NCBI GenBank assembly: GCA_900317025.1
Contig: ONFG01000009.1
Span: 1 to 42,617, forward strand
Source: an uncultured Eubacteriales bacterium
GTDB lineage: Bacteria; Bacillota; Clostridia; Oscillospirales; Acutalibacteraceae
Length of the DNA stretch: 42,617 nt
Direction: 5' to 3'
This document shows, in pieces, positions 1 through 42,617 of the stretch. A model generated the notes under the pieces. It was not told the DNA's origin. It did not search any database and was given only the letters and a program-made list of their open reading frames with translations. Made by a program: the position numbers and the translations under genes. Within the stretch, counting starts at the first letter, position 1; each line of letters opens with the position of its first letter.

Positions 1-390
1 GATATGCTTTTGCAGTTGAAAGACGAGCATACAAAACGCCGGTTCTGTCTTGGGACTGCGTGGCAAGGTGCGGATTGGGTTTTTATTCAGGATAACGGCG
101 ACATTATGTTCCCGACAAGCCCGACGCAGATGTTTGACAAGTTTTTGAAGCGAAACGGCTTGCCGCATCGCAAGTTTCACGCACTCAGACATACTTCTGC
201 AACGCTTTCTCTGATAAGTGGCGTGGATATAAAGACGGTCGCTGAACGACTCGGACATTCGCAGATGAAAACGACAAACCGCTATGTTCACGCTCTTGAA
301 GAAGCAGATGAGCGTGCGTCTGATGTACTTGGTGATCTTGTTCAGGAGCTTGAGAACAGATCGGCGAACGATAAAAGAAAAGACGTATAA
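1..390 (+). CDS. Tyrosine recombinase (phage/ICE-type integrase), C-terminal part
   Basis: The reading frame is open from the first base, so the N-terminal DNA-binding part lies outside the window. What remains is the catalytic C-terminus of a tyrosine recombinase: a HALRHTSAT box (the H-x-x-R of the active site), the LGHSQ box, and a Y in the following TNRYVHAL segment that fits the nucleophilic tyrosine. The family cuts and rejoins DNA at attachment sites to integrate or excise mobile elements. The gene ends in a charged tail followed at once by a hairpin terminator. The last ~20 codons and that hairpin recur in inverted orientation near 10.2 kb. It is probably the integrase of the element carrying the genes downstream, or a neighbour at the same hotspot. 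Confidence 0.88.
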   Translation, partial: DMLLQLKDEHTKRRFCLGTAWQGADWVFIQDNGDIMFPTSPTQMFDKFLKRNGLPHRKFHALRHTSATLSLISGVDIKTVAERLGHSQMKTTNRYVHALEEADERASDVLGDLVQELENRSANDKRKDV

Positions 391-428
391 ACACTATGGG
401 CATACCGACAAGCAATATCGGTATGCCC
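318..428 (+). repeat. Integrase-tail inverted repeat, copy A
   Basis: The segment covers the last ~20 codons of the recombinase gene and its terminator hairpin. It matches the reverse complement of 10209-10320 with scattered substitutions, roughly 85% identity by eye. Both copies encode a tail ending KRKDV and both are followed by a GCATACCGA/TCGGTATGC hairpin. Confidence 0.8.
398..428 (+). terminator. Bidirectional terminator between integrase and rhuM-fic
   Basis: A perfect 11-bp stem (GGGCATACCGA at 398-408, TCGGTATGCCC at 418-428) lies between two convergent genes. A T-rich run follows on the plus strand. Confidence 0.75.
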
Positions 429-442
429 GTTGTTTAATATAA

Positions 443-1384
443 TCATCTCAACATACAATTCATAATTACGTTTATCATCATTTCCTTTTCGCTCGGCTGA
501 GATTCGGCTATCATGATCGTCAGCGCCGCAAGTGTCTGGTCGGCGATGGCTTTTTCCGTCTTTTTATCATCAAGAAACAGCGCTCCGTTTTTGTCGAGGA
601 AATACAGGAACATCGTCGCGGCAATGCGTTTGTTGCCGTCCGAGAACGAATGGTTCTTTGTAACGAAATAAAGCAGGTTTGCCGCCTTTTCTTCAAGCGT
701 CGGATATAGTTCCACGCCGTCGAATTCCTGATAAATGTTCGATATGCTGCCCTTGAAGGAATCGTCCTTCTCGTTGCCGAAAAGCGAGCTGCCCGAGGCA
801 AATTTCATCTCATCAATTACCCTGCGGCATTCGTCGTAATTTAAAACATAAACAGCCTTGCTGCCCGACGGCTTCCGCATAGTCTGATGATCGTATGCGT
901 CAAGCAGATCGAGCGCCGTGTTGAAGCGTTCGATGACCGACAGCACCTGCTTTGCGTCAAGCTGATTTTCCGCGCGTTTCATAATGCGTATGACCTCTCC
1001 GATCTGATCTATACGCTTATTATTCACGGCATAGCCCTTGATTATGTAATCTTTGAGAACGCTGTTCGCCCACCTGCGGAATTCCACGCCGCGCTTTGAT
1101 TTAACGCGATACCCGACCGAAATTATCACGTCGAGGTTATAGTACTCGACCTGATATGTTTTGCCGTCAGCGGCAGTTGTCGCAAAATTTGCGACAACTG
1201 AATTGTCATCGGAAAGCTCCTCTTTCAGTACATTGTTGACGTGCTTGCCAATGGTTTTGATATCGCGTCCGAAAAGCTCGGCAAGCTGCGCTCTGTTCAG
1301 CCATACAGTCTTGCCGTCTGTGCTGACGTTGAGCTTCACGGAGTGGTCGGAGGTCTCGTATAAAATGATCTCGTTTTTATTCAT
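443..1384 (-). CDS. RhuM-Fic/Doc fusion protein
   Basis: The 313-residue protein joins two modules. Residues ~1-125 look like the RhuM/virulence family: an N-terminal winged-helix-like segment (WLNRAQLAELFGRD) and the YYNLDVIISVGYRV block typical of the family. Residues ~185-300 form a Fic/Doc domain with the motif HSFSDGNKR at 245-253, in which the His and the DGNxR loop are intact. Fic/Doc domains transfer AMP or phosphate to target proteins and often act as toxins. The K in place of the second glycine of HxFx(D/E)GNGR resembles Doc kinases more than classic Fic enzymes (inference). No antitoxin ORF is apparent beside it. The gene is divergent from the PIWI operon with its own promoter and converges on the integrase. 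Confidence 0.85.
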   Translation of the reverse strand: MNKNEIILYETSDHSVKLNVSTDGKTVWLNRAQLAELFGRDIKTIGKHVNNVLKEELSDDNSVVANFATTAADGKTYQVEYYNLDVIISVGYRVKSKRGVEFRRWANSVLKDYIIKGYAVNNKRIDQIGEVIRIMKRAENQLDAKQVLSVIERFNTALDLLDAYDHQTMRKPSGSKAVYVLNYDECRRVIDEMKFASGSSLFGNEKDDSFKGSISNIYQEFDGVELYPTLEEKAANLLYFVTKNHSFSDGNKRIAATMFLYFLDKNGALFLDDKKTEKAIADQTLAALTIMIAESQPSEKEMMINVIMNCMLR

Positions 1385-1422
1385 TGCATTTACCTTTTTC
1401 GTCGAAAAATTAGTGTTGATTT

Positions 1423-1451
1423 ATGATACAACATATTGAGTAAAATGTCAA
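1423..1451 (-). promoter_or_regulatory. Sigma-A promoter of rhuM-fic
   Basis: On the minus strand, TTGACA (1446-1451) and TATCAT (1423-1428) are separated by 17 nt, about 40 nt upstream of the start codon. Confidence 0.65.
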
Positions 1452-1531
1452 TTGTATTCTGAGAACATATTCGATTTTTACGCGATCTATATGATGTGTT
1501 TTGTATTAAAATTAAATATGTAAAATTCTAC

Positions 1532-1560
1532 TTGACAGGAAGGAGAACGTGTGTTAGAAT
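1532..1560 (+). promoter_or_regulatory. Sigma-A promoter of the pPIWI-RE operon
   Basis: TTGACA (1532-1537), a 17-nt spacer and TAGAAT (1555-1560) form a near-consensus promoter about 160 nt upstream of the first gene. Transcription should begin near 1567. It is divergent from the rhuM-fic promoter, leaving ~80 nt between the two -35 boxes. Confidence 0.7.
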
Positions 1561-1566
1561 AAAGGC

Positions 1567-1702
1567 GTACACGAAAAATATCATAAAGTATGCAATGTAA
1601 AGCCAAGGAGAACTTGTATAGAAGTGACTGCGTTGACTTTGCATTTTATTCAGTTAAGAATGTATGCGCTTTCCGATATTTTTTCGGGAAGCGCTTTTTG
1701 TT
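1567..1702 (+). ncRNA. Leader RNA / attenuator ahead of the pPIWI-RE operon
   Basis: From the predicted start site to the end of a T run this would be a ~135-nt RNA. It ends in a strong hairpin (GCGCTTTCCGA at about 1667-1677, TCGGGAAGCGC at about 1684-1694) followed by TTTTTG, which looks like an intrinsic terminator placed before the AGGAGG site of the first gene. Farther 5', complementary segments around TATGCAA (~1590) and TTGCAT (~1639) could form a second stem. An imperfect repeat, AAGGAGAACGTGT in the promoter spacer and AAGGAGAACTTGT at ~1605, flanks the RNA 5' half. It could be an attenuator, a stable small RNA, or both. No matching RNA family is known to me. Confidence 0.45.
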
Positions 1703-1720
1703 TTACAGGAGGTATGAAAA

Positions 1721-2794
1721 TTGAAAGAATCAGAATTTGATAGTATGATCTATGCTATTGCCGCAGGATTGTACGAAAAATCACAAAGACCTGAAAAATA
1801 TTTTTATAGCGAGAAATTGATGTACGGTATAAACAAGCTGGCTGCTATGGCTGCACAAAACGGACGTGCTGATATCCTTTCCGAACTTCACGAGAACGCT
1901 TTTTTGAAGAGGTTTGCCGCACGTCCGGTCAGATCTTGGTTTGTCAGGTGGGATACGGCGTTTACTGCCGAATTGAAAAAATATCCGCTGTTTAATACGG
2001 GGGCGCTTGCGGAGATTTACGACGGAAATGTATTCGATATTACCGATGAGTGTGCCGTGCTTTGCGCGACTACGGAGAGCGATTTTTTCAACGCATTGAC
2101 TCAGGAGAATGCTTATCGTAAAATGCGCGAGCTGTCCGCCGAAGAGTATACGGCGGTGAGGGAATTTATTGTCCTGCACCCGCTGTGTTCGGGGCGCGAT
2201 ATACGCCGCTTCAAGATCGCACATAATTCTCCCGAAATACAAAGTGTGTTCAACGCTGCATACGAAGATATCCCGCAGGACAGCTATAAATGTCCCGAAT
2301 GCGGCTGGACTATGCGTTTTATCGGGAAAAGATCGGTATGCTGCAACAACTCATGCAGCCGTACTCACCGAACACGCGATCAGTTCGAAAGGATCGACAG
2401 CTCTTATGAGAAAAGGCTCGTCCACGGCGTGATGCGCTATATGTGTATACCAGGAAAAATAGAGATCAAAATACGCAATGAGGCGGAAAAGCTTGGGTGC
2501 GAGACCGAGCTTTGGCCGGAGCACGATAAATATGATATAAAGATAATACTGCCCGATGGGAGCGTCTGGGCGATAGATGCCAAGACACATCTAAATCCCT
2601 ATAACCTTGCGTCGCAGATAAAAAACGACGGGAGTTTTACTTCCGAACAGGCGGACGAGCATATTTATGTTGTTCCGCACGAACGCAAAGCAGAGAATCC
2701 TGCGTATTGTGATATCTGCAAAGACGCTTTACAGCCCGGCGTTTTATTTATGACTGACAAAGAGCTGTATCAAAAGATAAAGGAGGCGATATAA
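1721..2794 (+). CDS. pPIWI-RE island nuclease: zinc ribbon plus PD-(D/E)XK domain
   Basis: The 357-residue protein is the first gene of a three-gene operon. A helical N-terminal region (1-185) is followed by a zinc ribbon (C191, C194, C207/208, C212) and then a restriction-endonuclease-like fold. There D272 (strand YDIKIIL), D286 and K288 (AIDAK) fit the D...(D/E)xK active site. This architecture and gene order match the REase component of pPIWI-RE three-gene islands (domain Y plus REase). The predicted role is cleavage of invader DNA; that is inference from family literature. TTG at 1721 is chosen because AGGAGG sits 8 nt upstream; a nearer ATG (1713) opens only a short ORF in another frame. 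The stop overlaps the next start. Confidence 0.78.
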   Translation: MKESEFDSMIYAIAAGLYEKSQRPEKYFYSEKLMYGINKLAAMAAQNGRADILSELHENAFLKRFAARPVRSWFVRWDTAFTAELKKYPLFNTGALAEIYDGNVFDITDECAVLCATTESDFFNALTQENAYRKMRELSAEEYTAVREFIVLHPLCSGRDIRRFKIAHNSPEIQSVFNAAYEDIPQDSYKCPECGWTMRFIGKRSVCCNNSCSRTHRTRDQFERIDSSYEKRLVHGVMRYMCIPGKIEIKIRNEAEKLGCETELWPEHDKYDIKIILPDGSVWAIDAKTHLNPYNLASQIKNDGSFTSEQADEHIYVVPHERKAENPAYCDICKDALQPGVLFMTDKELYQKIKEAI

Positions 2795-5700
2795 TGAAGA
2801 CCGAGCTTGACAGAATAAAGGGCACATTGAAAGCGTATCCGAATGGCATTGATATCAATAAAATGGTTCAAACCGAGATGACGCTTGCCGTTATGGAGCT
2901 TTGCGCACCCGAGGGCGACCTTTCAAAAGCGTTTCTGCTGCTTCAAAATTATTCTCTGATCGGAAGAATAAACGACGCTCGGGAGACAGCATTCTTACAA
3001 AAAGCTCATATCTGTCTGAAGCAATGCAGTTCCAAGCAGAACTGGCTCCGCCTTTTGGAAAGCTATCGTGAAATCGACGAAGCATATCGTCTTTATAATA
3101 TCACAGAGGTGACGACCAATGATAAAACCGTTTTAAAGCTTAGCAGGAATAACGACACAGCGATCGAACCCAATCGTGCGGATACTTATATTTCATATAT
3201 CAAGGCTTATCACGAAGAGAGACAAGCGGCGAGAATTGCGTCTGACGGAACCTACAGCTACTATATCAAGGGCAGCGACACACCGCCGGTCGAGGTAACA
3301 ATACCGAAGATTGGAGAAATACCGGCTCGTTCGTACGAACCGAAGAGCAAAAGGAAACACATCTGTGTGACCATAGATGAATTGAAGAATTCTGCCTGTG
3401 AGATCAAGAGCTTGCTTCCCAAGGATCACAGCTATGATGTTTTGCAGTCAAATCTTATAAAAGAAGTCTGCGAAAATGAAGTAAGACCTGCACAGCAGTT
3501 CGACATCAGTGAAGCTGTTGATCTTGTCGGCATGGTCGGAGCGGGAAAATCTACGCTTATGAAGGTGCTGACTTACCGGCTTGCAAAGCAGCGAAAGAAA
3601 ATAGTGATCGTGCTCGATACCATATCGGAGGTGCTCAAAACAGTCGGATATTTTCGCAGGCTGAATATCAGCGCGTCTCCTCTCATTGGTCGAGGCAATC
3701 GGGAAAAATATATAGACCAGATGTCAATACCCGATGAGATGTACCTCGATCCGCTTTATTCGGAGTATCTGACAACTCCGTGCATAATTTCCGGTATGTC
3801 AAATTCAGACGGTGCCGTACCGAAATTCGGTGAGGAGCCGTGCCGAAGCCTAAAGAAAGGAAGATCGTATTACACTTGCCCGTATATTGACATTTGCCCG
3901 ACGACAAGAATGTACAGGGAGATATATACAAGCGATGTGATCGTGACTACAGTTCAGGGACTGACTGCTGTAAAGATCATAGGAAGCGGACAACTGTTTC
4001 TTGAATATGTGCTTGAACAGACCGACCTTGTTATCTTCGATGAATGCGATAAGGTCCAGAAAACGCTTGATGAGTTTTTTACGCCTTGTACCGATTTTTT
4101 GGAATTCATGAAAAGCAATGCGGACGCTTGCGCAAAAGACATGAAAAGGGACGCGGCTTCACAGGACGCGATGGACGAAAATGAACGCTGCTATTCAACT
4201 GCGCGCAATCAATCTTTTGAAGTTTCATTAAGAGTGCGTGAGGCGATACAGTCGATCGAGGATCCTTGGAAATATATGCTGAGAGAAACCTTCTCCGCTA
4301 TGACTCTTTATCACAGGCTTTGCGAAGAATCCGAAAACGGCAAAAACAAACTCACACCGAAAATACTGACGATGCTGGAAACGGCAATGGATACGCCGAA
4401 GGACGATGAACTTGATACGATCTTAGATATTGCGCTTCAGCTTGAGAATGACGAGAAGTTTACGCGCAAACTGAAAAAGTGGCTGTCAAAAAACGGATGT
4501 GAAGCCGACATTGTGCTTTTGAAGCATATCAAACTTTACCTTATCCTGACGGGATTTGACAACTACATCAAGTCGCTTGAAACAGCGTATTCATATCTTT
4601 CCGATGAGAATAAGGATAAAACGGAGCTTTTCGATTTTTTACAGGCTCGCTTTACCGCTCAGCAAAAGTTTCTGCCTTCATCGGTAATGGGCAATTTATT
4701 TGGTATGAGGAACGATCCTAAAAGGGGGCTGCAGCTTTATCGTCAGTATGCCTTCGGGCGTGCTCTTATGAACAGGATGCCGTATCTTAGACTCGAAAAC
4801 GACGGCTCTCCCGCGGGACCTCATGTTTTGCTGATGTCAGGCTCCAGTTGGGCGCCGGGCTGTTTGGAGTATCATGTTAATGTTCCTGTGAAGTATATAC
4901 TCGAAGCGGAGCCGTGGAAACGGGATAAGCTGTGCGAAACAGAAATGATCGACTTGTATACGGGCGTACGTGTGTCCGGAACCGGAGCAGATGAACGTAC
5001 AGGTAATCTACGGCTTGTTATACAAAAAATAATAGAAACGGTCAGAGCGGAGCTTAACAAAGGGCGAAAGCTCCTGATGATCGTTAACAGCTATAATGAA
5101 GCGATAACGGCAGAAAAAGCGCTTAACGAGCTTCTTGACGGAAAACCCGCCGCGTGTATGGTGCGCAGCAAGGGAACCGATGATATAGAACTTAACACAC
5201 AGGTACTCAGAGCCAATGTGCATGGCTTTGACAGCCACCGCGCCAAAATACTCGTCGCGCCGGCACAGGCGATAGAACGCGGCTACAATATCGTTGACAA
5301 GGACGGTCACTCGGTATTCGGGAGTATTTTCTTTTTGGTCAGACCTATGCCCGTGCCGAATGAAATATCCTCAAAATGCGCAAAGCTGAACGGACTCGCC
5401 GAGCAGAGAGCTATGAGCGACAGTATGTCGAACGGCTATAAGAAAGCAGATAATCTTCGCGGCTATGCCGCGCGTCAATGGCGGCAAATGGAGGTCGAGT
5501 CCCGAAAAACGCTGAGATATATCAGCAAAACTCTTCGCAGAGATGTAACGGCAGCTCTGTTTGTTCTCATCTTGCAGCTTTTCGGCAGACTTGCGCGTAT
5601 CACCGATCCGACTAAGGACGCACCCTGCGTTTATTTCGCAGACGGAGCATTCCACGCCGCAGAAAGCTCTCGCGGCGGTTACGACAGCCTTAACGAACTG

Positions 5701-5847
5701 AGATATTACCTCAATGAGATGATGGAAAGCGAGCAGTCGGCAGCGATAGCCGCCTCTCTTTACGAGCCGTTTTATACGGCTTTTATGAAAGGAGTAAATG
5801 AAAATGTCATGTATATACCCGATGGCAATGACGCCGAAGACGAATAA
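2794..5847 (+). CDS. pPIWI-RE island DinG-like superfamily 2 helicase
   Basis: The 1017-residue protein has an N-terminal region of ~230 residues (island domain Z), then a helicase core. Walker A is GMVGAGKS (246-253). Four cysteines at 330, 350, 362 and 368 lie between motif I and motif II as in the Fe-S cluster domain of XPD/DinG helicases. The motif II-like Walker B is VIFDECDK (D416-E417). A motif VI-like QLFGRLARI lies near residue 928. DinG helicases unwind DNA and DNA-RNA hybrids, which suits a partner for a guided PIWI protein (inference). The DECD variant replaces the usual DEAH. Translation is coupled: its start touches the nuclease stop, and its end overlaps the pPIWI start by ~50 nt. 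Confidence 0.85.
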   Translation: MKTELDRIKGTLKAYPNGIDINKMVQTEMTLAVMELCAPEGDLSKAFLLLQNYSLIGRINDARETAFLQKAHICLKQCSSKQNWLRLLESYREIDEAYRLYNITEVTTNDKTVLKLSRNNDTAIEPNRADTYISYIKAYHEERQAARIASDGTYSYYIKGSDTPPVEVTIPKIGEIPARSYEPKSKRKHICVTIDELKNSACEIKSLLPKDHSYDVLQSNLIKEVCENEVRPAQQFDISEAVDLVGMVGAGKSTLMKVLTYRLAKQRKKIVIVLDTISEVLKTVGYFRRLNISASPLIGRGNREKYIDQMSIPDEMYLDPLYSEYLTTPCIISGMSNSDGAVPKFGEEPCRSLKKGRSYYTCPYIDICPTTRMYREIYTSDVIVTTVQGLTAVKIIGSGQLFLEYVLEQTDLVIFDECDKVQKTLDEFFTPCTDFLEFMKSNADACAKDMKRDAASQDAMDENERCYSTARNQSFEVSLRVREAIQSIEDPWKYMLRETFSAMTLYHRLCEESENGKNKLTPKILTMLETAMDTPKDDELDTILDIALQLENDEKFTRKLKKWLSKNGCEADIVLLKHIKLYLILTGFDNYIKSLETAYSYLSDENKDKTELFDFLQARFTAQQKFLPSSVMGNLFGMRNDPKRGLQLYRQYAFGRALMNRMPYLRLENDGSPAGPHVLLMSGSSWAPGCLEYHVNVPVKYILEAEPWKRDKLCETEMIDLYTGVRVSGTGADERTGNLRLVIQKIIETVRAELNKGRKLLMIVNSYNEAITAEKALNELLDGKPAACMVRSKGTDDIELNTQVLRANVHGFDSHRAKILVAPAQAIERGYNIVDKDGHSVFGSIFFLVRPMPVPNEISSKCAKLNGLAEQRAMSDSMSNGYKKADNLRGYAARQWRQMEVESRKTLRYISKTLRRDVTAALFVLILQLFGRLARITDPTKDAPCVYFADGAFHAAESSRGGYDSLNELRYYLNEMMESEQSAAIAASLYEPFYTAFMKGVNENVMYIPDGNDAEDE

Positions 5848-8308
5848 GATCTTTAAGCTGTATTTTCTTGGTTTCCCCCCGCGTTGGAAGGAGCTGCTTC
5901 TTCGCCTTCAGTTATCTGTGAACCCAACGTTCAACACGGAGTACAATCTAAAAACCAATGTCCTTTACGGTTACCTGATGAGCTGGCTCGACGATGTCGT
6001 GAAGATCAATCCCATGAAAAAAACATCGGACGACAGCTGCTGGCTTGTCTCTCTGAAAGGACCCGATGCGGAAAGCATCTGCGAGATATTGCAGATCTGG
6101 TCGATGTCGGAATATGGAGAACACAAAAAAAGAACGCCCGAAACGGAGGCGCTTATAAAAGAGCTTTGTGAAGCGGCAGAACCTGATACGCTGCGAAGCT
6201 TTCTTCGCTGTGAGGAAGTGCGGCTGTTTGACGATAACGGACATGCGCTGACAGACTATGCGTTCGACGCTTTTGCCATTTACGCTGCCAATGCGCTTTT
6301 GGGAAAGACGATAACTATCTCCGGTCATGAATTGACTTTATGCAGCTGCGGCAGCAAAAAGCTCATGAGCCGCCCTGTTTCCGATGAAAAGAAAAACCCC
6401 TGTTATTTCTCTATCGCAGTCGAAATGTCCGTTCAGACAACGCCGCCCGAAAGGAAATGTATATTGCCCGTGGTTTGTTCTGTCAGACGTTTTATCTCGA
6501 ACGCAAACAGGGAGAATATTTATCTGGGTGAGAATATCCACGCATATGTTTCTGGAAATAAAAACAAATACCGCAGTATTACAATGCTTCAAAGTGCGAA
6601 CAAGGACGAAGAATCGGGCAAATATTTATACAAGCACTTTTGGAGCAAGCCCGAACAGCGGTGTTATGATCTTTATTATACCGACTCTCTGCCGACTGCC
6701 GAAGATGTGCTTTTCTCCCCGGAAACGTTTATAAAAGCGTCATCCGGAACTCAGATACTCCTGCCCTACAAAAACGGTATGTCTTTTACATATACGAACA
6801 TAGGAACGGGCGTTCCCATTGTGGATAAGGCGGAGATATTTCCTCAGATAGCGGAGTATATGAAGGATTTCGCCGCGCCCTTGGCAGAGGTTGAGTCTGT
6901 TGACAAAAGCCTCTCTGTTCGTTTGACGAAAGAGAAGGACAAGGCGATGAACAGGCAGCGTTTAAGAGACTGCGTCGATCTTTCGCAAATTACGATCGAG
7001 ATATACGGGCACAGAACCGACGGCGAATTGATCGGACTTATCAAAAACGAGATAGAAGAGTATTTCGGCGGCGAGGAGTACGGCTCCGTTATCCCTATCG
7101 AAATAAAGGAATGCGAATTGGGCGAGCTTGGCGGTCTGATGCGGTCCGATAAGTATGAGGAGAATCGCCGGCGCATCGAAAAGGTGCGTGGGATAATACC
7201 GGCTTCAAGTGATATCGTCGGTGCGCTTGTGATACTGCCGCCCGATCTGCGGGAAGAAGCAGGCGACCCTAAAGCGGCTCTGCGTGCGGGCTTCGCAGAT
7301 ACAAACAGACTGACGCAGTTTATATTTTCGCACAAAAAAGACGGCGAAAAAGATGACCCGAAAATGCGTGCTCGCGGCGCTGTGATGGATCTGTTCAGGC
7401 AGTTTGGATATACCTGCTTTAATGAAACAAGAAACACCGAAAAAAGCCCTGCTTTTGATGCAGATGTCATAGGCCTGGGAGTGTTGAGTCAGCTGCGCCC
7501 GCTGTGGGCAGGAGCGTCCAAAGAAGCGAAGTATACCGCAAAGCATCTTCCAATCTATATCACCTACAATGTAAGAAGCGGAAAAATGGCAGTCAATTGC
7601 GATATTCCCGGATTTTATCATCTTAGTTACCCGCAGGCGCTGCTGAAGCTTTCGGCGCTTTCTCGTCAGGAGGATTTTGTCCGCCTGTGCAATAGTGCGG
7701 CGCAGGGCGGATTTCGCAGCAAGCTGATCGGTATATCGCAGCTTTATCGAAATGCTTCCGCTATGATACTGACGGAGGCAAACGGAACGTCTCGCCAATT
7801 ATGGAAAGGACTGACAGATAAAACGATCGGGCAATACGAATATCTGGAGCAGTATATCCCATCAAAGATCGAAACGGGAACAAAAACTTACTCCGATATG
7901 CGCTCGTTCTGCGGTACAGGCGTGCGTATCATGAGAGTGCGCACGCAGGAAATCCCCGATTATTATACTCCGCAGAAGGACGAAGAAAATTACAGATCCG
8001 CAAGCGGAATGTTTGAATATGAAAAGGTGTTCTGGGGTATTGAGCCGCGTCCCAATAACAAAGACTACACTCTCAGCTTCAAAAACTCCCGATTTGATAA
8101 TCCTTCCAAAAGCTATGACGAATGCAGACCGGTCGAGTATTATCCGATACAGCTTCAGCCCGGCGACGACGCCCGGACGTGGGCTGCGTTTACAAATTAT
8201 CTCCGAATGGTGATGGTGCAGACAAGCAGAGATTCCGTAGTGCTTCCCGCACCGCTGCACCAGATCGGTCTGATGAAGGAATATCTGCTGCTTGCAAAGA
8301 AGAAGTGA
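5798..8308 (+). CDS. pPIWI-RE protein (PIWI/RNase H-fold)
   Basis: The 836-residue protein is recognised by its partners, its length and its layout as the PIWI component of a pPIWI-RE island. It has an N-terminal X-type region (~1-300), a middle MID-like region and a C-terminal RNase H-like domain (~550-836). Candidate core strands there are LPIYITYNVRSGKM (~585) and GVRIMRVRTQEIP (~705), followed by a closing helix with a conserved-looking E in GLMKEYLLL. pPIWI-RE proteins lack a PAZ domain and are predicted to bind a guide/target duplex. Whether the acidic triad is intact cannot be judged without an alignment. Starts at 5798 or 5804 are possible; AAGGAG at 5789-5794 is better spaced for 5804. 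It is the last gene of the operon. Confidence 0.72.
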   Translation: MKMSCIYPMAMTPKTNKIFKLYFLGFPPRWKELLLRLQLSVNPTFNTEYNLKTNVLYGYLMSWLDDVVKINPMKKTSDDSCWLVSLKGPDAESICEILQIWSMSEYGEHKKRTPETEALIKELCEAAEPDTLRSFLRCEEVRLFDDNGHALTDYAFDAFAIYAANALLGKTITISGHELTLCSCGSKKLMSRPVSDEKKNPCYFSIAVEMSVQTTPPERKCILPVVCSVRRFISNANRENIYLGENIHAYVSGNKNKYRSITMLQSANKDEESGKYLYKHFWSKPEQRCYDLYYTDSLPTAEDVLFSPETFIKASSGTQILLPYKNGMSFTYTNIGTGVPIVDKAEIFPQIAEYMKDFAAPLAEVESVDKSLSVRLTKEKDKAMNRQRLRDCVDLSQITIEIYGHRTDGELIGLIKNEIEEYFGGEEYGSVIPIEIKECELGELGGLMRSDKYEENRRRIEKVRGIIPASSDIVGALVILPPDLREEAGDPKAALRAGFADTNRLTQFIFSHKKDGEKDDPKMRARGAVMDLFRQFGYTCFNETRNTEKSPAFDADVIGLGVLSQLRPLWAGASKEAKYTAKHLPIYITYNVRSGKMAVNCDIPGFYHLSYPQALLKLSALSRQEDFVRLCNSAAQGGFRSKLIGISQLYRNASAMILTEANGTSRQLWKGLTDKTIGQYEYLEQYIPSKIETGTKTYSDMRSFCGTGVRIMRVRTQEIPDYYTPQKDEENYRSASGMFEYEKVFWGIEPRPNNKDYTLSFKNSRFDNPSKSYDECRPVEYYPIQLQPGDDARTWAAFTNYLRMVMVQTSRDSVVLPAPLHQIGLMKEYLLLAKKK

Positions 8309-8580
8309 CACTATAGGTTGTGTCATTTGCAACAGTAGAGTGTAAAAAGCTCTGTCATGAGTTAAACAGTTTAATAGTTTCGATAGTAGATGCGTATTTG
8401 AGCAGCCGCATAATTCTCTTTGTCGAAATAACAACAGCCTTGTCGAGCAGAAATTATTGGTGCACGTTTGGTGCACAACTTCAGCAAAAGTTATCGAAGA
8501 TAAGCAGAAGATACGCACCATGGAATGTGACGAAAACGGCTTGAAACAGCCATTTTTGGACGATGACGGATAGTAGTAAA
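8309..8580. other. Non-coding stretch after the pPIWI-RE operon
   Basis: I see no convincing gene. A tandem TTGGTGCAC-type repeat lies at ~8457-8477, and an AACGGCT/AGCCATT half-palindrome followed by T's lies near 8535-8557. The texture resembles integrase or attachment-site flanks, but no protein similarity can be claimed. Confidence 0.4.
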
Positions 8581-8581
8581 A

Positions 8582-8640
8582 AGTCGGTGGTCAGGTTGGT
8601 AAGGACGAGGTCGTCGGTTCAAGTCCGATTATCAGCTCTT
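8582..8640 (+). other. tRNA-like 3' fragment, possible attachment site
   Basis: A complete T arm is visible: GTCGG (8613-8617), loop TTCAAGT, CCGAT (8625-8629), followed by an acceptor-like TATCAGC. A D-loop-like GGTTGGTAAGG lies at ~8594. The distance between them is ~17 nt too short for a normal tRNA, about the length of an anticodon arm, and no matching 5' acceptor strand or CCA is present. This is not a functional tRNA; it resembles the tRNA 3' ends that tyrosine recombinases use as att sites (inference). Confidence 0.4.
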
Positions 8641-8652
8641 ATAAAACCGCAT

Positions 8653-8690
8653 AAGCAAGCCGTTTTTGATAAGCGGCTTGCTTTTCTTTT
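8653..8690 (+). terminator. Intrinsic terminator
   Basis: A perfect 10-bp stem (AAGCAAGCCG at 8653-8662, CGGCTTGCTT at 8674-8683) is followed by TTCTTTT, just downstream of the tRNA-like fragment. Confidence 0.75.
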
Positions 8691-8859
8691 GCTCGAAAAT
8701 AGGCTGTGGCGACTGTACCCCAAGGGCATTTCCTACGGCTTCGCCTTCGGGCACCCGGCGACTACTGACCGAAAAATTTTATCCAACATTTTTGATGGTG
8801 TATAATAAAACTTGACACAATCCAGACAACCGAAGTATAGTAAAAGAAAAAGGAAAGGG

Positions 8860-9110
8860 TCAAAAAAGGGAACAGGAGAACAGTATGATGAGGATTTAAG
8901 AAGCAGGCGATCAAGCTCGCAAGATAGGTCGGGAACACAGCCGCATCGGAGGAACTTGGAATTCCGAAAGGAACACCGGGAACATGGATGCATAAGGCAA
9001 GATTACGGTTAGGAATAGCTTATACTGTCGTGCTATGGAGGTAACCAGAACTGCATTCTACGACTATCTTGAGCGTAAAAACAAGCCATGGAAATATCAG
9101 ATTCTCACGT
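8860..9110 (+). pseudogene. IS3-family transposase remnant (OrfA and start of OrfB)
   Basis: Read across frames, 8880-9005 gives the HTH part of an IS3 OrfA: AIKLAR, then an ELGIPKGT...TWMHKARL segment, broken by at least one frameshift and a stop. From ~9035 a fragment TRTAFYDYLERKNKPWKYQ resembles the beginning of IS3 OrfB. The DDE catalytic core is missing, so the element is dead. It sits between the pPIWI-RE operon and a truncated jetA, evidence of past insertion and deletion here. Confidence 0.6.
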
Positions 9111-9320
9111 ACGAAATGGTGGAGGTGCTTCTTAATTTGCGGGTGTCCGGGACTCTCATAAACCTCTTGGTATCAATACAGCAAAAATCGATTCCACTTA
9201 AAACCTCCCCCCTTGCTTTATTATCTTTTGTATGATATTATGATGTTGTCAGAATTGCGGAATAATTAATCCAAAACCGTACAATGGGTCAAAAACTACT
9301 ATGTCAAAGGGATGGTTATC

Positions 9321-10130
9321 ATGAATGTTTTTAATATCATTCCCGCTAATTTCTTTTCTGTGCTTGTCTCTCAGAACCGCGAGATATATGTCGATGTATT
9401 GATGAATCTGTATGAGCTTTTTGAAGAGGAGATAAACATCAGGCTGAAAGCGTTTCTTGCTGAGATCGAACTGATCCTTGAAAACAGAGAATACGTTGTT
9501 GAAGACTCAGACGAAGCAGAGGAAACGGATAGCTCGTCAATTCGCGGGAAAGCCCGCATTATCGAACGCAGGCTCGAAAAAACGGGCTGGATAGACAGGG
9601 AATTTCTTGACGGCTCGTTTACGGAGATCATCACTCCGAAGCCCTACGCCATAAACGTTATGCGTATGCTGAAAGACCTGACGGCAGAGCGAACGGCAGA
9701 GTACAATTCTCTCGTCTTTTCCACATACTCCGCGCTGAATCAGGCATACATCGATAACCGCGACAGAATGTATGAGGCGCTGATAATTGCGCGCAATAAT
9801 ACCGAAAAGCGCGACTACGAGCTGAGATCCTTTTATCACAATATCAGAAGCTATCTGAATGTGATACGCGAAAACATGGATGTCGATCTGCTTTTGAAAA
9901 ATTATTTTGAAGAGTACAAAAAGCTTGCCGATCGCGTTTATCACCCTGTCAAAACAATGGATTCCGGCGAGCTTGAACGGTACCGCGGGCTTGCACAGCC
10001 ATTCGACAAGGAATACGGTGAAAAGCTGAAAAAGCTTTTACTCAGCGAGCTTCTTTCAGACTGCCGGGAATGCATTGAGTTTATGCTGAATGAAGAGATA
10101 AAGCTTGAGCAGGAAGCTATGCTTACTTAG
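9321..10130 (+). CDS. jetA: Truncated orphan Wadjet JetA
   Basis: The N-terminus (MNVFNIIPANFFSVLVSQNR) and the later blocks GWIDREFLDGSF, AINVMRMLKDLT, YSALNQAY and RVYHPVKTMDS follow the JetA family of the Wadjet defence system, an SMC-like MukF/kleisin-type subunit. Wadjet (JetABCD) is known to extrude and cleave closed circular plasmid DNA. Full JetA proteins are about 450-500 residues; this one has 269 and, after the YHPVKT block, ends in a short helical tail that may be the far C-terminus joined by deletion. No jetB, jetC or jetD is in the window, so it is probably a non-functional relic. ATG at 9321 fits the family N-terminus better than 9312. Confidence 0.68.
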   Translation: MNVFNIIPANFFSVLVSQNREIYVDVLMNLYELFEEEINIRLKAFLAEIELILENREYVVEDSDEAEETDSSSIRGKARIIERRLEKTGWIDREFLDGSFTEIITPKPYAINVMRMLKDLTAERTAEYNSLVFSTYSALNQAYIDNRDRMYEALIIARNNTEKRDYELRSFYHNIRSYLNVIRENMDVDLLLKNYFEEYKKLADRVYHPVKTMDSGELERYRGLAQPFDKEYGEKLKKLLLSELLSDCRECIEFMLNEEIKLEQEAMLT

Positions 10131-10208
10131 AGTTTTGGTAAGGTGCCTGACCTGATCATCAGTTTTCATAAACTTATAGCTCCGAGTAAATCCTATATTC
10201 CAAAAGCG

Positions 10209-10320
10209 GGCATACCGATAATCTAATTCGGTATGCCTGTTGTATTTATACGTCTTTTCTCTTGTCGTCTGCCGATCTGTTTTCAAGCTCCTGAACAAGC
10301 TCACCGAGTACGATGATGGC
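10209..10320 (-). pseudogene. Integrase-tail remnant (inverted repeat copy B)
   Basis: On the minus strand this reads VLGELVQELENRS...KRKDV and a stop, then a GCATACCGA...TCGGTATGC hairpin (10211-10237). It matches the 3' end of the recombinase at 318-428. Upstream of the VLGEL codons the similarity ceases, so only the last ~21 codons and the terminator survive. It marks the right edge of the accessory island and suggests recombination or replacement between elements with related integrases. Confidence 0.72.
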
Positions 10321-10715
10321 TTTACGCTTGACGAGAACATCGGCGCCGCGAGCGACTTTGACGGAACATACAAATATATAAAGGACTGTCCAGGCGAGGT
10401 GTACACGGTAAAAGAAAGCCCTATGTGCTTATCATTAAACTGAGCAGCGGCGGCACGGTCGCACTTGCAAAAGCAGGACAGCTTATTGTGAACGGTACTC
10501 CGTACTGTTCTACTATGCTTGACACAAATGCTTACCCTGCGGACAGATTTCTCGGTCATGTATCGGACTTTGAGACAGTCAATGTGCCGTACTTCAATTA
10601 TGAGATCGAGCTTTCGCCGAATGACAAGGTATATACTGTAGCCGATAAGGATATGGAAACACTGTGTATCAAGCAGGAAAACGGTAATGTAGTGATATTT
10701 GTTAGTATGTGGTAA
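10321..10715 (+). pseudogene. Frameshifted gene fragment of unknown function
   Basis: Two frames read as one protein: ...GFTLDENIGAASDFDGTYKY...VYTVKESP, then a shift near 10422, then VLIIKLSSGGTVALAKAG... ending VVIFVSMW. The 5' end abuts the integrase remnant and has no start codon of its own. The product is not recognised. Its own terminator follows, so this was the 3' part of a real gene truncated by the island boundary. Confidence 0.5.
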
Positions 10716-10735
10716 TAGAATCGTATTTGATATTG

Positions 10736-10780
10736 AGCAGTCTTTGGACGGTAAAACGCCGTGCAAGGACTGCTTTTTTC
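10736..10780 (+). terminator. Intrinsic terminator
   Basis: An 11-bp stem (AGCAGTCTTTG / CAAGGACTGCT) with an inner ACGG/CCGT pair is followed by TTTTTT, 20 nt after the frameshifted gene fragment. Confidence 0.75.
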
Positions 10781-11536
10781 ACACGAATTCGGGCGGTATC
10801 GGTCTGCCCCGATCGTCTTTTTCTACTTCCTCTTGAGCGGGCTGCACACGCTCCCGCGCCTGTCAATTCCGAGCAATGGCTTTCAAGTTCATTATCGGTT
10901 GACCGTTCTTCCGCAAATGGCAGATCTCACAATAAGAGAGCCTTTACGCTCTCGGCTGTGAGAACGCAAAGACTCTTTGATGGATCATCAGTGGGTCATT
11001 TCGGCTCACTGTCAAGTGCTTTCACTATTAATAACAACTTGTCGTCTGTTCGGGGAATGATTTTAAAAAATTTTGAAACCAGTCAGTCTCCGCTCCGGGA
11101 TCATAAAGGTTATTTCAAACAGCAAAAACAGCCTTAAAAGAATTGATCGCTCGATTACGAGCTGCCACGATATGCTCCGCCGTCTCTCGCTGTCTACATT
11201 ATATCAAAAGATGCGATATTTGGCGATATCACTGCTTTTTGAGACTGTAATTTTTACCCTTAATAACCCGCCGTGGGTTTATCATGTGCTTACGGGCATA
11301 TAAAAAAAGCCTCGAATGTACTGAATAAACGATACAGATTGCACAAATATTTGCTCCGATTTTTTCATAACAAAGGTGAGAGAAATGGATGATCCATTCG
11401 TCTAATAAATGAACGGTAATGCAGTATGTTTAAGCGGGCGGCGTTCAGGTTCGGTACGGATAGGGATAAAGATATCAGTCTGTAGATCAGTAGGCAATTC
11501 AGCACAGCTTATACATTTGATAAAGGAGGATCGATT
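10781..11536. other. Non-coding stretch
   Basis: About 750 nt lack a credible gene; open frames here have no family features or good ribosome sites. A small GAGAGC/GCTCTC hairpin lies near 10937. The promoter of the next gene must lie here, but I cannot fix it. Confidence 0.4.
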
Positions 11537-13093
11537 ATGAGAAGGATCAGATTTTTTTCATTGCTTATCGCAGCGGCAATGATAACAGCAAGTAATGTAT
11601 CCATTCCTGCTTTCACACAGGGAACAGCCGCACCGGACTCGGACAGCGGCAATAATCCAAGCGAATTGCAGGCTGAATTCGGAGATCCGAGTTGTGTCGA
11701 TGATCTTTGCCGCTTCGATGGAAGCGATAGGCTTCCGGCTGCTGTCGGTATGACCGATACGGAGGATGAAACGGCTGCCGAAAATGAAGCTCGGCGCAGC
11801 ATATGCGACCTGAAGATATACATCGACGGCGAGCTTGACCATTCTATCACAAGAGTATACGAATATCAGGGCTATGAGATAAAGCCCTGTACAGATATAT
11901 TTGACGGCAATGAGGAACTTGTACCGGATAAGGATTACACCGTTGCCTACAGCCGCAATAACGAGCCGGGAACAGCGCATATGACGATAACCGGAAAAGA
12001 TAAGTACAAGGACGTTTATGAGTATTCCTTCGAGATCAAAAAATACGAGGATATCGTGAGGTTCAATGCCGCGAAGGAAACGCCCGATTTCTACGATATT
12101 TATACCGATAACGGCGTGGATCTGGCAAGACCGTACGCAGGCTCGTTCGATACAATGGATACATCTGACGGATACGAGTTCCAGTCTAACGACAACGGCA
12201 CCGTTGATTTTATCGGTGCAAAGGGCGGGATCTGGTATCTGAAGATACCGGCAATGTTTAAGAGCGGCTGGTACTATGACCGCCCGGATTTTACTATGGA
12301 GATTCGCGCCGGATCGCTAAGGAATAACGAAGCGGCACAGGCCGTCGATATCCCGAACACGGTAGTCACTATCGGCGGCGAAGCGTTCAGAGGCATGAAG
12401 TCGGTAAAGAGGATCTATGTGCCTGTTTCTGTCAAGAGAATAGGAGAAGATGCGTTCGCCGAGCTTCCCGAGAGCTTCAGGATGGTATGCTGCAAAGGCT
12501 CCTATGCGGAGGAATACGCAAAGGCGAACGATATCCCGTATGTATACCCCGGGGACGACGACTTTGACAAGCAGGCGCTCGAAAAGGCGCAGCCCGACAT
12601 AAGGGATCTGACGATACTGATCGACGGACTTGTTTTCTCATCCTTTGACACGGCGCTCAATTATGAGTACACGGGCAGGGAGATCACCCCGCCGGTCGTT
12701 ATAAAGGACGGCGATAAAACGCTCACGCCCGACGTTGACTACACGCTCTGCTATATAAACAACAAGGACATCGGCAAGGCGAGGGTGGTCGCAGAGGGTA
12801 AGGATAACTACAAAGGCCGTTGTGTCTTTTACTTCTACATTAAGGATCACGCCGATATCATGCCGTATGACCCCGTAATGGGCGACATTGACGGCGACAA
12901 TTCCGTTACGGCAAACGACGCGCTTATCGCGCTTCGCGCAAGCCTGGGATTTGAAGAGCTGACGCAGGATCAGATCACTCAGGCTGACCTTGACGGCGAT
13001 CTGGAAATAACGAGTGCAGACGCGCTTGCAATACTCAGGCGCAGCATAGGAATCAAGGCCGATAACAACGTTGGCAATCCTGTAAAAACATGA
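11537..13093 (+). CDS. Secreted protein with LRR_5 unit and type I dockerin
   Basis: The 518-residue product begins with a signal peptide (~28 residues, hydrophobic LLIAAAMITASNV). Two copies of a ~80-residue Ig-like unit follow (about 88-165 and 350-440), each with the pattern YEY.G.EI.P, DYT and a closing GKD.Y.. strand. Between them is one BspA-type LRR unit (TVVTIGGEAFRGMKSVKRIY). The C-terminus is a dockerin with two calcium loops, GDIDGDNSVTANDALIAL and ADLDGDLEITSADALAIL. Dockerins bind cohesins on cellulosome-like scaffoldins or the cell surface; here no catalytic domain is seen, so a binding or structural role is likely (inference). ATG at 11537 has AAAGGAGG 8 nt upstream. A terminator follows directly. 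Confidence 0.85.
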   Translation: MRRIRFFSLLIAAAMITASNVSIPAFTQGTAAPDSDSGNNPSELQAEFGDPSCVDDLCRFDGSDRLPAAVGMTDTEDETAAENEARRSICDLKIYIDGELDHSITRVYEYQGYEIKPCTDIFDGNEELVPDKDYTVAYSRNNEPGTAHMTITGKDKYKDVYEYSFEIKKYEDIVRFNAAKETPDFYDIYTDNGVDLARPYAGSFDTMDTSDGYEFQSNDNGTVDFIGAKGGIWYLKIPAMFKSGWYYDRPDFTMEIRAGSLRNNEAAQAVDIPNTVVTIGGEAFRGMKSVKRIYVPVSVKRIGEDAFAELPESFRMVCCKGSYAEEYAKANDIPYVYPGDDDFDKQALEKAQPDIRDLTILIDGLVFSSFDTALNYEYTGREITPPVVIKDGDKTLTPDVDYTLCYINNKDIGKARVVAEGKDNYKGRCVFYFYIKDHADIMPYDPVMGDIDGDNSVTANDALIALRASLGFEELTQDQITQADLDGDLEITSADALAILRRSIGIKADNNVGNPVKT

Positions 13094-13099
13094 CTATGA

Positions 13100-13128
13100 A
13101 AAATACCGAGGGGGTCCCTCGGTATTTT
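13100..13128 (+). terminator. Intrinsic terminator of the dockerin gene
   Basis: A perfect 13-bp stem (AAAATACCGAGGG / CCCTCGGTATTTT) with a 3-nt loop begins 6 nt after the stop codon. Confidence 0.85.
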
Positions 13129-13143
13129 CTTGTGCAGCAGCAG

Positions 13144-13196
13144 AATCTGCCCGCTCCTGACAAGCCGTAAAAACGGCGCGGAGAGGGCAGATTTTT
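13144..13196 (+). ncRNA. Long nested hairpin with U-tract
   Basis: Three stacked stems are visible: AATCTGCCC (13144-13152) with GGGCAGATT (13185-13193), CTCC (13154-13157) with GGAG (13180-13183), and GCCG (13164-13167) with CGGC (13174-13177). The element ends in TTTTT. It could be a second terminator or the 3' end of a small RNA. It lies only 15 nt after the preceding terminator. Confidence 0.5.
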
Positions 13197-13383
13197 GCAG
13201 AGAAGAAGGAGTTCGGGACAGTGGATCTTTACTTCTTATGTATAGGATCATATTGATCGGGCGGTTGAGCAAACGCGGGCATTACCGTCTGATACTAAAC
13301 TCAATTAAAAGCTTTTTATAGCGCCGCAGGCGCGTTTGAGTTTGTTTATAACGCTGATTACCGCCGCACATTCAACTTGTTAC

Positions 13384-13643
13384 TCTCACAGCTTATAGGG
13401 AATGCGGCTGTGAGATCGCCCCACTGAAGGGTGCGGTACCTTGCAGGAGCGGATCGGACCGGGCGCTGCTGATATATGGGAGAAGGATGGGTATCTCATA
13501 AAACCTCAAGAAGGATATGGGTATTGATCTACCGGCAGCGCTGCGATCCGATCTGTTAAAAGGGACCGCACAAGATCGGTCGATGATAGTGATAAGCTGA
13601 TGAATCGGTGAGCCGTCTAAGCTCACCGTGCAGTCTTGTGCGG
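13384..13643 (+). ncRNA. Candidate structured RNA, ~260 nt, unassigned family
   Basis: Consecutive paired elements fill a region with no gene. P1 is TCTCACAGC (13384-13392) with GCTGTGAGA (13407-13415). P2 is CGCCCC/GGG-T-GCG with loop ACTGAA (13417-13435). P3 is CGGATCGGA (13450-13458) with TCCGATCTG (13547-13555), extended by GCGCTGC (13463-13469) with GCAGCGC (13535-13541). P4 is CCGCACAAGA (13566-13575) with TCTTGTGCGG (13634-13643), enclosing P5, CGGTGAGC (13606-13613) with GCTCACCG (13621-13628). Pairings of 8-10 bp in this density are unlikely by chance. The strand is uncertain because G-U pairs are few. A further hairpin lies upstream at 13297-13343. Confidence 0.5.
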
Positions 13644-13734
13644 CTATATTTATGATAATTCTCCGTCCGTCTCCGGTCAACCGCATATTCGATTTTAAAA
13701 ATATTTTGTTCAAAAATAAAAATCATTTGGGCAC

Positions 13735-13884
13735 TTGCCGACCCGAAGGCGCAGGCTGCCGCCGTACTTCCAGCGCTGCCACTACTCGTTCTGGATAAAC
13801 ATTGCGCAGACGAAGGAGATAAGTCAGAAACGCTTCATGGAAACGCGTGAGGCGTACATCAGGTATCTAACGAAGAAGATATAA
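13735..13884 (+). pseudogene. Possible gene remnant
   Basis: A short frame ends at 13884 with protein-like content (YFQRCHYSFWINIAQ, then KRFMETREAYIRYLTKKI). There is no good start or ribosome site, and stops lie just upstream. It may be the 3' end of a gene whose 5' part was lost. The product is not recognised. Confidence 0.3.
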
Positions 13885-13906
13885 CTATTGAAATGAGGTA
13901 TGAAAG

Positions 13907-14293
13907 TTGACGATCACCAAAGCCGATCTTCTCGGGCAATTCAACATAGTCGTCCCGCTGTATTTCTATGCGTTCTACTTTCAGCAGCTCGATATGCTGA
14001 GATACGGTACCATAACGACGCGGCTTCTGATAGACGCGGCAATGATAGCGAAATTTCTTATAGTCGAAAAGGCACTGGGAGTACCGACCGAGAACCCGAT
14101 CGTCTCCGGCATAGGTATACTTATCATGGCGCTGGCGGTAGTCTTTCCGGAAATAGGCAGCTACAAAAAGAGGTTTTTTTACCGTGTGGAGCCTCGCGTG
14201 TATGTTTTTGTCTCTGCGCCTTCTTCCTTGCTTGCAAAAAGATCCTCTATAAAGTATGGTATAATTATAGTGCCAAATTTTTACGCAATTTAA
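13907..14293 (+). CDS. Small hydrophobic membrane protein, unknown
   Basis: The 128-residue product has two or three membrane-type segments (VVPLYFYAFYF, LLIDAAMIAKFLI, GIGILIMALAVVF). A weak resemblance to PsiE-type small membrane proteins can be imagined, but I do not assign it. The TTG start follows ATGAGGT by about 9 nt; an ATG seven bases earlier opens a different, less protein-like frame. After residue ~95 the composition changes, so the true C-terminus may have been altered by a frameshift. Confidence 0.4.
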   Translation: MTITKADLLGQFNIVVPLYFYAFYFQQLDMLRYGTITTRLLIDAAMIAKFLIVEKALGVPTENPIVSGIGILIMALAVVFPEIGSYKKRFFYRVEPRVYVFVSAPSSLLAKRSSIKYGIIIVPNFYAI

Positions 14294-14493
14294 TATTCAC
14301 TTATCTATGCGGTTATGTATAATTGTAACCGCTCCGGATTTTTGCATACTTTTGAAGCTGAATGCAAATAACATATCTGATTTGTGTATGATAAAAGCAC
14401 AAGTTCCTTCAGATGTGTTTTTGCAATTTGGTTAGATAAGTGTTGCGAAAATTGCGTAATTGTTTGGCGACAATCGGAGCTTTGTGTTTTTTG

Positions 14494-14523
14494 GCGCATG
14501 ACTTCGGTTGTGCGCTTTTTTTA
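14494..14523 (+). terminator. UUCG-capped terminator/attenuator upstream of the LRR gene
   Basis: A 9-bp stem (GCGCATGAC / GTTGTGCGC) is closed by a TTCG loop and followed by seven or more T's, only ~25 nt before the start codon of the LRR gene. It either ends upstream transcription or attenuates the LRR gene. Confidence 0.65.
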
Positions 14524-14548
14524 TTACCATTTTTTAGGAGGAAATCTG

Positions 14549-16327
14549 ATGAAACGAAAAATTCTTGCGCTGCTGCTTGCCGCAACAATGGCAGTATCAA
14601 CAAGATCTGTGCTTTCGGCAGGCGCTGCGCAAACCTCATCCGAAGGCTCACAGGCGACGAGCACCGAAAAAAGCGGCGACAGGTTATCCCACGGGGATTA
14701 TGAGTATGAGGTGCTTGATGACGGTACGGTATCAATAGAGGAATACATAGGAAGCGAAACCGAGATAACGATACCGGACAAGATAGATGGAAAAACCGTA
14801 ACGAAGATAGGAGATCAGGCGTTTATATATCGACGTTCGATCACCGGCGTGATTATTCCCGATTCGGTCACAGAGATCGAGTGGCGGGCTTTTGAAGACT
14901 GCGATTCGCTTGCAAGCGTAAAGCTCGGCAAATCGCTGCAGGAAATTGGGTTCAGAGCTTTTAACGGCTGCGAAGCATTGACAAATATTGAGATTCCAAA
15001 ATCTTTATCAAAAATGTATTATAATTCCTTTAATGATTGCGTGTCGCTTGAAAGCTTTATTGTCGATAAGGACAATAATTATTTCTCTTCTGTTGACGGC
15101 GTGCTGTATAACAAGGATAAGACAACGCTTATCAGATGTCCGCAGACAAAGAAGAGTATCTCTGTGATTGATTCTGTAACGAAGATCGACGAAGGCGCTT
15201 GTTATGGGTGTGAATCTCTTGAAAATATTCTGCTCCCCGATAAATTAACAGAGATCGGCAAAGACGCCTTTAATAGTTGTCAGTCTCTTGAAGAAATTCA
15301 CATTCCCGAGTCGGTTGCGGAGGTCGGACACAGAGTTTTTTTCGGAACTGCGTGGCTGGATAACTATCCCGACGACCTTGTGATCGTAGGAGACGGTGTC
15401 CTCTATAAGTGCAGGGACGATGCAGAAGGCGAGATCACGATCCCGAAAACAGTTAAAAAGATCGTCGATGAAGCTTTTTACAGGTGTACTGCACTTGAAA
15501 GCATTACGATTCCCGATTCGGTAACGAAAATAGGCTTCGGTGCTTTTTCGGGCTGCTCGGCACTTAAAAGCCTCATTATTCCGGATTCCGTGACAACGCT
15601 TGACTATGAACTCACTGAAGATGGAATATTGACCGATTGTACATCGCTTGTAAGTGTGACCATAGGCAACTCGGTAACGACAATTCCGCCCTGCACCTTT
15701 GGTAACTGCACATCGCTCAAAAACGTTACGCTAGGAAATTCGGTCGGCGAGATAAAAGAAATAGCTTTTTACGACTGTACCTCGCTCGAAAGCATTACAC
15801 TCCCTAACTCGGTGACATCGATCGGTACCCGTGCGTTTGAAGATTGTACTTCACTTAAAAGCGTATACATTCCCGATTCGGTGACATTGATCGGGGAGGA
15901 GGCGTTTTTCGGCTGCACTTCGCTTGCAAACGTAATCGGCGGCGCAGGCGTAAGTACAATATACGACAACTCGTTTGCTGGTACACCCGTTTATGAGAAC
16001 CCAAGCGGCGATTTTATCATTGCAGGCGATATTCTCGTGGAGTATCGCGGAAGTGAGGAAAATGTAACGATACCTGAGGGTGTAAAAAGCATTCCTATGT
16101 ACTTCAAAAAAGATTCACCGAACAGCTACAGCGGAGGTGGAAGCGGTCTTACAGTGAATGATGATCTGAAGCTGAGAAGCGTTATACTGCCTGAATCCCT
16201 GAAAACGATAGGTAAATATGCCTTTGCGTACTGTTACTCTCTCGGAGATATAACGATCCCCGACTCCGTAACACTTATTGAAGAGGACGCATTTAGCGGT
16301 TTCCGAAGCAGGATATTCTGCACGTAA
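14549..16327 (+). CDS. BspA-like LRR surface protein, N-terminal part of a split gene
   Basis: This frame gives 592 residues starting at ATG 14549, which has TAGGAGG 7 nt upstream. A signal peptide (KILALLLAATMAVS) precedes tandem LRR_5 units of ~23 residues with the pattern A(F).(G/D)C(T/S)SL.(S/N)(I/V).(I/L)P(D/N)SVT.IG. These folds mediate adhesion or carbohydrate/protein binding in gut and oral bacteria. The stop at 16325-16327 interrupts the sequence just before a GSCAEEYAKNN segment that normally caps such repeats, and the same frame continues to 17497. If translated alone the product lacks the dockerin and would be secreted but unanchored. Confidence 0.82.
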   Translation: MKRKILALLLAATMAVSTRSVLSAGAAQTSSEGSQATSTEKSGDRLSHGDYEYEVLDDGTVSIEEYIGSETEITIPDKIDGKTVTKIGDQAFIYRRSITGVIIPDSVTEIEWRAFEDCDSLASVKLGKSLQEIGFRAFNGCEALTNIEIPKSLSKMYYNSFNDCVSLESFIVDKDNNYFSSVDGVLYNKDKTTLIRCPQTKKSISVIDSVTKIDEGACYGCESLENILLPDKLTEIGKDAFNSCQSLEEIHIPESVAEVGHRVFFGTAWLDNYPDDLVIVGDGVLYKCRDDAEGEITIPKTVKKIVDEAFYRCTALESITIPDSVTKIGFGAFSGCSALKSLIIPDSVTTLDYELTEDGILTDCTSLVSVTIGNSVTTIPPCTFGNCTSLKNVTLGNSVGEIKEIAFYDCTSLESITLPNSVTSIGTRAFEDCTSLKSVYIPDSVTLIGEEAFFGCTSLANVIGGAGVSTIYDNSFAGTPVYENPSGDFIIAGDILVEYRGSEENVTIPEGVKSIPMYFKKDSPNSYSGGGSGLTVNDDLKLRSVILPESLKTIGKYAFAYCYSLGDITIPDSVTLIEEDAFSGFRSRIFCT

Positions 16328-17497
16328 GGCTCATGCGCAGAAGAGTATGCAAAAAATAATTCTATTATGTATGAGCTTATAGCTGGCGAATTCCGTTATA
16401 ATATAAACGGCGAAGGCAGTGCTCGGATCGTTGCATACACGGGCGGTGAACAAAAGATTACGATACCCGACGTCATAAACGGAAGAACCGTTGCGGGTTT
16501 ATCTCTAGATTCGTTTGATGAAAACTGCCCCGAAAGGATCATCGTACCCGCATCGGTAACATCAATCACCGGTGGTTTTAATTGGACGGATATATGGGAA
16601 GAAAACAGAAGAGTATCGACCTTAGCAACACTTTCAGAAATCGTTGTAGACGAAAATAATGAAGCATATACAACAGTGGACGGTATTCTTTACGACAAAG
16701 CTGTTACAAAGCTCATCTATTGCCCTAGGGGAAAGAAAAGCGACAGCGTAGCTATTCCCGATACCGTTACAGAGATAGGCGATCAAGCGTTCTATTGCTG
16801 TTCAATGATCGGAAATGTGACTGTACCGGATTCTGTTACAAAACTGGGTTGGGCTGTTTTCAGCGGCTGCACCTCGTTGGAGACCGTCAGGCTTTCCGAA
16901 AAGCTGGAGGTGATACCGGACAACAGCTTTTCTCAATGCTCCTCGCTCGTTTCGGTGAATATTCCGGCATCCATAAAAACGATTGAAGCGTGGGCTTTTG
17001 ACGGGTGTTATTCCTTGAACAGAATAGATATTCCCAAGGAGGTCACCGATCTGCCCACTTATTCGTATGACGGTGGCGAAACGTGGGAGCAGATGGTTTT
17101 CCCTGTGGACGATGACTTTGTACTCGGTTGCTACTCAAATTCTCACGGCGAACAGTATGCAAAGGATCATAATATAAACTATGTCCTTCTGGACGACGGC
17201 AGCGATTCCGATACGGACAGCGACACAAGCGCCGACATAAAGACCGATACGCCGGATACTCCCGACGATAAGCCGAAAGCCGTATGCGGCGATCTCGACG
17301 ACGACGGGCTGATAACGGCAAACGATGCGCTTGCGATACTGCGCTCAAGCATCGGCATGGAAACGTTTTCACCCGAACAGGATAAGCTCGCCGATATAGA
17401 CGGCGACGGCAGCGTTACCGCAAACGATGCGCTTGCTGTTCTCAGATACAGCGTAGGTATCGACGACGGCATCGTCGGAAAAGAGATAATGATATAA
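16328..17497 (+). pseudogene. C-terminal part of the split LRR protein, with dockerin
   Basis: This is the in-frame continuation after the stop at 16325. The next internal ATG is at 16367 but has no ribosome site, and there is no signal peptide. The content is a GSCAEEYAKNNSI cap, more LRR_5 units, a linker rich in Asp, Ser and Thr, and a type I dockerin with loops GDLDDDGLITANDALAIL and ADIDGDGSVTANDALAVL. The comparable segment in the 11.5-kb dockerin protein (CKGSYAEEYAKAND) is uninterrupted. I interpret one ~980-residue gene broken by a nonsense mutation. Read-through or a sequencing error is the alternative. Confidence 0.75.
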
Positions 17498-17516
17498 AAA
17501 ACTGTATGAATTAAAG

Positions 17517-17559
17517 CGAAGCCTTCACGTACTCTTGAACGGAGCGCGTGAAGGCTTCG
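17517..17559 (+). terminator. Terminator hairpin of the LRR gene
   Basis: A perfect 13-bp stem (CGAAGCCTTCACG / CGTGAAGGCTTCG) has a 17-nt loop. The T run is weak (TCTTG). Confidence 0.65.
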
Positions 17560-17716
17560 TCTTGCCTGCGGCGGTTCAGCTTTGAAAGAGAAAGTAACAT
17601 TACGCATTGACAACGCCCGTTTCAAATGGTAGAATTTTGTATAAGCTTATGGTCGGAAAATAATTGAAAAGGTCAAACATCGGAACATCATCGGACTGTA
17701 TAAACGGAGGTAAACA

Positions 17717-18556
17717 ATGGCGAGCATAGGAGAGCAGATAAAGAAGTACCGTATAAAAAAGGGCTATACTCAGGAAAAGCTTGGCAGCGTGGTCGGAGTT
17801 ACCACGCAGGCCGTTTCAAAATGGGAGCGGGGAGGTGTTCCGGACGCGGAAATACTGCCAGATATAGCCGATGCGCTCGATGTGGACATCAACTCGCTTT
17901 ACGGCAGGGAGGAACGGGACATTCAGGTCCTGTTAACGCAAAGGCTGAGCCGCCTTCCGCAGGACGAGGCTTTTCGCTGCGCCTTCGATATTTGCTGGTC
18001 GGTCTTTTTCGGTCTTGTTGGCGACTCCGATTTTACCGAGGATTTCAGCGAAACGTTTATCGGCCGCTCGGATATCCATAAAGAAAAATCTCAGGACTAC
18101 TATCTGAAGATGATCCGCGACGGCGGCATGGCGCTTGGGCGCTTGTCGGGCGGGTTCAGCCAGTTCTATCTTCTCGCGGAGCGCGATAACGAGAGCGCGT
18201 TTAACGAAGCCGGCAGTATCAAGGCGATCAGAAAGGTCTTCGAGCTGTTCTCGCAGGAGCGTATGCTTAAAACTATCTGCTATCTTTATTCAAAGCCGTG
18301 TATCCCCCTGACCGCGCAGCTTATAAGCCACGGAACGGGCTACGACCTTCACGAGGTGGTGCGCTGCATGGATATCCTTTGCGACTATAAATTGACGGAG
18401 CATATCAAGATCGCCTCCGTTGAGGGCGAGATAGACGCTTACACCATTCGCCGGGAAAGCTGCGCCGTACCGTTGCTCTCCTTTGCCGACGAGATCGCAA
18501 AGGGGAGCCCGTTCCCGGTCTTTAATATGTTTGACAGAGAAAAGCCGCTGATCTAA
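17717..18556 (+). CDS. XRE-family transcriptional regulator with C-terminal sensing region
   Basis: The 279-residue protein has an N-terminal Cro/C1-type helix-turn-helix (residues ~5-62; GYTQEKLGSVVGVTTQAVSKWE contains both helices). The helical C-terminal region of ~200 residues carries no enzyme motif I recognise. The ATG at 17717 has GGAGG 7 nt upstream. It stands alone between the LRR gene and the cysteine peptidase gene and might regulate either (inference). DNA binding is near certain; the ligand is unknown. Confidence 0.85.
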   Translation: MASIGEQIKKYRIKKGYTQEKLGSVVGVTTQAVSKWERGGVPDAEILPDIADALDVDINSLYGREERDIQVLLTQRLSRLPQDEAFRCAFDICWSVFFGLVGDSDFTEDFSETFIGRSDIHKEKSQDYYLKMIRDGGMALGRLSGGFSQFYLLAERDNESAFNEAGSIKAIRKVFELFSQERMLKTICYLYSKPCIPLTAQLISHGTGYDLHEVVRCMDILCDYKLTEHIKIASVEGEIDAYTIRRESCAVPLLSFADEIAKGSPFPVFNMFDREKPLI

Positions 18557-18669
18557 ACCGATAGTTGATTTTTAATCCTAATGGTTGGATATCCCGGTAA
18601 ACGGTTGCTTGATATATGACGTGCAGACGGTTTAAAATATAGGTACACTATATAGAATGGAGCTTGACC

Positions 18670-20460
18670 ATGAAAAAGATCTTATCCGTCATTTTTTCGT
18701 CACTGCTGATCTGCTCCGCTGCTGCCTGCTCACCCGTCAGCGAGCCAGCTGCAAGCAGCGACGCGGCTGCGGGTGAAAGTATGTTGTCGACCGAAAGCAT
18801 ATCTTCCGAAGAGACCGCCGCCGATGACAACGCTCCTTCCGACTCCGAAGAGCCTTCCGTCAATGAAGAGGAGAGCCTGCCGTCAAAGGTCGACCTGAGA
18901 GATTACAACGGGAAGAATTATGTCACACCGGTAAAACGCCAGGCCTTCGGCGATTGCTGGTCGTTCGGAAATATCGCCGCCGCCGAGAGCTCGTATCTTT
19001 ACGTGAACGAACTTGGTGTTCCGGCCGGTGAAAACAATTTCAATGTAAACTTCTCCGAGAGGTATCTCAGTTGGTACGTATACCACAGCATAACGGAGGA
19101 GGACGTAAAAGTCGGCAAGGTGCGCGCGTCTCAGGTGGGCGAGGGCTACGACGTCAGCCAAGCTGAGAGCAAGCATCAGAACGCTGTATTCAACTTAGGC
19201 GTGGCGGGGCTTTCGGGAACTGCCTTCTTTGCGTCCGGCTTCGGCCCCGTTGACGAATCGACCGAGGTAAACGGTGTGTACCCATACGCCTATTCCGACA
19301 AAAATGAAAGAAACGAAATAGACGAGTATTACGAGAATTATTCTCAGAGCGGCGACTGGTCGATACCGCTCAATGCTCTGTACCGCAATCCGCCGATCAG
19401 CGCTCTGCTCAGAAACGGCAGCTTTCTGCCCTCTCCCGCGTCTAAGGACGCCAACGGGAATTACGTTTACAATGAAGATGGCGTCAACGCGATAAGATCC
19501 GAGATCGCCAAGGGGCATGCCGTTTCGGTTGCGGCGCTTGTTTTCGGAAGAATGAATTACGATAACTGGGCGACATATACGACCGCCGATGAGCAGAACC
19601 ACGTTATCACGATCGTCGGGTACGATGATGATTACCCTAAGGAGAATTTCGCGAAGACGAACGACGTCGGAGAGACCGACCCGGACAGTATCCCTCCGAC
19701 GGACGGCGCGTTTATCATCAAGGACAGCAACGGAGAAAACGGCGGATATGACGGCATGGGTTCGTTCTATATCTCCTATCACGATCACACGCTTGCGTTC
19801 CCGATAAGCTTTGAGTTCGACAGGGCGGACTCCGTGAAGTATACCACGCTCAATTACGATCAGTATGACCTTCTGATGATAGGCTGGTGCGCGTCTGCGG
19901 ACTATGACAGCGAGACTAAAATGGCGAATGTGTTCGACGCAGAAGAGGACGAGTACCTTTATCAGCTCACTTACAGAACAAAGGCTCCCGATACATCGGT
20001 ACACTACGAGGTCTACAAAGCCCCGCAGGATGGCAACCCGGACTCCGGAGAGCTTCTTGAGGAAGGCGACAGCGTTCATCGCTTCGGCGGCTCGCACAAG
20101 ATAGATCTCAGGCAGACGTATCGGCTGAGCAAGGGGGAGAAATACTCGGTCGTATTAACGATGACCCGCAAGACCGATGACGGCGCCTCCGTTTACACCG
20201 ACGTGATCCCGTATGCGACCGACCTTCCGGGCGAGATAACGGCGAAGACCGTTGTGAACAAAGGCGAGAGCTTTTTGTACAGCGGCGGCAAATGGCTGGA
20301 TATGACCGAGATGACGGACGAGCTAAAAAAGACCGCCTACGAGCAGAACCTTAGGGAGGCCATGCCCGCCAACTATTACGCTAAGAGCGCCGACAATGTA
20401 GTGATCGACAACTTTCCGATTAAGGCGCTCCTTATCCCAGCAGGCGAATACGCCGAATGA
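18670..20460 (+). CDS. Papain-family (C1) cysteine peptidase, surface lipoprotein-like
   Basis: The 596-residue product has a signal sequence ending in SAAAC (C20), compatible with a lipobox, then an acidic Ser-rich linker to residue ~72. The peptidase domain has the active-site Cys96 in RQAFGDCWSFG (oxyanion Gln91), the His in NHVITIVGYDDD, and the Asn in a KDSNG motif. The usual KNSWG tryptophan is replaced, which may loosen the active site. A long insert separates His and Asn. A C-terminal region (~435-530) resembles the lectin-like domain that follows such peptidases. Its likely role is degrading extracellular protein or processing surface proteins. ATG at 18670 with GGAG upstream is preferred over the TTG six bases earlier. 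Confidence 0.85.
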   Translation: MKKILSVIFSSLLICSAAACSPVSEPAASSDAAAGESMLSTESISSEETAADDNAPSDSEEPSVNEEESLPSKVDLRDYNGKNYVTPVKRQAFGDCWSFGNIAAAESSYLYVNELGVPAGENNFNVNFSERYLSWYVYHSITEEDVKVGKVRASQVGEGYDVSQAESKHQNAVFNLGVAGLSGTAFFASGFGPVDESTEVNGVYPYAYSDKNERNEIDEYYENYSQSGDWSIPLNALYRNPPISALLRNGSFLPSPASKDANGNYVYNEDGVNAIRSEIAKGHAVSVAALVFGRMNYDNWATYTTADEQNHVITIVGYDDDYPKENFAKTNDVGETDPDSIPPTDGAFIIKDSNGENGGYDGMGSFYISYHDHTLAFPISFEFDRADSVKYTTLNYDQYDLLMIGWCASADYDSETKMANVFDAEEDEYLYQLTYRTKAPDTSVHYEVYKAPQDGNPDSGELLEEGDSVHRFGGSHKIDLRQTYRLSKGEKYSVVLTMTRKTDDGASVYTDVIPYATDLPGEITAKTVVNKGESFLYSGGKWLDMTEMTDELKKTAYEQNLREAMPANYYAKSADNVVIDNFPIKALLIPAGEYAE

Positions 20461-20485
20461 CAGGCTGCATTTAACAAGTGACTCT

Positions 20486-20517
20486 GCACCCCTTGGATAA
20501 GGGGTGCTTTTCTTTTG
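20486..20517 (+). terminator. Intrinsic terminator of the peptidase gene
   Basis: A perfect 9-bp stem (GCACCCCTT / AAGGGGTGC) with a 4-nt loop is followed by TTTTCTTTT. Confidence 0.85.
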
Positions 20518-20682
20518 GCATTTGAAGTGCCCTGCAGGGTGCGGCGCGCCGCCGCGCAGCACGCGTATGATTTTAGAGACAGCTCTCGGCGCTTGCCGGC
20601 GCAGCACTTGACATGGAAGGGGAGTATCGGTAAAATTTATTATGTGAATATACCGCAGGGGAAGATAGGAAGGAGTGGTATC

Positions 20683-21384
20683 TTGATAACGGCGATAGTT
20701 TGCGACGACGAGAAGAGAGTACTCGAGGAGATATGCGCAAAGATAAAGGCGGCGTTCGACGGGTGCGGCAGCGAAGCGGAGGTCTGCGCCTTTGACGACC
20801 CGTTCGCGCTCGTTGAGCGATTGAAAAGCAGCGCGCCTCAGGCGCTCTTTCTCGACATAGATATGCCGAGGCTCGGCGGCATGGATATAGCGCAGTATAT
20901 CATTGATAACAACTTAAAAACTCTGCTCGTCTTTGTCACGAGCCACGATGCGCTCGTATACAGCTCGTTTCAGTACCGACCGTTTGCATTTATCCGCAAG
21001 AGCAGGCTTGACGAAGAGATCGTCCCGGTAGTGGAGAGGATGATCGCCGGGCTGCAAAAGGACAGCGAGTTTTTTACTTTCAAAAACAGCGAGGGCGTGT
21101 TTCGCGTGCCGCTTGACGATATCCTCTACTTCGAGTCGGATTCAAATTACATCGACCTTCACTGCAGCGAGCGTGTGTACAGATTCCGCGGTACGATCGC
21201 GTCGCTCGAGGGCGAGCTTGCCGGCAATGGCTTTATCCGAATACACAAGGGCTTTCTTGTAAACGAGCGCCGCGTTTACGCGCTGATGGGGGACGAGCTT
21301 CGGCTCGACAGCGGCGAGCTGCTGCCGGTCGGCAGAACGAACCGCGAGAGCGTGAAAAAAGCGATAATGAGGTACCTGAGATGA
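20683..21384 (+). CDS. LytTR-type response regulator
   Basis: The 233-residue protein has a receiver domain (1-~120; acidic pair D8-D9, phospho-acceptor D58 in FLDIDMP, Ser in VFVTSHD, Lys in FIRKS) and a LytTR DNA-binding domain (~130-230; LYFESDSNYIDLH, FIRIHKGFLVN, GRTNRESVK). It is paired with the GHKL kinase that starts inside its last codon. TTG at 20683 is chosen because AGGAAGGAG lies 7 nt upstream and the family begins right there; in-frame sequence farther upstream is not conserved-looking. The likely target is the downstream ABC exporter operon (inference from adjacency). Confidence 0.88.
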   Translation: MITAIVCDDEKRVLEEICAKIKAAFDGCGSEAEVCAFDDPFALVERLKSSAPQALFLDIDMPRLGGMDIAQYIIDNNLKTLLVFVTSHDALVYSSFQYRPFAFIRKSRLDEEIVPVVERMIAGLQKDSEFFTFKNSEGVFRVPLDDILYFESDSNYIDLHCSERVYRFRGTIASLEGELAGNGFIRIHKGFLVNERRVYALMGDELRLDSGELLPVGRTNRESVKKAIMRYLR

Positions 21385-22109
21385 GCAAATACAAGGAGCT
21401 TTCGGAAAAATACGAGCGCCTCGAGCAGGAGTATACGGCGTGCCTTGCGGAGAACCTCGACTTGAAATACCGCCTCGACGAGCTTTCCGCCGAGCACGAG
21501 CAGAGCCGTATAAGGCAGCAGGACGTCGAGCGCCTTTACGAGAACGCGCGGCGCTTGAAGCACGACATGAGAAACCATATCATGGTGATCGCTTCGCATT
21601 TAAACGCCGGCGAGGTCGACGAGGCGCGCGAGTACCTGTCTGTTGTGCTTGACAACTTAACTCGCGTGTACTCATATATCAAAACGGGCAACTCCGTGAT
21701 GAATTACATCATAAACACGAAGCTTGAATACGCCCAGCAAAATGGTATCGCGTTCAAGGCGGAGATCGAGAACCTCTCGTTTGAAGCGATGGGCAGCGTC
21801 GACTTTTCGGCTGTGCTCGGTAATATGCTCGACAACGCGGTTGAGGCAAGCATGAACGCCCGGGAGAAGTTTATTTACGTTTCGGTGTGCCGAAAGAGGG
21901 GCTACGAAACGATCACGGTCAAAAACAGGATTGACCGCTCCGTCCTCGCCGAAAACCCCGGTCTTTCGACGACAAAGCCCGATAAGGCCGGTCACGGCGT
22001 AGGCATAACGCAGATAAAGTCGATCGCCGAAAAATACGGCGGTATGACCGATATCTACGAGGAAGACGGGCAGTTCTGCATCACCGTGATGATACCGGTT
22101 TTTTCATAA
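21381..22109 (+). CDS. Soluble GHKL-domain sensor histidine kinase
   Basis: The 242-residue protein starts by a 4-nt overlap with the regulator. An N-terminal coiled coil (1-~55) leads into the H box RRLKHDMRNH with phospho-acceptor H61. The GHKL ATPase domain has the N box NMLDNAVEAS (~148-157) and the G motif GHGVGI near 212. Most LytTR partners (AgrC, VirS, BlpH) carry five to seven membrane helices; this one has none. It must sense a cytoplasmic signal or dock on another protein. Confidence 0.85.
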   Translation: MSKYKELSEKYERLEQEYTACLAENLDLKYRLDELSAEHEQSRIRQQDVERLYENARRLKHDMRNHIMVIASHLNAGEVDEAREYLSVVLDNLTRVYSYIKTGNSVMNYIINTKLEYAQQNGIAFKAEIENLSFEAMGSVDFSAVLGNMLDNAVEASMNAREKFIYVSVCRKRGYETITVKNRIDRSVLAENPGLSTTKPDKAGHGVGITQIKSIAEKYGGMTDIYEEDGQFCITVMIPVFS

Positions 22110-22176
22110 AAAAGAGTGCGGAGGAGCTGCGCTCCTGCTGTTTGTCCCGTGATGAGTGCCGTTTATCCCAAATGTA

Positions 22177-22204
22177 TTGTAAATCTCGGAAAATGATGTA
22201 AAAT
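22177..22204 (+). promoter_or_regulatory. Possible promoter of the ABC exporter operon
   Basis: TTGTAA (22177-22182), a 16-nt spacer and TAAAAT (22199-22204) lie 19 nt before the first ATPase start. The match is moderate. Confidence 0.4.
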
Positions 22205-22222
22205 GAAGGCGGTGAGTGAAAA

Positions 22223-23212
22223 ATGATCGTGATGAAGGAGCTTGAGAAGACGTTCCAAAACGGTGTGACAGCCGTAGACGGCGTCTCGCTGCATATCGCA
22301 AAGGGCGAGGCGGTTGGGCTTATCGGCGCAAACGGCGCGGGTAAGACGACGCTTGTCAAGCTTATCTGCGGGCTTTACCGCGAAAGTGGCGGATTCATCA
22401 GAGCGTTCGGAGAGAAGCCGTCCGAAAGGAAGCACACGCGCCCGTATATCGGCATGGTAACAGGATCCCAGATAACCGACAGCTACATTCACGACTTCGG
22501 CAGGGGAGTCTCGTTTTTGTACGACGATATGACGCTCTCACTCAATATGCAGCTTATCGGAAATATTTACAGCCTTCCGAAAAAGCTTTGCAAAGAGCGC
22601 ACCGAAGAGCTTGCAGCGCGGCTGGAGCTTTCCGGCTTTATGCATTACCGCGTCGGGCAGCTCTCTCTCGGGCAGCGAATGAAGGCGGAGATCGCCGCTT
22701 GCCTGCTCTTTTCGCCCGAGCTGCTTATCCTCGATGAGCCGTTTATCGGCGTCGACGTTACGGCAAAGCAAACGATCTGCGATATTCTTCGGAAGCTTGC
22801 AGCCGCAGGCAACACTACCGTTATCCTCACCACGCACGACATGGCGGAGCTTGAAAGGATCTGCCCGCGCGTCGTGCTGCTCGACAAAGGCAGGCTCGTT
22901 TATAACGGCAGTCTCGACCGGCTGAAAAGGTCGCATCTGGGGCTTAGCTCCCTGCACCTTCGCAGCGCCGGTATGCCGCCCGATCCGGGCGACTACCCGA
23001 TCGAGCGATATATCCTCGAAAATCATGAGCTGCGGCTTTATTACGACGCCTCTCACATCGGGTCGAAGGAAATCGCCGGCAGCCTTATAAAGGGCGCGGA
23101 CGTCTCCGATATCCTTATAGAGAAGCCGACCATCGAGCAGATCGTCAAGAAGATCTACAAGGAGGGCAATTATGAGTTCGGAAAACATGATAGAGGTATC
23201 GGGGCTTTGTAA
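22223..23212 (+). CDS. ABC transporter ATPase (first of two)
   Basis: The 329-residue ATPase has Walker A GANGAGKT (K41), signature LSLGQ (147-151), Walker B LLILDEP (E172) and an H-loop in TTHD. A ~100-residue C-terminal extension follows the ATPase core. It is the first gene of an ATPase-ATPase-permease-permease operon of the kind grouped as uncharacterised ABC-2 exporters (COG4586/COG4587/COG3694-like). Its 3' end overlaps the second ATPase start by 41 nt, implying coupled translation and probably a heterodimer of ATPases. Confidence 0.85.
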   Translation: MIVMKELEKTFQNGVTAVDGVSLHIAKGEAVGLIGANGAGKTTLVKLICGLYRESGGFIRAFGEKPSERKHTRPYIGMVTGSQITDSYIHDFGRGVSFLYDDMTLSLNMQLIGNIYSLPKKLCKERTEELAARLELSGFMHYRVGQLSLGQRMKAEIAACLLFSPELLILDEPFIGVDVTAKQTICDILRKLAAAGNTTVILTTHDMAELERICPRVVLLDKGRLVYNGSLDRLKRSHLGLSSLHLRSAGMPPDPGDYPIERYILENHELRLYYDASHIGSKEIAGSLIKGADVSDILIEKPTIEQIVKKIYKEGNYEFGKHDRGIGAL

Positions 23213-24176
23213 GACGTTTAAAATACAAAAACGGGCGCAGGGCTTCATCGGCGCCTTGAAAAACGTCTTTTACCCCGAGCACGAGTTAAAGAAAGCGGTA
23301 AACGACGTAAGCTTCTCGATAAAAGAGGGCGAGATGGTTGGCTTTATCGGCCCGAACGGCGCAGGGAAATCGACGACGGTAAAAATGCTCTCGGGCATTC
23401 TCTGCCCCGACAGCGGGCAGATCACGGTCGCCGGATACACTCCCCACAAGCAGCGCAAGGAGTATGTTGCGAACATCGGCGTGGTTTTCGGGCAGAAGTC
23501 GCAGCTTTCGTGGGACCTTTCACCGCTCGACAGCTACGAGGTCATCAAGCACATCTACAGGATACCCGACAAGCTCTACAAGGAGAACCTCGAGCGCTAC
23601 ACCGAGCTGCTCGGCCTCGGCGGCTTTATTTCGCAGCCCGTTCGTCAGCTTTCGCTCGGTCAGCGAATGAGAGCCGACATCGCGGCGGCGCTGCTTCATT
23701 CGCCGAAGATCGTATTCTTCGACGAGCCGACTATCGGCATCGACGTTGTGGGCAAGGACAAGATCCGAAGCTTCATCAAGACACTCAACAAGACCGACAA
23801 CATAACGATGATCTTCACAACGCACGATATGCAGGACATTGAGCAGACGTGCGAAAGACTCATCATCATCGACGACGGAAAGAAGCTCTACGACGGCAGT
23901 CTCGACAACGTCAGAAAAGGCTACGTTTCAACGAGGATAATCGAGGCGGAGTTTGAAAGGCTGCCCGTGCTCCTTAATATACCGAAGACTGAGGTCGCCG
24001 AGGCGGGCGGCGACCCGCACAAGAGGATTGTCACGTTCAACACCGACGAGATAGCGACAGGCGAGGTGATGGCGGCGCTGATGGACACGCACAACATAAA
24101 GGACATAAGCATAAAGGAACCCGGAATAGACGCTGTGATACGCGATATCTACCTGGGGAAGATCGTGATAGGGTGA
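23172..24176 (+). CDS. ABC transporter ATPase (second of two)
   Basis: The 334-residue ATPase has Walker A GPNGAGKS (K66), signature LSLGQRMRA, Walker B VFFDEP and an H-loop TTHD. The N-terminal FKIQKRAQGFIGALKNVFYP insert before the Walker A is typical of the COG4586-like ATPases that work with ABC2_membrane_6 permeases. GGAGGG lies just before the ATG inside the upstream gene. The substrate is unknown. Confidence 0.88.
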   Translation: MSSENMIEVSGLCKTFKIQKRAQGFIGALKNVFYPEHELKKAVNDVSFSIKEGEMVGFIGPNGAGKSTTVKMLSGILCPDSGQITVAGYTPHKQRKEYVANIGVVFGQKSQLSWDLSPLDSYEVIKHIYRIPDKLYKENLERYTELLGLGGFISQPVRQLSLGQRMRADIAAALLHSPKIVFFDEPTIGIDVVGKDKIRSFIKTLNKTDNITMIFTTHDMQDIEQTCERLIIIDDGKKLYDGSLDNVRKGYVSTRIIEAEFERLPVLLNIPKTEVAEAGGDPHKRIVTFNTDEIATGEVMAALMDTHNIKDISIKEPGIDAVIRDIYLGKIVIG

Positions 24177-24183
24177 GGCGGCT

Positions 24184-24972
24184 ATGAGCAGATATATACA
24201 ATTTGCGGTGATACGCTTCAAAAGCAAGACGGCTTACCGCTTCGACTATTTCCTCGGAATACTCAACACGCTTTTGTCGTTCGTTGTTTACTACAGCATA
24301 TACAAGGCGCTTTACAGCGGTCAGAGCTATATAGACGGCGTTTCGTTCTCTATGGTGACGACTAGCTTTCTGATCTCGCTGGGGCTTGGCTCGGCGTTTC
24401 ACAAAAACGAGATGTTTTTGCAGGACAAGATAAAGCAGGGGACGATCGCAAACGAGCTTTTAAAGCCCGTGAATTTTAAGCTTAGAATGCTCTTTGAAGA
24501 CGCGGGCGAGGGTGCGTTCAACGTCGTGTTCAATTTCCTTCCCACGGCGGTGATCGCAGCATTGTTCGCTCACCTTTCCACTCCGTCGGGTGCTTTAGAT
24601 CTGATTTTGTGCATTGCGAGCGTGATGCTTGGCTACATCGTGCTGTGGCAGATAAGCTTCATCGTGCAGAGCCTTTCGTTCTGGCTGTTCAGCGTATGGG
24701 GGCTTGTAACGATAAAGAACGTACTGATAAACATCTTTGCAGGCGCGTATATCCCGATGTGGTTCATGCCCGAAAGGATCAGAAGTATACTGCACTTTAC
24801 CCCGTTTGATTCGATCTATTTCATGCCCGTGCAGCTTTATCTCGGGCAGCTGAATGAGATGCAGGTTGCTCTCGGCTTTGCAAAGCAGCTTGTCTGGATA
24901 GCGGTGCTTTACGTTATCGGAGAGGTCTGCTGGCGCTGTGGGATCAAGCGACTTGTCGTACAAGGGGGCTGA
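24184..24972 (+). CDS. ABC-2 family permease (first)
   Basis: The 262-residue protein has about six hydrophobic segments, including LGILNTLLSFVVYYSIY near the start, and the MSRYIQFAVIRFKSKTAYR cytoplasmic start typical of ABC2_membrane_6 permeases. It lies 7 nt after the ATPase and is followed at 3 nt by the second permease. It forms half of the membrane channel. Confidence 0.85.
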   Translation: MSRYIQFAVIRFKSKTAYRFDYFLGILNTLLSFVVYYSIYKALYSGQSYIDGVSFSMVTTSFLISLGLGSAFHKNEMFLQDKIKQGTIANELLKPVNFKLRMLFEDAGEGAFNVVFNFLPTAVIAALFAHLSTPSGALDLILCIASVMLGYIVLWQISFIVQSLSFWLFSVWGLVTIKNVLINIFAGAYIPMWFMPERIRSILHFTPFDSIYFMPVQLYLGQLNEMQVALGFAKQLVWIAVLYVIGEVCWRCGIKRLVVQGG

Positions 24973-24975
24973 GCT

Positions 24976-25782
24976 ATGAGAGATATACTTTCACTTTTCT
25001 TCGCCTACGCAAAGTCGGGGCTTAAATCGCGCTTTCAATACAAGGTCGACGCGATAGTTGTTATCTTTGCAGTGTTCCTCAGAGAGGCGGGCGGGATAAT
25101 CGCGATGTACCTGGCGCTTCAGAAATTCGGTACGGTGAACGGCTGGAGCATCGACGAGCTTCTGTTCCTGTTCAGCCTGATATTTATAACCTACGGCATA
25201 TTCATCGTCTTTTTCATGGCGCTGAGAGACTTTCCGGACTGGATAAAGCATGGCGACTTCGACCGCGTTATGGTGCGCCCGAGGGGCGTTCTTACGCAGC
25301 TTGTGCTCTGCGGAGCCGACTGGCTTGCGGCGTTTGGCCACGGTACGCTGGGGCTTCTGCTGCTGCTTGTCTCGGCGAACAGGGTCGGCATCGAGTGGGA
25401 TGTAAAGACCGTACTGTACTACGTTATGTGCGTAGCGGGCGGCGTGCTGATTCAGGGCGCGGTGTTCCTCACTTTCTCGGCGATCACATTTTATGTGCTC
25501 GAGACGGGCAGCCTTAAAGAGATATTCTACTGGAATATGCGCAAGTTCGCGATCTACCCGCTGAGCATATATAACAAGTTTATTCAGGCAATCCTGCTTA
25601 TCGTGGTGCCGTTTGCGTTCGTCAACTATTTCCCGGCGCAGTTTTTCCTTCGCAAGCCGGACATGGCGCAGTACCCCGGGTGGCTCATGTACATAACGCC
25701 GGCGGTCGGCGTTGCGATGTATCTGCTGGCATATGCGTTCTGGCGGTTTAGCCTGCGGTTTTATAAAAGCACGGGTAACTGA
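24976..25782 (+). CDS. ABC-2 family permease (second)
   Basis: The 268-residue protein has six likely membrane helices. The segment DFDRVMVRPRGVLTQL after the second helix is characteristic of this permease family. It is the last gene of the operon and completes a two-ATPase/two-permease exporter. A terminator hairpin shared with the convergent amt gene follows. Confidence 0.85.
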   Translation: MRDILSLFFAYAKSGLKSRFQYKVDAIVVIFAVFLREAGGIIAMYLALQKFGTVNGWSIDELLFLFSLIFITYGIFIVFFMALRDFPDWIKHGDFDRVMVRPRGVLTQLVLCGADWLAAFGHGTLGLLLLLVSANRVGIEWDVKTVLYYVMCVAGGVLIQGAVFLTFSAITFYVLETGSLKEIFYWNMRKFAIYPLSIYNKFIQAILLIVVPFAFVNYFPAQFFLRKPDMAQYPGWLMYITPAVGVAMYLLAYAFWRFSLRFYKSTGN

Positions 25783-25869
25783 TACCGTCTTCTGATTAAA
25801 CCCTTTAATTTGAAATTAGTATGAGAAATATTACTTTTATCTGAACGCAGCGTTTTTTGTGCGTTTGGA

Positions 25870-25904
25870 CAAAGCCCCGACTCCTTTTGAGAGCCGGGGC
25901 TTTG
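25870..25904 (+). terminator. Terminator between convergent exporter and amt genes
   Basis: A perfect 10-bp stem CAAAGCCCCG / CGGGGCTTTG; it can serve both strands. Confidence 0.7.
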
Positions 25905-25952
25905 TCTTCGATTGATCAAGATATGTAAATAAATGAGGAGAAGGCTTAATTA

Positions 25953-27698
25953 TCAGTACTGCTCTTCGTCCTGGAGGGCGTCTACGCCTTCTTCACCGGT
26001 GCGTACCTTTACGACGTTCTCGACGTCGTAAACAAAGATCTTGCCGTCGCCCGTGTGACCGGTGTACATAACGCTCTTTGCAGCGTCGATGACCGTCTTT
26101 ACCGGTATCTTGCTGACGACGATCTCGACCTGAACTCTCGGGTGGAGCGTGATCTCCTGAACGGCGCCTCTGTAGTAAGAGGGCTGACCCTTCTGTACGC
26201 CGCAGCCGAGCACGTTGGTTACCGTCATGCCGGTGATGCCGATATCAAGCATTGCCTGCTTGAGCGACTCGAAGCACTCCTGACGTACAAAGATCTCGAT
26301 CTTCGTGAGCTTGACGTCGGAAGCGACCGGTGCCTTCGGAGTTTTGAGAACGACCGGAACAGCCTCGTCGATGTCGACCTTTGCGGAAACTGCCTTTGCG
26401 GCTGCACCGTTTTTCGTCGGTGCGGACATTGTTGCAAAAATCGGCTGGAAGTCTGCGTATGCGCTGACAAGGCCGTGCTCGGGCAGGTCAAGACCCTGCA
26501 GTTCTTCTTCACGGGTAACTCTCAGACCGATAGTCTTCTTGATGATGAAGAATGTGATCGTGATAGTAACGCCGCCCCAGAGGATAACGGCGAGCGCGCC
26601 AAGGCACTGGATGCCGAAGAAATAGCCTCTTGTCATGCCTGCGTCTGCAAGCCACTTGTTGGAGGCGAATACGCCGGTGAGGAGAGTACCGAGAAGACCG
26701 TTGCAGAAATGTACGCCTACTGCGCCGACCGGGTCATCGATCTTGAGGACCTTGTCGACAAATTCAATGCCGAATACAACTGCGAATGCGGAGAGAAGAC
26801 CGATGATGGCAGCCGCCCACGGGTTTACGCAGTCGCAGCCTGCCGTGACTGCTACAAGTCCGGCAAGAGAACCGTTGAGCGTCATCGAGACGTCGGGCTT
26901 TTTGTAGCGGATCCATGTGATTATCATTGTTGCGAGAGTTGCCACTGCTGCGGCAAGGTTTGTGTTGAAGAATACGATGCTTGCAAGCTCTGCGCCGCCG
27001 TCTGTCATAGATACGGTCGAGCCGCCGTTGAAGCCGAACCAGCAGAACCAGAGGACAAATACGCCGAGCGCACCTAAGGGAATATTGTGACCGGGGATAG
27101 CCTTCGGCTTACCGTTTTTGTCATATTTGCCGATCCTTGCGCCGAGCATCGCTGCACCGACAAGCGCACACAGACCGCCGAGCATATGTACCGCCGTAGA
27201 GCCTGCGAAATCATGGAAGCCGAGCTGAGCAAGCCAGCCGCCGCCCCAGATCCAGTGACCCGAAACAGGGTAGATGATAAGGCTGATAACAGCCGAGTAG
27301 ATACAGTAGGACGAGAACTTCGTGCGCTCGGCCATCGCGCCGGAAACGATCGTTGCGCTCGTTGCACAGAAGACCGTCTGGAAGATGAAGTAAGCGAAGA
27401 AGCTTACGCCGTCGGGGAGAATCGCCGTGTAGTCGCCTCTTGTGAAGAGGTCAATCCCGCCGAAGATCGCCGAGTGTGTGCCGAACATGATGCCGAAGCC
27501 GACGAGCCAGTAGAGCGGCGTGCCGATCGAGAAATCCATAAGGTTTTTCATGATGATGTTGCCGCTGTTTTTGGAACGTGTAAAGCCTGCCTCAACTGCC
27601 GCAAAGCCCGCCTGCATAAAGAAGACGAGCGCGGCGCCGATGAGCGTCCACATGGTATTGACGTCGGAGAACAATACAGTAACGTTTGAGTCTGTCAT
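25953..27698 (-). CDS. amt: Ammonium transporter fused to a P-II regulatory domain
   Basis: The 581-residue protein has an Amt channel (~1-410, eleven predicted helices) with the twin pore histidines in STAVHMLGG and VGVHFCNG. A linker of ~50 residues follows, then a complete P-II/GlnK domain from ~464. The P-II part keeps the T-loop (QKGQPSYYRGA) with the modifiable-type tyrosine before RG, and the TGHTGDGKIF and VRTGEEG nucleotide loops. Normally GlnK is a separate protein that plugs AmtB when ammonium is plentiful; here the plug is tethered. ATG at 27698 is preferred over the GTG nine bases upstream on spacing from AAGAAG. Its promoter and hairpin leader are listed separately. Confidence 0.92.
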   Translation of the reverse strand: MTDSNVTVLFSDVNTMWTLIGAALVFFMQAGFAAVEAGFTRSKNSGNIIMKNLMDFSIGTPLYWLVGFGIMFGTHSAIFGGIDLFTRGDYTAILPDGVSFFAYFIFQTVFCATSATIVSGAMAERTKFSSYCIYSAVISLIIYPVSGHWIWGGGWLAQLGFHDFAGSTAVHMLGGLCALVGAAMLGARIGKYDKNGKPKAIPGHNIPLGALGVFVLWFCWFGFNGGSTVSMTDGGAELASIVFFNTNLAAAVATLATMIITWIRYKKPDVSMTLNGSLAGLVAVTAGCDCVNPWAAAIIGLLSAFAVVFGIEFVDKVLKIDDPVGAVGVHFCNGLLGTLLTGVFASNKWLADAGMTRGYFFGIQCLGALAVILWGGVTITITFFIIKKTIGLRVTREEELQGLDLPEHGLVSAYADFQPIFATMSAPTKNGAAAKAVSAKVDIDEAVPVVLKTPKAPVASDVKLTKIEIFVRQECFESLKQAMLDIGITGMTVTNVLGCGVQKGQPSYYRGAVQEITLHPRVQVEIVVSKIPVKTVIDAAKSVMYTGHTGDGKIFVYDVENVVKVRTGEEGVDALQDEEQY

Positions 27699-27800
27699 AA
27701 ATTCCACTTCTTTTCTTAAAGTTTTTTATGTCAACACGCAAAGCCGCAAGCGCCGCCATGCGTGGAGTTTTAAACATATCAACAAACAGCGGTAAAGAAT

Positions 27801-27916
27801 AACGGCAGCGGCGTGGGGGTGTATTTTACCCAACAGCGCCGTTGCCGTTTGCTTTTAAATAAAAAAGCGAAACGACTGTGACGGGCTTTAAGCCACGACG
27901 TCATTGCCGTTTCGCT
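27801..27916 (-). promoter_or_regulatory. Two-hairpin leader of amt with terminator-like structure
   Basis: In transcript order, hairpin 1 pairs AGCGAAACG with CGTTTCGCT (27908-27916 and 27866-27874, an inner GGCTT/AGCC stem between) and is followed by TTTTTTATTT, the signature of an intrinsic terminator. Hairpin 2 pairs AACGGCAACGGCG with CGCCGCTGCCGTT (27837-27849 and 27801-27813). Position between promoter and start codon suggests transcription attenuation. It is not a riboswitch I recognise. Confidence 0.55.
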
Positions 27917-27924
27917 ATGACCAA

Positions 27925-27953
27925 ATTATAACCTCTTCTGGACGTTTTGTCAA
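27925..27953 (-). promoter_or_regulatory. Consensus promoter of amt
   Basis: TTGACA and TATAAT separated by exactly 17 nt, on the minus strand, about 230 nt upstream of the start codon. Confidence 0.85.
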
Positions 27954-28105
27954 GGGGGAACTTTAAAAAAATTCAAAAAGTCCGAAAATCACCGTGTCGA
28001 AAAGCTGCGATGCAGCGGTACGAAGAAGTTAGAAAAAGGTCGGAAAAACTGCCTGTAAATTTCCGACTTTTTCCTTTCAAATCTGAATAAACGCGACTTT
28101 TTCCG

Positions 28106-28134
28106 TTGACTTTGGTTTTTCGTTGTGATAAATT
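28106..28134 (+). promoter_or_regulatory. Promoter of the AraC-type regulator gene
   Basis: TTGACT (28106-28111), a 17-nt spacer and TAAATT (28129-28134). Confidence 0.6.
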
Positions 28135-28141
28135 AAAATCA

Positions 28142-28192
28142 AGCAATGGGGCGGTTCTGTTGAGAGATCAACAGGACAGCCCTGCTTTTTTT
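28142..28192 (+). terminator. Attenuator-like terminator in the regulator leader
   Basis: A 10-bp stem (28154-28163 with 28168-28177, loop GAGA) extended by GGGC/GCCC and AGCA/TGCT is followed by seven T's. It lies between the promoter and the AAAGGAGG site of the same gene, so it should halt most transcripts unless relieved. Confidence 0.7.
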
Positions 28193-28217
28193 ATTTTCCG
28201 ATAAAGGAGGTGTGCTC

Positions 28218-28976
28218 ATGCTTTTCAAGATACTTGTTCTCGACTCGTCCAGTCTCGAAATGAGGCGGCTTACGGATATGCCCGTGTGGCGCGAGTGCGG
28301 CTTTGAGATAACAGGGCACGCCTTTGACGTTGACAAAGCGATCGACGCCGCATCAAATCAGGAGTGCGACCTGGTCCTGTGCATAGACCGCCCCAAGTCT
28401 GCCGCAGCCGTCTCATTCCTGACAAAGGCGAAGAAGAGGTGTCCGGAAATCTCGGCTGTCGTTATAAGTCACGTTGAATCGTCGAAAAACATAAGAGAAT
28501 GCTTCCTGCTGGGCGCAATAGACTGTCTGGTCGAGCCGGTGCGCAACGACGAGATGAAGGACGCTCTGACGAGAGCCGCCGATTTCGTCAGCAGGCGGAT
28601 AACGGGCAAGGAGTACGCAAACGCCATGAACGCGGCGCTTGAGGAAATACCCGTTGCCGACAACAACGCCGCTATGCTCGAAAAGTTGAGTGAGTTTTTG
28701 CTAAAAACGCAGGGCAGAGCCGCCTCCGTTGAGGAGGCAGCCGATTTCTTCGGCTTCAATCCCGATTATTTCAGGCGCTACTTCAAGCGCAGGGCGGGCG
28801 TATCGTTCAGCGAGTTTTACAAGCGGCTGACCATGGATTACGCGAAGCTTCTGCTTTCCTCCGGGCATTACAAGGTCAACGAGGTAAGCGAGATTCTGGG
28901 CTATTCGTCGCCCGATTATTTTACAAGGGTCTTCAAGAAGGTCACGGGCAAAGTGCCTTCCGATTTTCGCAGATAA
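28218..28976 (+). CDS. AraC-family regulator with degenerate receiver domain
   Basis: The 252-residue protein has an N-terminal receiver-like domain (~1-115) and a C-terminal AraC DNA-binding domain (two HTHs; YFRRYFKRRAGVSFSEF, then EVSEILGYSSPDYFTRVFKK). The receiver is atypical: the acidic pair is DS in LVLDSSSLE, the phospho-acceptor region reads LVLCIDRPKS with the Asp displaced, and the conserved Lys of the KP motif is Glu (LVEPV). It probably does not use aspartyl phosphorylation (inference). No kinase gene is adjacent. The ATG at 28218 has AAAGGAGG at an 8-nt spacing. It sits between amt and gdhA and may control nitrogen genes. Confidence 0.85.
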   Translation: MLFKILVLDSSSLEMRRLTDMPVWRECGFEITGHAFDVDKAIDAASNQECDLVLCIDRPKSAAAVSFLTKAKKRCPEISAVVISHVESSKNIRECFLLGAIDCLVEPVRNDEMKDALTRAADFVSRRITGKEYANAMNAALEEIPVADNNAAMLEKLSEFLLKTQGRAASVEEAADFFGFNPDYFRRYFKRRAGVSFSEFYKRLTMDYAKLLLSSGHYKVNEVSEILGYSSPDYFTRVFKKVTGKVPSDFRR

Positions 28977-29093
28977 GTTATCGGTGGTCATGCTTTGATA
29001 CGAAAAAGTCCGTTTTTTAACGGACGATGTCTGAAATTGAGACCTGCCGTAATATTGCTTTAAAAGGAGAAAATTTAGTATTATTTTATCGTG

Positions 29094-29157
29094 AGGCTTT
29101 ATTGCTTTGCATAGGGGAGCCTTGTTTTTGGTTTCCTTTTGCGGCACTGAAGCCGCA
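29094..29157 (+). promoter_or_regulatory. Leader hairpins of gdhA
   Basis: AGGCT (29094-29098) pairs with AGCCT (29118-29122), with a TAT.GC/GCATA extension, followed by TGTTTTT: a terminator-like hairpin. A second hairpin, TGCGGC/GCCGCA at 29140-29157, has the hexaloop ACTGAA. Another hairpin, GTCCGTT/AACGGAC at 29008-29025, ends the regulator gene upstream. Confidence 0.45.
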
Positions 29158-29169
29158 GTCACTGCATAG

Positions 29170-30528
<1,359 letters not shown>

Positions 30529-30566
30529 TAAACAGTTAATAAATATATTACGGAAGGGACGACAGT

Positions 30567-30725
30567 ATGGATAACGATCAGAAAAAAGTAAAAACCGACG
30601 CTTTGTCCGTTTGCCCATTTAACGGAAACCACCCGGATATGCTTATAAAAACTCCAGAACGTGATAAACGCCTTGACATTATCACGGATTGCGAATATAC
30701 TAAAAATACGGAAACCTACGACTGA
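30567..30725 (+). CDS. Small 52-residue protein downstream of gdhA
   Basis: An ATG 9 nt after GGAAGGG opens 52 codons: a Lys/Asp-rich start, then SVCPFNGNHPDMLIKTPERD and a tail with one more Cys (TDCEYTKN). The ribosome site, the position 38 nt after gdhA and the terminator hairpin 21 nt after its stop support a real gene. The two cysteines, 25 residues apart, are not a standard zinc motif. The function is unknown; a small regulator or partner of GDH is conceivable. Confidence 0.55.
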   Translation: MDNDQKKVKTDALSVCPFNGNHPDMLIKTPERDKRLDIITDCEYTKNTETYD

Positions 30726-30746
30726 TCCCCTCCGGAAATATAACGA

Positions 30747-30776
30747 GGCGGCATCGCATTTTTGCGATGCTGCCTT
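30747..30776 (+). terminator. Hairpin ending the gdhA-small ORF unit
   Basis: A 12-bp stem (GGCGGCATCGCA / TGCGATGCTGCC, one G-U pair) with a TTTT loop. The following T run is short, so termination may be partial and allow read-through to pntAA. Confidence 0.6.
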
Positions 30777-30820
30777 ATGCTGTCTATTTGAAAACGTCCC
30801 GAAAGGAGTTAAATAAAACA

Positions 30821-31942
30821 ATGAAGAAGATCCTACTGTGCAAGGAGACAGACCCGAGAGAGACCCGCACGGCGCTGATCCCCGACGACGTTAAAAAGCT
30901 TGCCGCGATGGGCTATGAGATCACCGTCGTTAAAGGCACGGGCGCAAAAAGTGGCTTTGATGATGAAGATTACAAAAAGGCAGGCGCAGCGCTCGTTTCT
31001 ACAAACGAAGAGGGCTATAAGGGCAAGGATATCGTTTTGAGAATACTTAAGCCCGAAAGCATAAAGGGCATCGAAAAGGATACGCTTCACCTGAGCTACC
31101 TCGACCCGTTCAACGAGAAGAAGCTGCTCGGAGAGATGGCTAAGGCTGGATTGCAGGCGGTTTCGCTCGAGATGATCCCAAGAACGACGCTTGCCCAGAA
31201 GATGGACGTTCAGTCGTCGCAGACGTCTCTTGCGGGCTACGCAGCAGTCGTAAACGCTGCCGCAAGGCTGCCGAAGATCCTCCCGATGATGGTAACCCCC
31301 TCGGGTACTATCAACCCGGCAAGAGTTTTCGTTATCGGCGTAGGTGTTGCGGGCTTGCAGGCCATCGCTACGGCGAAGAGACTCGGCGCGCGCGTTGACG
31401 CGTTCGATACACGCCCCGTCGTTGAGGAGCAGGTAAAGTCGCTCGGCGCAAGCTTCGTTAAGATCGACCTCGGAGAGATGGGGCAGACCGACCAGGGTTA
31501 CGCAAAGGAGCTGACCCCCGAGCAGGTAAAGAAGCAGCAAGAGGCGCAGGCAAAGGTCTGTGAGCGCTCCGATATCGTCATCACGACGGCGAAGGTGTTC
31601 GGCAGAAAGGCACCGAGACTTATCGGCAATGACGTTCTCGACCGCATGAAGCCGGGCGCAGTTGTCGTTGACATGGCTGTATCAACGGGCGGCAACGTTG
31701 AAGGCTCGAAGCTCTTTGAAGAAGTAGTCAGAGACAACGGCGTTATCATCATGTCTGGCGATATGCTCGAGCGTCAGGTACCCTACGACGCATCAAAAAT
31801 GCTCTCGGGCAACTTCACGGCGTTCCTTACTCACTTCTACGACAAGGAGAGCAAGGAGTTTAAAGTAAACCTCGACGACGAGATCATGAAGGGCTGCCTG
31901 CTCACAAAGGACGGCAGCATCATTCACGAGCGCTTTAAATAA
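30821..31942 (+). CDS. pntAA: NAD(P) transhydrogenase alpha subunit, NAD-binding part
   Basis: The 373-residue protein is domain I of proton-translocating transhydrogenase, which binds NAD(H) and exchanges hydride with NADP(H) on domain III. The landmarks are an MKKILLCKETDPRETRTALIP start, KMDVQSSQTSLAGYAAV, the Rossmann segment VIGVGVAGLQAIATAKRLGA, and the mobile loop around GYAKELTPEQ. ATG at 30821 follows GAAAGGAG. pntAB and pntB follow in an operon. The alpha subunit is split into two genes, as in Rhodospirillum. Confidence 0.93.
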   Translation: MKKILLCKETDPRETRTALIPDDVKKLAAMGYEITVVKGTGAKSGFDDEDYKKAGAALVSTNEEGYKGKDIVLRILKPESIKGIEKDTLHLSYLDPFNEKKLLGEMAKAGLQAVSLEMIPRTTLAQKMDVQSSQTSLAGYAAVVNAAARLPKILPMMVTPSGTINPARVFVIGVGVAGLQAIATAKRLGARVDAFDTRPVVEEQVKSLGASFVKIDLGEMGQTDQGYAKELTPEQVKKQQEAQAKVCERSDIVITTAKVFGRKAPRLIGNDVLDRMKPGAVVVDMAVSTGGNVEGSKLFEEVVRDNGVIIMSGDMLERQVPYDASKMLSGNFTAFLTHFYDKESKEFKVNLDDEIMKGCLLTKDGSIIHERFK

Positions 31943-31966
31943 GATCGGAGAAAGGAAAGAAATAAT

Positions 31967-32275
31967 ATGGCAATCGGAGAAATACTTCTGCTTGTTTTCG
32001 TTTTTGTTATAGCGGGATTTCTGGGCGTGGAGCTTATCTCTAAGGTCCCGTCTCAGCTTCATACACCGCTTATGTCCGGTACGAACGCTATCTCGGGCAT
32101 CACGATCGTCGGCGCTATCTCCGCTACGGCGGTAGCGCTCCACACAGAGGGCATGATAAGCAACATCTGCGGCTTCGCTGCGATCGTGCTGGCAACGATC
32201 AACGTTGTTGGCGGTTATCTTGTCACCGACAGAATGCTTGAAATGTTCAAGAAGAAGGGAGACAAGAAGAAGTGA
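31967..32275 (+). CDS. pntAB: NAD(P) transhydrogenase alpha subunit, membrane part
   Basis: The 102-residue membrane protein has three likely helices (ILLLVFVFVIAGFLGVELI; GITIVGAISATAVAL; AIVLATINVVGGYLV) and the conserved LISKVPSQLHTPLMSGTNAISGI stretch. It forms part of the proton channel (domain II) with the N-terminal half of PntB. The stop overlaps the GTG of pntB by 4 nt. Confidence 0.93.
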   Translation: MAIGEILLLVFVFVIAGFLGVELISKVPSQLHTPLMSGTNAISGITIVGAISATAVALHTEGMISNICGFAAIVLATINVVGGYLVTDRMLEMFKKKGDKKK

Positions 32276-33708
32276 GTTTGGAAAATCTAAGAGTTGTTTC
32301 CACGACTGTATTCTATATGATCTCCGCCGTTTTGTTTATCAGAGGCATAAAGCTTTTAGGTAAGGCAGATACGGCAAGAAAGGGCAATCTTTTGTCCTCT
32401 GTTGGTATGCTCATTGCAGTCGTGACGGTGCTGTTTGAAAAGAATGTTACAGACACGCTTACCCAACCGCCGCTCACGAACGCGTATGTGTGGACGATCG
32501 CGGCTATCGCGCTCGGTTCCGTTATCGGTGCAGTCTGGGCTAAAAAGGTTGAGATGACGGGAATGCCCCAGCTTGTAGCGCTTTTCAACGGCTTCGGCGG
32601 TCTTTCGTCGCTGCTCGTTGCGCTTACTCAGTACATGACCGATAAGAGCATCAACACCTTTTCGAGCGTTGCGCTCGGCCTTACCGTTGCCATCGGCGCT
32701 ATCGCTTTCACCGGATCGGTCGTTGCATGGGGAAAGCTTTCCGGCAAGATGTTCAAAAAGAACATCGTTATCCCCGGCAAGAACTTTGTAAACGGTCTTC
32801 TCGCAGCGGTAGGTCTTGCGGGCGTTGCGATGTATGCGCTCAGCGTTGCGGGAGTGCTTGACGCACCGACGGGTAAGATCGGCGTTATCGTCGTTACGGC
32901 GGCTTATCTTATCCTGGGCTTTACTATGGTTGTTGCGATCGGCGGCGGCGATATGCCCGTTATTATCTCGCTGCTCAACGCCTTCTCCGGTCTCGCGGCG
33001 GCGTTTGCAGGTCTTTCGATCTCGAACTCTGTGCTCGTAGTATCGGGCTGCCTTGTCGGAACGTCCGGACTTATCCTTACGCTCATCATGTGCAAGGCTA
33101 TGAACAGGACGCTCTACAGCCTGCTTTTCTCAAGCTTCGGCGCGGCTGCAAAGAAGGGCGCTTCGGGCGAGCAGAAGGAGCCTAAGTCTATGTCCGTTGA
33201 GGACGCGTACCTCATTCTCGAGGCAGCTTCCAGCGTTGTATTTATTCCCGGCTACGGCATGGCTGTCGCTCAGGCTCAGCACGCCGTAAAGGAGCTTTGC
33301 GACAAGCTCGAGGAAAACGGCGCCGAGGTAAGCTTTGCTATCCACCCGGTTGCGGGACGTATGCCCGGTCATATGAACGTGCTGCTTGCAGAGGCTAACG
33401 TGCCTTACGAGCAGCTCAAAACGGCAGACGAGATGAACCCGCAGATGGCGAACACCGACGTTGCGATCGTAATCGGCGCAAACGACGTTGTAAACCCGTC
33501 GGCTATCAGCGACGAAAGCTCGCCGCTTTACGGTATGCCAATCATCAATGCGTTTGAGGCGCGCACCGTCTTTGTTCTTAAGCGAGGCAAAGGAACGGGC
33601 TTCTCGGGCGTCGAGAACCCGCTGTTCACAAATGACAACACAGTTATGATCTACGGCGACGCAAAGCAGACCGTTTCGTCTCTTGTAAGCGAGTTTGACG
33701 AGGGCTGA
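32272..33708 (+). CDS. pntB: NAD(P) transhydrogenase beta subunit
   Basis: The 478-residue protein has about nine membrane helices (domain II, ~1-290) and the cytoplasmic NADP-binding domain III (~300-478). Domain III shows VFIPGYGMAVAQAQHAVKEL, AIHPVAGRMPGHMNVLLAEA and VAIVIGANDVVNP, all typical of the family. With PntAA/AB it uses the proton gradient to make NADPH from NADH, fitting supply for glutamate synthesis next door. GTG start at 32272; a strong terminator follows. Confidence 0.95.
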   Translation: MSLENLRVVSTTVFYMISAVLFIRGIKLLGKADTARKGNLLSSVGMLIAVVTVLFEKNVTDTLTQPPLTNAYVWTIAAIALGSVIGAVWAKKVEMTGMPQLVALFNGFGGLSSLLVALTQYMTDKSINTFSSVALGLTVAIGAIAFTGSVVAWGKLSGKMFKKNIVIPGKNFVNGLLAAVGLAGVAMYALSVAGVLDAPTGKIGVIVVTAAYLILGFTMVVAIGGGDMPVIISLLNAFSGLAAAFAGLSISNSVLVVSGCLVGTSGLILTLIMCKAMNRTLYSLLFSSFGAAAKKGASGEQKEPKSMSVEDAYLILEAASSVVFIPGYGMAVAQAQHAVKELCDKLEENGAEVSFAIHPVAGRMPGHMNVLLAEANVPYEQLKTADEMNPQMANTDVAIVIGANDVVNPSAISDESSPLYGMPIINAFEARTVFVLKRGKGTGFSGVENPLFTNDNTVMIYGDAKQTVSSLVSEFDEG

Positions 33709-33734
33709 TCCCGTAATATATACTGAAAATGCAG

Positions 33735-33775
33735 AAAGCCTGCGCTCACGTATTTTGTGCAGCGCAGGCTTTTTG
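33735..33775 (+). terminator. Intrinsic terminator of pntB
   Basis: A perfect 12-bp stem (AAAGCCTGCGCT / AGCGCAGGCTTT) continues into TTTTTG. Confidence 0.85.
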
Positions 33776-33855
33776 CTTGTAACTACTGGTCAGAACGGCA
33801 ATTGTATGATATAATAGATGAAAAAGGCGTGATAAACGCCGAAAGGAGGTACATC

Positions 33856-34107
33856 ATGAAAAACTACACATACACGCCGAACGGCGTCTGTTCAAGGCAG
33901 ATAAGCTTTTCGATAGAAGGCGGCAAGCTTTACAATGTGAGCTTTGTCGGCGGCTGTAACGGAAACCTTAAGGCGATAGGCAAGCTCCTCGAGGGCGCCG
34001 ACGCCAGGCACGCGGTAGAGATACTTAAAGGCAACGACTGCGCCGGAAGAGGCACATCGTGCGCCGACCAGCTTGCAAGAGCCGTTGAGAAGGCCTTGGA
34101 AGAATAA
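33856..34107 (+). CDS. TSCPD domain protein
   Basis: The 83-residue protein matches the small stand-alone TSCPD family (TIGR03905-type): GVCSRQISF, GGCNGNLKAIGKL and the signature GTSCADQLARAVEKAL, here with Ala for Pro. Related domains occur at the C-terminus of class II ribonucleotide reductases and in tRNA-modifying proteins; the stand-alone role is unknown. The four cysteines may bind metal (inference). ATG at 33856 has AAAGGAGG 6 nt upstream. Confidence 0.88.
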   Translation: MKNYTYTPNGVCSRQISFSIEGGKLYNVSFVGGCNGNLKAIGKLLEGADARHAVEILKGNDCAGRGTSCADQLARAVEKALEE

Positions 34108-34131
34108 AATTCAATATGGGAGGTATGAAAA

Positions 34132-34908
34132 ATGAAAGAAACGCTAAAGGTAGACAGTGTCTCAAAGACGTTTAAGCTTTCTGCAAAGCAGCAGAAGCTC
34201 AAAAAGCTGGACAGCCGCACGCTGAAGGCGGTAGACGAGCTTTCCTTCTCGGCGTATTCCGGCGAGATATTCGGGCTTTTAGGCCCTAACGGCGCCGGAA
34301 AAACGACTACGCTGAGAATGCTTGCAACGCTTATCAAGCCCGACAGCGGCGACGCGCTGCTTGGAGGCGCAAGCGCGGTGAGCGATCCCGCCAAGGTGAG
34401 GAGCATGATCGGTTTCCTTTCGAGCGAAGTAAAGCTTGAGGACTTCTTTACGCCGGATTATCTTTTTAACTATTTCTGCGATCTGCACCGTATCGACGAC
34501 GAAACGAGAGACAGGCGAAAGGCGGAGCTTTTCGGGCGCTTCGGCATTGACAAATTCGCGCACGTAAAGGTCGCGAATCTTTCGACCGGCATGAAGCAGA
34601 AGGTGTCGCTCGTTGTGGCGGTCGCCCACGATCCCGATATCATCATCTTTGACGAGCCAACAAACGGGCTTGACGTTATAACGGCGAAGGTCGTTACCGA
34701 CTTCTTGCTGGAGCTGAAGGAGCAGGGCAAAACGGTCGTGATCTCGACCCACATTTTCAGCCTTATCGAAAAGGTTTGCGACAGAGTCGGGATCATCATC
34801 GACGGAAAGATGGTAACGGTCGGTACGCTCGATAAGATCACGGGCGGCAGACCACTCGAGGACGTTTTCTTCGAGCTATACAGGGAAAGGAAGGGTGATG
34901 AGCTGTGA
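34132..34908 (+). CDS. NatA-like ABC transporter ATPase
   Basis: The 258-residue ATPase has Walker A GPNGAGKT (K57), signature LSTGMKQK, Walker B IIIFDEP and H-loop STHI. The LSTGMKQK signature is typical of NatA, the ATPase of sodium or drug exporters. The stop overlaps the GTG of the permease gene by 4 nt, so the two are co-translated. The exported substrate is not determinable. Confidence 0.9.
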   Translation: MKETLKVDSVSKTFKLSAKQQKLKKLDSRTLKAVDELSFSAYSGEIFGLLGPNGAGKTTTLRMLATLIKPDSGDALLGGASAVSDPAKVRSMIGFLSSEVKLEDFFTPDYLFNYFCDLHRIDDETRDRRKAELFGRFGIDKFAHVKVANLSTGMKQKVSLVVAVAHDPDIIIFDEPTNGLDVITAKVVTDFLLELKEQGKTVVISTHIFSLIEKVCDRVGIIIDGKMVTVGTLDKITGGRPLEDVFFELYRERKGDEL

Positions 34909-36092
34909 AAAACGGAGCTTTGATCGTTTTTAAAAAGGAGCTTGCGCGGTTCTTCGGCGACAAGCGGCTTCTCTTTACCTCGGTGATAATGCCGGGCTTG
35001 CTGATCTACGTGATCTACTCTCTGATGGGCAGCAGCATGAGCACCATGCTAAAGGACAAAACATCTTCGTTCACCGCGGCGGCGGTCGATATGCCGCAGA
35101 GCATTTCAAAGACACTCGCCGAAATGGACTTCGAGATAGAGGATATCGAATTGGCGCAGCTTGACGACTCAAAGGAGAAGGTGAAGGACGGCGAGCTTTC
35201 GCTGTGCGTTGTTTTCCCGCAGGACTTTGAAGAGGCGCTCGCCTCGTATACGGCAGGCGTCGATAACGTGCAGAATGTAGAGATCTGGTACAACTCCGCG
35301 GACATCGGCTCGTCTCAGGCGTACAGTCGGGTGGTCGCGGCTCTTGACGGCGTTGAGCGCAGCGTGAGCAATGTCTTCGATATCAACGGCGGCAAAGATG
35401 CAGACTACGACCTCGCCACCGATGAGGACACTACGGGAACTATCCTCGCGATGATCCTCCCGATGCTGCTGATGACGCTGATGTATTCGTCGTGCGTGGC
35501 GCTTGCGCCCGAAAGCATAGCCGGCGAGAAGGAGAGAGGAACGATCGCGGCGCTGCTGATAACGCCGGTCCCCCGCTCGCAGATAATTCTCGGCAAGGTG
35601 TGCGCACTTTCGGTGATGGCGCTGCTCGGAGGTCTGTCGAGCTTTTTGGGAACGTTTCTCTCGCTGCCGGCGCTTATGGCGAGCATGGGCGACGAAACGG
35701 AGATCATCTCTACGCAGGTCTATAAGGCTGCCGATTTTCTATGGCTGATCTTACTTATACTTTCGACTGTGCTCCTGTTCATCACGCTGATCTCAATCGT
35801 ATCAACGCTTGCAAAGAGCGTAAAGGAGGCAGGCACGATGGTGATGCCTCTGATGCTTGTGGTCATGCTTATGAGCTTTTCGACGATGTACCAGTCGGAG
35901 CCGAGGGTCGAATTTTTCTGGTTCTTTATCCCGCTGTACAATACGATACAGGGAATGTCGGGGATCTTCTCGTTCTCGTCGGTACCGATCAATCTTCTTA
36001 TCACTGCGGCGTCAAACGTCGCGTACTCGCTTGTCGGTATATTCGTTTTGACGAAGCTTTTCGATAACGAACGCGTGATGTTCAACGCGTAA
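34905..36092 (+). CDS. NatB-like ABC-2 permease
   Basis: The 395-residue permease has an N-terminal helix (LLFTSVIMPGLLIYVIYSLM), a ~130-residue extracytoplasmic domain and about five C-terminal helices. The motif SIAGEKERGTIAALLITPVPR before the third helix marks ABC-2 permeases of the NatB/YhaP type. GTG start. It is the partner of the ATPase immediately upstream; a convergent terminator separates it from the kinase gene. Confidence 0.88.
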   Translation: MKNGALIVFKKELARFFGDKRLLFTSVIMPGLLIYVIYSLMGSSMSTMLKDKTSSFTAAAVDMPQSISKTLAEMDFEIEDIELAQLDDSKEKVKDGELSLCVVFPQDFEEALASYTAGVDNVQNVEIWYNSADIGSSQAYSRVVAALDGVERSVSNVFDINGGKDADYDLATDEDTTGTILAMILPMLLMTLMYSSCVALAPESIAGEKERGTIAALLITPVPRSQIILGKVCALSVMALLGGLSSFLGTFLSLPALMASMGDETEIISTQVYKAADFLWLILLILSTVLLFITLISIVSTLAKSVKEAGTMVMPLMLVVMLMSFSTMYQSEPRVEFFWFFIPLYNTIQGMSGIFSFSSVPINLLITAASNVAYSLVGIFVLTKLFDNERVMFNA

Positions 36093-36102
36093 CACAAGAT
36101 AA

Positions 36103-36136
36103 AAAAGCAGCACGGCTTTGTACCGATGCTGCTTTT
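36103..36136 (+). terminator. Bidirectional terminator
   Basis: A 10-bp stem AAAAGCAGCA / TGCTGCTTTT lies between the convergent permease and kinase genes, with A/T runs on both sides. Confidence 0.8.
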
Positions 36137-36141
36137 GTGTT

Positions 36142-37428
36142 TTATGGGCATACCGCAAGCTCCGCGGTAAAGGTGATGATCTCGTCGTCCGAGTAACTGA
36201 CGGAGAGCCTTCCCTTGTGGTTCTGCATTATCATCTGAGCCATTGAAAGCCCTATGCCGTAGCCGCCCGTATTTGAGTTTCTTGACTCGTCGCTGCGGTA
36301 GAAGCGGTCGAAGAATTTCCCAACGCTGCCGGGGTCAAGTCCCTTGCAGGTGTTCGATACGCGAAGGTACACCTTCTTCGACTTTGCGGAAAGCGTGACG
36401 TCGATCTTTTTGCGGTCGTCGGTGTATTTTACGGCGTTGTCGAGGAGTATGCCCGTCACACGGACAATGTCTTCAAGGTCGCCCATAACGGCGACGTTCG
36501 GCGCGATGTCGGCGGTGAGCGCAATACCCTTTGCTTCCGCCGGAACGCGGAACGACTCAACGCTGTTGTATACGATCTCTGAGAGAATGATGCGCTGCTT
36601 CTCCTTTTCGGAAAGTGTCTGCTCGTCCATTTTTGAAAGCTCTATCAGGTCTTTTACGAGCTTGCCCATGCGGTCGGTCTGCTGCTTTATGTTTGCAAGC
36701 CATTTGTTTTCGCCGTCGATCATCTCCATGACCTCGGTGTTGGAGCGGATTATGGCGATCGGTGTTTTCAGCTCGTGACCGGCGTCGGTTATGAATCGGC
36801 GTTGCTTATCTCTGTTTTCCTCAAACGGCCGCAGCACTCTGCCCGAAAAAACGAGCAGGAGCATCAGCACGATAACGATGCAGAATAGGATTGTCACGAG
36901 TGTTATCAGCGTGAGCATATTTATCGTCTGCATATTCTTCGAGCAGTCGACGCCTATTATCATAATGCCGTCGTCGGTGTCAAATTTGCCGAAGCGATAG
37001 TTGGAAATATAACCCTTCGTTTTTTTCAGAGAGGCTATCTCTGCTATTTGGCTGCCGATGCTTTCTGTGTTTGAAAGTGCGATGTGGCTGAAATCGGCTT
37101 CAATGAGCGTGCGGGAGCTGTCGAGGTAAGCGACGTAGTAGCGCGTTTCATATGGCGTTTCGGCGTGCATGAAAATGCCGTCGGGCGACATGAACTGCTT
37201 TCGCTCATTATTGTCGGTGTCGCTGTCGGAGGAGAAGACGCGGTCGTCGGCGTGCTTAAAGAGCGAGAAGTGACCGCCGTTTTCGTAGAGCGTGTCGATG
37301 ATGATATCGGTGCTTTGCGACATCTGCACTCGCAGAGTTATATTTACTGCCGTGAATGCGATTATGAGCGTAACGGTCATTGAGACCATAGCAAGGAGAA
37401 TGAACCGTGCTTTCAGCTTTTTAAGCAT
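36142..37428 (-). CDS. Membrane sensor histidine kinase (OmpR-pair type)
   Basis: The 428-residue protein has two membrane helices (~8-30 and ~170-196) flanking a ~140-residue extracytoplasmic sensor. The H box is DAGHELKTPIAI (H218), with N box LLDNAVKYT, F box FFDRFYRSDES and G box GGYGIGLS. ATG at 37428 has GGAGGA upstream; sequence before it in the same frame is the regulator gene read out of frame. It overlaps the regulator stop by 8 nt. The stimulus is unknown; the NatAB-type exporter nearby hints at envelope stress or peptide sensing (inference). Confidence 0.92.
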   Translation of the reverse strand: MLKKLKARFILLAMVSMTVTLIIAFTAVNITLRVQMSQSTDIIIDTLYENGGHFSLFKHADDRVFSSDSDTDNNERKQFMSPDGIFMHAETPYETRYYVAYLDSSRTLIEADFSHIALSNTESIGSQIAEIASLKKTKGYISNYRFGKFDTDDGIMIIGVDCSKNMQTINMLTLITLVTILFCIVIVLMLLLVFSGRVLRPFEENRDKQRRFITDAGHELKTPIAIIRSNTEVMEMIDGENKWLANIKQQTDRMGKLVKDLIELSKMDEQTLSEKEKQRIILSEIVYNSVESFRVPAEAKGIALTADIAPNVAVMGDLEDIVRVTGILLDNAVKYTDDRKKIDVTLSAKSKKVYLRVSNTCKGLDPGSVGKFFDRFYRSDESRNSNTGGYGIGLSMAQMIMQNHKGRLSVSYSDDEIITFTAELAVCP

Positions 37429-38104
37429 TCTTCGATTCCTCCAGTATGTAGCCCCTTCCGCGCAGCGCGGAGATGCGGATATCGGCGCCGAGCGCGGCAA
37501 GCTTTTTTCTGAGATACGAGATGTACACCCAGACGACGTTCAGCTCCGCTTCACTGTCGTATCCCCAGATGCGCGTCATGAAGCTTTCGGTCGAAACGGG
37601 CTGCTCACGGCTTTTCATGAGCATCTCCATCATGAGGTACTCCTTCTTTGAAAGTCGGATGCTCCCGGCGGCAGTCGAAAGCTCGAACGTCGTGCGGTTA
37701 AGCGTGACGCTGCCGGCGGTAAGGTTGTCGGGGATCATCTCGCCTGAACGGCGAACGAGCGCACCGACCCTTGCGATAAGCTCGGGCATGGCAAAGGGCT
37801 TCGGCAGGTAGTCGTCGGCGCCGGCGTTCAAGCCCTCGACCCTGTCGGCGATCTCCGATTTTGCCGTAAGCAGCAGAACGGGCGTGCCGATGCCGCGGCG
37901 GCGCATTTCGGTAAGAACCTCCATGCCGCTCTTTTTCGGCATCATCACGTCGAGGATGATGCCGTCGTAGTGCGTTTCCGAGAAAATGTAGTCGAGCGCC
38001 TCCTCACCGTCGTAAACGGCGTCGACGATGTAATTTTTATGTCTGAGTATTTCGGTGACAGCCTCGCTCATGGCAGGCTCGTCTTCGGCATACAGCAGTT
38101 TCAT
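37421..38104 (-). CDS. OmpR/PhoB-family response regulator
   Basis: The 227-residue protein has a complete receiver (E7-D8, phospho-acceptor D52 in ILDVMMP, Thr in LLLTAKS, Lys in LPKPF) and a winged-helix output domain (SKKEYLMMEMLMKS, VWVYISYLRKKL, RGRGYILEE). It is co-transcribed with and upstream of the kinase on the minus strand. Confidence 0.93.
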   Translation of the reverse strand: MKLLYAEDEPAMSEAVTEILRHKNYIVDAVYDGEEALDYIFSETHYDGIILDVMMPKKSGMEVLTEMRRRGIGTPVLLLTAKSEIADRVEGLNAGADDYLPKPFAMPELIARVGALVRRSGEMIPDNLTAGSVTLNRTTFELSTAAGSIRLSKKEYLMMEMLMKSREQPVSTESFMTRIWGYDSEAELNVVWVYISYLRKKLAALGADIRISALRGRGYILEESKNA

Positions 38105-38122
38105 TATAAGTCACCTCTTCCT

Positions 38123-38797
38123 TTATGAGCGGGATGCACGGAGCAGATCCCACGCCCATACATCGTCGATTATGTATACGCGGTCTTCGGCGTAGCTTGC
38201 CTTGCCGCCGTATTTGTCGTCGAGATGGGCGTATATCTGCCTTGACATCGGCGCAACGAACGCCTTGCCCTTCTCTGTGTACATCTCGATCTGTTTCTCA
38301 CCGTCGCGGTTGGAAAAGAGAGCGGCAGCGACACTGTCGTCGCGGAGCTTCATCTGCGCTTCTTTTGCGTAGGCGAGCTTCATTATCTCGACTATCTTGT
38401 CGTCAAGCCCGCTGTCGAAGATCATTATCTTTTCTCTGAGTGCTTCTGGCGAGCGGACTATCCGCTGGCGGCACTCGGGATCGGCAGGCTCGACGGTGTC
38501 GTCGTCGCTGAGATTTTCGCTCTTGCTTCGCTTGAAGTAGTCGGTAACGTGGCGGATCTCCTCATCATCGTAAACAAGCCAGATCATGTAGTTTTCTTTC
38601 ATGTCGTTGTAAAGCAGCGGGTAGCCGACTGTACTTTCCCTGCCGCAGTTTTTGCATACGGCTTTAAAGAGCGTGCCGTCGAGCAGCTTCATCTTCTGCT
38701 GCGGGTTTTTGTCGCCGCTTACGGCGCTCCACTGCTCCGCTTCGACGTTCTTTCCGCATTTCGGGCATTTGAAATTAACCTTCGAGCGCATTGCCAT
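38123..38797 (-). CDS. CpXC domain protein
   Basis: The 224-residue protein starts with a zinc-binding CpXC module: CPKCG at ~10 and CKNCG at ~48, followed by GYPLLYNDMKENYMIWL, all characteristic of the family. The rest is an acidic, helical region of unknown role. ATG at 38797 has GGAGGAG 8 nt upstream; the longer frame upstream is not protein-like. Possibly co-transcribed with the two-component genes downstream on the same strand (18 nt gap). Confidence 0.85.
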   Translation of the reverse strand: MAMRSKVNFKCPKCGKNVEAEQWSAVSGDKNPQQKMKLLDGTLFKAVCKNCGRESTVGYPLLYNDMKENYMIWLVYDDEEIRHVTDYFKRSKSENLSDDDTVEPADPECRQRIVRSPEALREKIMIFDSGLDDKIVEIMKLAYAKEAQMKLRDDSVAAALFSNRDGEKQIEMYTEKGKAFVAPMSRQIYAHLDDKYGGKASYAEDRVYIIDDVWAWDLLRASRS

Positions 38798-38994
38798 GAT
38801 GCGATCTCCTCCGTTTCGATTTAATATATTATCATTATAGGGCGTTTTTGTCCGGCAGTCAAGGGGAAATACCGCAGGCAATAAAGCAGACGTGCCGGGC
38901 GCGTCTGATCGCGCAGAATGTCTGCTGCGAATAAAACAAGCTGTCACCGCGCACAGTTCACAAATATTTTAAAAACTTTTCGTGCATAAATGAC

Positions 38995-39022
38995 TTGACA
39001 AATTAAAGAATAAATGTATAAT
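38995..39022 (+). promoter_or_regulatory. Heat-shock operon promoter
   Basis: TTGACA (38995-39000), a 16-nt spacer and TATAAT (39017-39022), directly upstream of a CIRCE operator. Confidence 0.9.
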
Positions 39023-39032
39023 AAATATTAGA

Positions 39033-39059
39033 TTAGCACTCAAAGGTGTAGAGTGCTAA
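39033..39059 (+). promoter_or_regulatory. CIRCE operator (HrcA binding site)
   Basis: A perfect TTAGCACTC-N9-GAGTGCTAA inverted repeat lies 10 nt past the -10 box and 23 nt before hrcA. HrcA bound here represses the operon until heat stress titrates GroE. Confidence 0.98.
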
Positions 39060-39082
39060 TTCCTAAAAAGCGAGGTGAGCAT

Positions 39083-40114
39083 ATGCAGACGGGAGAGAGG
39101 AAGCTGAAGATCCTCAAGGCGGTCGTTGACGAGTACATAAAAAGCGGCGAACCGGTCGGCTCCAAGCTGCTGTGCAGTACGCTCGGCTTTCCCGTGTCTT
39201 CGGCTACGGTGCGCAACGAGATGGCGGAGCTGTCCGAGATGGGGCTATTAACTCAGCCGCATACCTCGGCGGGCAGGCAGCCGTCGGAAGATGGTTTCCG
39301 GTTTTACGTCGATCGGCTGATGGAAAAAAAGCCGCTCAAAAGCGGCGTGAAGGCGTTTGTCTTCGACGAGCTTCACTCACGGTGCGACGACCCGGAGACT
39401 CTTCTCACAAAAGCCGGCGACCTTACGGCGCAGCTTCTAAAAGCGGCGGCGATAACGACGACCCCGTTTTCCGAGAACGCGAGGATACGAACGCTGAAAT
39501 TCGTTCAGACGGGGCGGCAGACCTGCATGGTCGTGCTCATAACGTCGACGGGGCTTATCAAAACGAGGCTCTTTAAATGCGACTACGTAATAACGCCCGA
39601 TATCGTGAATATATATGAAACGATATTCAACAGAGATTTCGAGGGCGTGCCGGTAAAGAGCGTAACGCCTGCGTTCATACAGACTCAGGCGGTCGGTATG
39701 GGAGAGATCGCATTCCTCGTTCCGAGCGTTCTGGCGGCGATAATGGACGCGTGCAGCGAGGTCGGCGGCTTCAGCATGACGGTCTCGGGCAGGGCAAACC
39801 TTCTTCTCGACGGCGAGAACGACGCGGCGGCGCTCAGAGGTCTTACAAGGCTTCTTCACTCCGACGAGGAGCTTGAAGCGCTTCTGTTAAGGCTTCGCAC
39901 GGGAAAGAACATCCTGATCGGCTCCGACACGGGAAACGAGGCGCTCGGCGGCTACAGCTTCGTCGCAGAGCCGTATGCGATAGAGCCGACAAGCGGCGGC
40001 TTTATAACGGCGATCGTCCCAATGCGGTACGATTACGCTTACGCGGTCGCGACGCTCGAATATATCGCGGAGACGGTAGGCAAGCAGATGCGCGAGCTGC
40101 TGATGATCGAATAA
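39083..40114 (+). CDS. hrcA: Heat-inducible transcription repressor HrcA
   Basis: The 343-residue repressor has an N-terminal winged helix (RKLKILKAVVDEYIKSGEPV; SSATVRNEMAELSEMGLL; PHTSAGRQPSEDGFRFYVD), a match to the HrcA family, and the GAF-like dimerisation core. It binds the CIRCE site just upstream, giving autoregulation. ATG at 39083 follows GAGGTGAG; an earlier GTG lies inside the operator and is unlikely. Confidence 0.97.
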   Translation: MQTGERKLKILKAVVDEYIKSGEPVGSKLLCSTLGFPVSSATVRNEMAELSEMGLLTQPHTSAGRQPSEDGFRFYVDRLMEKKPLKSGVKAFVFDELHSRCDDPETLLTKAGDLTAQLLKAAAITTTPFSENARIRTLKFVQTGRQTCMVVLITSTGLIKTRLFKCDYVITPDIVNIYETIFNRDFEGVPVKSVTPAFIQTQAVGMGEIAFLVPSVLAAIMDACSEVGGFSMTVSGRANLLLDGENDAAALRGLTRLLHSDEELEALLLRLRTGKNILIGSDTGNEALGGYSFVAEPYAIEPTSGGFITAIVPMRYDYAYAVATLEYIAETVGKQMRELLMIE

Positions 40115-40145
40115 TTGAGGAAATACACCGAAAGGATCTGAATAA

Positions 40146-40703
40146 ATGGGTAATGACAAGAAAGAAAAGGAAACGCTTGAAGAGCAGAAAACAGAAGAAG
40201 TGACCGAAGCCGCAGAAGAAACTCAGGCAGAGCCGGAGGAAGCGGCGCAGGAGACCGCTCCCGACAAAACAGCGGAGCTTGAAAAGGCGCTTGCCGACGA
40301 GAAGGAAAAGCTTCTCAGAACGGCTGCCGAGTACGCAAACTACCGCTCCCGTACGGAGCGCGAGAAAGCGGCTATCTACGCAAACGCCGTCAGCGACACG
40401 GTGGGTGAGATAATCCCGATTGCGGACAACATCGAGCGTGCGATCGATGCATCAAAGAACGCCCCCGAGGAATTCAGAAAGGGTCTTGAGATGATCGCAA
40501 GCCAGCTTGCGAAGACGTTTGAAAAGCTCAATATTACGTCATTTGGCGAGGTAGGCGAAGCGTTTGACCCCGAGTTCCACAACGCGATATCAAGCGTTGA
40601 TAACGACGAGCTTGAATCCGATACGATATCGACAGTATTCCAGAAGGGCTACAAGGTGGGCGACAAGATCATCCGCCACGCAATGGTGCAGACAGTAAAC
40701 TGA
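40146..40703 (+). CDS. grpE: Nucleotide exchange factor GrpE
   Basis: The 185-residue protein has an acidic, disordered N-terminus (~1-45), a long coiled coil (KALADEKEKLLRTAAEYANY) and the C-terminal beta domain with the family signature GEAFDPEFHNAISS...GYKVGDKIIRHAMVQ. It releases ADP from DnaK. It lies 31 nt after hrcA and 76 nt before dnaK. Confidence 0.97.
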   Translation: MGNDKKEKETLEEQKTEEVTEAAEETQAEPEEAAQETAPDKTAELEKALADEKEKLLRTAAEYANYRSRTEREKAAIYANAVSDTVGEIIPIADNIERAIDASKNAPEEFRKGLEMIASQLAKTFEKLNITSFGEVGEAFDPEFHNAISSVDNDELESDTISTVFQKGYKVGDKIIRHAMVQTVN

Positions 40704-40779
40704 TCTGCCGAATAACGATTAAGTCAGCTTTGTTAGAAAACTAACTGAAATATATAAAATTTGAAAAGGAGAAATCATC

Positions 40780-42617
40780 ATGGCTAAGACAATAGGTATA
40801 GATTTAGGTACAACAAATTCATGCGTAGCAGTTATCGAGGGCGGCGAGCCGGTCGTGATCGCTAACGCAGAGGGCGCAAGAACAACTCCGTCCGTAGTAG
40901 GCTTTTCCAAGACAGGTGAGCGCCTTGTCGGTCAGATCGCTAAGCGCCAGGCAGTTTCCAACCCGGCAAAGACCGTAAGCTCCATCAAGAGAGAGATGGG
41001 TACAAACTACAAGGTGACCATCGACGACAAGAGCTACACTCCCGAGCAGATCTCCGCAATGATCCTCCAGAAGCTCAAGGCAGACGCAGAGGCATACCTC
41101 GGAGAGACTGTAACACAGGCTGTTATCACAGTTCCGGCTTACTTCACTGACTCACAGCGTCAGGCTACTAAGAACGCAGGTCAGATCGCAGGTCTCGACG
41201 TTAAGAGAATCATCAACGAGCCGACGGCAGCAGCTCTTTCATACGGCATTGACAAGGAAGACGACCAGAAGGTAATGGTATACGATCTCGGCGGCGGTAC
41301 GTTCGATGTATCTATCATCGAGATGGGCGACGGCGTTCAGGAGGTGCTTGCAACAGCCGGCAACAACCGTCTTGGCGGCGACGACTTCGACCAGAGGATT
41401 ATCGACTGGATGATCGCCGAGTTCAAGCGTGAAAACGGCGTTGACCTAAGCCGCGACAAGACGACGATGCAGCGCCTTAAGGAAGCCGCAGAGAAGGCTA
41501 AGATCGACCTTTCCGGCGTAACAAGCACGCCGATCAATATCCCGTTCATCTGGCAGGACGAAAACGGCCCGATGCACCTCGATCTCACGCTCACAAGAGC
41601 TAAGTTCGACGAGCTTACGGCAGACCTCGTTCAGAGTACGATGGGCCCCGTTAAGAGCGCTCTCGCAGACAGCAAGCTCTCGATCAACGACATCGACAAG
41701 GTTCTCATGGTCGGCGGTTCTTCGAGAATTCCCGCAGTTATCAACGCAGTTAAGTCGTTTATCGGCAAGGAGCCGTTCAAGGGCATCAACCCCGACGAGT
41801 GCGTAGCTATCGGCGCTGCTATCCAGGCAGGCGTTCTCGGCGGCGAGGTTGAGGGTCTTCTCCTCCTTGATGTTACTCCGCTGTCTTTGGGCGTTGAGAC
41901 AATGGGCGGCATCATGACAAAGATCATTGACAGAAACACTACTATCCCGACAAAGAAGAGCCAGATCTTCTCCACGGCAGCAGACAACCAGCCGCAGGTC
42001 GAGATCAACGTTCTCCAGGGCGAGCGTGAATTCGCAAGAGACAACAAGAAGCTCGGCGACTTCATTCTCTCCGGCATCGCTCCGGCTCCGAGAGGTATCC
42101 CGCAGATCGAGGTAACGTTCGACATCGACTCCAACGGTATCGTAAACGTATCGGCAAAGGATCTCGGCACAGGCAAGGAGCAGAAGGTAACAATCAAGTC
42201 CGACACTCACATGAGCAAGGAAGACATCGACAAGGCTGTTGCCGAGGCAGAAAAGTTTGCAGCCGAAGACAAGAAGCGCAGAGAGACCGTTGACGAGAAG
42301 AACGCAGCCGAGAACATGGCTTACGCTGCAGAGAAGCTCATCAAGGAAAATGGTGACAAGATCGACGCTTCCGACAAGACCGAGATGGAAACAAAGGCGG
42401 CAAACGTTCGTGACGCCATCAAGACCGACGACATCGAAAAGATCAAGGCTGCAAGAGAAGACCTTGAAAAGTGTGTTCAGGGCGTTTCGACTAAGCTCTA
42501 CCAGGCAGGCGCAGCAGCCGCTCAGGCAGCAGACGCACAGCCCACAGGCGCACCGGGCGCAGCACCGACAAACGACGAAGGCGGCAACGTTTACGACGCT
42601 GATTTCAAGGACGTTGA
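40780..42617 (+). CDS. dnaK: Chaperone DnaK (3' end cut by the window)
   Basis: The frame opens at ATG 40780 (AAAAGGAG upstream) with [15 protein letters not shown] and continues to the last base. It covers about 612 codons and ends [12 protein letters not shown], so only a residue or two and the stop are missing. All HSP70 landmarks are present: [27 protein letters not shown] and [16 protein letters not shown], followed by the substrate-binding domain and lid. It has the shorter nucleotide-binding domain of Gram-positive DnaK. dnaJ probably follows outside the window. Confidence 0.98.

What the first reader, a model, noticed from the sequence alone, without database searches (positions are those of the whole stretch)
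1721..8308. Complete pPIWI-RE three-gene island
Directly visible are a tightly overlapping operon of a zinc-ribbon/PD-(D/E)XK nuclease, a DinG-like Fe-S helicase and an 836-residue protein with a PIWI-like C-terminus. From established knowledge, this is the composition described for pPIWI-RE islands, predicted to target invading DNA or DNA-RNA hybrids. I know of no established mechanism. Its own promoter, the intact reading frames and its place in a mobile island make this a good candidate for an active, poorly characterised immune system.
Basis: partly seen in the sequence, partly recalled or inferred. Interest (0 to 1): 0.85.

Follow-up and report, generated by a model that had tools for sequence, protein, structure and literature searches.

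The report
Argonaute-like defence island with leader RNA
This bacterial DNA carries a known but little-studied Argonaute-like defence cassette of three genes, and in front of it sits a conserved, folded RNA that probably controls or serves the system.

Summary
Window 1721-8308 encodes an intact pPIWI-RE triad (REase, DinG helicase, pPIWI-RE protein). It lies beside an integrase fragment and ends 287 bp before a 46-bp copy of the tRNA-Thr 3' half, so it is probably in an integrative island. The triad family itself is known (PMC3702460).

First, the two PIWI positions that align with the catalytic aspartates of a characterised relative are Gly561 and Glu660, while REase and helicase motifs are intact. 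The PIWI protein is therefore more likely a guide-binding sensor than the nuclease.

Second, 1566-1700, between a near-consensus promoter and the REase gene, encodes a conserved structured leader RNA: fixed 5' end, central stem-loop, and a strongly covarying intrinsic terminator whose tip is complementary to the RNA's own 5' end. It is present in 14 of 14 distinct islands with upstream DNA, at 31% or more REase identity to the window's in those aligned, but was not found in six more distant triads. No Rfam match at gathering score was found, and no paper describing it.

Most likely it is a transcription attenuator; a trans-acting RNA partner of the PIWI protein is not excluded.

The parts
1532..1560 (+). 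sigma-70-type promoter TTGACA-17-TAGAAT
   Evidence: 11 of 12 consensus letters; 11-12 of 12 letters, spacer 17-18, in 14 of 14 distinct islands
1566..1700 (+). conserved structured leader RNA (predicted 5' end to end of terminator T-run)
   Evidence: fold z -3.68; covariation over 14 rows; best hit in the window of a model built without it
1566..1582 (+). conserved 5' box CGTACACGAAAAATATC at the predicted transcript start
   Evidence: box begins 5-6 nt after the -10 hexamer in 14 of 14; complementary to the terminator tip
1594..1645 (+). central stem-loop of the leader RNA (window's own minimum-energy fold)
   Evidence: A central helix at this place covaries in clade B; the window row forms only 4 of 7 of the A8 central pairs and uses other pairs in its own fold
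1666..1694 (+). intrinsic terminator hairpin followed by a T-run, 26 nt before the REase start codon
   Evidence: 11 pairs, 7 G-C; 1 found against 0.1 expected; 9 of 13 pairs with changes on both sides, 95.1% of cells paired, 0 of 500 shuffles as high
1675..1686 (+). terminator tip GATATTTTTTCG, complementary to CGAAAAATATC of the 5' box (one bulged U)
   Evidence: duplex -10.8 kcal/mol; 2 of 500 shuffles as good
1707..1712 (+). Shine-Dalgarno AGGAGG of the REase gene
   Evidence: sequence
1721..2794 (+). REase gene: Y-like helical region, zinc ribbon, PD-(D/E)XK nuclease
   Evidence: Pfam PF18154, PADLOC PprRE; conserved residues
2794..5847 (+). DinG-type Fe-S superfamily 2 helicase with Z domain
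   Evidence: Pfam PF18155, PADLOC PprDinG; motifs
5798..8308 (+). pPIWI-RE protein (X, MID, RNase H-like); R713/R715 and E780 kept; G561 and E660 at the expected catalytic Asp positions
   Evidence: Pfam PF13111, PF18157, PF13032; alignment
1..390 (+). tyrosine integrase C-terminus, cut by the contig edge
   Evidence: Pfam Phage_integrase 1.2e-14
443..1384 (-). RhuM-Fic protein (PADLOC candidate PDC-S23), beside the island; membership in the system not shown
8596..8641 (+). attachment-site core: 46 bp identical to the 3' half of tRNA-Thr(GGT)

Best explanation
This is a pPIWI-RE island that defends against invading DNA, carried on an integrative element at tRNA-Thr. Inferred working: the PIWI protein holds a short nucleic-acid guide but does not cut; pairing with target DNA or an R-loop recruits the DinG helicase, which opens the DNA, and the REase cuts it. 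Expression is set by a leader RNA: a strong promoter starts a transcript that normally ends at the terminator before the REase gene. Pairing of the RNA's 5' box with the terminator tip, or an event at the central stem-loop, lets RNA polymerase read into the operon when needed. Shown by sequence: the triad, its motifs, the altered PIWI residues, the promoter, the conserved terminator and leader layout, and the 5' box-terminator complementarity. Inferred: guide use, division of labour, attenuation, trigger.
For: Triad profiles. Nuclease and helicase residues invariant; PIWI catalytic positions replaced. Same gene order in every locus where all three genes are held; no flanking ORF of 100 aa or more shared by more than four of 14 loci. 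Leader RNA: promoter and box at fixed spacing in 14 of 14; both helices together 15 of 20 pairs with changes on both sides, 91.5% of cells paired, 0 of 500 shuffles as high, slid controls at most 57.6%; terminator alone 9 of 13 and 95.1%; held-out test; strong matches in genome samples only at pPIWI-RE islands; start codon with a Shine-Dalgarno-like motif in only 2 of 14 leaders. Plasmid-eliminating analogues with an Argonaute-like protein plus helicase/PD-(D/E)XK nuclease exist (PMC11096173, passages).
Against: No transcript, interference or binding data. PsPIWI-RE, also from a DinG/REase cluster, is catalytic, and its deletion raised ciprofloxacin sensitivity, which its authors link to DNA replication (PMC10991935). 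The catalytic positions rest on sequence alignment; Glu at the second position is still acidic, and clade-B proteins have Arg there with an Asp two residues later. A profile comparison with one classical pAgo was not significant (probability 0.41%, E 0.15). In 13 of 14 distinct leaders the minimum-energy fold has the terminator, not the alternative pairing, and no trigger is known. The central helix is supported by covariation in clade B only; a version slid by +2 reaches 71.0% paired against 88.5%. The RNA was not found in six more distant triads (L016, L054-L056, L058, L059).
Confidence: 0.5

Rival explanations
1. The leader RNA is a trans-acting fourth component. It is made in large amounts by partial termination and is bound by the PIWI-DinG-REase complex, either as a resident guide or licensing RNA through its conserved 5' tail, or as an inhibitor in the manner of type III toxin-antitoxin RNAs (architecture recalled, no call).
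For: Near-consensus promoter and strong terminator would yield an abundant RNA of ~100-135 nt. The 5' end is conserved almost to the base; in 6 of 9 minimum-energy folds its first 9 or more nt are unpaired over a folded body (in the window, L029 and L031 it is partly paired). The MID domain is predicted to anchor guide 5' ends (PMC3702460). One strong match per genome that has it.
Against: The terminator lies just before the REase ribosome-binding site, as attenuators do. The complementarity of 5' box and terminator tip is simpler as a cis switch. No binding data.
Confidence: 0.25
2. The 5' box is a DNA operator at the transcription start for a repressor (TGTACA is a palindrome), and the hairpin is an ordinary terminator.
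For: TGTACA in most clade-B boxes and again in most clade-B terminator tips.
Against: In the window's clade the terminator tip has no TGTACA, but in the window and L021 it is complementary to that clade's own 5' box (-10.8 and -15.7 kcal/mol, against means of -7.0 and -7.3 with the other clade's tips; the decayed L022 does not show this: -6.1 against -5.9). An insulating terminator would not normally sit between promoter and gene.
Confidence: 0.12
3. The triad is mainly a replication, repair or stress system rather than defence, as proposed for PsPIWI-RE.
For: The P. stutzeri deletion mutant is more sensitive to ciprofloxacin, and the authors speculate on a role in DNA replication (PMC10991935); DinG helicases act on R-loops (PMC3702460).
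Against: Patchy distribution: 7 of 394 genomes in the order, one of them below cut-off, and 2 of 22 in the genus; location beside integrase and att site; related triads on plasmids.
Confidence: 0.15
4. The island is a decaying remnant with no present function.
For: A sister copy (L022) has lost large parts of all three genes by internal deletions, and a Wadjet remnant lies next door.
Against: All three frames, the REase and DinG motifs, promoter, ribosome-binding site and leader pairing are intact here. A near-identical stretch occurs in a second genome, intact as far as its contig reaches (L020, 99.94% over 6,550 bp).
Confidence: 0.05

Closest known systems
pPIWI-RE three-gene islands (Burroughs, Iyer and Aravind 2013, PMC3702460; abstract, section 6 with its sub-sections, and search passages read)
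   Same: Gene order REase, DinG, pPIWI-RE; domain make-up; overlapping genes; patchy distribution; conserved R and E.
   Different: Here a conserved structured leader RNA precedes the operon. That paper's text has no occurrence of 'terminator', 'leader', 'untranslated' or 'attenuat'; 'promoter' occurs 22 times and 'non-coding' twice, and the 12 of 24 places shown concern Mediator or eukaryotic RNAs.
PsPIWI-RE of Pseudomonas stutzeri (PMC10991935; abstract, part 1 of the results section and passages read)
   Same: pPIWI-RE protein encoded next to DinG and a restriction-type nuclease gene.
   Different: PsPIWI-RE has catalytic D525 and D610 and cuts RNA-guided ssDNA; the aligned positions here are G561 and E660.
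ApsAB and DdmDE plasmid-elimination systems (PMC11096173, 12 of 29 passages shown)
   Same: Argonaute-like protein (ApsB without a typical PIWI domain) plus helicase and PD-(D/E)XK nuclease; works-like comparison.
   Different: Two proteins, helicase and nuclease fused, different Argonaute-like protein; no leader RNA mentioned in the passages seen.
Long-B and short pAgo systems with effectors (PMC10620215, PMC10810196; start of abstracts in search listing only)
   Same: Guide-binding Argonaute with a separate effector; long-B pAgos are catalytically inactive.
   Different: Classical pAgos and other effectors; no DinG-REase triad mentioned in the abstract starts seen.
Type III toxin-antitoxin loci such as ToxIN (recalled, no call)
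   Same: Promoter, structured RNA, terminator, then protein gene.
   Different: RNA made of tandem repeats; toxin is a single RNase; no PIWI protein.

Membership tests
pPIWI-RE three-gene island | pPIWI-RE protein with X, MID and RNase H-like domains | tested here: met
   PF13111, PF18157, PF13032 above cut-off
pPIWI-RE three-gene island | conserved Arg and Glu of the PIWI domain | tested here: met
   R713 or R715 and E780 conserved in the 13 proteins aligned, positions assigned by alignment
pPIWI-RE three-gene island | REase with zinc ribbon, first gene | tested here: met
   PF18154; Cys and Asp/Lys residues invariant in 12 of 12
pPIWI-RE three-gene island | Y helical domain of the REase protein | tested here: inconclusive
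   14.6 bits against cut-off 26.7 in Pfam; E 0.0034 in PADLOC
pPIWI-RE three-gene island | DinG-type Fe-S helicase with Z domain, second gene | tested here: met
   PF18155 and PprDinG; motifs
pPIWI-RE three-gene island | fixed gene order, overlapping or closely spaced | tested here: met
pPIWI-RE three-gene island | defence activity | not testable with these tools
   needs interference assays
catalytically active PIWI-RE nuclease (PsPIWI-RE type) | two catalytic aspartates (PsPIWI-RE D525, D610) | tested here: not met
   aligned positions G561 and E660; assigned by alignment and spacing, PsPIWI-RE itself was not in the alignment, no structure
catalytically active PIWI-RE nuclease (PsPIWI-RE type) | RNA-guided ssDNA cleavage | not testable with these tools
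   needs a purified protein
Rfam RNA families | match at gathering score over the leader | tested here: not met
   window 1380-1800: only match up to E 1 is VrrA, 23.3 bits, gathering 50; loci L021, L023, L026, L028, L029, L031, L032: only a tRNA
transcription attenuator | intrinsic terminator between promoter and first gene | tested here: met
transcription attenuator | mutually exclusive antiterminator pairing | tested here: inconclusive
   5' box pairs with the terminator better than the mean of its shuffles in 14 of 14, at most 10 of 500 shuffles as good in 9 of 14; terminator preferred in 13 of 14 distinct leaders
transcription attenuator | regulated read-through | not testable with these tools
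   needs RNA measurements

The most novel reading that the evidence does not exclude
The pPIWI-RE islands of this group are ribonucleoprotein systems of four parts. The leader RNA is a dedicated small RNA with a fixed 5' tail, made by partial termination, that loads into or restrains the PIWI-DinG-REase complex. The pairing of its own tail with its own terminator tip would be the self-recognition switch that couples the state of the complex to expression of the operon.
Probability: 0.22. Interest if true: 0.92.

Novelty: new variant of a known kind. Interest (0 to 1): 0.64.

Why it matters
pPIWI-RE triads were predicted in 2013 to be RNA-dependent restriction systems, but where their guides come from and how they are controlled is open as far as I found. 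A conserved RNA fixed directly in front of the operon across several genera gives a concrete handle: it can be mapped, deleted, swapped and pulled down. If it is bound by the PIWI protein, it would be an Argonaute-family defence system with its own dedicated RNA. If it is only an attenuator, it shows how such a potentially self-damaging nuclease system is kept off.

Tried and rejected
Plasmid and phage collections with the window's PIWI protein: no match. Viral contigs with the protein, with alignment A3 and with two 5'-box patterns: no relative and no match. A more distant member (L016) found relatives on 7 plasmid records, none in phages; 6 of the 7 were opened.

A fourth conserved protein gene: comparison of flanking ORFs of 100 aa or more of 14 loci (window not included; some flanks cut short by contig ends) found none shared by more than four. 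Leader peptide: a start codon with a Shine-Dalgarno-like motif occurs in 2 of 14 leaders (window and L022), so peptide-based attenuation was judged unlikely. Known RNA family: nothing at gathering score.

Profile comparison with a classical pAgo from the same order (L060): not significant (probability 0.41%, E 0.15), so the PIWI fold rests on the Pfam models. PDB search with the PIWI profile: 0 hits up to E 10. A second genomic match to the 5' box: one other on the forward strand with 2 mismatches, none on the reverse strand; the backward control also gave one, so no target was inferred.

Weak RNA-model hits in G292, G022, G386, G752 and G795, E 3.5e-4 to 0.008: in the four alignments printed (G752 twice, G386, G292) mainly the terminator helix matches, though G292 also has a loosely similar start (UGUAUACACAAAA). 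Those for G022 and G795 were not viewed. I treat all as chance terminators; this is a judgement.

Caveats on counts. Several loci are the same contig fetched twice (L010 = L027, L012 = L024, L014 = L025, L013 = L030, by equal contig lengths). L020 is nearly identical to the window and not counted apart. The 14 rows of A8 are window, L011, L021-L029, L031-L033; L022 is a decayed island and L031 has a split PIWI gene. R1 was trained on these rows, so its hits on them are by construction; only absence elsewhere and the R2 held-out hits are independent. In the order and phylum samples only 8 candidates per genome were scored, with stricter filters, and in the genus 150, so absence is not exhaustive. 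R2 did not recover L022 at E up to 10. The central helix of A8 fits clade B; the clade-A rows form 4, 3 and 5 of its 7 pairs and L025 and L033 form 3. Alignment A9 contains 3 minus-strand chance rows among 19, so I rely on A7 and A8 instead.
Full report
Observation. Three ORFs at 1721-2794, 2794-5847 and 5798-8308 overlap by 1 and 50 bp and are intact. Pfam identifies pPIWI_RE_REase, pPIWI_RE_Z, and pPIWI_RE_X + MID_pPIWI_RE + RNaseH_pPIWI_RE above their cut-offs; the Y domain is below. PADLOC gives PprRE, PprDinG and PprPIWI. This is the published pPIWI-RE three-gene island (PMC3702460, section 6 read). A nearly identical record is L020, 'uncultured Clostridiales bacterium isolate RUG322' (99.94% over 6,550 bp). 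L022, 'uncultured Ruminococcus sp. RUG13733', has the same island coordinates as contig C47 of G799, a genome of the window's genus. So the window comes from an uncultured Ruminococcus-type bacterium, probably of the rumen (meaning of 'RUG' recalled).

Mobile setting. The contig starts inside a tyrosine integrase gene (C-terminus 1-390), followed by a RhuM-Fic gene on the other strand. At 8596-8641, 287 bp behind the PIWI gene, lie 46 bp identical to the anticodon-to-3' half of tRNA-Thr(GGT) on contig C4 of the same genome. There the intact tRNA is followed, up to the contig edge, by a second integrase gene (374 aa, Phage_integrase 1.7e-28) that is 71% identical to the window's fragment over 119 aa. 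This fits one element, or a tandem pair, inserted at tRNA-Thr with C4 and C16 as flanks. The contigs are not joined, so it is an inference; some similarity also continues beyond the core. The sister copy L022 lies next to such a core too (7001-7043), but on its other side. In the order, 7 of 394 genomes have a pPIWI_RE_X match, 6 above the cut-off; in the phylum sample 2 of 398; in the genus 2 of 22.

Enzymes. In 12 of 12 aligned REases the cysteines C191, C194, C207, C212 and D269, D272, D286, K288 are invariant. In 13 of 13 DinG proteins G251-K252-S253, the cysteines C330, C350, C362, C368, D416-E417 and Q928, G931, R932, R935 are invariant. In the PIWI protein the conserved R (713/715) and E (780) are kept. 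The two positions expected to carry the catalytic aspartates are G561 (in VIGLGVL) and E660 (in ILTEANG). They were judged by alignment and by the spacing of D525, D610, R639 and E718 reported for PsPIWI-RE (PMC10991935); that protein was not in my alignment. None of the other 12 triad proteins in that alignment has Asp at the first position. At the second, two Nostoc proteins have Asp, and clade-B proteins have other residues with an Asp two places later. PMC3702460 already states that only a subset of the family keeps the catalytic residues. I could not check this on a structure.

The leader RNA. The stretch between promoter and REase gene is conserved in layout in 14 of 14 distinct islands of this group whose upstream DNA is held: window, L011, L021-L029, L031-L033. 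REase identity to the window is 31-53% where aligned. (1) A near-consensus promoter, 11-12 of 12 letters, spacer 17-18. (2) A box, TGTACACGAGAAAAGT in clade B with few exceptions and C/TGTAC/TACGAAAAA in the window's clade A (window, L021, L022). It begins 5 or 6 nt after the -10 hexamer in all 14, that is at the expected start of the transcript. (3) A central stem-loop of variable sequence. (4) An intrinsic terminator before the REase gene.

Covariation. Over the 14 rows the terminator has 9 of 13 pairs with changes on both sides and 95.1% of cells paired; 0 of 500 shuffles are as high, and slid versions reach at most 54.9%. The central helix is tested in the 11 clade-B rows: 4 of 8 pairs with changes on both sides, 88.5% of cells paired, shuffles 78.2% (0 of 500). 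The +2 slide reaches 71.0%, probably because these arms are AU repeats. Both together on A8: 15 of 20 pairs, 91.5% against 75.7% in shuffles. An unguided scan of column pairs in A8 put these two helices first and second by number of pair types. But the clade-A rows form only 4, 3 and 5 of the 7 central pairs of A8; each folds a central stem of its own. So the central stem is supported by covariation in clade B and only by folding in the window's clade. Fold z-scores of nine leaders run from -3.3 to -5.4 (9 of 14 folded in that call). The central segments taken alone fold less strikingly (z -0.2 to -3.2).

5' box and terminator tip. In clade B, 9 of 9 tested pairs between box and terminator form in 11 of 11 sequences, one with a compensatory change (L026). 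Most positions do not vary, so shuffles often equal it (83 of 500). The stronger argument is between clades. The window's and L021's boxes pair with their own terminators at -10.8 and -15.7 kcal/mol but at mean -7.0 and -7.3 with the other clade's, because box and tip differ together (CGAAAAATATC with GATATTTTTTCG). Own pairing is equalled by at most 10 of 500 shuffles in 9 of 14 and by at most 50 of 500 in all 14. The decayed copy L022 is the exception: -6.1 against -5.9 with the other clade, 32 of 500.

Specificity. A model from clade B alone (R2, 11 rows) scored against the whole window with filters off finds 1566-1700 first, 29.5 bits against 13.7 for the next, E 0.0021. It also finds L021 at 37.3 bits, but not L022. 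Since bare terminators can reach 34-42 bits with R1, the exact place and the aligned 5' box matter more than the score. R1 gives strong matches (E below 1e-11) in 5 of 394 genomes of the order, exactly those with a triad whose upstream DNA is held, and three weak ones. In the phylum sample it gives the window's genome plus two weak overlapping hits in one other. In the genus 3 of 22 are strong (the window's, G788 with an island cut by its contig edge, and G799, the decayed L022) and one is weak. Only 8 candidates per genome were scored in the two large samples. R1 found nothing up to E 1 in six distant triads (L016, L054-L056, L058, L059); in L057 the region upstream of the REase gene is not in the locus. 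Rfam 15 has no match at gathering score in the parts searched. Eight paper searches listed no paper describing such an RNA; the library holds open-licence PMC papers only.

Mechanism. Most likely the triad acts like other Argonaute-plus-effector systems: a non-cutting PIWI protein recognises invading DNA through a guide, DinG opens it, and the REase cuts. ApsAB, an Argonaute-like protein with a helicase/PD-(D/E)XK nuclease partner, eliminates plasmids and showed no activity against the eight phages tested (PMC11096173, passages), so plasmids are the first target to test. The leader most likely limits transcription of the operon by termination, with the 5' box as the switch strand. The same facts allow a bolder reading: that the short RNA with its fixed 5' tail is itself bound by the PIWI complex. 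The tools here cannot separate these.

Noticed in passing
window 9312-10130: 272-aa ORF that matches the N-terminal part of Wadjet JetA (aa 4-225) and, in the same frame, the C-terminal end of JetD (aa 215-271): apparently a Wadjet operon reduced by internal deletion.
   Followed up: partly
L022 7385-9744: Sister pPIWI-RE island that lacks three internal stretches of the window's (1846/2895, 3411/5606, 5961/7135), with promoter and leader still present but the box-terminator pairing weak.
   Followed up: partly
window 443-1384: RhuM-Fic protein strongly matching PADLOC candidate defence family PDC-S23, between integrase and pPIWI-RE operon; also present in L020.
   Followed up: no
window 25953-27707: Ammonium transporter and P-II regulatory domain in one ORF.
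   Followed up: no
window 14384-17497: Two proteins with BspA-type leucine-rich repeats, the second with a dockerin domain.
   Followed up: no
L057 (Streptomyces plasmid) 7127-8880: A hypothetical protein and a restriction endonuclease directly follow the pPIWI-RE gene in the same direction, a possible five-gene version.
   Followed up: no
L011 upstream of 5810: Where relatives have an ATG for the REase start, this locus reads ACG, so start use may differ.
   Followed up: no
L031 9935-12466: pPIWI-RE gene split into two ORFs while REase and DinG ORFs are full length.
   Followed up: no
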